A stretch of 64,000 nt of DNA from Sphagnum magellanicum (lineage: Eukaryota > Streptophyta > Sphagnopsida > Sphagnales > Sphagnaceae), in the NCBI GenBank assembly GCA_021904315.1, contig CM038913.1, forward strand, positions 371,958 to 435,957, given 5' to 3'. The translations under genes were made by a program, and so were the position numbers. Shown in pieces: positions 1 through 64,000 of the stretch (positions are counted from its first letter, which is position 1; every line of letters starts with the position of its first letter). The notes beneath the pieces were generated by a model. That model was given only the letters and a program-made list of their open reading frames with translations. It did not search any database and was not told where the DNA came from.

Positions 1-240
1 CAAATTTTATCTGGAAATTTGCACCCTTTTGGTAACCCCCCAACAAGAGTGCTTGAAAGAATTAGTTCCCCACAACATGAAAGGCCATCTTTGCCTTCCA
101 ACAACAGTGACCTTGCACAATTACTCTCCTTGATCAAGGAATGTTGGGCACCTAATCCACATGAACGCCCAAAATTCGCAATTATTTGTAGGCGTCTCAA
201 AGAAATTAGACTTGATCTTTTGTTGTGCAATGAATTGTGA
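1..240 (+). CDS. 3' end of a protein kinase gene, cut by the window edge
   Basis: The frame starting at base 1 is open from the window edge to a TGA at 238-240, giving 79 residues. The sequence LIKECWAPNPHERPKF matches subdomain XI of Ser/Thr/Tyr kinases, which ends the C-lobe (pattern I-x-x-C-W-x-x-x-P-x-x-R-P-x-F). Just upstream, QILSGNLHPF resembles the subdomain IX-X loop of plant TKL kinases. Only about the last third of the C-lobe is visible, and the catalytic motifs must lie to the left. There is no regulatory tail after the kinase fold. The next 15 kb are repeats, so this could equally be the end of a real gene or a stranded fragment. Confidence 0.6.
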   Translation, partial: QILSGNLHPFGNPPTRVLERISSPQHERPSLPSNNSDLAQLLSLIKECWAPNPHERPKFAIICRRLKEIRLDLLLCNEL

Positions 241-1064
241 ATTAAAATTTAGCTAATGCATAAACAATTCTTCATATTGTAGGCATGTATGGATGCAAAT
301 GCAAATTTACACAAATCTTAATGTTCATGTGCTCAACATGATCAAGGAGCTTGTTTAAGCATGTTATGAGTGTTTATATGTGAAGCCTTTTCTACAATTG
401 TTCCCATTGTCTATGGACTATCTTTAGATTATGTCAATACCTCAACACTTGAATTTTCAAAATAGTATACATAGGATCACCAAATGCTTTCAAATAACTT
501 TTTTCGTGTCTTTTTTCTTTCTATGCTTTTGAAGGAAAACATAAGGTACCATTAGAAATAAAATTTCTGCAAGTGATTGATCCACCATGGCCTACTGTAA
601 CACTACCTTGCAAGAAGCAATTTTAACATTCCAAAGCCAAGTTGTGAAATCCTCAGTTCCTACTAATAGTATTATACCCCTTGGATGCCACTTGACGCAC
701 TATCCAACCACATACCAACAACTCTTAAATGTTATGATACAAATGGGCCATTGCTACATTACATTATGGAGTTTAGAATTATATCCTTTAACTATTATAT
801 ATGCACCTCCATGTCAACAAAATATAATTAAAAAAGAAGAGAACCACAATGCTAGAGAGTTCAAATTTTGGAAATATGGATTCTAATTTTTAAAGATTTA
901 TTTTTAAAAAGTTTGATCTTGACTCCACAAAATAGATATTCAACCTTAAGAGGTTGAATTGTGGATGTGAGTGGAATAATGCATCCACATCTATAAGATT
1001 GTAAAGAAAACACCATAATAATTGTTAGGAGATACCAATTGTGCTAGTCCCTATAAAATTTAAA
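241..1064. other. AT-rich intergenic DNA, nothing recognised
   Basis: No coding motif, RNA or clear repeat is seen. A 99-codon open frame at 587-886 has no recognisable domain and a composition like the flanks, so it is not called. Confidence 0.5.
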
Positions 1065-1365
1065 CACTTGTAGAAAACTTGCCTTTTTGCAACTATGTTT
1101 TCAAGTAATGTTCAACTACAAACCAAGTCGAAAACTTCACATATAGTTGCAACTTGTTTTTTGCGACTTGGAATTTTTTTTGCAACTATTAACTAATAAT
1201 GTTGACAAGTACAAGTTAAGAATGAAATTACAATCGAAAGTGTATGCCGTGTGTCAACACCATAACAATAACCATTACATGCCACAACTTGCCAATTTAG
1301 TTGAAAATTGTTCTATCAATCTAGCCAAAGGATGTTGTCAACTAGATTGGACTCATAGATGAACT
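1065..1365. repeat. Dispersed repeat rich in TTGCAACT / GCGACTTG words
   Basis: Words such as GTTGCAACTTG, TGCGACTTGG and CAACTACAA recur here and again at 7935-8170 and 10441-10650. All three places sit next to other repeats of the left arm, which suggests pieces of one degenerate repeat family. No coding capacity is seen. Confidence 0.45.
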
Positions 1366-1369
1366 TTGT

Positions 1370-1910
1370 CCACTGATAGGTATGATGTCATCCAAAAATA
1401 TAATTACTATTTCAATTAGGTTGCAACTATGTAAGTTGAACATTTGGCCAGTTGTTTGGTGACGTGTGGCATAATCACAATGTTGATACATGACACATTC
1501 ACAAATTTTGGGATCAACAAATAGTTAAATGACATGTGGCATGCTCATAAAGGTCAACAAATAGTAAAATGCCATGTGGTATGCTCACAAAGTTTGGGGT
1601 CAATAAATAATTAAAAGACACGTGGCGCATCCACATCAATAGGCTAGGCCACATGGTGCCTAAGCATAGGTTACATCGAAACCTAGGCACTTATGTTAGG
1701 CCTAGACTTAGGCCATCTAGCAATTAATAAATGAAATTTTATTTCATTTGGTTCAACCTTCAGGGTTGAACTTTTTTTATTGGTTCATCCCAAATGGCTA
1801 TTACATTTTCATGTTTATTGTGTTATTTAACAATCATAGTGCACTCTTTTATATAGTTTGAATTCATGGAATGGAAGCCAGACAATATGGAATAACAAAT
1901 TTAATTGTAA
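1370..1910. repeat. Composite CTAGG-rich dispersed repeat, copy 1
   Basis: The left part repeats a unit of about 50 bp built on GACATGTGGCATGCTCA (near 1531-1630). The middle has CACATGGTGCCTAAGCAT and GGCCTAGACTTAGGCC words. The right part (about 1741-1910) has the block GGTTCATCCCAAATGGC, then TTTATATAGTTTGAATTC and GACAATATGG. The same order of blocks is found at 62730-63070 plus 63774-63900, and in shorter form at 8330-8745. It looks like a non-coding transposon-derived family. Confidence 0.6.
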
Positions 1911-2689
1911 CCTACTTGTAATCCAGTTGCAACCTAATTGAACCTCAAATAGTTATAATTTAGTTCTATAAGCTAGTCTAAATTTAGTTAGGCCTGGACC
2001 TAAACTAATAATCTACCTAGCCTACATTTAGCTACTTATTTTAATTATTTCTAGTAATTATTTATCGAGTATTTTAATAATATAATTTAAACAATTAAAC
2101 ATATTATCATCATTTATTAAATAATATGACGATTAGTTATTTTAAAAGAAATTTATCAATTAAATGTAATTATCAATGTATTAATTAATTATTAGTTATT
2201 ACTAAAATCTAGAAAAATTCCAAATCCTTTATGAGTTTTTATTAACATTTCATAAAACAATGAATTAACTAAAATATTAATATTAAATAGTAATATTTCA
2301 ATTAAATTAATTATTAAAAAATAGTGATAATTAGTAATTGGTTATAAATACAACAACAAAATTAATAATAATCTTGTAGCTAGTAGTTAGGCTAGGCTAG
2401 TTGTTTCATTATTGTTATTCATATTTTTATCTAACTTGTTGGATCTTTTATGAACTAATATAATATATATTAAATAAGAAAAAATTATATAAAAGATGTA
2501 TTCAAATTATAGAAATGCTAAGTGAAAACAATCTCTGAAATTATATAATAATTTACTAAATATATTTGCTAATTATTCCAATCCTTATTATAATTTAATC
2601 ATAAATAACTAAAATAATAATAAAATATTGATAATAAAATGAAAGAATGAAAAACTTATTGGAACTAATAGCCACACTATATTAAAAAT
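1911..2689. other. AT-rich intergenic DNA
   Basis: Very AT-rich with short CTAG-containing words at its start and near 2380-2400. No gene or ordered repeat is seen. Confidence 0.4.
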
Positions 2690-3650
2690 TAAATTTCTAA
2701 AAAATATTAATTATGTATCATTACATGATATGTTGCAAACTTAACTTATTCACATGGAAATGATAAATTACAAATGTATTGAACATATTTAATAAATATT
2801 AATTAAGTATCATTATTTGATATGTTGTAAACTAAAATTGAACTTACATAAAAATAATAAATTATACGTGTATTGAACATACACATTATAAAGTTGACTT
2901 TTATTTTAAAAATTCCTTAAAATTTAGTTTCAAATTAAATTGTAATATTATACGCCCAAAAAAAATTCATCACACATAACCAATGAACCATTCATGTATA
3001 GAAAAAACATGTACCTTAATAATTAATGAATTGTTTATTATAATTTAGAATATATATTAAGACATCATATATATATAAATGAATAAACATTAAACTTCCA
3101 AAAATTTATTAATTATGCATAATTACTTGATTTTTTGTATATTTACATTTGATTTACAAATAAATAATAAATTACATATATGATACATACGTTATTACAA
3201 ACTCATATTTCAGAATTTCTTTAAATTTTATTTTGAAATTAAATTTAAATATTTATATGCACAAATAATATTTGCATTATACATAACCATTCATTTACAC
3301 AAATATAATTTACATGTAGTTTAATGTTTAACGAAAATTTATTACAATTTAAAGCAAATATTCAAATATCATGTGTATAAAAATGAATAAACATTAAAGT
3401 TCCACAAATATATTTAGTATGTATCATTATTTGATATATTGTAAACTAAATTCAGTCTACATATAAATAATAATTAGGTGTATTCAACATGCACATTATT
3501 ACAAACTTATAGTTCATAATTTTCTTAAATTTTATTTTAAAATCAAATTTTATTATTTTATATGCACAAAAAAATTGCATCATAAATAACCATTCATTTG
3601 ATACAAAAAAATAAAACTACATGTGATTTGATCTATTTATGAACATACTT
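2690..3650. repeat. Tandem array, period about 305 bp
   Basis: The word GAATAAACAT starts at 3081 and again at 3385, 304 bp apart. The word TATTGAACAT/TATTCAACAT recurs at 2871, about 3179 and 3481. Each unit also carries TATCATTA-TTGATATGTTGTAAACTAA, TTTCTTAAATTTTATTTT and ATAACCATTCATTT in the same order. About three degenerate units are present, and the first has an internal duplication of about 95 bp near 2700-2860. Confidence 0.75.
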
Positions 3651-3654
3651 AGTT

Positions 3655-4485
3655 AATTTTGTTTTGTTTTATCATGTTGAAATTTCCCAAACCAAATTGT
3701 TTCATGCAATGTTATTGATGTATTTGAAAACCAAACAACGAATAGGGGTGCATTGACTTGGGTTGAAATTTTTTGGAACTACGATGCAAAGGTTATTGAT
3801 TATTGAACCATTTTCTTAGTAAACATTAATAAAATCATAAATAAAATTTGTATTTGAAGCCAAAAGTGTATTTGGTGTTGTTGGAAAGTAGTTGCCAAGT
3901 CTAATTTAATGAAGTTTATTTCATAATTTTCATATTGAAAGTGTGGAAGATATTTAATTTTGAATGAATTTTGTTGTTGAAAATTCAAAAAAATAACAAA
4001 AAATTGGGATTAAAAGGGAAAATGAGCTGAGTGTGTTCACACTTATGGCCAACAACACATGTTAGGTTATCTATCCATGAAGGAAGGTAATTTGTTTTGT
4101 TTTGTCATAATGATATCTCCCAAACCATAGTATTTTAGGTTATGCTATGGGACTTATCATCAAAATGATCTCAATGAATAAAGGTGCATTAACTTGCTTT
4201 AGAATGTTTGGAGTTATGGTGTGGACTTTATTGATTATTGAACCATTTTTTCATTGAATTAAGAAAAAACCAAGATTAAAAACTTTATTGGAATATGGGG
4301 GCATTCTTGGTATTATTGGAAAGCCTTCACCAAGTTTGATTTAACAACATTGATTCTAATTTTGAAACCTAAAATGTGAACAAGATTATTGAAGTATTAG
4401 TGGGTATTGTTATTGGAAATTCAAACAAATTGCAAAAACATGTTTGGAAGGAAAATTCCATTGATATAAGGTACATTAGTGTTTA
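3655..4485. repeat. Tandem duplication, period about 430 bp
   Basis: GATTATTGAACCATTTT occurs at about 3797 and 4231, 434 bp apart. Flanking words repeat in the same order: GTTTTGTTTT, TCCCAAACCA, GGTGCATT-ACTTG and TTGGAAAG near the middle. Two diverged units lie head to tail and interrupt the 305-bp array, which resumes at 4495. Confidence 0.7.
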
Positions 4486-4494
4486 ATGTGTTTT

Positions 4495-4680
4495 TATCAT
4501 AATTTAAAACAAATATTAATATATCATGTGTATAAAAGTGAATAAACATTAAAGTTGCACAATATTATTTATGTATCATTTCTTGATATGTTGTAATGAT
4601 CTACATAAAAATAGTAAATTACAGATGTATTGAACATAAACATTATTAGTAACATATATTTTAGATTTTCCTTAATGAAC
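4495..4680. repeat. Partial unit of the 305-bp array
   Basis: It contains ATATCATGTGTATAAAAGTG, GAATAAACAT at 4540, a TATCATTTCTTGATATGTTG word and TGTATTGAACAT at about 4626, in the same order as in the units at 3081-3650. It is separated from them by the 430-bp duplication. Confidence 0.65.
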
Positions 4681-4862
4681 ATCATTTGCTTGAAATTTCA
4701 CATATTCACAATTGATTCTCTAATTGATTGTTTCCATAACATGATCACCCAAATTTATGAAACAAGCCAATTCGTGACAATGGTCCATCAATTGCTTCCA
4801 TTTCTTAGGTTCAACTTAAACTCAACTTACCACATGCTTTGGAATAGTTTCCAATAACACTT

Positions 4863-5649
4863 GTCTTGGGGTGGTACCATTAGGAACCACCTTGCCAAAA
4901 TCACATGAAAGTTGGACCCAATTTAAAAAATAAAATTCCATCTACTTATACATTGGTTTATTTGATTGGATTAGGTTGGCTATGTTTTCCCCACCTATGC
5001 ACACACTCGTGAAAAATAATGAACACCCAAAAACCTATAATATGCATTAACATTTTGATTCTTGAACTATTTTTTACCACTTTTGACCCAATTTTTGATT
5101 TTTTTCTTTTAAATGTCCTTACATTTACACATTAGATATTTTTTCTTGTTTATTTATTACATGCACAAGGGATGATCCAAACTAATAATTAGAACAACAA
5201 AAGGTGAAAATAATTATCATTTGTGTTCTTGACATCAATGGCCATTTAAGACTTCACAATTTTGACTTCAAAAATTCATAATAAAATTAAAATTTATTCA
5301 ATCAATTATTTATAAAAGACATGAATTAGGTTGACATTTGAAATATTAAAAAAAATTAACATCCAAAAAAATTCCCAAAAAATATATTCCTTTTGTGTTC
5401 ATAATAAAAAATCCTTTTTGTGACATTCCTGAAATTTTTTCCTTATGCATTCATTTTCCACATCAAAACACATTTTTTTGTAAATCTAAATAGAATTTTG
5501 AATTTTACATGACTTGGGTAACCTTTTGATAAAAAATTTGGAATGAAAAACTTTCTTTATGTGAGTCTTATGTTGTCCTGAAACTGAATGGGTTTCATAA
5601 ATTTGGGGTGTGACATTCTTGGTGGTAACACCCAAGGATAAGTTTGTCA
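4863..5649. mobile_element. Non-autonomous inverted-repeat DNA transposon, copy 1
   Basis: The left end, GGGGTGGTACCATTAGGAAC near 4867, is mirrored by the right end, TTGGTGGTAACACCCAAGGA near 5619. Both resemble the ends of the better element at 63118-63773. The inner right flank (AATGGGTTTCATAAATTTGGGGTGTGACATTC here) is also alignable between the two. No open frame long enough for a transposase is present, so it would depend on enzyme from elsewhere. Its ends are more diverged than those of copy 2. Confidence 0.6.
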
Positions 5650-7199
5650 TTTCATGCGCATCATAGTAGAGGTTGGTTTGCTAGAGGTCACAATCTAATG
5701 CCGATGGTAGTACTCTTGATAGTCATACTCAAGTCAATAATACTATTTTAAAGCGTAGAGTCCCATGCAACCTACCTCAAATTTTAGTACCCCATACCCA
5801 TGTGGTTGGTGGTATTGAATATGATAGCAAATTGTGGTGTAAGCTAAAAACTCCTTCCATTTTAAATCCTCAATAACCCACATTGTTAAAAATTGTTGGT
5901 ATATTAATCCCTGGAACAAATAAGGATAACAAGGACCAATGAAAAGTTTACATTTAAGAAGATCAGGATTTTGTTCTCAACCTAGACCAATTGACCTCCT
6001 TTTGATTCAACAAATGAAAAGAACACTAGCTTTGATGTTGCAAAAAAAATGTAAACAAGAAAAGTTAGGGGGCATATGAGATCCTTTTATCTTTTGTCCA
6101 TCTTATCTAAAATTTAGGTTGAACTTCGTTTGTTTAGGGTTGAAGGGGGGGTGATAAAATCATAATCTACTTTCATCCCTTGAATGAATTATGTTCAACT
6201 TGCTCACTCCTTTGTCTTTCTATCTCTTTTAGTAACTATTAAAAGTATTTAGATCAATAAGTCACTAATGACTTCTTAATCCTAGGATTATTATTTAATC
6301 CTTCTTTTCTCCCTCCTATCAACAACTCTCTTTTCCCATTCCTCTATGTCTATGTCTCTTTTTCCTTTTATTAATCCTCCTTCCATTGCTCCAGTGCTTG
6401 ATCTAGACTGAAATAAAAGTTTGCATACTGGAAGTTTTACAAGGATGACCAACTAGCACCCTAGAATGGAACATGTTAGTAAAGGACCAACTCGGGCAAC
6501 CTCTAATCAATAATAAGTTGCACACTTAACCATTACACATTTATCTAATCATCATTAATTTTTTGAATGTTAACTTCAATGGCATTTCCAATTAAGTCCT
6601 TTTAGCTTGTTTTTCAATTTGCCAATGGAGCTTTCCCACACATTTACTATTCCATCAAGACTTCCTAATGCCAACAAATGTCCATTTGAACTAAAGGCAA
6701 TTGAATTGTGTACCCTAAAATCCATATTCACAGTTTACAAATTTTATTAGGAGGTTGAATCCTTGTTATTCTTTATAACAAGAAGGGTAAAAATGGAGTT
6801 CATGTAGGTTTTAATCATCAACAATGGAAAATATGACCACAATAGATAATATTTCCAAGAATTTTCTTGCTTTTAGTTATTTCCTTTCTATTTTAATGCA
6901 CACAAACAATAATGTTAGGAGGCAAAAGTGAACAAGAATTGATTATTTTGGTTTGTTATTTGTAAAATAATAGTAATTGAGAAACTTATTCATCACAATA
7001 TTAAAAGGATGGGATGAATATCAAATCTATTATATATAATGATATTATTTTGGATGAATGCAACAAACAACAATAATCTATTTAAATTGTTAAGTATAGT
7101 AATTATAGGGTCAATAGATTGTCAATATGAAAAGAAAAAGAAGTGTAATGTCTTAACAAATTTGAATTAATAAAAGATGTTATTGAAATAATGGTAACC
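5650..7199. other. Intergenic DNA, nothing recognised
   Basis: Moderately AT-rich, with a short CT-rich patch near 6200-6400. No coding frame with a known motif and no ordered repeat was found. Confidence 0.4.
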
Positions 7200-7740
7200 G
7201 GACACATAACTATGAAAGGAATGTAGTTTTTCATGGAAAATAATGCGTTGTTTTTCAAAATAAGGTATAAATTTGATATGAGGATATTTTGAAGGACATA
7301 CTTAAAATATTTTTATAGATGAACATTTGGAATTGGAAATTTTGATGTGGAAGAATGCCAAGTACTTGCATTTTCATGAACTTATTGGGAAGGTGAAATA
7401 TTAATTATTTGAAGCATATATGTATGAAAGAAATGTATTTTTCGATATATCAATGTTTGGATATATATTGTGTGTGATGGTGATAAATAATAACATGTAC
7501 TTGAAATTTTTCTACAAAGATGAATGATAACTTCCTTGAAAGATTTGATAACATCATAGTTAGAATGATTGGATTAACTATATTTTTTCATAAGTACATT
7601 TCATTGGGATGGTGCACTATTATCAAATTCAAGCATATATGTATGGAAAAAATATATGTTGTTAAAAATGACATGTCCTTCACATTTTGTGGAACACATA
7701 TTTGATCTCAAATGTTTGGATAAAGTTTGGGAACTTGCTT
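7200..7740. repeat. Degenerate tandem repeat, period about 205-220 bp
   Basis: The word AAGCATATATGTATG occurs near 7412 and 7632. TACTTAAAATATTTTTATAGATGAA near 7298 resembles TACTTGAAATTTTTCTACAAAGATGAA near 7500. The units are strongly diverged. The 61-codon open frame at 7520-7705 lies inside and is not supported as a gene. Confidence 0.35.
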
Positions 7741-7934
7741 GATATGGGGAAGTGATACAACCCATCTTGAGAACCAATATATTATTTTATTATCTTCCTA
7801 TTAAATAATATTCAGATAATAAAACTTTAATTGAATTTTTATTTGCGCAATTCTGAGATTAAAACTCCCTTGGGTAGATAATGTAAGGTTTTTGCTTAGC
7901 ATGAATACAATAGAAGAAAAATAAGTATTTTTGA

Positions 7935-8170
7935 CTACTCTTTGTGACTAAATTTTAGTCGCAAGAGACATTTTGCAACTAAAATCCTTTTAATCGCCTA
8001 AAACAAGTCGCATGTGATAAATTAGTCGCAAATGACAAAGGGTATTGTATGAAAAAAAAGTCAACAAATACATTTCATCCTTTGACTCCATTTTATATGT
8101 ATTGTCACATGCGACTAAGATGCAACTATTTTGGTTACAATTGAAGGCAAATCATGTGTTGCCATGTGTT
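7935..8170. repeat. GCGACT / GTCGCA word repeat, second copy
   Basis: It contains AGTCGCAAGAG, CAAGTCGCATG and TTAGTCGCAAATGAC, the same vocabulary as 1065-1365 and 10441-10650. It is followed by a (TTTA)n/(TTA)n simple repeat at about 8180-8215. Confidence 0.45.
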
Positions 8171-8329
8171 TTAATATATGATTATTTATTTATTTATTTA
8201 TTATTATTATTATGAAATAATCTAAGACGTTCAATTCAAATACTTGGATGATTTTATATTATGACACGTGGCCCAATGTAAATACGCCACATGGCATTAA
8301 ATTTTTAAAAAATAAAAATAAAAATATTA

Positions 8330-8560
8330 AGTTGGTAGGTACCTAGGTAGGTACATAAATAGGTGCCTACAATCTTTACCTACCTACTTACCTACTTACC
8401 TACCTACTTACTTAGGTAAAAAAATAAGTAGGTAGGTTCTACTTTCCTTTGTTAAATACCTATTCATATAGGTAGGTACTTAGGTAGGTAAGTACATAGG
8501 TCGACCTAGATGAATAGGTCAAACTAGGTACCTACCTAGCTAGATACATAAATAGGTTGG
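8330..8560. repeat. (TAGG/CCTA)n repeat with self-complementary arms
   Basis: Runs of GTAGGTAGGTACCTAGG are followed by runs of TACCTACCTACTTACC and then GGTAGG again, so the DNA can fold on itself in several registers. The right flank runs into the block shared with 1741-1910, so this is part of the same dispersed family. Confidence 0.7.
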
Positions 8561-8589
8561 GGAGGTAAGTATTTTAGAGTTGTGCATTA

Positions 8590-8745
8590 TTTGTTTTTTT
8601 GTTTTGGGTTCAACCTTTTGATTAACTCATCCCATGTGCATAATGTTTTTAATGTGAAATTGGATGGGCATACCCTCTTTGTTTATATAGTGTTCAAAAT
8701 AGGAATGAAAAACAAACAATATGGGATAAATTTTGAAGTTGCAAC
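8590..8745. repeat. Composite dispersed repeat, copy 2 (right block)
   Basis: It carries GGGTTCAACCTTTTGATTAA, ACTCATCCCATGTGCA, TTTATATAGTGTTCAAAAT and AACAAACAATATGGGATAAA. These match, in order, blocks at 1744-1900 and 63780-63895. The copy has no inverted-repeat element at the place where copy 3 has one. Confidence 0.6.
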
Positions 8746-9769
8746 TTCCTTACAAACAAAGTTGCAAATCCAAAACTTTCTTCATGCCTTACTTTCTTAG
8801 TTTTTAGATTTTTAAACAATTCAAGTACTAGATAATTAGATAATCATTTAATTAATAATGATGAAATTTACATATATTTAAATTATAAACTATACACTAC
8901 AAATATTTAATATTTAGTATCAATTACTTAAATAAATAATAACTTCTTAATATTTAACAAACTAGCTATCTAGTTACTCACAAGTTATTAATACATAATT
9001 CATAAATAATAAAATATTTAAAAATATTTAATTACTTTTTAGAATCTGATTGAATTATATATAATAAAATTAATGTAAAAACTAATTTAATGACTATAAT
9101 TTAAAATTAAATATTTAAAATATTTATTTTAAAATTCTAAATAATGAATTAAAATTGTTATTAGAAAGTAAATTCTTACACGAATTTTTCAAAAATTATT
9201 ATTCAATTAATTACATTGTTTACTGTGATAAACATTTATTGTTGTAAAAATTACTATAAATCAAGTAATGTTTTTCTCTTGGTAATTATTAATTATAAAT
9301 ATAATAATTTGTTAAACATAACATTAATTTTCATAATTATTGTAAAATTACTATAAAATATTTATCATAGATGATTAATCACAGAATTTTTTAAGATGAT
9401 ATTATAATATAATAATTCCTGAAATTAAAATCAGTAAAATATTTATTTTAACTACATTATAATTTTTCCAAATTTTTAATTCAGGATTGAAGTTATGAAT
9501 TAAAGAGTGTGAATAATTATGTTCAATTTGAAAATAATTATGCACATATTAATTAATTTTTATCTGAAGTAATTACAATGATTTTAAAGTAATTTCACAT
9601 TAATTTAATTAATTGATTTCTTCTAATATAAAAATATAAATTACATAATATACAAATATATGTTATAACAATAATTATTTAGTGTCACTTAGATTTAATA
9701 AACATATTCATTTATAATTATTTATAATAGTGATTTATTATGGATAACACTAGTAGAAAAAAATCTTGA
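8746..9769. other. Extremely AT-rich DNA
   Basis: Almost only A and T with short homopolymers. No gene, RNA or ordered repeat is seen. Confidence 0.5.
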
Positions 9770-10360
9770 AACTGAATCAATAAGTTTTTGAATTAAAATA
9801 TAAATTTAAGATTCCAAAATAATAATTCAGAGTTCAAATATCAGTTTTTAAATCAAATAAGTTTTTTGAAGTTAAATAAAAATTTCAGAATTGAAATGTT
9901 AATTTTCAGATTCAAATAATAATATCAAAAATTAAAATTTCCATTTTAAGACTCAATTAATAATTTTCTGAATTGAAATATTAATTTTGAGAATCCAAAA
10001 TAATAATTTGGAACTCAAATTTCAACTTTCAAGTCAAATAATTTTTAAATTTTTAAATTTTAAACTTGAAAATTCAAATATCAAATTTGAAGTTCAAATA
10101 AAAGTATTTAAAATGAAGTTGCCGATTTTTAAACTCAATAAATTTTTAAAAATTGAAATAATGATTTTTAGATTCGAAAATAATAATTTAGAATTCAAAT
10201 GTTGGTTTTTTGATAAATTTTTTTTTTGTGAATTTAAATAACAATTTTCAGAATTGAAATGTTAATTTTCATATTCAAATAACAATATTCAAAATTGAAA
10301 TGTCCAGTTTTAAACTTAATTACTAATTTTCAGACTTGAAGTATTAATTTAAAGATTCAT
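9770..10360. repeat. Satellite-like tandem array, period about 181 bp
   Basis: An anchor reading GATTCC/GAATCC/GATTCG followed by AAAATAATAATT sits near 9811, 9992 and 10171, spacings of 181 and 180 bp. A fourth partial anchor lies near 10354. Each unit is built of shorter, roughly 20-bp motifs around TTTTCAGAATTGAAAT and TTCAAATAA. Units 1 and 3 look more alike than either does to unit 2, which hints at a dimeric higher-order unit of about 361 bp. An 84-codon open frame at 9987-10241 is a by-product of the repeat. Confidence 0.8.
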
Positions 10361-10365
10361 TATAT

Positions 10366-10388
10366 GAACTATATATATATATATATAA
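10366..10388. repeat. (TA)n simple repeat
   Basis: A run of alternating T and A directly follows the 181-bp array. Confidence 0.8.
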
Positions 10389-10440
10389 TACATACATTAA
10401 AATACACCCTTATGTCATTGTAGAATACCTTTAAGATGTA

Positions 10441-10650
10441 ACTAATTCGGTGACTATCGCGACTAATGGGACATATCAACCTAATAATGGATGAAAATAA
10501 ATGTAAAATTAATGTAATCAATAGGATGAAATTTCATCATAGTTGTGAAAATTACCAAAATAGTTGAAAGTTGGTCTTGTAGTTACAAATATTCACAAAT
10601 CTAGTTGCAAACAACTACAAGTCGCATGTAGTCGTAAATTGAATGGTTAC
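10441..10650. repeat. GTCGCATGTAGTCG word repeat, third copy
   Basis: Words CTAGTTGCAAACAACTAC, AAGTCGCATGTAGTCG and CGCGACTAATGG match the vocabulary of 1065-1365 and 7935-8170. Confidence 0.4.
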
Positions 10651-13433
10651 ATTTTGGCTGATTTCTATTAGTGAGATTTGGTGAAGTAAAAAATAACATT
10701 TATCATTTCGAGAGTTAACAAACACAATAGATGTTAATGGTAGAACGTAAAAACTAACAACACTTAAAGTTGACAATGGCGGTAAACTATGAACAGTTAA
10801 TAGTGTCATCAACAATAAATTAGTTATAGAACAAGGTAGATCTTGGTGTCGTTGAAAGGATTACTAGCACTAACATTTAAAGAGATAAAACCCTAAAATT
10901 ACATTTTTTAAGGACAATGAATGGCAAATTAACAAGATCAATTGATGTAAGGGTTGTTGTTGATGAATGAATATAATCATTCAATAGAAAGTAGATGCAT
11001 GACGACAAAAACGTGGAGGAAAGGTGGAAGGCGCATACGAGGAAAAGGAACAACTTCATGTGGAAAAATCCCAAGTAGAGGTGATGAGAAAGAGCCATTG
11101 GAGGAACAATAAGATTATTTACCATTAAAGAGATGCAAGAACTAGGTGGCATGGAAACATCAACGAGCTACTAAAACTTGCATTTGGAATATGAACCTTC
11201 TTTATGTTCTTGTTTGTGGTGAAATTTTTCTTTTTCATGTACATAAAAGGTGTTTTTAATTATGTAGGAAGTTGATTCTTCACATGTACAACTTGGAAAC
11301 CAAGAAGTGAACATCTCCAAACCCTATCTTATCATTTCATCTAAAAAAGTCGTGTAGAAACCTTTTTGGAAAAAAATTGTTATTAAGGTTTTGTGATGTA
11401 CATGTTCCCAAAACGAGCTCCTTTAGGGTTTTGTGATGTATAAATGAATGTGTTTTGCATTTTGTAGGGGGAGGCTTCCCCAAACCAAACACACACTAAT
11501 GAGGAGGTAAGTTTCTTCTTCCTTTAACCTTTATGTTTCTTTCTTGTTTACTTTCTTGAGGTTTTAAGAACTTTTCTTAAGCTTTCTTTAGGGTGTGGAA
11601 AACTTTTCTTTGAAGCTTTTGAAAGCTTTTCCCAAACTTTCAAAAGCACTTGGGGTCTCAAGCCTTAGGATTTTGTTTTTTTCCTCTCCTTAAGCAACCG
11701 GGGGCCTTGCACTCCCAATTTTCTTTTTGACAAAACAAGAAGCACATGGGGCTTGCAAGCATTGGGTTTCATTTCTTCAAATGTTCAAGAATCGGGGGCT
11801 CAAGGCCCTTGACTTTCTCCTTGCCCACGCAACAAACACCCTAGGTCTTGAAGCCTCGAGTTTTTTTCTTTATGATGATCAAGCTACTATACTTTATAAT
11901 GAATCTAAACACAATATCCTTGCATTGGTAGGCAAGGCCAACAAATGCAACAAAAAATGCATTATTATTAACTTGGCCTCCATGTTGTTGTGCCTTACTA
12001 GGGATGATCGATTGATAAATTAAAATTTTGATTTTGTGGAAAGTATGTTCCATTTGAATCAAAATATAAAATGACATTGCATACAACTTAAATTGAATTG
12101 GATTCAAAAATTTAAAACTAATTGAACTAGAAAAATTAATTCAAATACATTGAAATTTCAATGAGTTTTAATTTTAATTCAATTCAATAAATTATATTAA
12201 AACCAAATTTAATTCAGTTTTTAAAAATGGGATGCATGTTGGTGGAAAAGGTATTGAAAGTTTGTTGATGAACATGATGTTGAAAAAAACAATTTTGAAA
12301 AAGCACAAAGCCAATTTTTTGTTTTTTATGTTTCTTTACTTGAAAATAAGCTAAACATATTCCAATTTGGAATAGTTGAAATGACGACCTCTAGAATCAC
12401 AACTTATGAAATCTAAGGTTGTCCTGCCAAAATTAGGGTATTTAATAGGGTAACTTTAATGAATTGTCATCATTAAAATTAATTTATTTTAAATTTGCAT
12501 TATTCTATGGTATCAAATTGATATACGAATGAAATATTAATATATTTTCATTTGTTCTTTAAATTCTAAAATATTAGAAAAAAGTCTATGATCCTATAGG
12601 TTTTCCATGAAATCATTTCCATTTTCATTAATATAGATTCCATTTTTTAATTTATTAAAAAATTATCTATAATTTGTGAGACAGGTGGTCAACCTACAAT
12701 TCTAAAATCTTTAAACAAGTTGATACCCACCAAAGTGATATGCAACAATTTGTGATGTCAAAGATCATGTCAGACAACAATTTATGTTTACCTATGATAA
12801 GATGTTATGAATAGTTTTTGATCATGACGATGCCTTTTTGTGTTTTTTAATAATGTGATGAAAATTTTATGTTTATAATGTTTATTCATCACGATTTCAT
12901 GTTATGAAAATTTTGCACATGCTTCTATTTAGATGATTAGTTGAAAATTGTTTCAAATGTTTCAAATCTTCAATGTCATGGTAGGCAAATCACTAGTTGC
13001 AAAAATTAATACTTATTCGGGAAAAAAATTGGTTTTGCAATATATAATTTCATGCTAGTGAAATTCTAACTTACCACCCAATGATTTTGGGTTAATTTTT
13101 GCAATTTTGCAAAAAATATTTTCAAAAAAATTCTATAAAAAAATCTCACATTTAAAAAAAAATCACAAAAATTCACCATAAGTGCCTACAATATGAAAGG
13201 GTGATTAATATTTTATACTTTCAAATTTTGTATATTGCCATATTTGATTAAATATATTTATTGAATATCACCACTTGAGCAACATCACAAAATTGAAAAA
13301 AATAAAATTGTTATCACTTTTAAAAATAGTTTGTACCCTGAGCATTATCATTTAAAACGTATTTGCAAGTTCCATGAACCATCCCTTTCTTCTTCCATAA
13401 TGGTCAGCTTGATTTTTTCTTTTGTATTTTCAG
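10651..13433. other. Intergenic DNA without a supported gene
   Basis: Several open frames of 66-98 codons (for example at 10877-11152 on the minus strand and 11727-12023 on the plus strand) lack any known motif. Near 12080-12215 there is a low-complexity stretch made of AATTCAATT/AATTGAATT words. A short repeat at 11879-11941 is listed separately. Confidence 0.4.
11879..11941. repeat. Direct repeat shared with 14823-14885
   Basis: About 60 bp reading AAGCTACTATACT(T/C)TATAATG onward to GGTAGGCAAGGCC recur 2.94 kb downstream with only a few differences. The flanks do not match, so these are not obvious long terminal repeats. Confidence 0.7.
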
Positions 13434-13500
13434 GACACTCACTGCCCTGAATTTTGCATTGTACCTTTTCAAATGTACTGGACCTTCCACATTTTGGAAG
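13434..13500 (+). other. Isolated exon-like segment
   Basis: A pyrimidine-rich tract and CAG precede 67 bases that stay open in two frames and end at an ideal donor, AAG followed by GTAAGTTT. One frame reads DTHCPEFCIVPFQMYW and onward. No neighbouring exon of the same gene was found within several kb, so it may be a stranded exon or chance. Confidence 0.25.
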
Positions 13501-14822
13501 GTAAGTTTTCAAACTCATTCCTTTATTTTTTACTTATCTACATTTTGTTCCGTTTTAAAAAAAATTATCTGAATTTGTAAAAGGAAGGAGAAAAATAAGT
13601 CAGGCTGGCCTTTATGTAGGTGAAGGTCTGAAAAAAAGACAGTTCAAGATTTTTGACTCATTCCCTTGGCCTATTAGCTTAGGGTTGAAATTTCAAATCT
13701 GGAAGGGTCTATTTTCAGACCCTTCTCCTATACCTTTAATTCTAAGCCACGTTTGGCAAGGTATTAGAAAATGCAATTAGAAGAAGAAAAATGATGGCCT
13801 TGGTTTTGTATAATTGTCAATAGAAACATTTAATGTGGGCAAAAATCTGGTACAAAAATTGCCAATTCCTTATTGCAAACTAGTGAGTATTTGAGGATTT
13901 TGAAATGACTGTGATTCTTTGATTTTGAATTGTTAATGAGCTAGGAACTAGCGGTTACACCCAACTAACCATGGTTTGAACATGCGCCTAATTTGTCTAG
14001 GTTGGATAAATAGGTGACTTTCCCATCTGCCCAATATGTTTTAGTTTGTTCAGTTCTCACTTCCCATGTCCCCAAAATGTTCTGAACTGTTCGTTCTCAT
14101 GTTTGCACATTCCCCCATTCTCCTCATTTTGCCTGTTCACAGGTTCCCCACATTCCTCATGTTCCCATGTGAGAACATTGAAAGTTCCAAAACAATGGAA
14201 TGTACGTTCCCGATGTGGTCTTAACTACCATGTAAGTGCCATATAGGTGCCACATCATTGTCACATTTGTGTGGGAGGCATACATGTGGGTCCGTGTGAA
14301 CTTTTTATAAATAAGTGACCTTAAAAAGAACTCCACAACCCAAATGAGATTTTTGCACCCTAAGTTAGAGATCCACACCCCAAAAGCTACACTAAAACCC
14401 TACAGCCCAACACCCCAATCCCCAAACTTGAACCCGTGTTACCCCTGAAATCTCTACACCCCTCATAGCCACTTCGATTTGAATATACTCATAGCATAAT
14501 AATCTGTAAAGTTGACAAATGGTGTATTACCTAAACCATTCTCATACCTATTAGTATGTACAAACGATGTACAAAACAAGGGGTGTGTCACACTGTGGCC
14601 TTCCCTTCTACCTTAAAAAGTATCTTAAGGCAAAAGAAGAATTATGGAAACTCAAATATTTCACCACACAAAAAATATAATCTTCAAAAAATCCTCAAAA
14701 AAAAACCAAAATCCTTCAAGACATAATTCTATAACTAATCTCAAATTTCGATACAAACGAAAATATCATCTTTCAAAAATCCTCATATAAAAATAGACCT
14801 ATTACCTAGGGGCCACAATCCC
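13501..14822. other. Intergenic DNA with a GTTC-rich patch
   Basis: Between about 14045 and 14185 the words GTTC, CCCATGT and TTCCC recur, and TGTTCCCATGTGAGAACA forms a near-palindrome. The 66- and 73-codon frames over this patch are not supported. The rest shows nothing. Confidence 0.4.
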
Positions 14823-14885
14823 TTAAGCTACTATACTCTATAATGAATCTAAACGCAGAATCCTTGCCTTGGTAGGCAAGGCCCA
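14823..14885. repeat. Direct repeat shared with 11879-11941
   Basis: Second copy of the roughly 60-bp sequence. It is followed by a CCACC/CACAG-rich stretch containing a 119-codon open frame (14922-15281) with no recognisable domain. Confidence 0.7.
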
Positions 14886-15705
14886 TACAGTGCCACCACT
14901 AGACCAGCACCTTGACACTAGGTGAGACTACAAGTACAAGAACTTGCACATTATAGTCTCGTCACCCAAAGCTCATGGCACCACACAGGTGGGCTAAACG
15001 CCAAAAGTGGAGAGGCCACAACTAAGAATTGCTGCCTAATTGATGCCTACACACACCCACAAGCTTTTACAACACCAGATGCCTCAAGGTTCCGAGTAAA
15101 GAAAGCTACAAGGAATGTTCTACATGACTCCCTTCAACCCAACTCCATTGCTAAACTCAAAATCCCACCAAAATTAGTCACAAAGAATAACACTGCCACA
15201 TTGTTTACCTCCCAAAGCTTTATTATCTCTGAAGTTATTTCATCTTCCAAAAACTCTCACCTCAAAACTCCCCCCACCTGAATTGAACTGCACTATTGTT
15301 TTGAATTCATTTCCATCAACTTCTACTTTTTACTCGTCCATGATGTTTGAACTAACACACATTCATGCAGTTTTGTCAATCAATACATCCTCTTCTTCGT
15401 GGAATGGAGTCCTTCTACATTGGAGTCCTCTTGTGCCTTTCAATGACTAATAACTGGCAGAAGTTGTCTTGCACTAGATGTCAACCATCACTGTGGAGGC
15501 ACAAGGAGGAACAAGATGTTTTGGTGTTAAAACAAGAAAAAGAAGGTTCTTTTCCGGTTCTGTAGTACATGTGAACTCGCAAACTCTTTGAGCAAACTTT
15601 CTACAATGGTTTTAGATAGATTTGAAATCCGGTGTCAAAAACAGATGCTGGTACAATTGCTAGAAGCATTTCACATAGTTGAGTTGCTGTCCTTTGGGAA
15701 GAGAT
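14886..15705. other. Transition to the gene island
   Basis: GC content rises clearly here. The open frames at 14922-15281 (+) and 15365-15565 (+) have no motif I recognise and are left uncalled. Confidence 0.4.
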
Positions 15706-15867
15706 GGAGGAGGTAACCTCCGCAAGATGAACATTGCTTGTGGTCTGCCCCTCAATTTCACGTGCAATCCTCCATGCCTCCCTCTCCCTTTCACGTGTCT
15801 GCAGTCACCTCTAAAGCTTGGTTGTGTAAAGCTCCTCATCGAATGTGCTTTCAACACGAAAAAAAGG
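15706..15867 (-). pseudogene. Ataxin-2-like (CID3/CID4 type) LsmAD domain fragment
   Basis: Read on the minus strand, one frame gives VESTFDEELYTTKL, then two stops (TAG at 813-811 and TGA at 807-805 within the 15.8-kb block), then REAWRIAREIEGQTTSN and VHLAE. This is the signature of the LsmAD domain of ataxin-2 and its plant homologues, the PAB-interacting CID proteins that bind poly(A)-binding protein and RNA. The order and spacing of the two halves match the domain, so both come from one ancestral exon. The usual EERG after HLAE is replaced by unrelated sequence. No Lsm domain or PAM2 motif was found nearby. I infer a dead exon fragment next to the 5' end of the SDN-like gene. Confidence 0.65.
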
Positions 15868-16123
15868 TCTTGTACATTTCGAATTGATTCCAACTTCTGC
15901 ATAGCACATGTTATAGCCAATTCTTCAAGATTTGGAACTTCATAACCACCATCAGGTGCACATTTCTTCAATTACAAAGACGGAGCTCTTAGGGTTTAGG
16001 GTTTGGCAGAATATGCAACCAAAGACGCACATCCGAGTCGGAACGGAGGAAGTCGTAGGACGCGAAAGAAGGCTTTGGGTCTGATTCCTTTTTTGCGTTC
16101 TTAAAGATCCGAAGCTTTTCGCC

Positions 16124-19100
16124 ATGGCGGTCATTGGTGGAGGTTCTAAGTACTTGACGGGGTTCAAGGAGACGGACAAAGACGTATGCATTGTGCTTCC
16201 TTCTCTCGGTTTCATTAGCAGGGTTGTTGCTGCTGCTGCTGCTTTTGCATTAGTTTTTTTGATGGGTGGGTGGGTTTTACAAGAAGAAGATGGTAAAACA
16301 ATAAGTGTGCATGCGACGGACGGGGAAAAAACCACAGGTTTTGGTCAAGATAGTGAAGCTCTCGCAAGGGAGGAAAACCAAAGGGCGGAAAGGAGATTGG
16401 AATCTAGCGTCAACAGGAAGAGGGGAGATTCTGACAATGATCCCGCCAAGCACCCTGTGGATGTGCTTGCCTCCTTTGTGCAGACGTTCACTGAACCCGA
16501 AGACATTGATGTGAGTGAGAAGCTCGCAAAACCCTAAACCCCTTCAGCTGCCTTCGTTTCTTGATTCAATAAAATTGTTGTATGCAAGACCTGAGTTCTC
16601 TGAATTGCTACTTCTTTGGCTCCGTGAGAGCTTCTAGATCGGGCTCACAAATTGTTTTATGGAAAAGGGTCAGTGATTGAAGAAACTGTGTCAGAATTAG
16701 GGTTTTGCAATTGGTGCATGTAGAGAAGAAGCAGATTTGATTTTAGAACTCTGGGAGAAGAATTACTTCAGCTGGATCTCAAGGATTGTAGATTCCTTAA
16801 GACTTGCAATTGCTGGTTATGTATGCAGGAGAAGCAGTTGTGATTAAAGAAAGTCTGGGAGAAGAATCAGGTCAGGTGGATCTTGAGGATTGTGGGTTAT
16901 TGGATGAATAAGGCTTTGCATTTGCCTGGATTTGGATAAGAGGCAGGTTGAATTGAAGAAGTCTGGGAGAAGAATCAGTTCAGCTGGATTGTAGTTTCTC
17001 GGATGGTTGAAGAATACATTTTAGAATAGCAACTTTAGGGTTTTATAGATCAGGGAAAATAAGCCTTAAAGTAGCAAACAACGATGAAGAACTCTTTGTT
17101 GGAATGCACCATGGGCCTGTAACTGTGCCTATTATTGTTTTCCATGATGAGCATGCAGATGGTGAAAAGGGCCCAGAAGTGGGCTTGATGCATGGAAAAT
17201 TTGAAACTGTTGGGTGAGACCCAGCCAGGGCCAAAATGTCCAGAACAGGTGTGTGCAATTTAGGACACAAAGAAAGAACGAGCAAGGCGAGGAAAGAAAT
17301 CAGCATACAAAGTAGGAACTTTGTAGTTTGGTTGGTGCATCAAGCATGCAAGTATAGATGTTCCTCTTTAGCAAAATAACCATTACTCATTGATTTCTGG
17401 TTGTTGTTTTGTGTTGAAGTAAAATCTATAGGCATGGGACTGACGGATGACAGCTTCCTAGTTGAAATAGAGGTGAAATCTAATCAATGATGTATGTGTA
17501 TTGAATTGCTGACATGCCAATGGTGGTGCAGGAGCTGGTGGAATTAACACAAGTGCATCCCTTGTTCCAACACCTCTACAATTTTCCTTCCTACCATGAG
17601 GTTTCTGTTCACTTTTTTCATGGGAAGCAAGGAGGGCCACAGTTGTCCCAGTTTCTTTTTTTCTATTTTATCAGTGAAATAGAAGAGTTAGCTTTGCAAC
17701 CTCACCTTGTGATGTAGATTGTGGAATCACCATCCTGCCTCCAATTTTGCTACATAGGTGTTCTTGTTCAAGTTACTTATATGGGGCTAAAAGAACACAG
17801 ATGGTAGCTGTTTTTATGTATCTCCCCAGTTCTGTTGTTTTTGCAATCACCCTTTTTGTCTGCTGCGGGTTGCATTCCCATCCACAGTGCATACATTGTG
17901 TGTTTTTCTTACTTTGTCCCAAATTTTGTAATGGCTTTACAGGGATGGAAAATATTAAAAAGAGCAAAGGAGGCAAGCAATCCAGAAAGACTTGTGTCAC
18001 TTGGCTGGGAGTTGGTGCAATGTGCAAGACATCACACTGAAGTTGTCCATATTTGTGCAGTTAATTGTGATTGCAAGCTGGGCGGAAGAATTGTGATTTG
18101 ATTCAGGAAACTCACTTTTCTTATGCAATTTTGTGTTACCTTCAAAGTGTTGTTGTGGAGTTTTATCCTCAATCTCATAAATAGTTTGAAAGATATGCAA
18201 GTTGGGGATTGGCATAAGAATTTAATTACATTGAAAAAATGTTAGCTGGGAGATGGGAGTTTCGTACAAAGGGCATAATGAAATACCCAGATGTGAAATA
18301 CAGTATACCAATGGTTTTAAATATGCTTCTTCAAGTACCTAGTCTCTGTGTGAAGAGACTTGTTATGGTCAAAAGAAAACTCACTTCTAAATAGTGTGCT
18401 TTGCTTTCTGGAACAATGTCCATGCAGACAGTAAAGAGGATCTGCAAGTGGGCTCATTGTCATAAGCTGGAGGAGCTCTTGAATGCAACTCATCCATGGC
18501 CAAAAACTCCTGAACAGGTGTGCAATTGAGAATGAAAAGCCAATTGGGTGTATCAATGATTATACAATGTAATCTGGAATGATATTGATCCTGAGTGATG
18601 ACCCAGTGAAATAAGCTCATTGATTTGTTTTCACCAAAGACCACTTTATTTGTGCCATGAGTCCAACCAAAATGCAAAGACATATTATTTGCTTTATGAA
18701 CAACATGCTTTGCTGGCTTTCTCCTCCTAAAAGGCTCTTCTGGCCAAAGCAAAAAGGAGGCTGCCATCATTTGTATAGGCTCACATCATTGAAATGGGTG
18801 GAATTGTCAGTTCAATCTAACCCTATTTGAAAACTTGTCTACTGGGTGTGGTTGTCAGGGGTGGATCATTTCAAAGAGAGAAAGGAAAATCGATGTTCCA
18901 GAAAGGCTCATTGCTCTTGATTGTGAAATGGTGGACTGTGAAGGGGGTGAAGCCCAGATTGTGAAAATCTTTGCTGTTGACCGCAACTGTGATGTAAGCA
19001 TGTAATCTCAGAAGTTGCTGTTTTTCCCCTGCTTCACAGTCTGGTATGGACCGGGTCAAGGTTCTCAGTCAAATTCCATCTTCTAGTTTGTAAGCATGCA

Positions 19101-21837
19101 CTATGTTTGGAGAGGAAGCTTACAGTAGACTTAATTATGGTGGCCTTGGGTGTGGCATGCAGATATTGATTGACGAGCTTGTCTTGCCAAATAAGAAGAT
19201 GGTGGACTACCTCACACACATCACAGGAGCGAAGGCTGAGGACCTAGAAGGAGTCTCTCTTACCGAAGAAGCTGTTCAGGTCTGTTGTCAGCCCCAATTT
19301 ACCATTTATGGTCTGTTGAGGATCTAAGAGAGGTTTCTGTCCTATTTAAGAGAGGTGCCCAGGTCATTTTCCAGCAGTTGTGTTCCAGGGTTTGGGCAAC
19401 TTCAATCTGATGGAGAGTGCAAATATAGATTTTGTAATTATAGAGAGCTGTTTCTGAGTTGCAGAGATGGTGAAGAAGCTACTGAGTCCAGGCACTATTC
19501 ATGTGGGCCACAGCTTGGACCATGACTTAAGTGGTACAGTTACTCTTGCCTCTTGCCACAGACTAGGAGTCACTCGTCTCTTGTATGAGAATTCTGAACA
19601 CATATACCATTGAATGGTTCTCAGTTGGTGTCTGACAGAAGGTTGTTGATGCTGTGAGAATTGCCCAGGTTTAGGGTTGATGGGGTTTAGGATTATGGTC
19701 TGAAACAGGAAAAAGGGAAAGACCACTTCAGATCTACATTAGTGTGATGAGGGTTATTGTATGCATGCCTACTACATCTAATTATGGTGTTTGCTTTGGT
19801 GGTCAGTTTTGAAAATTGATCACCAACAGGTGATTGACACAACATTTATATTCCAACTGAGGACTTGTGCATTGACTCGCTTGCCCAGCCTTGTCAACCT
19901 CTGTAAGGTACATGCTGAATTTTTCTGACTGAATTCTATGGCACAAGTTTACGGTTGGAATTTTGGATCTCTCAATTGACATGCAAGACACATGATCTCT
20001 TCTTGATTGTGCTAGAAATGAGTTGGGGTCTGTCAGGACTTTTCTTGTCAGTGGATTCACTGTATTCTTTTATGTGACTTTCTTATGTTGATCATTCTCA
20101 AATTCCTTTGGGGGAAAACTGGCTGTATTACAATATGATTTCAGGGTGGAAGGAAAGCCTTGCAACTGTTTGGATGATGCTATTGTTCCCATGCGCTTGG
20201 TCTTACATAGGCTTGAACATGGCCTGGAGGGGTATGATATTACTCAGTCCAAGAGGGTAAGTTGTGACTTTTCCAGAAAAGCTTAGAAACCCTCTAGATT
20301 CTTAACTTTTCAAGTGTCTTGCTCTTGTTCTTTCTTCTATTTTTTTGTGGGTGTTTTCAGTCAGGGCATGCTAGATATTCCAATGGGTCTAAGGAGCCCA
20401 GAAATTTTCTTGGACTCTTACTGGTTAAATATCAGCGCGTCATAATGTGGTGTTGCTGATCACAGGTGAAGCAAGAATCAGTTTCCAAGCTCTTTTTGCA
20501 CAAGCTGCCCAATTTCTTGACAGTCACAGACTTACAGACTTTGTTCACAATAGAGTTTCCTTGTGAAATCCAGGTTGTTTCTATTTCCTACCTTTCTCAT
20601 GGGCTGGATAATTGGGTGTTTGTTATTGTTAATTGTATATGGTTAGTGGCAAGGACTGGGCTTTGTTCTTGGCATCAGGGGAATTCAGCATTGAAGTTCA
20701 ATATACAGGGCCTAATTTTGCTCAAATCTCCTCACTTTTGCAGTAGATAAAGTCTCGGGTATGCATGTTGGAAACACCATCCTTGTAGACCACAATCATG
20801 TAAGGATGATGAGAAGCCCAATAGATAATGTCATGCTAATTGAAAAATGGAATGGTAGGGTAGATGTATTTTTGAAATACTTGATGGGTGAAGTCCTTAC
20901 CTATTTGGAGGCTTTTCATTCCACAAGTGACTCCATGTTTACATTTGTGCAGCGCAAAATGTTATACAGCTTTAGGTGATATATAATTGAAGAGGGTAAT
21001 GAACTTGTGTTTGTGAATCTCATGTTGACAGGAAATTACTGTGAAAAGTCAACACAAGACAGGCTCCACATATGCTGTTTTCAAGAGCAGGGAGGAAGCA
21101 GATTCTGCATTTGAGCAGTTACAGGGCTTTCATGCCGTGGTATTTGTTTGTCTAAACCCTATTCTGTTTCACTACCCTTTGTGATGATATACAATTCACA
21201 AAATTCTGTTCAGAAAAATAAGTTTGAGTATGAGATGAACCTGTAATAGCTGACCATTATGTTTCGTAATGTGGCTGGGATTAAGATACAGAGTTACATC
21301 TGTGTGCTCTGTTTGTCTTTAGAACTCATTTGGTTTTCCACAAAAGACAGTTGCCTTGGAACACTGGACAACAGTAGCAAGAGGGTTGAAATTCAAGTGC
21401 GCAAGATGGTGAATTTCAAAACACCCATTGTACCACAACCGCAGAACAGGGACTTTGGAGATGCCTCATTGATGAATTCAACACTAAATGCCTCCAGAAA
21501 GAGGCTACTTCCAGAAAATGATGATGAGAGTAGGGTTGCAAAACATGGAAAGTTTGAAGAACTTCCTGGCGCTGTTAATTATGGGGTGCTGACACTTCCA
21601 ACTGAAGTCCATATGTTACAGGGTGGGGGTTTTGGAGGATTTCAGAGGTTTTGGTGGGGTCCCAAATACAGTGGTACCAACTGGGATAGTCCCAAGTGGA
21701 TTCAGGTTCTTTGTCCATGTTTTCAGGAGTTGCACTATGCAAAGTTAGAACTTGCCAAAGCCCATGTGGAGCTCCAGCTTAGAAACATTGATGTCAACAG
21801 GTTACTGCTCTTTCACACGGGGAACACCTTTCTTGAT
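16124..21837 (+). pseudogene. SDN5-like small-RNA-degrading exonuclease with RRM, apparently decaying
   Basis: Exons read, in order: 16124-16510 (ends DPAKHPVDVLASFVQTF then a GTGAGT donor), 18428-18517, 18859-18993 (LIALDCEMVDCEGG, DEDDh motif I), 19163-19279 (THITGAKAEDLEGV), about 19467-19530 (SPGTIHVGHSLDHDL, motif II), 19830-19907 (VIDTTFIF), 20145-20256 (CNCLDDA, motif III), RRM exons 20466-20573 (VSKLFLHKLP) and 21032-21139, and a tail from about 21320. Plant SDNs are 3'-5' exonucleases that trim small RNAs in the nucleus; SDN5 carries a C-terminal RRM. Damage: the catalytic histidine of motif III is Cys, the residues between LCK and motif III are missing, phases do not fit around motif II and motif III, and the RRM beta-strand TVALE and the following LDNSSKRVEIQVRKM lie in different frames (about 21363-21370). 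TTTAGGG boxes lie upstream (15991-16005). The N-terminal exon also has an unusual hydrophobic stretch near residues 30-50. Confidence 0.7.
17159..17248 (+). repeat. Duplicated, dead copy of the 18428-18517 exon inside intron 1
   Basis: Both segments are 90 bases, start after GCATGCAG or CCATGCAG and end at GAACAG followed by GTGTG. They agree at about 54 of 90 positions, and similarity runs past the donor (GTGTGTGCAATT against GTGTGCAATT). The live copy reads ...KWAHCHKLEELLNATHPW; this one has a TGA after KWA. Confidence 0.5.
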
Positions 21838-22755
21838 TTCTTTAAGATACTTTGAGTTTGTTCAATATGAGCTTTAGATTTAGAAGCTGAAATCTTCTTC
21901 ACCTGTGTCTAGAGATTCAACTGCAGAAAGGGTTTTGTAGTTTTGGGGTCTAACTTCTGAGGAACAACTTTGGGGAGCAGACCTCCATAGCAGAGGCCAC
22001 TTTATTTAACAAATGGTAATAGTTCCCTTCGAATAAAAAATACTGAATAAGCTGCTGCTGCAAGTTGCAGATGGACCTTATACATCACCTGTTATTCAGG
22101 TTTGGAAGCTTTTTGAAAAAGTTGTTGACATGCAGAGAAGTTCAAGTATATTCATCTTCACTGCTCTGATGTCATCAGGGAATACTGGGGGCAATGTTCT
22201 ATTGTTGGAATGCATGAACTTTGTTCTTCAACAAGAGCTTCTCCATGCTAAAGATTTTAAGTCAACCTGTGAGCTGATCTGACAATAAGGTTTACTTGGA
22301 CATGTCCAAGCTGAACACAACTATCATTAAAGATAGAAAAGAAAATAGAATTCATATGGCCTGTGAAGGTCACCACCCATTCATACTGCAAAAGTATCAC
22401 ATAAATCAGCATGAAGTTGCTTCTCAAGACACAGAAATATCATTTGAATCTGGTTTTTTGCAAAATTTTGACAGCTAGTGTTCAAACAATATGACTTGTA
22501 GGTACAAGTAACTGGACTTGCCTTTTGTATAAGAATCCAAGGACAACTCTTCACTGGAGTATTTATATTATCACACAATGTATTATACTCCAGCCTGGTC
22601 CGATTGTGTGAAGTTCTTGCCACCTGATGAATGGTACATATCAAATTTAGAATAAAAATCAAAATAAAAGTCACGTTTAACAGATGTTAGAAAACACAGT
22701 TCAAGAAGGGATTTAACTACTCACCAACAAAGTAAAGGCAAGCTCATTGCAACCG
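21838..22755. other. 3' flank between two convergent genes
   Basis: The SDN-like gene and the minus-strand gene at 22756 end towards each other here. Open frames at 22296-22478 and 22381-22674 have no motif. No coding exon is supported. Confidence 0.5.
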
Positions 22756-23679
22756 TTATTGGTATCCTGTCCAAATGGTTGTGTTGAACACATTTAAGTT
22801 GTCCGGAGTGAATAAATTTTTTCCTCCAGGAATGTTTTTGGGTAGACCGTCAAAAAGCTTCTCTGCTGGAATCTCAAGGGAAGGATCGTCGTATTCAACA
22901 TCCGCGTTCAATGTTAGAGATTGCATCAATCCTGATATGCGACTGTAGTTAGCAGTGGACCCATTTGGTCGTCTCCTAGGAACCTCCTCCCATCGCTCTA
23001 CCAAAATTCGCCGGTCTCTCCGGTTGACGCTCAATACGATCACTATGCGAGTTCTCCCATCACTGTTGGTGATCCAAAAGGCAGCATCTCTACGCAACAT
23101 AGCAAGTGACTCTGACACACCAACTTCAATAACAAAACTTGGCCATTCGTCTTCCATTCGACGAGAACGGGGTTTGTAACCAACATCTGCTTGCTTTGAT
23201 CTACCTCCAAGGCGTCCAAATCTAGCAGATCCAGTTGCTAGAAGTGATTCACGAACGTCTAGAAGGAACAACTTCATATCGAACATTGAGGCAAATTCAC
23301 GTGCTACACCTTCATGAATCACACCCACCATAAGTTTGACGATTAAAATTTCTTCTCTCCCATCGTACAGAATGGTCATTCGTGGTAGCCAACCCCGTCT
23401 CTCCTCACGAATCCTATCAATCTCATCAAGACTCTCTTTACTCACACTTGTAAATGCCAAGTATTGAGGTGTTTGTATCCCCTCAACCAGTCTCTTGGAG
23501 CGTGCCAAGCAAATCCTCTTGAAAGCAACCAAGTTTGTGAAAGGAGCTCCGGAAATGTTAGGATATCCCATAAGCACTTCTTCCAAATCCGCATCCTGCG
23601 GAGTTGGACTAGGATACCTCGAAGTTGGACAAGATGGCACAAACTCAACATCATTCTCCCCGCCATGGTATAACGCCAT
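22756..23679 (-). CDS. Protein of a fungal-type uncharacterised family, possibly a PD-(D/E)XK-like fold
   Basis: An intact 307-residue frame starts at MALYHGGENDVEF. The chosen ATG lies 16 bases after an acceptor (TTCAG at about 23696), which removes the hydrophobic leader that the frame would otherwise have. The C-terminal half holds ADVGYKPRSRRMEDEW, PSFVIEVGVSESLAMLRRDA, WITNSDG, IVIVLSVNRR and VERWEEV. This pattern (P-x-V-I-E-V-G-x-S-E-S, L-x-x-D-A-x-W, then IVL and ERWE strands) is one I know from many uncharacterised fungal proteins. The acidic D...E-V arrangement resembles Uma2/PD-(D/E)XK nuclease folds, but catalytic residues are not proven. No signal peptide or membrane segment is seen. 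GC is higher than in the surrounding introns. Horizontal gain from a fungus is an inference. Confidence 0.75.
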   Translation of the reverse strand: MALYHGGENDVEFVPSCPTSRYPSPTPQDADLEEVLMGYPNISGAPFTNLVAFKRICLARSKRLVEGIQTPQYLAFTSVSKESLDEIDRIREERRGWLPRMTILYDGREEILIVKLMVGVIHEGVAREFASMFDMKLFLLDVRESLLATGSARFGRLGGRSKQADVGYKPRSRRMEDEWPSFVIEVGVSESLAMLRRDAAFWITNSDGRTRIVIVLSVNRRDRRILVERWEEVPRRRPNGSTANYSRISGLMQSLTLNADVEYDDPSLEIPAEKLFDGLPKNIPGGKNLFTPDNLNVFNTTIWTGYQ

Positions 23680-24099
23680 TTTGAAGATGCTGCCCCTGAA
23701 CCAGCACACAATATATTTCAACACTTGGAAACAAACATTCAATCCAGAAAAGAATTGCATCAAGTGAATCTCAGAACACAAGAAAATTGACAGACAGAAA
23801 ATACTAACGCCGTACCCACTGGTATTGTGTGCTAGTGTTTGAAAATGAGAAAGAAAACAAAATATCACAATGCCAATGGCATTGTGCAGGTATTGAAAAT
23901 CAGAAAAAAAGCTTGAATAGCACTACGACTGCACTTAGATAACATATCAACTTACTCGCTGGAACATGACGACAAGAAACACGCCACCAGAGCACACCGC
24001 CGCCTCACAGTCCGTCAACAAAAAAAAAAGAGAGAGAAGAGGAAAAACTGACTCAGAAATTTGTTTGATCAAATTACCTTGCGAAAAAAAACACACTCG
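23680..24099 (-). other. 5' leader with intron of the fungal-type gene
   Basis: On the minus strand an AAG|GTAATT donor at about 24078 pairs with the CAG acceptor at about 23696, giving an intron of about 382 bases in the untranslated leader. A first leader exon would lie just right of 24078. The intron is AT-rich and has no coding signal. Confidence 0.45.
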
Positions 24100-24330
24100 T
24101 TTCGATCACTGCTGACGCCGCACCTTCCCGGAGCAGAATCTTCAAAGGCCTTCTCGCGAACGCATCTGCTGTGACAGACGATAAGGAAAACGTGTTCGCG
24201 TATGCTGCGACAGACGAGAAGGAAAACGATCGCTATCGAAGCCGCGCGCACCTTCCCGGAGCAGAACTTGACCTCCTCGCCTTCGCGTCTGCTGCGACAG
24301 ACAACAAGGACGCGGACAGAAGTCCCGACT
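24100..24330. repeat. GC-rich tandem duplication, period about 128 bp
   Basis: CACCTTCCCGGAGCAGAA starts at 24121 and again at 24249. CTGCTGTGACAGACGATAAGG, ATGCTGCGACAGACGAGAAGG and CTGCTGCGACAGACAACAAGG are further echoes near 24167, 24204 and 24289. It lies upstream of the minus-strand gene and probably spans its promoter. The frames over it mirror the repeat. Confidence 0.65.
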
Positions 24331-25628
24331 TCAATGGACAAATCCTACTGGTCCTTCAGAATGGCTATATAAAGAAATTCCTAAAAAAAGACAAGGAAGA
24401 TTTAGCCAAATCTAGCTATTAACGAGAACTAAGGTTCAAATATTTAAGGATATGTCTCTATATTTGGCTACACAATGAAAACCAAATATACAAATTTGGC
24501 GATTTTGACCTTTTTTTCCTCGGTTCTGACGACTGAAAACCGTCTATGTATCTGCCGGGCCTTCAATCTTCTTCCTCTCCTCTTTTTCTTTTGTCGACCT
24601 TGCTTTTGAAATTCCCAGCTTTTGAGCTTCTCTGTCTCTTCTCTAGTGTGTCTTTCTTTCTGTGGAACAACAAAAAAGCCAAGAAGTTTGGAGCCTGGAG
24701 GTGGGTGGGATCTTTCCTTCATTCATCCTTGCACACACTACAAGTTTGTGGTTTTTCTTACAGCAACAGCTGAAATGTGGTTTTTCTTTTTGTCTGTTGC
24801 CAGCTTCTGGATCTGATCTGTAGAGTCGTGGGTTTCAGTTTTTTTTTCATTTCGGGTTCGGTTCTTTGGTTCACACTTGCAGCAGATCAGAGCAAATCAG
24901 GACAATGTAGACACGTCGACGAGGAGCTGCGGGTGCTTGGACGCCGCTGCACTCATAAGTAGCTGAGGGACTTGAAGAAGAAGAAGCAAAAGAAGAGGAC
25001 AGACAGACAGAGATAGAGAGGCAAAGGGAGTTGACCGTGAGCTTCTTGTCTGTACACCACCCGCTCGCTCAAGAGGAATCAGGAAGCAGTTCCTAGGGAG
25101 CAACTCTGCAGAAATCTGTGGTGGTGCAACTGCTAAGAAACTGATCAAATTCTCAAGTAACTGGGATCTTGCTCATCGCCTTCATCAGCAGGATTGTCGG
25201 CATCATCTCAGGTATCAGCTTCTTCGGCTAACCCTTGGGTACTTACTTACTTGCTCCGCATTTTACGAGGTTTCTGACACCCATCACTTGCAGCCTCTTC
25301 GCAAACCCATCGCCTGCAGCCTCTGATACACATTTGCCTGACCCATCGCCTGCAACCAGGATACACATTTGCTGGTGAAGAGAATCATGAAGCTTCTGAA
25401 CGACAGGTAATGCTGTGTGGTTCACACTCTGATGACGAAGATCAGTAGCACAGTGACAGAGAGCGTTAAGTTAATAACCTTGTTCTTAGGGTTACTGGCG
25501 ACCTCACAAGTGGTTGTTGATTGTATTGAGTTCAAGAATTTTTTCTGATTAGAGATGTATGTAGAGCTGTATGTGTATGAAAAATTGCACAATACTTTTG
25601 CATTTCATTGTCATAAGTCTTGAAGCAG
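24331..25628 (+). other. Promoter and leader-like region of the WD40 gene
   Basis: From about 24560 the plus strand becomes CT-rich (TCTTCTTCCTCTCCTC), as is common in plant 5' leaders, and then GC-rich to about 25400. Possible donors follow CATCATCTCAG at about 25211 and AACGACAG at about 25406. A small exon starting with ATG at 25387 does not join the WD40 exons in phase, so the true start remains open. Confidence 0.35.
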
Positions 25629-26634
25629 ATACCATTACAAATATGGACGGTGTTGAATATGTCTGCTTGCCTGACCACTGTAGACAGATTGTGACAGGTG
25701 CACAGGTAAATGCTCTTTGAAAAGCCATGGGAGCATGCCACAGTTGACAGCCAACCCCACAACCATGGTACCACTGAGCACGGCCTTCTGTCTTTCCTTC
25801 TCCTTGTTCGTCCCACTTCCTCTCATGAACACATCCCAGCCTAAATTTGTCTCCTTGCTGGAAACAATGGCTGAGATTGCAGAATATAGTACACATTGTG
25901 CTCTTGATTGAAAAAAAACATTTCCAAGAGAAGTTCTGCACATTTGAACATGTGTTGTTTTTCTGCTGCAACTTGATCAGTGGATCTCAGTTTCATTGTT
26001 TGAAAGAAATTTGTTCTTTAGAAAAAATAATGCGTCTTGCTTTGCTCTCTTCTCCCCTTTTTTGATTTGTGCAAAGTGTGCACCTTCACTGGAAAGGGTG
26101 GATAGGTTTAAAGATTGGACCCCCTGAAGGAAGTTCTTGCTGGAAATGTACAGGATGGGAAACTTCTGCAGTCTCCTATGTCTCAGCTTGTTTATACAGG
26201 CTCCTTGGATGGGAAAGTTAGAGCATGGGATGGCTGCACAGGGAACTGTGAATGCACATATCAAGGACATAAAGACAGCATATTAGATATTGCCAGCACA
26301 AAGTGTGTCTAACTTCTCCCATGGCTTTTTCCTGCAGGGATGTAAAGGTCCCTTCAAAGAGTCAAGAACAGACTATTGTCCATTTTCATTATGGGGGACG
26401 TTAAGTTAACTTGACTTGTGACTGAATGGAAATAGCTTATGCCTGTTAGTCTAGGTTCAGAATCAGAATTGCCAGGTTTCAAGAAAGAATTCAAGATGTA
26501 AAATTTCCAGTAGGCAGTGGTTATTCACAGGGATTGAGAGCTGCTTTTCAATACTCATGTTCGCATGCAGGGATGCGAGGTTTATTCTGTCAGGATCTGA
26601 CGACAACACTGCCAGGGCTTTTGAGGTGTTCTAG
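25629..26634 (+). CDS. Short WD40-repeat protein (WDR86-like), 5' end unresolved
   Basis: Three segments join in one frame: 25629-25705, 26154-26302 and 26571-26634. They give MDGVEYVCLPDHCRQIVTG, then LVYTGSLDGKVRAWDGCTG and YQGHKDSILDIA, then DARFILSGSDDNTARAFE and a TAG. GH, S-D-G-K-V-R-A-W-D and S-G-S-D-D-N motifs are the hallmarks of WD40 blades. Only about two and a half blades are visible, while a propeller needs about seven. The RAF(E/D)V ending resembles WDR86. Between GAQDGKLL and the next blade, residues seem to be missing. It may be the end of a larger gene or a shrunken copy; splice phases are consistent, which favours an expressed gene. Confidence 0.55.
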
Positions 26635-26805
26635 ACTCTTTTGTGGCTATTCAGGTGAAAGAGCAGCTTTGGAAATCCTAGTATTTACAGTACTGAGTGA
26701 GATTAGGGAGATCGTGAGCATGTCTCTATCTTTTGTGGTTGAAGCAGTCATGATGTTGCCAAGTAGAAGGGAGACCATATATACAGGTCCCTTACCTTCC
26801 AGGAT

Positions 26806-27576
26806 TCAGATGTCTTTGTAGGGAATAGCTTGGTGGATGTGTATGCAAAATGTGGGAGCATGGAGGATGCTTGGAGTTCAACAAAATGCCATCTCAAAAT
26901 GTAGTCACTTGGAACACCATGATATTTGGACATGTAAACTGTGAGCAATGGCAGAAGGGGCACTAGAACTATTTAAAGAATGAAACAGGAAGGTGTGCAA
27001 CCTAACTCTATTACTTTTGTTGGGGTGTTAAATGCATGTGCCAGCATAGTTGCACTTGAGGAGGGAAGGTGTGTTCATGAGGAGATCATAGAAAGTGAAT
27101 GGGATTCAGATGTCTTTGTGGTGAATAGCTTGGTTGACATGTATGCAAAATGTGGGAGCATGGAGGATGCTCCGAGAGTGCTAAATGAGATGTCATCATA
27201 GGATGTGGTCTCTTGAACCACCATGATTTTGGAACATGTGAAATGTGGGCAAGGGCAGAAGGCACTCGAACTATTTCAACAAATGCAACAGGAAGGTGTG
27301 TGACCAGATGCTGTCACTTTTGTGGGGGTGGCAAATTCATCTGCCAGTTTAGTTGCAGGGTGTGTGCCATATACTAAACTTCTGCAGCATGATGTTGAGG
27401 AAGAAGAAAAGGTACTTCATTTGCGTCACCATAGTAAGAAATCAGCTATTGCATTCAGGCTCATCAACAAATTTACACCACCATTGTTGAACACTGTTAT
27501 CAGATGCAGTAGCACTGAAAAAGTGGCCTTGGAGCCTCCCTGTAAATTGGATTTCCTGAACTCCTACTGTGTATGA
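26806..27576 (+). pseudogene. PPR-DYW editing-factor pseudogene
   Basis: PLS-type pentatricopeptide repeats are clear: SLVDVYAKCGSMEDAW, then after a frameshift FNKMPSQNVVTWNTMI, then GVQPNSITFVGVLNACAS, LVDMYAKCGSMEDA and KCGQGQKALELFQQMQQ. Stops interrupt the frame, including after EMSS, after DVVS and at 27301 after QQEGV. The last 84 codons read HDVEEEEKVLHLRHHSKK and onward, which is the start of a DYW cytidine-deaminase domain. Intact DYW factors are organelle RNA-editing enzymes with a zinc-binding H-x-E. Here HSE is HSK, and the rest of the domain (CxxC, DYW ending) is absent. The E/E+ region between repeats and DYW is also missing. A related fragment lies at 46551-47020. Confidence 0.85.
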
Positions 27577-28232
27577 ATTGGAGTTGTCAATAGTCAGTTT
27601 TTCAGGTTCCTAAGGCTTTGCAGCTCTACCGAGTTTGGTTTAATTGATCTGTTGAAGAACAAGAACTACTCTTCAAAGTTTCTTCGGAATTGAATCAGAG
27701 GCTTGATTATCAAAGAAAAACTTATGTTGGATAGCATCACTTCCTCTTAATTTTATCCAAAGAGGCTTTCAATTTGGTTAAGCTTGTCAATAGAGATGCT
27801 ATATCTGCAGTTAATGTAGTATGCATTTCAGAAAGTGTAGCTATATAATTCTTCCAGCACAAGAGATTTAGCCGTTTTCCAGTTGAATGTCTCGTAGACC
27901 CTAACACCCTTGGCTTACTTAGAATTTCAAGTTCCAAAATCTCTTGAAACATATGAGAAATTGTGTACCTCATTACACATTCTTGGAGGACCATAGGGTT
28001 TCTTGATGAGATTTCTTCCCAAGTCCATATTTGCATTGACGAAGTTGCCCTTAAGTTGGAAATCTGTAACTGAGTTCCCTTGACAATTGCATGTGACATT
28101 AAATGCTTTCTTACCATAAAGACTCATTGCCCAGCTTGCATCTCTTGAGCTGGTGAAACATACTGTGTCCTGGTGATGTATAATGTCAAATTTGTGGAAG
28201 AAGACTGAATTGGTGGTGTCTCTATGACATGA
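27577..28232. other. Flank of the maturase pseudogene
   Basis: The part from about 27930 is the 3' flank of a segmental duplication shared with 51310 onward. Minus-strand frames at 27737-28117 and 27927-28298 run through it and are not supported as genes. Confidence 0.45.
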
Positions 28233-29200
28233 ATTCCTCAACTGTGCACCCTTTGTCAACTCGTCCCTTCTCATTTTTATAAACAGAAGATCTGTCAATA
28301 ATTGGGATGGATTGGACTATTAGTAACAGATTTCTTCCCAAATGCTGTGATCTCTGCTTACCATCATGTGTTATGATCAAGTTCTTCCTATACTCCTTAA
28401 TTATCTGGCTTCAGCTTGACTTGTGCTTCTTGCAGAATGTATGAATGAGTGACCACCCGTAAGTGCTAGTTCACAATAGCCTTCACTTTCTGATAATTGT
28501 CACACCATGCATAAAATTCCAGAAGTCCTATACTCACCTTGTGATACCATGCTACAACATGATTATCTTCATGGCCTAACACAGAATCATTTGGCGTGGG
28601 TTGCTTCTTCCACTTGGTTATAAAACCCCATGACTCAAGAATTTCATAGATTTCAGCAACGAGAGCTTCAATCTGGATTGAAGCTTCCTGTCAGTATTGT
28701 GATGGAACTGTCAAGCCTCTTGGCCCTCCAAAGGCTTGAAGTCCTTCATAATTGGCAGAGTCTTCTGATTCTTCTGAATCTTCCAGATCTTCTTCTTGAA
28801 AAATCTTCAAACTCCTAGAAATCTGCATCTTCTTCTTGTCCAAACTCTAAATCTTCATCTCCAAACTCTTCGGCTTTGCCTTCACATGTATCAAAAACTT
28901 CCTCTTGCATCTTGACAATCCTGTGTGCCACAAATTCTAGCATTATGCTTATTCATCTCTTTTTCCCTCAGATTTAGGTAAGCCTCCTGTTGTAGAGGAA
29001 CTACTTTGGAGGCACAGGCCCACATTGATGCATACTTCTCTGGACCTGCCCTGTTTATGTAAATTGAGGTCATCTCAAACCAGCACAACAGTTTCTCAAC
29101 ACCTACACATTCCTCCACAAACAAGATCTCTATTCTGTATGAGTGTTCACCAAGGCAGAGAACTTCTAAAATACCTAGAGAAGAAGAAAATCACAGGGTC
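27930..29200. repeat. Segmental duplication, copy A
   Basis: The whole block, including about 300 bases beyond the maturase 3' end and about 60 bases upstream of the exon (CCTAGAGAAGAAGAAAA), has a counterpart in the same orientation at about 51310-52640. Confidence 0.75.
28233..29150 (-). pseudogene. Nuclear group II intron maturase, domain X region, dead copy
   Basis: Minus-strand DNA here aligns along its whole length with the maturase copy at 51650-52640, at close to 90 percent in the best stretches by eye. Lesions: a 25-base deletion near 28358, one extra base near 28455, loss of the final stop (AGG AAT TCA), and stops in the acidic region. The N-terminal part (VEKLLCWFEM, INRAGPEK) is in one open frame and keeps an ancestral reading that the other copy has lost. 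Nuclear maturases help splice group II introns in mitochondria or plastids; this copy cannot make the domain. Confidence 0.8.
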
Positions 29201-30585
29201 GGATGTCAGCATGCTTCCATGGTTGCACAGCAGACAAGACACTGCCCTCATGCTACATGTGAAAGAATATGAACTGACCATGGGAATATCCTTATTTCCA
29301 CATTGTCAGACGACCCATTTGCCATTGCCCACTGTAATCAAGCACTCCCCATACAAACCTGCTCACATCACCACTTGCTGGAAAAATCTCGTTCCTGAAA
29401 CACAACTTGACAGACTAATACCCATTGAAACAAATTGCAATACCTAGCAGAAGATTCAGAAACTGCTCAAACAGGAATTAAACAGTGTGTAGCAAAAGTG
29501 ATTAGGTTGAAAAAATCTTACTTGCATTTCATATACATAACCCATGCAAACTAGCACAATTTGCTTGAAGATACTATGAGTGCACTGTACATGATGAACT
29601 GATTCTATGTGCTTGAGAATTGGAACAGTGAACCTTAACCCTGCTGGACAACACAGCAGCACATAACTGGTTCATCATTTGCTTGGCACATGCTTAAGTG
29701 AGGTGGATTAATCCCTAACTGGTGAACAAACAAGGTTGAGTTCATGACCCCCTTCAGCAGTGCATCAGACTGTTTTCAAGGTGGCAATCGTAAGGATAAT
29801 ATACTACAACGGCATCAATGTGATAATACAAATCACAGAAACAGGTAAAGTGAACTTGGCAAAATACCCGAGCAAATGGTATTCCATAAGCAAACAGCAA
29901 ATTCATTCAAATGAATCTCTTGGGGAAGAAGGTGCAGTTTCACATGTTTTCAATTTTATCATGCATTATAGCAGAACAATTGTTCTCTGCAAAAGATCCA
30001 TCACCAAAATAGATATATCTTCGATACAAATGGAATCTTAACCTTTTTGGACTTTGGAAATATGTACAAACATGACAAATGCAACCCAATATGACCATAT
30101 ATATGTACACTCATATTTATTATTCAACACAGTAGGTATTGTGAAATTTTATATATTTCAGACACATTGATTCAAGTTGACCTGCCCAATATTTGGGCAG
30201 CAAATGGGGTGTCAATGTATACCTGTTTGTGCAAACTGCCCCCAAATAATAAATGTTAACTTGAGAGCTTCACCAAGGTGTTGAAGATTTTTGAGGAAAA
30301 CTAATGTTTTTAGGATTGATGAGTGTGCACAGAAAACTTAATTGTTGAAAGAAAATTGAATTAAAAAAAAAGTATTATGTTTGTAAAGGAGTTTGAAATT
30401 AAAGTTTATATGGATTATATGGCTGTGAAGAGGTGCAATGACAATACACAACCATAGTTCAGGTAGAAGCTCAAACACTTGCAAACACAGTGGTCAAAAA
30501 TAATAATTTCACATTAAAAGTTGGCATCGAATATAATAAGTTTTCCACATGTCAAGGTGGTTGGTCAAGGGGATATTGATTCTTA
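29201..30585. other. Intergenic DNA
   Basis: No supported exon. A compact perfect hairpin, CTGCCCAATATTTGGGCAG, lies at about 30182-30200. The open frames at 29025-29447 and 29760-30041 have no motif. Confidence 0.45.
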
Positions 30586-31416
30586 TCATGGGTAACATTG
30601 GTGGCCATTCACCAAAACTGTTGGCTTAGGACGCATCAAAACATTGCATTTTTCCCCTACTGAACATTTACGGAAATCTTGTGTGTAGGTTGTGTGGCCT
30701 ACAAATTTCTCCACTTTTGGTCCCCATCTAATCTCTTTCACATTCCTTACACTATCTTGGACTCTCCACTTCCTATAATGATCAGAATATGTTGTATTTT
30801 CAGCAAATTTGCTATATGGTATTATTCGAGATGCCGTGTCTAGAGGCTTTGAAGGCATGGATTCCAACTTATGAGGATGGTGGGTTTCACAAAGCGAATA
30901 GGTATGTGGCCAATGTTCGGATTTTCTCCATGGTTGGACAGGCCTTGATTTATCCCAGTAATCATATGTGTAGGATGTTTTGCCTTCCAAAGCCATTGGG
31001 TTTGAATGAAACCCAGGTGGCTTAAACCCAGATCTAGGGTTTGCAGGCCAGCTCAAGTATGAATCATCATATGTTGTTCTTCCTTTAAAAGTGCAAGAAT
31101 ATGGGTCCAAATTGGCCTGCTTTTTAGCCTTTGCTGGGTATATAGGCTTTTCATTATATGAACCTGAATATTCAGTATGTGTTGGTTTGTTGTATTGTGC
31201 CCCAGTTGGAACACAACCAAGAAGGGAAATCCCATCTTTTGTGATCCGATCTGCATTGGATTGTTTAGGGACGTACTCAGCAATGTACTCAGATGGTCCT
31301 TGGAATTTCTTGTCTGTTTCTTTTATGTTGAGGCTCTGGTATTTTGTTGTTGAGGTTGTCTCTGCACATTTGTGTTTCCCACAAGAACATGTTGTACATA
31401 TGCATGGTTTTGCTGC
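30586..31416 (-). CDS. SAXO-type (FAM154) axonemal microtubule-stabilising protein, start codon not found
   Basis: A 276-codon open body begins after a CAG acceptor at 31417-31419. It opens with KPCICTTCSCGKHKC, matching the Cys-rich N-terminus of SAXO proteins (human SAXO1 starts with a C-x-C-x-x-C-x-C-G-x-H-x-C motif). Then come Mn-type modules: TRITKDG-like linkers and GRTTYDDSYLSW, GKTSYTYDYWDK, ENTTYSDHYRKW and GHTTYTQDFRKC, each followed by Pro-rich spacers. SAXO proteins bind and stabilise doublet microtubules of cilia and centrioles. In plants this fits only lineages with motile sperm. The frame upstream of the Cys motif runs to a TGA without any ATG, so the start must be in an upstream exon or is lost. 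A tandem array abuts the 5' side. Function is inferred from motifs; expression in sperm-forming organs is expected. Confidence 0.85.
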   Translation of the reverse strand, partial: AAKPCICTTCSCGKHKCAETTSTTKYQSLNIKETDKKFQGPSEYIAEYVPKQSNADRITKDGISLLGCVPTGAQYNKPTHTEYSGSYNEKPIYPAKAKKQANLDPYSCTFKGRTTYDDSYLSWPANPRSGFKPPGFHSNPMALEGKTSYTYDYWDKSRPVQPWRKSEHWPHTYSLCETHHPHKLESMPSKPLDTASRIIPYSKFAENTTYSDHYRKWRVQDSVRNVKEIRWGPKVEKFVGHTTYTQDFRKCSVGEKCNVLMRPKPTVLVNGHQCYP

Positions 31417-31499
31417 CTGCCATGTTTCAAAACTCTTAATTGTTTTTAGACTCCAAGATAAAAACACCGAACCCAACCCACCCTTCACCCATAAATTTC

Positions 31500-32050
31500 A
31501 TGGGGGAGACCTAAGCTCCTTATAATACAATTCCCAAGCCAAAATCATCAAGACAAAATACTTTTGAAGTTTCCAAAATAATCCTTTAGTCTCTTTTGGT
31601 GTTTCCTAGGGTGGTGAAATGTTTTCCTAACCAAATTGGCAGCTCAAAATATTTGAATCTCCAAAAAACCCTAAAAAACAAGGATACAAGACCTAGCCTC
31701 TTTTTATGTCCTAGGACTATGAAATTGTTTCCCGAACCAAAATCATCAGCTCAAAATATTTTTGTGATTTTCAAAAGAACACCCTCAGGAAAAAGGATAC
31801 AACACCTTGTCTCCTTTGGTATTTGTTGAATTGTTTCCCTAACCGAGATTATCAGCGCAAAATATTTTTGAAGTTTCCAAAAGCCCCTCACACACAAGGA
31901 TGACGACCTAATCTATTTTGGTGTTTCTTAGGATTGTGGAATTGTTTCCCTAACGAAAATCATCAACTCAAACTAATTTTTAAATTTCCATAAAACCAAG
32001 GATACAATACCTAGTCTCTTTTGGTTTTACCTAGGATTGTAAAATATTTC
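31500..32050. repeat. Minisatellite, period about 107 bp, at the 5' side of the SAXO gene
   Basis: The word AGCTCAAAAT (or close variants) falls at about 31550, 31641, 31748, 31853 and 31965. Each unit also has GTCTCTTTTGGTGTTTCCTA, TTGTTTCCCTAACC and AAGTTTCCA in the same order. Four to five diverged units lie where the promoter or first exon of the minus-strand gene should be. Confidence 0.8.
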
Positions 32051-35000
32051 ATACTTTATTATTATTTTTGTCTAGAGGATACAAAACATTACTACCATTT
32101 GTATTGTGAACCCATAATGGGACCCAGATGCTATGCAATCAATTGCTGAGCACCATATGAGAATTTCAAGTAGTCTCATTAACAAATGAATCCATTATTG
32201 TTAGGTTAGTCTGTGTATTGATAATTCGGATTTTCTTGAAATTGACTCATTCCCTTCTTCTTTGATATCATGTTTCTTTGGGTTTCCACCTAGCCTACTA
32301 GTCTCTTTAACCGACAAGAATCTAATTCCCAGAATAAAGAAATGAAAGGAAAGAAGCTTACAGCAACATCAGCACTGCAATCTGTTGCCATTGCTCAAAT
32401 TAAAATTTACTTGCAGAGGTATGGATTAACTCCCCCAAATAAATTGAGTCTGATATTTTTTTGGGAGTTTATGTTGAATTCTCCAATTCAAGATTGGTAT
32501 GCAAGTTGCAAAGACCATAATTATTCACAGAATTGAAATAAAATGATGACGACTTTTGTTGGTTTAGTCTTGCACTTGCTTGGTTACATGAATTCAAAAA
32601 TCATGCCAACTTATGCATATATACTCTATACAGGTAGAGGATAGTCAAACATGTCATGACTTTTGGAAAAAACCAAATGCATTGTGATCAACATGAACTA
32701 TGGGGGAATTAGGTCTTCTATAATGATTGAATTGGCTTAATGACAATTCCAAATTAGCTATAATAGGAGCTAAAGTACCAACTCCTAGTACACTCACTAG
32801 AGTATGCTTGGTAGAGAAGAGGAGTGTTTTGTAGCAATGCCTTTTGGTGTTTGAACACTAGACATGGGGTAATCAAATCTCATAATCAAATCTCCCAATT
32901 TTGACTCTCTCATTTGTCCTTTCATATCACATCTCCTTGGATCTTCATCAATGAATAGTCCGTTGCAATTTCAATGTCATTGGTGAAGTATAAAGCATGC
33001 TTCAATACATACTTAAACTGAATATATTTTGATGAAACGCTTTTGGGAGTAAATTTGTTATGGGATTGTAATATGTGGGAAAATTTGTGGACTGAGGTTG
33101 TTGTCGGTAGTAGGTACCTAGAGTTTTTAAATATTTATTCCAAGGTCCTTTCATTGCAATTTATTGTAATTCTCATGTAATGTGTAATTTTTGTTTATGC
33201 TAATTCTAGCAATTTATTTTGATTGACATTAATGACACATGCCTAATATGGTGGGTTCATGACATATAATAGATAGATATCTAATTGTATGTGAAATGAA
33301 ACGTATTAGATTTTATAAATGCAATGTGATTTTGAATCAACAATATGTTGACCATATTTCGCCAAACTATGTGTAGTCAGCAAGGTAGAATTTATTAGTT
33401 GTATGCTGTTATAACAATGTTCATAGTTTAGACTATGATGAATGTTTGATTTGTATTGAATATGTTTGTGAAAATTTTAGCTCCATGTGTTGGAATATTG
33501 AAACAAATTGGAGTAGGTGTGTGAGTGGATATTAGTGCAAGTATAATTCAATTCAATTTTAGGTACATTTTGTGAACTACAAGCAACAAGTTTATGGAGA
33601 TTATCTTGCATGAAGTCTAGAGACAAAATGAGGTATTATTATTAAGCATTTGACATAGAAAATTCATTGCATGTTGTGGTTCCATGCTTATTTTGAATGA
33701 GTCTGAAACATTTCTGGAGGATGTTTTATAAAAAGCATTGGACTTCTAAAAGCTCAAGCACCCAAAGCTTCTTTTACATACATTCATTGTTGGTCACTTT
33801 TGAAAAACATGCCAAATTGGTTGATGTAAGAATTGCTTCAAAGAAAAGCCTTCCCACAAGGTCCAAAATCTAGTGACTAATATAATGGAGGAATTTGAGG
33901 AATGAGAAATTCTGGAATCCTTGAGTGATGGGGGTGAAAAACACTTGCAAGGTGATAAAGTTGCAAAGGAAGATTAGAAGACAAAGGTGTTGAAGGATTA
34001 TGTTGAGCACATGCAAGTGAAAGTGATCATGAACATGGTGGTAATGACTTTGGAGAAGGCAAAGATTTTTGAGGACTAGTTAGCCTTAACAATCCTCACC
34101 ATATGTAAGATTGCTCTGAGTTTGGTAGAATCATGAGAGTAACTGCAATTGTGTCAATAAGAGGAACTCACAAAATTGTGGTGTCACCTGGTTGTTGGCA
34201 TGAATTTGGTTTTTGTAGTTAACAATGTTGACACATGTTTGCCATCATCAACCAATTTCAAGATGACAATTCTAGATCCCAATTTTGGTGCAAACACATG
34301 TCCTATTCTTTAATTCCAACGTTTATGTATGTCCTATGCAAAAATCAACTTTGAATTCAATGCCATGACACAAGGGTGGATTAAGTGATGAGATTTGTAA
34401 AAAAATTGTCAATATTTTGTCTCAATATCATTGGTTCTTTGAATTTTGGAGTTCTTTTATCTTGTTTGTGGGGGCTGCAAATGTCCATTTCAAGTCATGG
34501 CCATGGGCAGTTGATTGATGTTTCACTTCATTTTCTTTGTCTCATGTTGTCTAAAATTTAAGGTTCAATGATGAGAATCATGAAAGGATAATCATTTTAT
34601 GTGGATGTTTTCTATGTGCAAAGACATAATATGTGAGCTCTTTATGTGCAAGGTTTTCTTTCTTTTCATTGTGTGAAATTTTTTATGTGATCCTCTTTGT
34701 GTGCAAAACTCTATGCATGATTTTTTTGGCATCAACACAAAATGATCATTTTAAGAACAACCCAAAATTGATGAAAACAACCCTAAATTCAATCAGGCTT
34801 GATCCTTAGACACATTAAAAAAAGTTGTAGAACATTGTTGTAGGAAGTGCCCATTTTTGGGAGGGGGTTTTTGTAGGTATGACCTATGACTGACAATTGT
34901 GACTTCTTTGTCACAAGGGGCCCACCCTTCCCCCACCCCAAACAAATGGGATTTTCCATATCTCAACCAAGTTCCCCTCTCATTTTTTTGTCCCACTCCA

Positions 35001-36158
35001 GCAAGAATCCCAGTCTCAGGCCAACACATTGATCTTTTAGCCATCTGTTGTAAATTTCTTGTTTTAACAGAAAAATCCCACTTGAAGTCATCTACAACTC
35101 TACCAAGTTGGATTTTCCAAAATCCAACATTTGACATGGCTTTTCTCGAGGTTTGTAAGGGCTGGTTCTTCTTTCAAAGTGGGACCCTTTGAAAACCAAA
35201 AGATCGACTATTTAGGGTTTAGGGATTATGCCATTTAAGGGTTAAAATTGATCATACAAGAGAACGATGACTGATAGGGGACCCAGAGACTGGGAGAGAC
35301 CAAATCCTTGTTTCAGAGGAACATACATAAGATGCACAAAACTAAAAACATTCCAGCCTTTGAAGAACAGATTGCCTTGATTTTTTACCCCGTCTGTATA
35401 CAGCAGACACTGGTCATAGTATTAGTGTACTAATCTATGGAGGGTGTTGAATAAGCTTATGTGTAGGTATGAAGAACAAATGTTTAACCCATAAAATTGC
35501 TGAATTTGGTGGTCTGAATTTTTTTAGTTATCTTGAGTGAACTGATAATTAAATTTGTAATAAGGTTTGGTAATTTTTTGAGACTGCAGAAGGAGCAATG
35601 GAAATGATAAAAGGGGATCATTATTTTCAATGTTCAGTGTGATAGGGTAATGGGTAGGTCTGAAGATTTGTTTTTTCAAGGCAATGGAATGCTGGATTTG
35701 GTCATTTGAATTTGTTTTCTCAGTTATTTTGAGTGACCTAAGTTAGTAGTTCAATGTGTAAGAGCATCTCCAGAGGTGCTTAGTATGTGATTGCACAGTA
35801 AAAATTATATGAAAAAAGTCAAAATATCTATACCGGCTTGGGTCATGAGAATGGTTTGGCTCATCATAATTGTGCAGGTTGCGGTGGCTAGTAAAAGGCG
35901 ACGAAAAGGATATACTAAATATGATCTGACTGTGGGTGAGCGTTTATGATTGATGCATAATGATTGGTCCAGGTGGTTTGCTATTAGTAGTCCTCCACTA
36001 TTTATTGTCCAAGTTTCATGGGTGAGAGAGCAGAAAAGTAAATAAACAACGCCTCACAAACACGCTGGCCCTGCCAATAATAAGATGTTGTACATCTACC
36101 TACAGTGTCCACACTCTGAACACCAAAAAACATTTGTTCCAACTTAAACATTCTAAAT
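32051..36158. other. Gene-poor stretch
   Basis: No coding exon, RNA gene or ordered repeat is supported. The 114- and 97-codon frames on opposite strands near 34793-35192 lack motifs. A TTAGGGTTTAGGG word lies near 35212, and GTAAGAGCATCTCCAGAGG at about 35759 resembles one end of plant miniature transposons, without a second end found. Confidence 0.4.
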
Positions 36159-36599
36159 ATGAAAGCAGTTTTACTTCCAAGAGTTGGATCGAATGCAATA
36201 CTCCTGGACCCAATAAACTTGGATGTGAAGAATATTTTTGACTACTTTGACTCTCTTTTTATGTCAAATAAAAATTATGACTGCTCCTATTTAATGGTGA
36301 AAATTATGTTGACGGTTGGTACTGTCATTTTCTTTTGTGACGCTAGTTCGAAATTGATGTGTGAGATAACAAAATTTTTAAAAATGAAATTAATGAATTT
36401 TTTTGGGAACATGTGGAAGAAGCGAAATTGTGCAGCACAATCTTATGCAGAACCACAAAAGGCACAAAAAGATAAGTTTGAGCTATTGGGAGGTGTTTTG
36501 TGTCTTGCTTACTTGTGCACTTTGTTATTTTTAATTGAAGTCTTGTACACGGTTGGAGGAGAACCTAATCACCAACAAGTTATTGGTAGAACTAGTTAG
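36159..36599 (+). CDS. Unrecognised 146-residue open frame with two hydrophobic stretches
   Basis: A single ATG-to-stop frame. Hydrophobic runs lie near residues 46-60 (KIMLTVGTVIFFC) and 110-130 (LLGGVLCLAYLCTLLFLI), separated by a Lys-rich part, so a small membrane protein is conceivable. I see no family motif, no splice signals that demand coding, and no duplicate. Base composition is like the flanks. It may well be chance. Confidence 0.18.
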   Translation: MKAVLLPRVGSNAILLDPINLDVKNIFDYFDSLFMSNKNYDCSYLMVKIMLTVGTVIFFCDASSKLMCEITKFLKMKLMNFFGNMWKKRNCAAQSYAEPQKAQKDKFELLGGVLCLAYLCTLLFLIEVLYTVGGEPNHQQVIGRTS

Positions 36600-38760
36600 T
36601 AGACATTGGAATAGCTCTAAAGGTAACAAGACCCTATAAACCAACAAGTGATTACAACATTATTACAACATCATTTGTTAAGCTATTGGAGAATATTTTG
36701 CAAGGAGTTATGGGGTTGGAACTTGGAACTTGAAAGCTCTCTTTAAAATTGAAATCTTATTGTCCGTCAATGGGGGAGGTCTAGTTCTAGTCCTAATTCA
36801 TGACCACAAAAGATGTAATTTAAAAATCCTTCAACTCTCAAGCCTTGAGGGCACTTATCCAATAATCTAACATCCAGTTCTACACTTAAGAAAACAATAC
36901 TTTCACTTTTGAGAGCTTTGAGAAGGTATGTAATTTGTAGCTTAAACTTATGGAATAGGTATGATTCTTTGACCCAGGGCTACTACCACACAGAACCACA
37001 CTTTCAGTAGGTTCTGGTGGAATTGTTTTACTATATTGCTTTTGCAGGTGGATTCTGGGGTAGCAAGTTGCAACAGTTTAAAACCTGCCTCGGTGAGTGG
37101 GAGACCTTGAGGTGCATTCTCTAATACATTAAATGTAGAGCCAAAGAAAACAGATGCAAACCTTGCCAAATGGAACATGATTGAGTGTGTTTTTTCACCT
37201 TAGACTATTGCCTCTTTTGAAAGCGGACAATTTCTGATGATTGTAATAGAAATTCAACATTGTTAAGCAAATCTTCCTCCGAGGTTCCACCAAGAGGTAC
37301 CCACATTTATTTTTTGTGATCACTAGAGTTGGCTATTGGAGGTAGCACACTAGCATCCTGCTAGGTGATATTCCTTGACATGTCCACCACGTTAGGCGAC
37401 ATTTATGGACATGAATGATGGAAACATTTTTTGAGCTTTGAGGGAAACTTAAAAAATCAACAATAGTTTTAAAATCTAGTTTGCTTCCAATTCCTATGTT
37501 TTCAGTAAGGATCTCTCCTAAGTGCTATATCATTGTAGCATTGGGTTTCTTGGTTGGCCACTTGTTTAAAAAAATTGACTGTGATTTGATTCATGATCCT
37601 TACTTGCATTAGGAATGAAAGGGGTGAACACAAGTCAAAATGCAAAGAGAGAGTCTAGCTTGGTAATTGACCACGTTATATGACCTTCTTTCAATTCATT
37701 CTTTTCCACATTTCTTTTGGAATATGTCATCTTTTAGTGAATGTCCACACAGGTTCCTCAAACACATGTGTTGTTAAAATCTGTTTTGGCCCCACCTGAT
37801 TTTTTTGCATTTCTTATGTCACAAGTTACGACTTACCACCTTCCTAGGCCTTCCTCCCAATCAGGTCATTGGAAAAAACAAGCTTAGGTCTTTAAACTTG
37901 ACTTGGTTGAAACCAAGTTTAAGTTTAATTTTAGTAAATCAAGTGTACTTCACATGGTCCCCATTAGATCCCCAAATTCCAATGCCTGTCTGAACTATAA
38001 AGTAAGCACGTGATTGAAAAATAATCTCGTGGTGTGACCTCTTTACCTACTCAATTCAACAAATATAATAACAAAAAAACTTGAAAACAAGTAGAACGCA
38101 CGAACACAATTGGAAGCCTACGACCAAATGTAACAATGTGAAATGAAATCCAACCATATTGAACCTTAGTTAATATTGACCCTATATTAACTGTATGCAT
38201 CAAGATGGTAAGGAACTTAAATCCGGTTAGACGGCTAATCACAACGAATCAGAAGCACAAAGCTGGCCCCCACACCATTTGCCATGACGAAGGCTAGGCG
38301 AATTAGGATGTATTGGAAAACAAGGACAAAATACGTAACTATTTCTTTACTATTTCTTTCATGAAAACAGGTTGTTCAAAGTTTTTGAAAGAATTTATAT
38401 GGACGATTCTCTAATTTTGATTTTTTTAAAGAACCAGAACTTGTAGTTTTCTGATTCTGAAATATGTAAAAACCGGAAACTGACAGTTCTTTGAAAATTC
38501 AAGTGACTGCACAACACTGGATTTTACCATGGTTTGCACACAAGCCAAAACAATCCATCAACTTATACCAAATCATTAATCAACTTATAGCACTGTACAC
38601 CACCCAATTGGCATTTCTTTCTGGAAGAAACAACCCAAAAGAATTCCAACCGAAAAAATAAAAAATAAAATAAAAATAAATAAATTATAAAATTACAAAA
38701 TTTGTTGAAAAATATTCACTGATTCTCACTTGGGAGGGGGGAACTTAATTTTCTTTTTTC
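36600..38760. other. Gene-poor stretch
   Basis: No supported exon. A TTTTGCAG acceptor-like site at about 37047 opens into about 40 codons without a motif. An A-rich tract lies at about 38650-38710. Confidence 0.4.
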
Positions 38761-40261
38761 TTGGTTGCATTGGAATTGTTCAAATGCCCACATTCCCTCC
38801 CCCAAGTCTGACCCCAATAATGATGATGATGATGATGGATGGCCCCAGCCCCATAGCCCGGGTCCCTTTGTGACCCTTGTTAATGGTAAGGTGACAAGTA
38901 ATGGGCAAGTGGGCTCGCCATCACAGCACTGTACTGAAACTAGAAAAGTCCGCAGTTTTAGCGTTCTCTTCGCTGCAGCACTAGTTGCGAAGTCTGGTGT
39001 ATTCTTCTTCTTCTACACTCTCTGCATGAATTTGGCACCAAATTCTTGTCAATTTTTTTGGGAATTGCGACCAATCGATTGCAGATCTGGGTTGCTGGAG
39101 CAGCGATTCATTCTCGACTTCACGAATTCGCCAAAAAAAATAAAATTTCGAAATGGATTTTTTTTGGCGCTGGCAATTGCAGTTGGCAAAAGATTCAGTT
39201 TTGTGAATGGAGCAGAGCTTTGTATGCGGGATTGTGCAAAGCGACGATGGTTGGTGTTTCAAGTGTTTGTGTGTCATGAGAACGGTACGAAGGAAATGCT
39301 TGGTTCGCTGACTGCAGTTTTTTTTTTTTTTAAATTAATTTTGGTTGCATTTTCATGGTTCGACTAGAGAATTGGCAGCTTGTGAATTTAGTCTGCACAT
39401 GAAGAAATATCCGAAAGTTTCTTAATTTCTTTCTTCTTTTGGCGGAAGATGGATCGTTGTCTTGAGATACGAAGGAATCCCTTGGCTGGCTGGCTGGAGT
39501 TTCTTTTTTCTTCCGTTTTTTTCTTGGTTGCGTTTGCATGGTTCGAGTAGAGAAAATTTGGCAGATCGTGGATTTGGTCTGTGGAGATGTATACCGACAA
39601 CTTCTTTTCCTTTTTTTTGGTGTAAAAAGATGGATTTCGTTTGTATTGAGGATCTTGGCTTTGGTGCATGTGACACCAGCATACCTGCTGGAGAAGCCGA
39701 TGTTTTCTAACCTTCTTGAACTAGTGGAGGCTTTGGTTTAGAATCTAGAGTTTCCTTTTGAATCGAGAGAGAGACGCGTGACATGCCAGGGGGGGTGGGG
39801 GAGGTAGTATGCAAGAGGAGAACTTTTCCTTTGTTTTTCTTTTGTAATAGCACTGGTTTTAAACATATGTGTTGCTTGCATATCGGTATTGATCAATCCA
39901 TCCATCCCTCTCGCCTGCTACCGATGTGGTCATGCGCGCCATTCGTTTTTTCAATTAGATTTGCTACTATGAGCTGTGCAATATTCCGGTATCATTAGAG
40001 CTCAGATGATGGCTGCTTCGCCAATTGCAGCTCAGGACATAGGAGTGTAAGACACAACTACAGCGTAGTTTGGAGCTAACATCGCATGCGGCCAACATGA
40101 ACTCTTCATTTCCAGTGCCCATTCCAAAACGCAGATATCATTCTTAAGGGGATGATGGCCTATTATTAGCATCCTTACCGGCAACGGACAGAAGAAGAAT
40201 AGAGCAGAGTGTTCATAGAGACTGTGAGTGAAAAAAAGAAGAAAAAGAGACCCTAATTCAG
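38761..40261 (+). promoter_or_regulatory. Probable promoter and transcribed leader of the CRCK kinase gene
   Basis: The region left of the kinase start is richer in GC and in T/CTT tracts than the gap before it. It has several pyrimidine-rich tracts typical of leader exons and introns. A 200-codon frame at 38765-39367 runs through it but shows only a (GAT)n-encoded Asp run and T-rich, Phe-rich stretches, so it is treated as non-coding. The exact start of transcription cannot be placed. Confidence 0.3.
39320..39680. repeat. Tandem duplication, period about 182 bp, in the kinase leader
   Basis: TTGGTTGCATTTTCATGGTT at 39341 recurs as TTGGTTGCGTTTGCATGGTT at 39524 (183 bp). A T-rich run then ATGGATCG at 39449 recurs as ATGGATTTCG at 39630 (181 bp). 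Two diverged units. Confidence 0.7.
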
Positions 40262-43200
40262 ATGTCCTTCCAGAGCTCCTCAGGTTTTGAGGTATTCAAC
40301 CTTGCACTCGATTGCTAATTGAGTTCTAGAGTATATGCTGCTAAGTTCATACAATCCTCAGTTTTGTCAGGGAACCCTAAATCCTTTCCTCCATTCTGTG
40401 ATGTAGAGGTCGCCTACCAACATGACAATGCATCTACATGCACTCACTGATTTAGAAGGCTGATAAGTGGACTGACCTAAATTCTTCTTCGCAGGTGTAA
40501 GCTCAAGGAGCAATAAATGTGGGTTTCAAGTCATGAATTGAACTGGAAGCAGACTTGACAATGTGTTCTGATCTGGAGTAACTTCTGCAAGTACATTCAT
40601 GCTGGCAGAAGTGTGCACAGCTTTGGTTTTTGGCAACTACGAGGGCAAAAGGGATTATTGGTGTGACATATTGGAGGTACTTCAATACTAATGGGATGTG
40701 TATTGGTATGCCCATGCCAGCATACTCATACCACAGATGTATCAGGTAAGCACGAAAGCCTTCAAGATACGCACTCCACATCATGACAATAGGATTCACA
40801 CAGGTGCTATTGATGAAGAAGAATCAATAGGTGAAAACACAAAATTTGCTTGATTGCCTGCTTTAGATGGAAATTTTATAGAATGATTTTCCTGCTGTTA
40901 GTGTTTGTAAGTTCTGTTTTTTCTTTTGCAGGGCATTCTGAAGTATCAGATCATGGCCTGGGGTCTGTGTCAACAAGTTCACATGGGTCTCACGCTTATC
41001 CGTACAAAAGCAGTTTACAAGAAAAGACCACTGGAGCAAGCATTTTCACAATGGCTGAGCTAAGCGAAGGGACAGGCGATTTTTCTCAGTCAAACAAAAT
41101 TGGGCAAGGAGGGTTTGGGTTGGTCTATCGATGCAAGCTCAGGGATGGTAGGACTGTTGCAATCAAACGAGCCAAAAAGGTACACTACTTTTTGTGTTAA
41201 TCCATATTATGCAGCACCTTCAAGTATTCCTCGTTGGCCCAAAAAAAAAGAGCTTTCACCAGAAGGAGGAGTTTGAAGCAGATACATAATATTTGGGAGT
41301 GTAAATGCAAAAAAGTAACTCATGTTTTGATTCTATAAATTTGCCAGGACTGGTGGTTACATTGGGCTGGAAAGGAAAGAAAGAGTGAAGGAGATATGCA
41401 TGGTAAAACAAAGCAAAATTGAACATTGATGGAAAGTTAATGTGTAGGGAAAATTTTAACTCTTGCTTCACTAAGAACCCAATCCCACCCATGAAATGCC
41501 CAAACTTTTTCCTCATGCTTAAAGTGTCTTGGTCCTCACAGTAGTGTACCGAGTAGGACACCTGGAAATTTTCCCAAAGTGATTGAAGGTTTTGGGTCTA
41601 GGTGGCCTCAACCACAAATTTCCTCCTCCACCCCAACTTTAATACTTCTAGACTTTGGGAACAAGGTGACCAACCTCAAAGACTAAGGTAGTATGAGGCT
41701 CTGAGAAATACTTTTCCAGCATACTCCTCTGTCAGCCAGTAGGCTCCCCATTTGTTTCTGCTCAAGTTATAGAGTAGATGTTTAGCTCAACTAGTCAGTG
41801 CACAGTTGGTTTTAAGGAGATGCATTGTTTTTTACCTACTGTTGGAAGTTGGAACTGCAATGCTGCATTGTCAAGCATGTTCTAAAGAAGAATAAAGAAG
41901 AAAACATCTCATGAAGAAGGGATGAACGAGTTCTAAAAATTCAGGGAACTGCCACTAGTTTAAGAGCTAACAAACTGGTCTTGGTAACATGGACAGGATC
42001 GGTTTGAGAAAAGGCTGTCAGTTGAGTTCAAGACTGAATTGGACATGCTCTCACAGGTGGACCACCTGAATCTAGTGAAGCTAATAGGCTACTTGGAAGC
42101 AGAGCATGAGCATATACTAGTAATGGAGTATGTCCCCAATGGAAATCTTCGCCAACACCTTGATGGTACACTCCCTACATACATACCTACATACATTCCG
42201 ATCTGGTCACATTTCCACAAATTTTCTTTCTGTTTCTGTTCCCCCTACATCCTACACAGTAAGGCCCCAGTTTACATCAGTCCTAAGTGTTGATAAATGG
42301 ATGTCGATTTTTTGTGAGGCTCCTCTCGCTTGATGCACCTGAAAACCAAAGTCAGGGATAGAACTTAGATTAGATTGGTCACTGCTTGTAGCAAACAGTG
42401 CACAGTAACCAATGCAGTCAGTGATGCACAGTGTTCCACATTGTCAAACTCGAGGCATCATTGATTTGCCGATCTCAAAGCTGAGTTTGAAGTACCCAGG
42501 GGTGATGGCTAACTGGTATAACCCCTTCTGGGACCTTGGGACCACATTAAGGTCAGGGGTTCTCAAACCCAGTGGTGTGCAGGTGAACCTCTTGCCAGCC
42601 CTCTGCCAATGAGCTGACTTGGGGGTGTGAACATGTCAGGTTGGGTCTGCTGCTGTGCTTCAAAAAAAATTTAAAAATAAAATAAAATTTCAAGATCATG
42701 CATTAACAGATGCTGCTGCAGTATTGGCAATCAAAGTAACTCATTTTTATGGTTTCATGACTTCAATTATTGACTAGAGCACAAATGTGCTGTAATCATG
42801 ACAGGCAAGAGCATTAAGGCATACCTCTTACCTGTGGAGAGGATTTTACAACTGAGTGAAGGGGTGACCGGCCCTTGACACAACATAGGAAGACCCACTT
42901 CCCATGTATGGGTCCACCTTGGAACTTTGCATGCATCTCACTTTCCCACTACTTCACAGTGTTCTTAATTCTTATAGTTGATACTTCTTTAAATCTTCAC
43001 TAGCCTTGAGTGTGATGCCCACTCCATTTTAAGGGTTGAATGGCAGTGACCTTTGGTCTTGGTGACTGAAGCTTCAAACTAGGGTAGATTCTAAAGGGTT
43101 GTGCATCTCATGTACATGTCTCTATGTAGGCCCCTCTAAGCCTTAGGATAAGATGCTTGCTTGTACAGGGAGAACTAAAATGAAATGAAGCTAACCCTCA

Positions 43201-44986
43201 CAAGTTAGCTTCACAAGCTTATAGTTAGAATGAGAATATCTGTTAACTATTTATATTACCTAACATGCTAATTAACTGACAAAGTCAGTGGGTAGTCATG
43301 GTATCTTGTCACTACTATATGCGATGAAGGTGATGGTCTAACATTGTGAGTGACTCTGAAAAGCTTATGACTAATTGTCATGTTAACTTCAAATTGCTAT
43401 TGTGAAGATTTCTCTACAATTTCAAAGATCTAATGTAGGCATGCATTAGAATATACTTAGCATTCAAGATCTTATTTGATTGTTACAGTATGAGAACTGC
43501 TCATCATTTTTCTCTTTTGGGCTAAAGAGAGTTTTAAGTTTTGAGTGGCCTGAAGACCATGGATGTGAAAAGTACGGTGTGCCATGAATTGGTATCTCAG
43601 TGGCCATATGTTCCAACATGTTGAGATCATAGCATAATAACTTCACTATTAAAAGTTAACGATGTGGCACTTATTGACATCTGTTTTTCACTTCCATCCC
43701 CAAAACCATGATAGTAGGAGAATAGGAGCAATATATCATCTATTTGTTTGTTTTAGAAAGAGAGGAATCCCTTTTTAAGAAGATAGTTTGTTTTTGCTCA
43801 CAAGGCTTGGGGATGTAGGCAATTATGGAGTGGCATTGGATATGGGTACGCGATTGGATATTGCTATTGATGTCGCCCATGCTCTCACCTACCTACATCT
43901 CTATGCTGGTAAGCCCAATTCCCCAAATTCAACTTTTGACTAGCCACATGCTTTCATATTAGCTAACACCATATTCTTAGACTCAATCTCTATTTGCCTT
44001 CAGCTGAAAACACTCCATGAGAGTCCAATGAGAGCTGATTTGGATGTTGTATAAATGACTAACTTTGGCCTTTGTTTGTGCAGACAAGCCAATCATACAT
44101 AGAGATGTGAAGTCATCCAACATTCTCCTCACAGGAAAATTTCGTGCAAAGGTGGCTGATTTTGGGTTTTCCCATGTGGGTCCATCAACTGATGTTGGTA
44201 TCACCCATGTTTCCACTCAAGTAAAGGGTACTCTTGGATACTTAGATCCAGAATATTTGACCACAAACCAGTTGACTACAAAAAGTGATGTTTATTCATT
44301 TGGTATCCTCTTAGTTGAGATTTTCACGGGTAGGAACCCCATAGAGTTGAAGAGACCAAGTGACGAGCGGGTTACTTTCAGATGGGTGAGCACACAATTC
44401 ATTTTGTGTCTTGTCTATTTGCTTGACTCTTTCATAAATGTAGTGGGCAAAGTTGGCATCACAAGTGGTCTAAACAGGAAAAGAAGGATATTAATCCAAC
44501 ATCAAATCAAGCTTGGTACTTTCTGTATTTGACTTGCACAAGTGGACTTGTTCATGAGAGTACTATCAAGCAAATTGATTTGTGTCTGTTCCACTAAAGA
44601 AATTGACCCCAGACTTGATTGTTTTGTAGGTATACAAGAATTTTGTGGAGGGGAATCTGATTGACATTTTGGATCCCAATATAGAGAAGACACCAGAAAC
44701 ACTAGGTGCTATGGAGCGTTTAGCAGTATTATCTTTTGCCTGTTCAGCACCATCAAAGAAGGATCGGCCAAGTATGAAAAAGTCCGTAGAAGTTTTGTGG
44801 AATATCAGAAAAGACTATCTAGCAAAAAAGCAAGCTAACCTTAAGTTAAGCACAACAAAAACTGCTAGCATGCATTGTGACAGTTTCCACAACACATTAG
44901 ACTCCAGTGGACACAACATATCAACAGACTTCAGTTCTAGAACCTCCGATGCTCAAGGCTCTCAGAGACATCACAGTAGTCCCTAG
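40262..44986 (+). CDS. Calmodulin-binding receptor-like cytoplasmic kinase (CRCK family)
   Basis: Six exons join without a break into 408 codons: 40262-40283, 40932-41179, 41997-42165, 43780-43908, 44084-44385 and 44630-44986. The protein has a Ser-rich N-terminus, then a full kinase domain: [14 protein letters not shown] (P-loop), VAIKRAKK (ATP lysine), [28 protein letters not shown] (catalytic loop), [11 protein letters not shown] (DFG), [14 protein letters not shown] (activation segment) and [18 protein letters not shown] at the end. [20 protein letters not shown] and the WNIRKDY tail match plant CRCK1-3, cytosolic or membrane-associated kinases that bind calmodulin ahead of the kinase domain and act in stress signalling. 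All catalytic residues are present. The first exon is short and chosen because its phase fits. Exon 4 uses an AAG acceptor; a nearer one would break the frame. The tail after the kinase is Ser-rich. Confidence 0.85.
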
Positions 44987-46550
44987 TGTACCTCCTAGAG
45001 TATTTGATATTGCTTGCAAAAGTTATTTTACTAATTCTCATGGATCGTTATTCTATCTACAGTCAGACCTCCATTCACTGCATGATTTGATTTCACTGTG
45101 ATGGATCTTTTGTCAACATTGTGATATCATGATCACATGAATGGCTCTGTGACTTCCTGAGTGGCACTTGTGCTTGCATTTCTTCTCATTGAAATACACC
45201 AATGATGAAATGGAGGGAACAGAAGGTAGATGAATAAGGAAATTACAGCCCAGATGTAATAGTGGGTATTTATTGTGATTATTGCTCTATGTCACACATT
45301 TTGCCACAAGTGCAAATCCACCACAACATGATTTATAGAAACAAAGGTTAAAATTGTAGCATGCTAGGTGCAAGCAACAATGCATCATTTTAGTCTTTAA
45401 ATAATTTATATTTTTTTGTGATTTTAGGAATTGCAATTGCAACCTAGCTTTTGATCATCAGACCCTAATGTCTTCACAAGATATCTACTTTTGGTGGTTT
45501 CTGAAGAGGATTTGTGGTATCCAGGAGCATAATTAGAATTTGGTTCATTATCACGAGGTGACCTTGTAATAATTACACAATCACTTGTTGGCATGGCTCA
45601 TCTCCAATGACTTGCGAATAATGTTTGGGCTGCTGGTTTGATGGAAAGTTCTTTTAATGCATTGTCTTCAAAAAACACATATCATGGTTTGTTCACTCAA
45701 ACTTGGTTCCATCAGTGGTCTTCACATACCAGTCAAAGATGCATAGAATAAAAAACTTTGGGGCGATTTTAAGTGTCCAGAAGGTTTCATAAGATATGAA
45801 GATGGTGTAAATACAAAGATTGCAGATAAGAAAAGAAGTTGCAGTTCAATCATGTGCATAGATTCTGTAACAAATGTTGGAGGTGAATCATTTTGCAATT
45901 CTGAGTGACAAGTATGTGTGAGAAAACCATCAATATGCCATAAGGCGCAGACATGTAACTGAGCAATCAATCAATGCTTAGAATCTTCTGAAACTTCAAT
46001 CAAATAACTCAAAAAATTTTGAGGTTGCACAAAATGTTGTTAGGAATATTCTTCCAACTATATGCACAATTATTCTTGTGTAAGGAATTTTGCCAAGTCT
46101 ACTTACAACAAGCTATTTTTTGCTCAACTTGTTTGGGCTCAACTTAGTTGTGACCATAACTTCGGGCTCATGACTAAGGCTGGGGCAGGCCAAGGGAAAA
46201 GAGTTGAGAAGGAAGCCGAGTTGTCCCAAGACTCAAACACACTCTCACAAATATTTCAAATTTCCACAGCCCATACCCATTTAAAATTCCAAAATATCCT
46301 TCTTTGAGGTTAAGACAAACAACTCTGCATGTTTAAAAATTTACAAATCCAAGAACTTGTGCCGCTCACACCAGAAGTATTTGGGCAGTTTTCATGTTCA
46401 TCACTGAACCTTGGAAAGACATGAAAATGCAATACTCAAAAATGTTACTAAGATTTTTCAGGGTATCAGGGAACCTCAATAACTATGAAACAACCCCATA
46501 GAAAATAAATGAACCAGCCTCTCTGCAAAAGAAGATCCCAAGCACTTTGA
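44987..46550. other. 3' flank of the kinase gene and intergenic DNA
   Basis: No supported exon on either strand. Frames at 45722-45970 (-) and 46062-46307 (+) have no motif. Confidence 0.45.
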
Positions 46551-47020
46551 ACGATCTCCTCATGAACACACCTGCCCTCCTCGAGCGCTACCATGCTCGC
46601 ACATGCCTTTAGCACCCCCACAAAAGTAACAGCATTTGGTCACACACCTTCCTGTTGCATTTGCTGAAATAGTTCTAGTGCCTTCTGCCCTTGACCGCAT
46701 CTCACATGTCTGAATATCATGGTGGTCCAAGTGACCACATCTTGACATGGGATCTTGTCGTACACTCTCCGAGCATCCTTTATGCTCCTACATTTGGCCT
46801 ACATGTGAACAAAGCTATACCCCAGAAAGACACCCGCCTCACAACCACTTTGAATTATCTGTTGACGAGTCTGCCTGCCCTCTTGAAGTGCTCCTAAACT
46901 AGCGCATGCATTGAGCACCGGAACAAAAGAAAAGCTGTCAAGACTCATGCCTTTTTGTTGCATTTCTTGGAAAAGCTTGAATTGTCTTCTCATGTTGTCC
47001 AGCTTTAACATATCTAGCAA
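46551..47020 (-). pseudogene. PPR (PLS-type) pseudogene fragment
   Basis: On the minus strand one continuous frame reads KLFQEMQQKGMSLDS, VLNACASLGALQEGR, IIQSGCEAGVFLGYSFVHM, stop, AKCRSIKDARRVYDKIP, DVVTWTTMIFRHVRCGQG, QKALELFQQMQQEGV, stop, PNAVTFVGVLKACASM and ALEEGRCVHEEI. These are P, L and S repeats of an organelle RNA-editing PPR factor. The two in-frame stops (TAG after FVHM and TGA after QQEGV at 46642-46640) kill it. The TGA stands at the same codon as in the fragment at 26806-27576. No targeting peptide, E or DYW domain is attached. Confidence 0.85.
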
Positions 47021-50000
47021 GCCTCCTATTCCATGAAAAATTGTGCACTTGTAGACTCCCTAGTGTTAGGGCAGCCAACTTTGCTTCCACCCATGGGGGG
47101 TTTCTTCGGTTCCCAAACCAGAGTGCGGCCTGCGTCATCTTATGCTTAAAATCCGGGTACCTTGCATTGACCTTCTCCTGCCTACAATCCCACCACTACG
47201 AAGGATCTGAAAAGAATTCCCACCGAATTGTCTCACGTTGACTTGCTGCTGCTGCTGCTGTTGGCCCAACCTTTTCCACGCTAAGAAGTTGCTAGCGCTC
47301 TGTGACCACAAGTCACAATATGTCCTAATCGACGCGACTCAAGGATAAGACGGTGACGAACTGCCATGACCACAAAGAATCGACTTAGCAAACGAATTAA
47401 TGGAGTTGGAATTCTCCGCTGCACCCCACTAACATCAGCAGTATCGCAACCAAAAAAGAGCTTCAGCAGACTGGATCAAAGCGCAGCTCGCTACAGGGCT
47501 CCCAATGAGACGAAACAATCGACAGTTTTGCTTGCAAAGAAGTCGCATGAATAGGTACATACAATACATACATAACCCTATTCTCTGCACCAATCCGGAG
47601 AGCATGATAAAAATACAGTACGCAAACAACTCTTTTATCGACTTCCTGTCAGTGAGCCTGTGAATTCTGCAAAAGTTGGACACCTCTGCCATGTCCCTGA
47701 GTGGAACGTCCGTTGCAGACCAGGCATGATTCCTCTTCTTGCTCCTTCACTCACATCTATCGAGAGTCCATATTCTATAGCTCATGTCTACAATCCTGAT
47801 GCTCCCAGTGAAGACACATAGATAAAGACATGAGTGTCGTTGGCCTGTGCACACACCTGCAAACAACATCCTCTCTCTCGCAGACTCCCCCCTAAAATCT
47901 TTCTATCTTTTGTGAATTACCACTCTTCAGCATAACATCACCACTGCAAACATATCTCCACATAATTTCGCCCCCCTAACCACCAACTGTCCTCAGATGA
48001 ACGGGTCTCACTCCAAATCTATCCAGACAATTGTTGTCTCTTTGAATCCTCTTCTCCTGCTCCTATCCACAGCATGTAGAATCTGAAAACATAAGAGTTG
48101 GAATTCTGCTCTACGTGGGCATTAGCTGCTTCCAAAATGAGCAGCAGTGCTATGTTTGAATTTGTCTGAATGCATCAGCTTCTGGATGGCTGTGAGATGA
48201 GAGAGCAAGTAAAATGCAAGGCATATTCCAACTGTTTGTATGCATGGATGGCCTGGCAGTTGGAATTGGTGTTAACCAATTTCTACAAGGTGTGCTACTT
48301 CAAACCATGTGCAAGCTGATGGTGTCAAATTCAAGGATGAACCAGAAGGAATGGGAGTAGATTCTACAGAGCACATTCCTCATCTGAGAACTTGGGTATG
48401 TTTAAGCTCATGCAAACAAGGAGTTCATTTGGAAATAGTTTGGTTGATGCTGGTTTTGTTCTTGAGCACAGGAACTCATCAGAATTCATTTTTGCATGTT
48501 CTTCAGAGTCTGGTGTTGCAAGGACTCATTTTCTCTGCAAGCATATATTTGTGACCCATTGCTCACTTTGTAGCACAATTTGCAACTGGTGACAGGGAAG
48601 TGGAGAGCCAAGAAGAACAAAAGTTGCAAAATTACAAGAAACCTACAGCTATGGGGTGGTCATAGTGAACATGTAATTGTGCACACAAGTCTGTTATAGA
48701 GAGAGATGTAGGATTTGCAGCACTGGTGCATGTTTCACAAAATGGTTGTCTCATTTTCCTCTTCCTGCGGTGAGTGTTGGCAGAGATGTTTCTATCTGGT
48801 CTGCCTGACAACATTAAGGCTCAGGAGATTCTAAACCTATCTTACACTTTCAATGGAGATAATCACCTGCAAGACTGATGCCACATCCCTCTCTTTCATA
48901 CAACAGATGTGAAATACTTGTTATCCTGACCAGGCAATAGAAATGTAAAGTCCTTGGTTCTTTCTGCATTTGTCAAGTGATCTAAACAGGATTTAGAGAG
49001 TCCAAACAACCCCACATTTTCAACTCACAAATATGGATCTTGAACCACCCCAAGAATTTTAGGAGAAAGATCAAGCCCATAATCTCTATAGTTAGAGAAA
49101 TCTTGACCTAAAGATGAAAAAAATTCCAAGCTACTTGGTAAGAAAACTGAAATCATCTAAGTATTGCAGGAAAATACTCCATCATTCAATGCCCTTCAGG
49201 GTGGCTTCCTAATGCCTCAAGTTAGGCAACAGATGGTGATTAGAAACACGCTTTGGCTCAGCTGAAGCCACAGGCACATTGCTGAGGTACATGCCTTGTA
49301 GGGCATTACAAGAACAGGCAAGTGATATTCAAAAGGATCATTGTAAATAGTCAGTACACTGATCATGTATGGCCCAAAGGACATGGCCTAAAAGACTACC
49401 TGTACACATTATGTGCCAGTGTGTAGTGGGACCACAATACTTTTTGGAAAGACAAAAGTCAAATGATGTAGACCTGCAAAAATATGATAATTCTTCAAAG
49501 GAATGGAGCATAGCAGGCTGCAGTATTCAATGATCCCTGATTTGAAGGTTTTGATGTTGGCACCACATTGGAAATAACAATAAATCTCTATCCATTAAAA
49601 GGTTCTTGCTAACCCAATCATGATGGATCAAGGTAGTTGCTCTCACACCTGGTTAACTCGTCTTCCAAGACTCTTGAGGAAGTTGTCCAGTATGAAGAAA
49701 GCCCTTTGCATGCACAATATTCCACTCTGTTGGATCTGCAACACAGATCTAGGTCAATCTAAATCAACAAACATGAGCTCTCATTTCCCACAACTCAATA
49801 GTTTGTGGAGTTTGGTATTCATGCTAGATTCCAAGCAAAACTCACATGAAGGTCTTGTCAAAGGACTGAAATGTAGGGGACAAGATGTAAATCCAGTTCA
49901 TTAATCTAACAATCAGCAACCCAGATTTTATGAATCATAAAGTTCCAAATTACTCCTTATCCAGAGATAAGAGTGATAAGCTTGGAGGCATGCATAGAGA

Positions 50001-51309
50001 CAAATGCACACATCCTAAACCTTAGGAGCTAGAGCAACCAGAATGGTCATTCCAGCCAAGCAGTGGCCATGCCTTGCACTCCACAAAACAACCTGCTGCC
50101 TGAAAGGGATATAGTGGCACTAAGTCAGGAACCTAACCAAGGCCTCAGTCAAATTTTTGACCTTATGGAGCCTTGCAATTTAAGTGGATCAATATTTGCA
50201 CAGAACCACAACCTACTGTTATCCAATTGGGCCCAAATTTCGTAAGAAGGTGACTACTGCCCTTATCACTACCTAAAATCTCCTTGAAAGAAATGAAAAA
50301 CCTAACAAACAAACAAATTCCTACAGAAACATATACTGTGATGAGTGGCATGAGTTGAAATCCAACTGGTGTGCAGCTCTTATCATCATATTTCTGATCC
50401 TAATGTAAGAATGGCCACTTCCAGCAGTGTGAACCCTCAGCACAAGTCAAAAGAGCTGAATAAATAGAATCTTAACATCATGGGAGCCATGATTGGATAG
50501 GTACCCTAAGAGTTGCCAACATAGTGCAAGGCCCAAGAACCAAATTGTCTTGAAATTTCACAGGGTGTTGACAATTGATGTATTCATACAATACCATCTA
50601 GAAGCAGGCCAGAGAAGCAGTCTATGTAGAAGTTTTGGGTACAAACCTAGCTGGTCTGCAAGCATTAGTACAGTCTTCAAGGAGAGCTTCTGGCTGCAGA
50701 TGTTGAAGAGATGTTTGAGACTCAGTTGCAATAAATCAAGCATCAGAACATTGTAGTCCCTCAATGCGAAACCATCTGATATTTGCAATCCCAGCTGCAC
50801 AAAGAAAAATAGTCATGTTCCAGGAATCCAGTGGTGCAGCCAAAAAGGGGCACAAACCAGGTAAGCACAGATTCAGTGACTCCTTACTTCCCTCCCTGAA
50901 CAATGCTATACAGCTTCAATTCATATAGCAACTGCAGATGCCTAATCTTGACACTCTCCTGCACAGCAGGGGATTAGCTTTCAAAGAAACACATTATCAG
51001 CCATCACAATGCCCCTTGCCTTACAAAGTGATACTTCCATGAGAATGCAATCAATTAACAACCAGCCTTCATGAAAGCTTCCCATTTTGGGAGGTAATTC
51101 AAATGAAAGCTGGGACAAATGTCGTGACATTTTCCAATTACATCAACACACAAGGAGCAAAGTCTACATACCAGCTTAATGCCAACTTCCTCATTGGTTT
51201 GAACACTAGTCCATACAGTTGACTGTGCGCAACACCCCAAAATGTTGTTGGCATGGAAGCAGGTGATGCTTTCTGCTATCAGAGACCCTCAAAGCTACTT
51301 AACTAAACT
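47021..51309. other. Intergenic DNA with no supported gene
   Basis: Higher GC than the outer arms, with many open frames of 60-95 codons on both strands (for example 47435-47692 minus, 49620-49904 plus, 50493-50756 plus). None shows a known motif or coherent splice pattern. A (CTG)n run lies near 47250. Old gene remnants too diverged to recognise are possible. Confidence 0.4.
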
Positions 51310-52640
51310 TGCTACTTATAATTTTAGGTGCCAAAATCTCTTGAAAACATATGAGAAATTATACACTCAAATTGCGCACTCTTGGAGGCTCCAAAGATAT
51401 TGTTTCTCAATGAGGTGTTCTTCCCAAATCCAGATTTGCATCAACAAAGTTCCCTTCAGTGAAAGTACATGTAGAAATCTGTAACTGAGTCCTGTTGACA
51501 GATGCACCCAAGCTTAAATGCATGCTTCCTGCGAGAACTCATTGCCCAACTTGCACCTCATGACTTGTAAAACATACTGTGTCTTGGTGATACATAGGCA
51601 GCGATCAAATTTATCAAAAAAGACTGAACTGGGTGGCATTGCTACAACACTAATTCCTCAACTTTGCACCCTTTGGCAATCTGTCCCTTCTCATTTTTGT
51701 AAACAGGAGATCTATCAGTAGCTCAGGACGGATTGGACTATTAGTAACAGATTTCTTCCCAAATGCTTTGATCTCTGCTATACTAAGAAAGCCTGCCAAC
51801 CGCTTACCATCATGGGTTACAACCAAGTTCTTCCCATACTGCTTAATTATCTGGCTTGAGCTTGACTTGTGCTTCTTGGAAAGTGTATGGATGAGTGACC
51901 ACCGTAAGTGGTAGTTCACAATAGCCTTCACTTTCTGATAGTTGTCACACCATGCATAAAATTCCAGAAGTCCTATACTCACCTTGTGATACCATGCTAC
52001 AATGTGATGATCTTCGTGGCCTAACACAGAATCATTTGGCGTGGGTCGCTTCTTCCTCTTGGTGATAAAACCCCTTGACTCAAGAATTTCATAGATTTCA
52101 GCAACAGGAGCTTCAATCTGGATTGTGGCTTCTTGTCGGGAAGGTGATGGAACTGTCAAACCACTTGGCCTTCCAAAGGTTTCAAGCCTTTCATCATCAT
52201 CAGAGTCTTCTGAATCTTCTGAATCATCAGAATCTTCTTCTTGAAAATCTTCAAACTCCTTGAAATCTGCAGCTTCTTCTTCTCCAAACTCTTCTTCTTC
52301 ATCATCTCCAAACTCTTCAGCTTTATCCTCATGTGTATCAAAAGCTTCCTCTTGCATCTTGATAATCCCCTGTGTGCCACCAATTCTACCATTATCATTA
52401 TTCATCTCCTCCTCCCTCAGATTTTGGTAAGCCTCCCGTGGTGGAGGAACTGCTTTGGAGGCACGGGCCCATGTTGATGCACACTTCACTGGACCTGCCC
52501 TGTTCATGTAAATTCCAATCATCTCAAACATAACACAAAAGTTCCTCAATGCCCACTCATTCCTTGGCAAACAACACCTCTATTCTGTATGAATAGAGTC
52601 ACCAAGGCAGAGAACTTCTAGAAAAACCTAGAGAAGAAGA
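51310..52640. repeat. Segmental duplication, copy B
   Basis: Counterpart of 27930-29200 in the same orientation. The shared block starts about 340 bases beyond the maturase stop and ends in CCTAGAGAAGAAGAAAACCACAG, after which the two sequences diverge. Confidence 0.75.
51650..52531 (-). CDS. Group II intron maturase domain X protein (nuclear maturase type), truncated
   Basis: A 293-codon frame from the first ATG (52531). After a short conserved start (GIYMNRAGPVKCAS) comes a very acidic low-complexity region of about 75 residues, then VAEIYEILESRGFI, then domain X: HIVAWYHKVSIGLLEFYAWC, IVNYHLRWSLIHTLSKKHKS and IIKQYGKNLVV. Domain X binds intron RNA in maturases; plant nuclear maturases (nMATs) are imported into organelles to help group II splicing. 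A reverse-transcriptase-like part should precede domain X but is absent upstream, where a different small gene begins at 53216. Against copy A, the sequence just upstream has a TGG-to-TGA stop and one extra base. So this is a truncated copy whose open frame has survived; whether it is translated is unknown. Confidence 0.65.
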   Translation of the reverse strand: MFEMIGIYMNRAGPVKCASTWARASKAVPPPREAYQNLREEEMNNDNGRIGGTQGIIKMQEEAFDTHEDKAEEFGDDEEEEFGEEEAADFKEFEDFQEEDSDDSEDSEDSDDDERLETFGRPSGLTVPSPSRQEATIQIEAPVAEIYEILESRGFITKRKKRPTPNDSVLGHEDHHIVAWYHKVSIGLLEFYAWCDNYQKVKAIVNYHLRWSLIHTLSKKHKSSSSQIIKQYGKNLVVTHDGKRLAGFLSIAEIKAFGKKSVTNSPIRPELLIDLLFTKMRRDRLPKGAKLRN

Positions 52641-53193
52641 AAACCACAGTGTCCATAGTTGCACAACAGACCAACTTGACAGACCAAGACATATCTTTTC
52701 CCATTCCACAAATGCCTGTAAGTGCAATCAGGTTACCTTAGAGAACAATTTCTTGAAACAAACATCTAGAAAATGGCAGAGAAATCTCTGCCACAACAAT
52801 TTGAATTAAAAATGACAGACCATAAGTGCAGTCATGACCTTATGAGAGTCAATCACAAAGTCTCAGACCATCACCTTCATCCAGAAAAGCAGTGACAAGT
52901 TGCAATGAGTGACTTCATCAGCTCACAACAGAGGATATAAATAAGAATATGATAATCCACCAAAAACTCAGGCAAAGTTTTATACAAAAATCTGCATCCT
53001 GAGTTTCTGCCACATTCCCAGTAGTGGCAGGAAAGACTCAATCATGATGTTGGCTATAACTCAATTTCTTGAAACAAACAACCAAAACTCATTGCAGCAA
53101 GTCGGAGATGTGCTAACAAGATGATGTGAAGACAAAGAGTCTCATAAAGCAGTTGAATTTGAATTTGGCAATTCTGAAAATGTGACAGTTTTG
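52641..53193. other. Spacer between maturase copy and small mitochondrial-type gene
   Basis: No supported exon. It is probably the 3' flank of the minus-strand gene at 53216-53880. Confidence 0.45.
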
Positions 53194-53216
53194 TTTAGGT
53201 TTAGGGTTTAGGGTTT
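53194..53216. repeat. Short telomere-like (TTTAGGG)n run
   Basis: TTTAGG then two TTTAGGG units and TTT lie directly at the stop codon of the minus-strand gene. Plant telomeres use TTTAGGG; here it is an interstitial run of about three units. Confidence 0.8.
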
Positions 53217-53880
53217 CACAAGTGGGGCACATACAGGGAGGAGGGCTTCATGACCACAGGATCAAACAATGGCAAAGGCATCCACTCAATTGTTGATTCG
53301 CCTAGTTTGCATAGTCTGCATTCAGTAGCAAAGCTTTGACATTTGCAGATGTCGCCTGGGGGTGGTGCAATCTTCTTCTGCAATGTCCACAACACACAAG
53401 CATCATGAAGTTATGAACCCTGTGAGAATGTCCTTTGGTCCACTTACCTGCCTTCATGACTCAATACCTATTCTGCCAGAAAGCATTGAATTTGACCACC
53501 AAAGATGGCATACCTTTCAACAAATGTAATGTGACACACACAGCAAGCAATCGTGGTTCATGAATACAAAAAAGAAATCTTCAACAAAAAAACCACCTAC
53601 AACTTTACAAAAAATCCATGTTAGCTCACACAATTTGTAGCTTGGAGAATGAAGGAGACGTCGCATCGGTCACACATTAAATCCTAAAACCCCCTGACCC
53701 ACCCCGGGAAGAGATTCCCGAGAGAGAGAAGACTCGTACCTGGTTGTCTTCAAGCAGCGTCTGAATGCCGTTTATAGCAGTAGATGAAAACATGGACAGC
53801 GTCGAAATCCCTGCACGTACCGCTGCACCTGCTGTGGCCACGGTCAATCTCAGTGGCCCTCCTCCTCTCATCATCATCAA
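53216..53880 (-). CDS. Small two-exon protein with a probable mitochondrial presequence, family unknown
   Basis: Exon 1 (53880-53740, 47 codons) starts MMMMRGGGPLRLTVATAG and is rich in Arg, Ala, Ser and Thr without acidic residues until ...LLEDNQ, as in mitochondrial presequences. It ends at CAG|GTACGAG. Exon 2 (53377-53216) follows a GCAG acceptor in the same phase and reads KKIAPPPGDICKCQSFATEC, RLCKLGESTIEWMPLPL and ends in PSSLYVPHL. Total 100 residues, with Cys at C-x-C...C-x-x-C spacing that could bind metal or form disulfides. No domain is recognised. The gene is divergent from plastid L13, with 315 bases between the two start codons. The in-frame join and good splice sites support it as real. 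Confidence 0.6.
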
Positions 53881-54195
53881 TGCGTGTGTGTCTCTCTCTC
53901 ACTGTCTCGCATCAGCAGATAGTCCAGAAAACAACTGTCGAACATGGCGATCAGAGACCACTGCTGCAACTATCGTGCGCGCTTTTCTCCTGTAAAAACT
54001 TGCACCTCCTCAGCGAGCGCCACATACAGGCGACGCACTGCAACACGCCGAAGCACTTTAGGGTTCACAGGATGTGGATCGGGACAGGCATCGTCGAGGT
54101 GTCGTCTTTACTCGACGCTTAACTCCTGCTGCGGCAACGCACTCTCGTATGTGTGTGCGCGCCCGCGCGCGCGTGGAGGAGCAATTGCAGCAGTC
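53881..54195. promoter_or_regulatory. Shared bidirectional promoter region
   Basis: Only 315 bases separate the start codons of the minus-strand small gene and plus-strand L13. The region is GC-rich and contains TTTAGGG at about 54058 and an alternating (CG/TG) run at 54150-54175 (TGTGTGTGCGCGCCCGCGCG). TTTAGGG (telo-box) motifs are common in promoters of plant ribosomal-protein genes. Core elements were not identified. Confidence 0.45.
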
Positions 54196-55316
54196 ATGGC
54201 GGCATCTTTGGCTCCTGCTTTTGCATCGTTTTCCTTGTCGTTACCCCCCGCAGCAGCAGGAAGAGTAGCAGCTGGAGGCGTTTCGTTCAGTTCTTCTTCT
54301 TTTGGTCAAGTATCGGGGCTAGTCTGTGTGGAGCGGAAGGTGGCTGTGCTTCCTCCTCTTGCTTTTTCTGTGCGTTCCAATGGTGGCTTTATCCCCGCTG
54401 AGCATCGCTGGATGCACAAGGGCATCGAGAACAAAGGAGATGTAAGAAGAATTCTATTCTTCTCCCGTTTGTGTGTTTTGATTTGTATGTTTTTGCACCC
54501 TCGGCGCATTGCCAGCAGTTGTCGCGGGACATCGAGTCCTGACTCCCCGTTCCTGTCTTGCTCGTTTTCGGAATTCTTTTTTTTCCCTATCTCTGTCTCT
54601 TTCTCTGTTGTGTGTGTGTCTCTTTCGCTCTTGTTTTGTGATTCTTTTCCCCGTGCCAAGTTATTGAATGCGGGGAGTTGGATGTCATGACGACGGTGGT
54701 GGTTGTGGTACGATGTGTGGAACAGAACCTATTACCCGAAAGCTGCAGACAATGAGAATGCGAAGAAGCAGTGGTACATTGTGGATGCTTCTGACAAATG
54801 TCTTGGTCGCCTGGCGTCAACAGTGGCTATCCACATCCGAGGTAAACACTTGCTCTCTTACACTCCCTCCACTGACATGGAAGCCTGTGTTATCATTGTA
54901 TGTTTCTATATTCTGTCACCATGACTCTAGCACTCTTGTTTCTTTTCTACAACCACAGCTGTGGGCATTAGCATTGCTAACAGATTTTTGGCCAAAGCTT
55001 TCCAAACTAAGCAAAGGGCACTGCAAGTGAATAAGTATATGATGTGCCTTGAACACATTCTGATGCATATCTGTTTCCCTGTGGAAATTCTGACCTTGAT
55101 GAAATGGCACTTGGTTTGAGCATGGTTGTTTTTGACTTTGGCAATGTGTGAAGATCGATCATGCAGGTGAATGCTGAGAAAGTGGCAGTTACAAGCAAGA
55201 AAAGGTCACAGAAGCCTGCACATCTGAAAGTGTACAAGGGTGGGAACCATCCCTGTGTAGCTCAGACTCCTGAACCCTTGCCCATTAAAGATAAAAGAAT
55301 CAACTTAGTGCAGTAA
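54196..55316 (+). CDS. RPL13: Plastid ribosomal protein L13 (uL13c), nuclear-encoded, with a core deletion
   Basis: Exon 1 (54196-54441) encodes a Ser/Ala-rich plastid transit peptide and AEHRWMHKGIENKGD. Exon 2 (about 54712-54897) encodes VWNRTYYPKAAD, WYIVDASDKCLGRLAST, HIRGKHLLSYTPSTDM and CVII. Exon 3 (55167-55316) encodes VNAEKVAVTSKKRSQK, then HLKVYKGGNHPC and PLPIKDKRINLVQ with a TAA. The order matches L13, a plastid 50S subunit protein. About 45 residues between KKR-QK and HLKVYKG (normally the RRHSGRPGG...GRLGR core) are absent, with the frame kept. Exon 2 also lacks an AG acceptor in the right frame: a TGA lies 24 bases before VWNRT with no AG between. It is either a decayed copy of a gene that works elsewhere or a shortened variant. 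Confidence 0.8.
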
Positions 55317-57258
55317 ACTAGGCAGGCAGTGATGACCATGTGATCAAGGGGTTATTTTTGTGAGCACCAATGTCAGTCATGTGCTACAAATGTACTTGTA
55401 ACTTCATTTTTTGTGAGATTCTTCATGGCTGTAGATAGGGCTTGTCAGTAACTTCATGAGTCATCAAACTAGAAGTCCACTGTTCTTTGTGTCTCTTCAC
55501 TGGTCTGTTCATAATGGTGCACTGGAGGTAATGAGACAGGCTGAGACCGTTGGTCAAGACTCCATCATACAAAATGCAACCCAACAGTAAGAGATATTAC
55601 TGGCAGAAGGTTCAGTGCCTACTCAACCAACTTGCTCAGACCTGAAGACTCATCAGATGCTAATAGAACTAGAATTGTTTGTACTGGGGTAATTCCTGAC
55701 TCTTATGCAGTCCTTTTGCCCTCCACAAGAGCTGCTCATGGTCTGTAGTCTTTTATCATGTTTTATGCAGATTTCCTGAGAGTGTTGTATAGAAGTTGTC
55801 CCAGCAGTACTTATTGGTAACCATGACTATAAAATGACATGCTAGGAATGTGTTAATCTTAGTTGCAGAGTCCACATATTGGCAAGAGTCACAAGGCACA
55901 ACTAATATGGCAATCTATTCAAGATATTTTGGTTTTTTTTTTTTTCCTGTGCTTGATGTGCATTTCAGATCAGCTGCTTATGGTGGGGGTTTCTAGAAAT
56001 GTCCTCTCTCTTTGTGCCAATACTGTTCTTATGTTGTGATAATTTTCTAACCCAAAGCACATCAATGTCCCCTCCACTTATTTTCTGTTTTATGCCAGGT
56101 ATTTTGGAGGATGAGTGGTGAAAGTATCAATTGTCACCAATTATCAGGTACTACATGTTACGTGCATGATGAATTATGTAGAGTGTCCAGTGTTTTGAAT
56201 GTGTGATGAATTATTGAGTACATGCCTTGAAAACATTTGAGTGGAGATGGGTTGATCTTTCTTGTGGCACCAGAACCAGGTGCTGCTGACAACAACAAAG
56301 ATGAATCCATCTGAGTGCAGATGAGTTGATCTTTGTTGTTGACACTGCTCTCTACAAACATTTAGGAGAGAGGATTGCACATGCATGAATGCATCTGTAG
56401 ATCTTACAGTTGTGTCTTGATTTTGAATCTACTAGCCAAAAGTAGGCTCTGCTATCATGCATCTCCTGTCTTGTTAACATTGATAGTATCAAGTCCATGA
56501 ATTGTGTGAATTCATAAATTGCTTTGGAATGCAGACTGCTTTGTGAAATCTTTTATTTTTTAAATTTCCATAAAGTCCCAAGCTACATTGCTTTCTTATT
56601 TGTGCAAATGTATTCAAATCCAATATTTTTTAGTGTTTATGAAAACTGTATTTGGGGATAACATTGCGAACATGAATGCAAATATGATGGAGGCACAAAA
56701 AGCTATAGCAAATTTGTCACACATATGAAGAATATGAACATAAAGTAAACATGTGTACTGATTTAGATTTATTCACACCATTTATAAAGTAGATGTAAGT
56801 GTTGAGGTGAATTATGTGATAAGGTCTTAATTGAAAATAGTGTTGAAATCTGATTTAAAACTACAGGTTGCATTTCATACAATTCGCCCTTGATTATGCC
56901 CAAAAAAATATTTCTTGGCAAATTTTTGCATTTTGTTAAGTTTTTATTTCACAAAATTTTGAAAAGTCTGTTTTTTCAGGGAAATTTGAATTGAATTTAC
57001 TGTTTGTTTTGGGGCAAATTTGACCAAGTTTTCAGAATATTTTCCACTTTGGTGAATATTTGATCTCTCAAACTGAAGCTTTGGATCCTTAAGCATACAC
57101 TCAATCTCCCAAAAATGAAATTTCATCTCCTTAGTCTCTCATCTTCCAAGACCAGAATTTGCTCCAATTTACTCCTAAAAATCCATTAGCTGAAAATACA
57201 TGGGCCACAGCTCAAAAATCTTTAAATTTTGATTTTCAAGAAACCCATTAAAATGGTT
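55317..57258. other. 3' flank of L13 and AT-rich intergenic DNA
   Basis: No supported exon. GAGTGGAGATGGGTTGATCT at about 56240 and GAGTGCAGATGAGTTGATCT at about 56312 form a short direct repeat. The frames on the minus strand at 56158-56386 are not supported. Confidence 0.45.
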
Positions 57259-58175
57259 TGTCTTTAGTTCAACACATTTACTTGAATATTTACATTAAAG
57301 TCGATATAAATGTTGAAATCAATTTTGTGTCATTAAAGCCAAAGTTGAAGTTTTTGGGACATTTTGTGGATGGTGGACATTATAGTGGATCACCATAGCA
57401 TAATTAGTGATTAAAGAGTGGATCAAGAGTGTAGCATCTTCAATATCACTTCAATCGAAACGGTTAAGGTTCATGCTTGGAGGTGTCTACTTGTACCAAA
57501 TCAATAGGGGTTTTATTGTTGTCATAACATGTTTGAAACATCTCTACTCATCATCATCAGACTTTCTCTTTTGGAGTAAACACACACATTTATATCTAGG
57601 TTGAAGATACTAGAGAGACAAGGAACATTGTAAAGGGTTTAGGGATAGATGGATTGCATTATGCATATAATCAAAGGCCATCCGAAGATTCTTGTATGTT
57701 GTATATTGGGCTTGATGTGGATCTAGTGGCACATGAGGAGGCCAAATCTCAACTGCAAGCAAAACACATCAAACCTTACAACTCAACCTAGTGTGCACAA
57801 ATTTTCTCACAACTTGCTAAGCGGTATGGATGCAAGATTGGCATAAGGTGTTAAAAGGAGTTTTCATAGATTTGCACATGTTTTCACTACAAGCTCAAAA
57901 TACTTAACAAGAGTTTAGAGTTGGGCTACAATTTGCATGAGCATGGGGAAGAGAGATGTTAGCATTAATTGGCATGCAAGATCATTGAAAACAATTGGCA
58001 TGTGGTTTACAAGCAACTTTCCAACTAGTGGGAATCATTAGAGGAAGCAATTTCAATTCAAGTTTGGTCTCAACGCTAGTTTTCCAAACTTGAATTTCTT
58101 TACTGTTCAATGAAATATTCAAGTAAATGTGTTGAACTAAAGAAAATGAATTCAACATTTATATCGACTTTAATG
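57259..58175. repeat. Inverted repeat with circularly permuted arms
   Basis: Left arm: block A (TTTAGTTCAACACATTTACT and on, about 57262-57290) directly followed by block B (ACATTAAAGTCGATATAAAT and on, 57292-57317). The right arm (about 58114-58175), read on the other strand, has block B first and block A second, with about 9 bases between. Both blocks are essentially exact over 29 and 26 bases. The interior of about 790 bp has no coding signal. Confidence 0.75.
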
Positions 58176-61100
58176 TTCTACAATCTCTATTACAAACTAA
58201 GTGACAATATGTGTGGTTCACAAATAAAGTGTTGTTTTTAAGACCTTGCAAATAGATATAAGGAAGGGTGAAATCACATACATCAAATGTAATATGCATG
58301 TTTCAAGCCTTGCAAATCGCAATGAACAATGTGTTTAACATATGATTGTGAATGATGAGCTCATAGTGCAAGTCATCAAAAATGGTGTTGGCAAAAGCAA
58401 ATTAGTGTACACAAATGTAGGATTATGCTGATGAAATTCAACATGAATCATACAAGTGAAGTACCAAGCTATGAATGATTCAAAAATTTGTAATGAGATT
58501 TGAAAAAACAATTGATCAATACAAGATCAATCCCTACATTGTACATCAACACTTTCACTTGTCACTTTGGTCAATGCTCCCTAACAAGGGCAAGAAGCAA
58601 GGGCCTTTCTCTAAATCTTTTACAAGTCTCCAACAAAGTTGCAAATTGAATTGATTGTTGCATCTTGCAACATCATGGTGACAATGGGTTATGGGTTTTA
58701 GGGTGTAAGCCAAATAAAGTAGACATTTGATAAGTGGATTACCTTGGTAGCCTCACACAAAAAGTAGGACAAAAACTTAAAATACATGTAAAATGTCAAC
58801 AAGTCCCAACACAAAATTACTATACATTGAATTTTTTAATTAATGATCAAAGATATGATTTTTTTTCATTTATGTGAATTAATATTAAAATTTTGCATTG
58901 TTTCAATAAGTTTTCAATAGTTCTTTATAAATCTAAATAGTTGTAAAATATACTTTACACAATGTGGACTTTTGTTTCAAATATGTGTCTTAAATGTGTT
59001 TTAACAAAGAGAAAATATAATAATATAATACATATCTAATGATACCTGTAACATATGATGATCTTTATATCATAATTTAATGCATATCTATTTCATTAAA
59101 TTTTATGATTTGAAAGTAGGTTTGAAATGTACTTATTATTAGCAAGTAAGTTTCAACTTTACTTGTGACTTATTTTTATTTTATTAAAATTCCTCAAATT
59201 TTGTATTTAACTCACCACATATATTCAATGGAGGGCACAATGGTTTCAAAAATGAAATTTGAAATGATTTTAAGTCTACTTTCTTGTGTTCATGTCAAAA
59301 ATTGTTTCATTTTTAAACTAGATTTTGATATTTGACTCTTTTTTTTGTTTATTTTACCATGCTTTCAATAGTTAGGGTTTAAAATATGTTTCCTCAAACT
59401 ACAAAATCAAGGTGAATAAACTATAAGAACATGGAAATTTTGAAATTTTGAAACATTGTTAGAAAAGGAAAACAATGTGAAACTTTTCAATGCTAAAATT
59501 ATGGTTTAATGGATCATTCATCAAATATGTGAACATTTGAAAATATTTGAAAACTTCTTTTATGCACCATATTTAGATAAAAATGGTATGGATTTCTATT
59601 CCTTTTCTTTTCATGGTTTTTTTTTGGAGGATTTAGTTACATGATTTAATGTTGCTTCCATTATTGATATATTGTATCCACCCATCATGTAAAAAAAATA
59701 AAGTTTTGTTCTTCACATCTAAAAAGTGAAGGTGTGGTTTAATACTTGAACATGCATTTTAAGATGGAAATATCTAACTATATTGGAGGATGAAAATGTG
59801 ATACATCATTTTACAATCATTATCATCCACACAACTCATGTGGAGGAAAATTTAAATGCCAATAATAAGTATTAAATGTTTTAAACAATGAATGAAGTGG
59901 GGAAAAAATCAAAATTTCAAGAGGTGTTACGTTGTTTTGAACCCATGTTTAGTATTTTTTTTATTGAGTTAGAAAACAAAACTTGTGACATAGTTTGGGG
60001 TATCATTCACAATATGAAAAAGAGCCATTCAAGTGAAAGAATTTTAAGATTAATTACATACACCATGTGTTGAAGGATCAAGTTTAAGGTAGGTGGGCCA
60101 ATTAACACCTTTGGAGAAACTCAAATAACTTGAAATCAATGTGAAATCACACTTCAAAATATCACAATGGGTAAGCACATTGTTAAATATTTATTTTTAA
60201 TCATTTATTTCACATATATAATTATGATTTCTCAAAAAATTTGACAAAAAAGATGTGACCTGACAATAAATTGAAATGGATTGATAAAAATCATATAACA
60301 ATTCCACACGGCTTAAACAATTGAAAATTTGTCCATTTTTGTAAAAATAAATGCATTACAATTAATGATGATTTAAGTTGAGAACCCCAAATGTGAATAT
60401 TCATTTCAACCATTTAGTCATTATACATTGTGCATATTGTGTTAAACAACATTCAATACACCTCATTGCAATTGATGCCAAATTCCAAGATGTTTTTACC
60501 AATGATATATTATCAAACAATGATTGAATCAAAAAAATGTCATTATTGACATTTATTAGTGTTAATCATTGAGTTAAAAACTACCATTTGATGTGGTAAA
60601 ACCCACACCTATCTACATATATTCAACATCTTCAATGTCTAATTTTGATATCACACATATTCAAAATTCATCCATAGGTTAGGAATTTAAAAATATACTT
60701 TAGGTCAAAAGTGGTTGACCCTACTAGATGAGATTGGCATGTACATGGTTATTGGTAGACCTACCTTCTACATGTTTGAAAAAGTTTTCTAGTGACAAGA
60801 TCTTTCAAAATTAAAGGTGAATGGGTAATGATTGAATGCATGGTAGATGCTCACATTCTATCTTGCAACGTGTTGGAGAATGTGGTCAATACCAATTGTC
60901 TCAAGCAATTTGTGATGCAAGATTAGCACATGTTTATCATGGATATAATTAAGTAGAGATTGTCATTCCTATTACATGGTTCTTAATTCAACTTCACTCA
61001 ATTATATAATAGCAAATCCCCACACCCCCAATATGTGGGCTCCTATGCATATTTATAAGTCGAAACTTAGTTTCACACTATTTATTGTTGAAACTTCATC

Positions 61101-62729
61101 CAAATTATAATTTATGTGCCATCATATTACCATTAGTGGAATTTCTTTTAGTATTACACTTAATTATGGCAAATGTCTTTAACATTAACACATTGCACCA
61201 ATCTTAAATAGTAAATCAACTAATTCTAATAATCATGAATCATTGAAGTTGGTTTAGGTAGGATGATTATAAGGCCCCATAGTGTTTTTGCCCATTCCAT
61301 TTAGTAAAGAGGCATGGAAAGGTGTCTTTTTAAACATGTGTTTATTTAAAGTTTTTTTTTCCAACACCATTTTCCATACCTTTTCTACCAATTTGCATCC
61401 ATTTCATTTCAATTCAATTCAAATCAAATTAAATTCCAATCAATGTATTTGAATTCAATTCAATTTGGAAATTTGAATCTAATTCATTGAATCTACATTG
61501 AATTGAATTAAATTGAAATTAAATTCAAGGTGCATGCAATTTCATTCAATATTTTCATTCAAATAATATAATTTAATTTCTTAAAAATCAATTCATTTTT
61601 TTTAATCAATTGATCAATTGTTTGGTTTTCTCCAATAATTACATATCAAAGATAATGTCAACTAACATGGCTTTCCTCATATTTTATTTGCATCAACATT
61701 ATGATAAACCAAAGATTGGTGTTTTGAAACCTTTGTTGTGATTGATCACTTTTTCCATTCGAATTTCATCATTTCATTTTCATAAGTAACATGTCAATAA
61801 AGGCAAGATGACAAGGAGAACATCCAACATGAGAAGGATCCATAGGCAAAAACAATGACAACCAAGCCATGATTTATCTAGTGGAAATTCCTTACTTGGC
61901 ACCACAAAAAATAGTTGAAGACTATGCATAGAATGGTGTTAATGTGGAATTTGATAAGAGAACTTCATCCATAGTCTTCAATTTAGTTTGTAAGTTATTG
62001 ACATTTCTTATTTGAGTTGGAATATTTTAAACATTAAAATTCGATTATGAATCATGTGATTTGTAACCTCCTATGTTTTAAAAATATATATGTAATTTTC
62101 TCAACTTGAGTATATATAATGTTAGGGACAAAAGATCAAACATCATTTAGGAAAGGAAATATATGAAAATGACATCATTTTAATATTATAGACCATCCAT
62201 TATCAATGTTGTCATTTTTGCAACATATATACTTATACAACTATGTGATTTGTAAATGATGCCTTTTGAAGAATGGTGCCCATGAAGTTAGAAAAATTGA
62301 AAATTGAATATGAAAAAAAAGAAATTGTTGTCAAACATAACTTTAATAATAGTGGTGCAATAGTTTTGAAAAATTTGCACAACTTGAACTCACTTTTAAG
62401 ACACTAACCAATTACTCAAACTTGAAAATTAAGCAGAGATTGTTATTACAAATTGGCACTTCACAATTTTTCCATAACATATGTTACATCTCTTTCATTT
62501 ACACTAAGAGAAAAACCCCACATTTGTAATTACATCTTTAACTTGTTTTCAACTAAAATATATTATTTAAAATTGAAAAACACTAGAGTCAATGAGTAAA
62601 AATCAAAAATAACATTTCAATTCTAAATGTCAACCATGTGTGAACATCATGCCCATAGCCACTTTAGTTGAAAATTACATTTATCAATATAGTTAAAGGT
62701 TATTTTCAAATGTAACCTTAAGGTGGATG
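58176..62729. other. AT-rich intergenic DNA
   Basis: No gene is supported. At about 61395-61530 lies a low-complexity stretch of AATTCAATT/AATTGAATT words with much self-complementarity, similar to 12080-12215. The open frame at 59888-60073 has no motif. Confidence 0.45.
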
Positions 62730-63070
62730 AACTTCATCCATTGATGTTGCATGAAGTAATCAACTTTTTTGTTATAGGTTCAATTGTGTTACAATTAAGC
62801 TAGGTAAAGGGTTCAACTAGTAGTCCAATGACATGTGATGCATTCACATCCATAGGTTAAACCACTTAACCATAGGGTGAGGTCAAATCATATGGCACTT
62901 AAACATAGGTCACATAATTTTGGCTAGATAATGTGGCACCTAAACACATGCCACCTATATAAGCTAGGTTAAACCACATGGCACCTAGGCTCGGCCTAAA
63001 CATAGGCTACCTAAGTTAGGTTACTTGTCACCTATGCTAGGTTTAAACTAGGTCACATGGCACCTAACTA
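62730..63070. repeat. Composite CTAGG-rich dispersed repeat, copy 3 (left part)
   Basis: CACATGGCACCTA words recur at spacings of roughly 40-60 bp, mixed with CTAGGTT and CATAGGC. TGACATGTGATGCATTCACA resembles AGACACGTGGCGCATCCACA near 1616. Block order matches copy 1. Confidence 0.65.
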
Positions 63071-63117
63071 GGAAAATCATATTTTATTTTGGGTTTAATT
63101 TTTAAAGTTGAGGTTTT

Positions 63118-63773
63118 GGGCAAACCCATCCTTGGGTGGTACCACTAGTAACCACCTCAAGGAATGTTTAAAGAACCAAAAACAACCAAATCATTTTTCT
63201 AAGCCCTTTTGGTTAATTTTTTTCACAACTATAAATTATTATTTTTCATATTTATCAATTGCATGTTTTAATATATGGCTTGAAATTTATTTGGGAATTC
63301 AAAAAATTGGAAATTTTAAATATATATATATATATATATTCCTAATTAAAATGGCCCCTTAAAAAATCAATAGCTTCAACTTTGGATATTCATAATCAAA
63401 TCATATTTAATCAATTAATTATCAAATAAAAACCTAAAAATAAAATGACTTCTAGATTACCTTAAGAAAAAATTCATAAAAAATTTCTTAAACCATGTTC
63501 CAGATTTGTGTTCTTGACCAAAAAAATCAATGATTAAAATAAGTGTAATGTTCTTGAAACTTTTTATAAATGTAATGATTAGGAACATCAAAATACACAA
63601 CATTCTTGATATTATTGAGATTTCAAAATCTATGGAACCTAATAAATGTATTCAAAAAAATGTTTTATGAAAATGTTCATTTAAGTGCTTCCTATGATTT
63701 TTCAAAGTTCAATGGGTCCATGAAAATCAAGGTGTGTCGTTCCTAGTGGTACCACCCAAGGATGGGCTTGCCC
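63118..63773. mobile_element. Non-autonomous inverted-repeat DNA transposon, copy 2
   Basis: The left end at 63118-63152 (GGGCAAACCCATCCTTGGGT and on) is mirrored at 63739-63773 (ending CCAAGGATGGGCTTGCCC) with 2 mismatches in 35 bases. The 656-bp interior is AT-rich, holds a (TA)n run at 63319-63340 and no transposase. The element sits inside copy 3 of the composite repeat, at a place where copies 1 and 2 lack it. A possible short TTT duplication flanks it, too simple to prove. Confidence 0.75.
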
Positions 63774-64000
63774 TTTCTTGATTGGCTCATCCCAAATGGC
63801 AATTCCATTTTCATGTTTTTCATGTTTTAATACACCTCTTTATATAGTTTAAAAATTTGAAATAGAAAACAAACAATATGGGATAAAAAATTTATGTATG
63901 TAAGTATCATAAGTATGTAAGCTAGGTACACTAATTGGTTTATGTTACCTATGTAATAAGTAGTTTAACCTAAATATATAAGTAACCTAAAAGGGTTTAA
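63774..64000. repeat. Composite dispersed repeat, copy 3 (right part), runs off the window
   Basis: GGCTCATCCCAAATGGCAAT, TTTATATAGTTTAAAAAT and AACAAACAATATGGGATAAA match blocks at 1780-1900 and 8630-8745. Then come GTATGTAAG and CTAGGTA words up to the window edge. Confidence 0.65.

Follow-up and report, generated by a model that had tools for sequence, protein, structure and literature searches.

A probable short SAXO gene with a cysteine motif and five Mn-like modules in a green-plant genomic window

Results

Gene model

The window analysed here, a stretch of 64,000 nucleotides (64 kb), carries on its minus strand an open exon with a cysteine-rich SAXO motif 1 and five Mn-like modules, two pairs of which are spaced by 33-34 residues. 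The exon lies at 30586..31416 and has 276 open codons; in the gene model described below it is exon 2 and encodes residues 11-286 followed by the stop. The SAXO-like frame in which it lies extends from stop to stop over 30586-31497 and has 303 codons, whereas the longest frame had 236 codons when 40 copies of the 43 kb around it were generated by an order-2 Markov model. Since the SAXO-like frame has no methionine upstream of the cysteine block, 30586-31416 covers just part of the gene, and position 31416 is a possible splice acceptor, with ..ACATGGCAG before the junction and GCAGCAAAA after it, rather than a start codon.

The scan for exon 1 allowed one intron, six donor types and a distance of 3 kb, and it returned 11 ATG-to-donor combinations together with six open acceptors between 31482 and 31412. 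A GTAAG donor is found in a single one of these combinations, which corresponds to a mini-exon predicted at 32362..32391 (minus strand) that starts with ATG, would encode MATDCSADVA and ends in phase 0 at the donor GTAAGC. The mini-exon ATGGCAACAGATTGCAGTGCTGATGTTGCT, followed by GTAAGC, fuses in phase 0 to ..GGCAG followed by GCAGCAAAA, and the resulting model of 286 residues starts with MATDCSADVAAAKPCICTTCSCGKHKC. The proposed intron 1 occupies 31417..32361 on the minus strand (945 bases, GT-AG, predicted splice sites). Four nested options for exon 1 share the donor GTGAGT at 32798, which is of about equal quality, and would take another acceptor. The mini-exon is thus a plausible candidate for exon 1, one of several options, and the SAXO family reading is independent of which one is chosen. 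Within the proposed intron there are degenerate repeats at 31587-31981, with offsets of ~107 and 212 bases and copies that are 74-78% identical. AlphaFold2 applied to exon 2 without relatives gave a mean pLDDT of 35.9, and the structure was not usable.

Cysteine motif 1

Motif 1, CICTTCSCGKHKC, covers residues 15-27 (31366..31404, minus strand) and was located by pattern and by alignment to PDB chains. Across all six translated frames of the window, the pattern CxCxxCxCGxHxC occurs a single time, at this site, which confirms the Cys-rich opening described in an earlier reading of the sequence alone (hereafter the sequence-only reading). All five cysteines are in register and GKHKC is present. 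The core of the motif is present, though not every letter of it: 9 of the 15 positions of the expression printed in Dacheux 2012 match by a by-eye count.

When the 29 residues around the motif were compared to the PDB, five chains were listed, and ranks 2-4 were SAXO/STOP chains: 9e78_1U (E 0.023), 9e2g_3E (E 0.026) and 8ou0_D (E 0.14). Rank 1 was a zinc-finger chain (E 0.014) pieced from five stretches of less than 3 bits each, and rank 5 was the unrelated 3plc_A (E 1.4). A metal-binding, metallothionein-like cysteine block was also considered as an explanation of this region; it was dropped because Mn-like modules come after the block and because the block aligns to SAXO/STOP chains.

Mn-like modules

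In order to score modules, we used a matrix derived from 14 modules of other proteins, namely 11 of bovine SAXO1 and 3 of 9e78_1U, with background frequencies that also counted the window protein. Five Mn-like modules were found in the frame, all on the minus strand: FQGPSEYIAEY at 31273..31305 (score 7.5, the weakest of the five and 14th of the 67,378 window 11-mers), FKGRTTYDDSY at 31057..31089 (score 17.5, 2nd in the window), LEGKTSYTYDY at 30958..30990 (score 12.8, 3rd), FAENTTYSDHY at 30775..30807 (score 11.3, 7th) and FVGHTTYTQDF at 30673..30705 (score 19.8, 1st). The sequence-only reading had counted four or more copies of T-T-Y-x-x-x-Y/F. The number is borne out by the five Mn-like modules, but the strict form TTYxxxY/F holds for just three of them (TTYDDSY, TTYSDHY and TTYTQDF), the other two being TSYTYDY and SEYIAEY. 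A further match, KCAETTSTTKY (score 3.6), overlaps motif 1 and was left out of the count.

At a threshold of 7 the protein has 5 modules versus a mean of 0.11 in shuffles, and none of 2000 shuffles of the protein reached five. When the 67,378 stop-free 11-mers of all six frames are ranked, the three leading ones belong to this frame, as do four among the leading seven and five among the leading fourteen. Since matrix scores up to 14.2 and 13.6 are reached by 11-mers elsewhere in the window, the weaker modules count only within the series; singly, the two weaker ones score no higher than scattered window matches.

The modules start at residues 48, 120, 153, 214 and 248. The spacings of 33 (120 to 153) and 34 (214 to 248) equal the 33-34 residues that separate the 11 bovine SAXO1 modules, and the remaining gaps of 72 and 61 correspond roughly to two periods each. 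A degenerate copy, KPTHTEYSGSY at residue 87 (31156..31188, minus strand), may fill the first gap; it was picked by eye and by its spacing, and its matrix score of -1.3 leaves it unsupported.

Fit to the SAXO family

In the description of Dacheux 2012 (PMC3280300), a SAXO protein carries motif 1 and a run of Mn-like modules, the last of which contains Cys-Pro; it is also rich in proline and has a basic pI. Here the module series is present after motif 1, in the order of that description (PMC3280300). The pI is 9.1, compared to 8.25-9.05 reported for three SAXOs, and proline is 8.4%, below the reported 11.6-20% (PMC3280300). Cys-Pro is missing from the last module: KCS and KCN come after the core of that module and there is no CP. 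A TbSAXO mutant without Cys-Pro is reported to have still bound and stabilised microtubules (PMC3280300). The identity with SAXO proposed by the sequence-only reading thus finds both defining motifs in family order and lacks a full-length profile match; as far as sequence motifs go, kinship to SAXO is supported by these two motifs and their order.

Profile and structure-database searches

Neither the 303-residue frame nor the 286-residue model, searched as a whole protein, matched any Pfam-A family; for the protein taken whole, this is literally the outcome that the sequence-only reading had named as refuting its SAXO identity. The SAXO profile to which the sequence-only reading had looked was reached by residues 1-97, for which PF05217 (SAXO1-2) was the first of two listed families with E 0.011 and 15.3 bits, under the cut-off of 26.5. 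The 67-residue inner piece had no match in Pfam and the 66-residue inner piece had just an unrelated one (E 0.12), so PF05217 was reached, under the cut-off, by one of five window-derived queries. As controls, a 114-residue fragment of 9e78_1U (STOP/DMIP1) scored 20.8 bits against PF05217 (E 0.00023), also under the cut-off, and human SAXO1 scored 1164.8 bits. The whole 9e78_1U chain might pass the cut-off, the score given here being that of the fragment alone. The fragment control partly excuses the Pfam miss because the fragment fails the cut-off, yet it also outscores the window protein.

Searched against the PDB, the 286-residue model had a STOP chain as the first of 8 matches with E 0.19, a value that an unrelated chain also reached, and none of the three matches of the 303-residue frame was a SAXO. 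A search for close relatives by pattern and tblastn gave 2 pattern matches in viral contigs and 67 in prokaryote genomes, and in both sets 0 were confirmed. The profile evidence for SAXO is weakly positive at best, and the SAXO case rests on the motifs.

The missing PF05217 match of the whole protein would also suit an Mn-motif microtubule inner protein outside SAXO1/2, of the FAP363, TEX26 or TEX45/SAXO5 type, with a look-alike cysteine start, as Mn repeats are reported to occur in several ciliary proteins (PMC10973386). We regard this as quite improbable, given that the family paper describes motif 1 as SAXO-specific and as missing from mouse Map6-1 and Map6d1 (PMC3280300), and that five of five cysteines and GKHKC are found here. 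The absence of a full-length match from both Pfam and the PDB could also be read as a sign of accidental motifs in a chance open frame, a reading that is close to untenable for a frame exceeding the longest one of all 40 Markov copies and carrying a number of modules that no shuffle attained.

Surroundings of the gene

The window has A+T-rich flanks at 2001-14000 and 58001-64000, where 2 kb bins go down to 19% G+C compared to 33-46% in the gene-bearing middle, and tandem arrays lie in an A+T-rich flank at 2796-3607 and 9777-10358. A dispersed repeat of 250-320 bases, about 79-80% identical between copies, is present at 26802-27357 and 46535-46932, where the copies at 26.8/27.1 kb are direct and the one at 46.6 kb is inverted; it is possibly a small mobile element. 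Protein-kinase exons are found elsewhere in the 64 kb window.

A 1.3 kb stretch is present twice, at 27909-29200 and 51308-52653, with 82% identity between the copies. The second contains an open frame of 309 codons at 51650-52579 (minus strand) with an Intron_maturas2 domain (PF01348, E 1.1e-15). The maturase-like copy at 27909-29200, 1.4 kb from the 3' end of the SAXO gene, appears broken and has a 129-codon frame without Pfam match. A gene copy for the chloroplast ribosomal protein uL13c lies at 54200-55320 on the plus strand; the best 5 of its 56 listed PDB matches (E up to 1e-5) were four chloroplastic L13 and one uL13c, which supports a chloroplast-bearing host. Together with the protein-kinase exons and the maturase-domain frame, the copy fits a plant. 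When its pieces are joined they give 106 residues, of which 1-74 match chloroplast L13; the conserved part beyond KKRSQK is apparently missing, so that this copy may be truncated.

With the uL13c copy and the maturase-like copy at 27909-29200 looking truncated or broken, one may ask whether the SAXO-like gene is a pseudogene or other relic, left in a plant that has ceased to need SAXO. We consider this very improbable for a gene in which 276 codons are open and which retains the motif, the modules and workable splice sites.

Discussion

Comparison to known proteins

The sequence-only reading had described the plant protein as shorter than animal SAXO1, with fewer modules. This is correct relative to mammalian SAXO1 (477 residues in chain 8ou0_D; 12 modules in mouse, PMC3280300); it is not specific to plants. 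The short size is no plant peculiarity because the protist SAXO/STOP proteins have 266 residues and TbSAXO has six modules (PMC3280300). The window protein is in the size class of protist SAXOs. It resembles TbSAXO, as described in the family paper, in the cysteine motif at the start and the basic pI, with five modules compared to six. 9e78_1U (DMIP1, STOP family) and 9e2g_3E (STOP axonemal protein) have 266 residues each versus 286 here and also have the cysteine motif at the start; in PMC7617938 the name DMIP1 belongs to trypanosomatids, and the word SAXO is not used in the available text of that paper. Unlike the protist SAXO/STOP proteins, to which its overall similarity is weak, the window protein has no Cys-Pro in its last module and less proline.

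Mammalian SAXO1 (8ou0_D) has motif 1 in common with the window protein, as well as T/S..F/Y modules spaced by 33-34 residues. It differs in that the bovine protein has eleven modules, which also trained the matrix, compared to five here, and in that the window protein lacks a full-length PF05217 match. By description, Toxoplasma SPM1 and Chlamydomonas FAP363 follow the same module logic of one short helix per tubulin dimer, and SPM1 is on cortical, not flagellar, microtubules (PMC8144581). Within the green lineage, a supporting-information legend of the 2012 family paper (PMC3280300) lists SAXO1 and SAXO2 of Physcomitrella patens as well as FAP257 of Chlamydomonas. These are presumably direct relatives of the window protein, with orthology assumed.

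Proposed role

We propose that the gene very probably encodes a short SAXO of a green plant, a luminal microtubule stabiliser. Because the axonemes of land plants are those of sperm, the expected site would be the spermatozoid flagellum. By extension from the SAXO family, the window protein probably lines the microtubules of swimming sperm, with luminal binding, stabilisation and a sperm location all following from family membership. Its chain would run in extended form over the luminal face of the microtubule wall, and each Mn-like module would form a short helix at the interface of alpha- and beta-tubulin, with one module per tubulin dimer, that is every 8 nm or about 33 residues. The modules would in this way hold protofilaments together. 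This is modelled on Mn motifs that are reported to recur with an 8 nm period at the intradimer interface (PMC9564825, PMC8144581) and are described as luminal short helices, in chains that follow protofilaments and stabilise them (PMC9564825, PMC8144581, PMC12228683).

The protein could instead serve non-axonemal microtubules, for example those of the spline, a microtubule band of plant sperm. Toxoplasma SPM1 is termed an orthologue of SAXO1/2 (PMC10973386) and is described as lining cortical singlets (PMC8144581), and a microtubular spline is reported in moss sperm (PMC8128824). We nevertheless consider such a role unlikely: TbSAXO is reported to be axonemal (PMC3280300), SAXO1 is reported along human sperm axonemes (PMC9564825) and the sequence of the window protein has no pointer to the spline. 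A specific form of this idea, decidedly unlikely in our assessment, is that plant SAXO lines the inner wall of the microtubules of the spline, which follows the coiled nucleus of the sperm, either in place of those of the axoneme or as well as them. If true, a spline-lining plant SAXO would be the plant counterpart of Toxoplasma SPM1.

For the flagellar SAXO that we favour, the sequence-only reading had proposed that the gene marks a plant with swimming sperm. Many flagellar structural genes are reported as lost in Gnetum, conifers and angiosperms, in an account that as far as available does not mention SAXO (PMC9023351); swimming sperm are reported there for non-seed land plants and for cycads and Ginkgo (the latter with fewer). 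The family paper gives Cryptosporidium as one non-flagellated SAXO owner (PMC3280300). Taking the gene as a mark of a plant with swimming sperm may thus be called reasonable.

Conclusions

Among the literature matches listed, none dealt with what SAXO does in plant sperm, which is weak evidence of absence. Plant SAXO has been known since 2012, as listed for Physcomitrella and Chlamydomonas (PMC3280300), and the gene in the window is a further example. It contributes a further gene model for plant SAXO, whose candidate exon 1 lies beyond 30586-31416, and offers a short protein that would be easily tested in the sperm of seedless plants.
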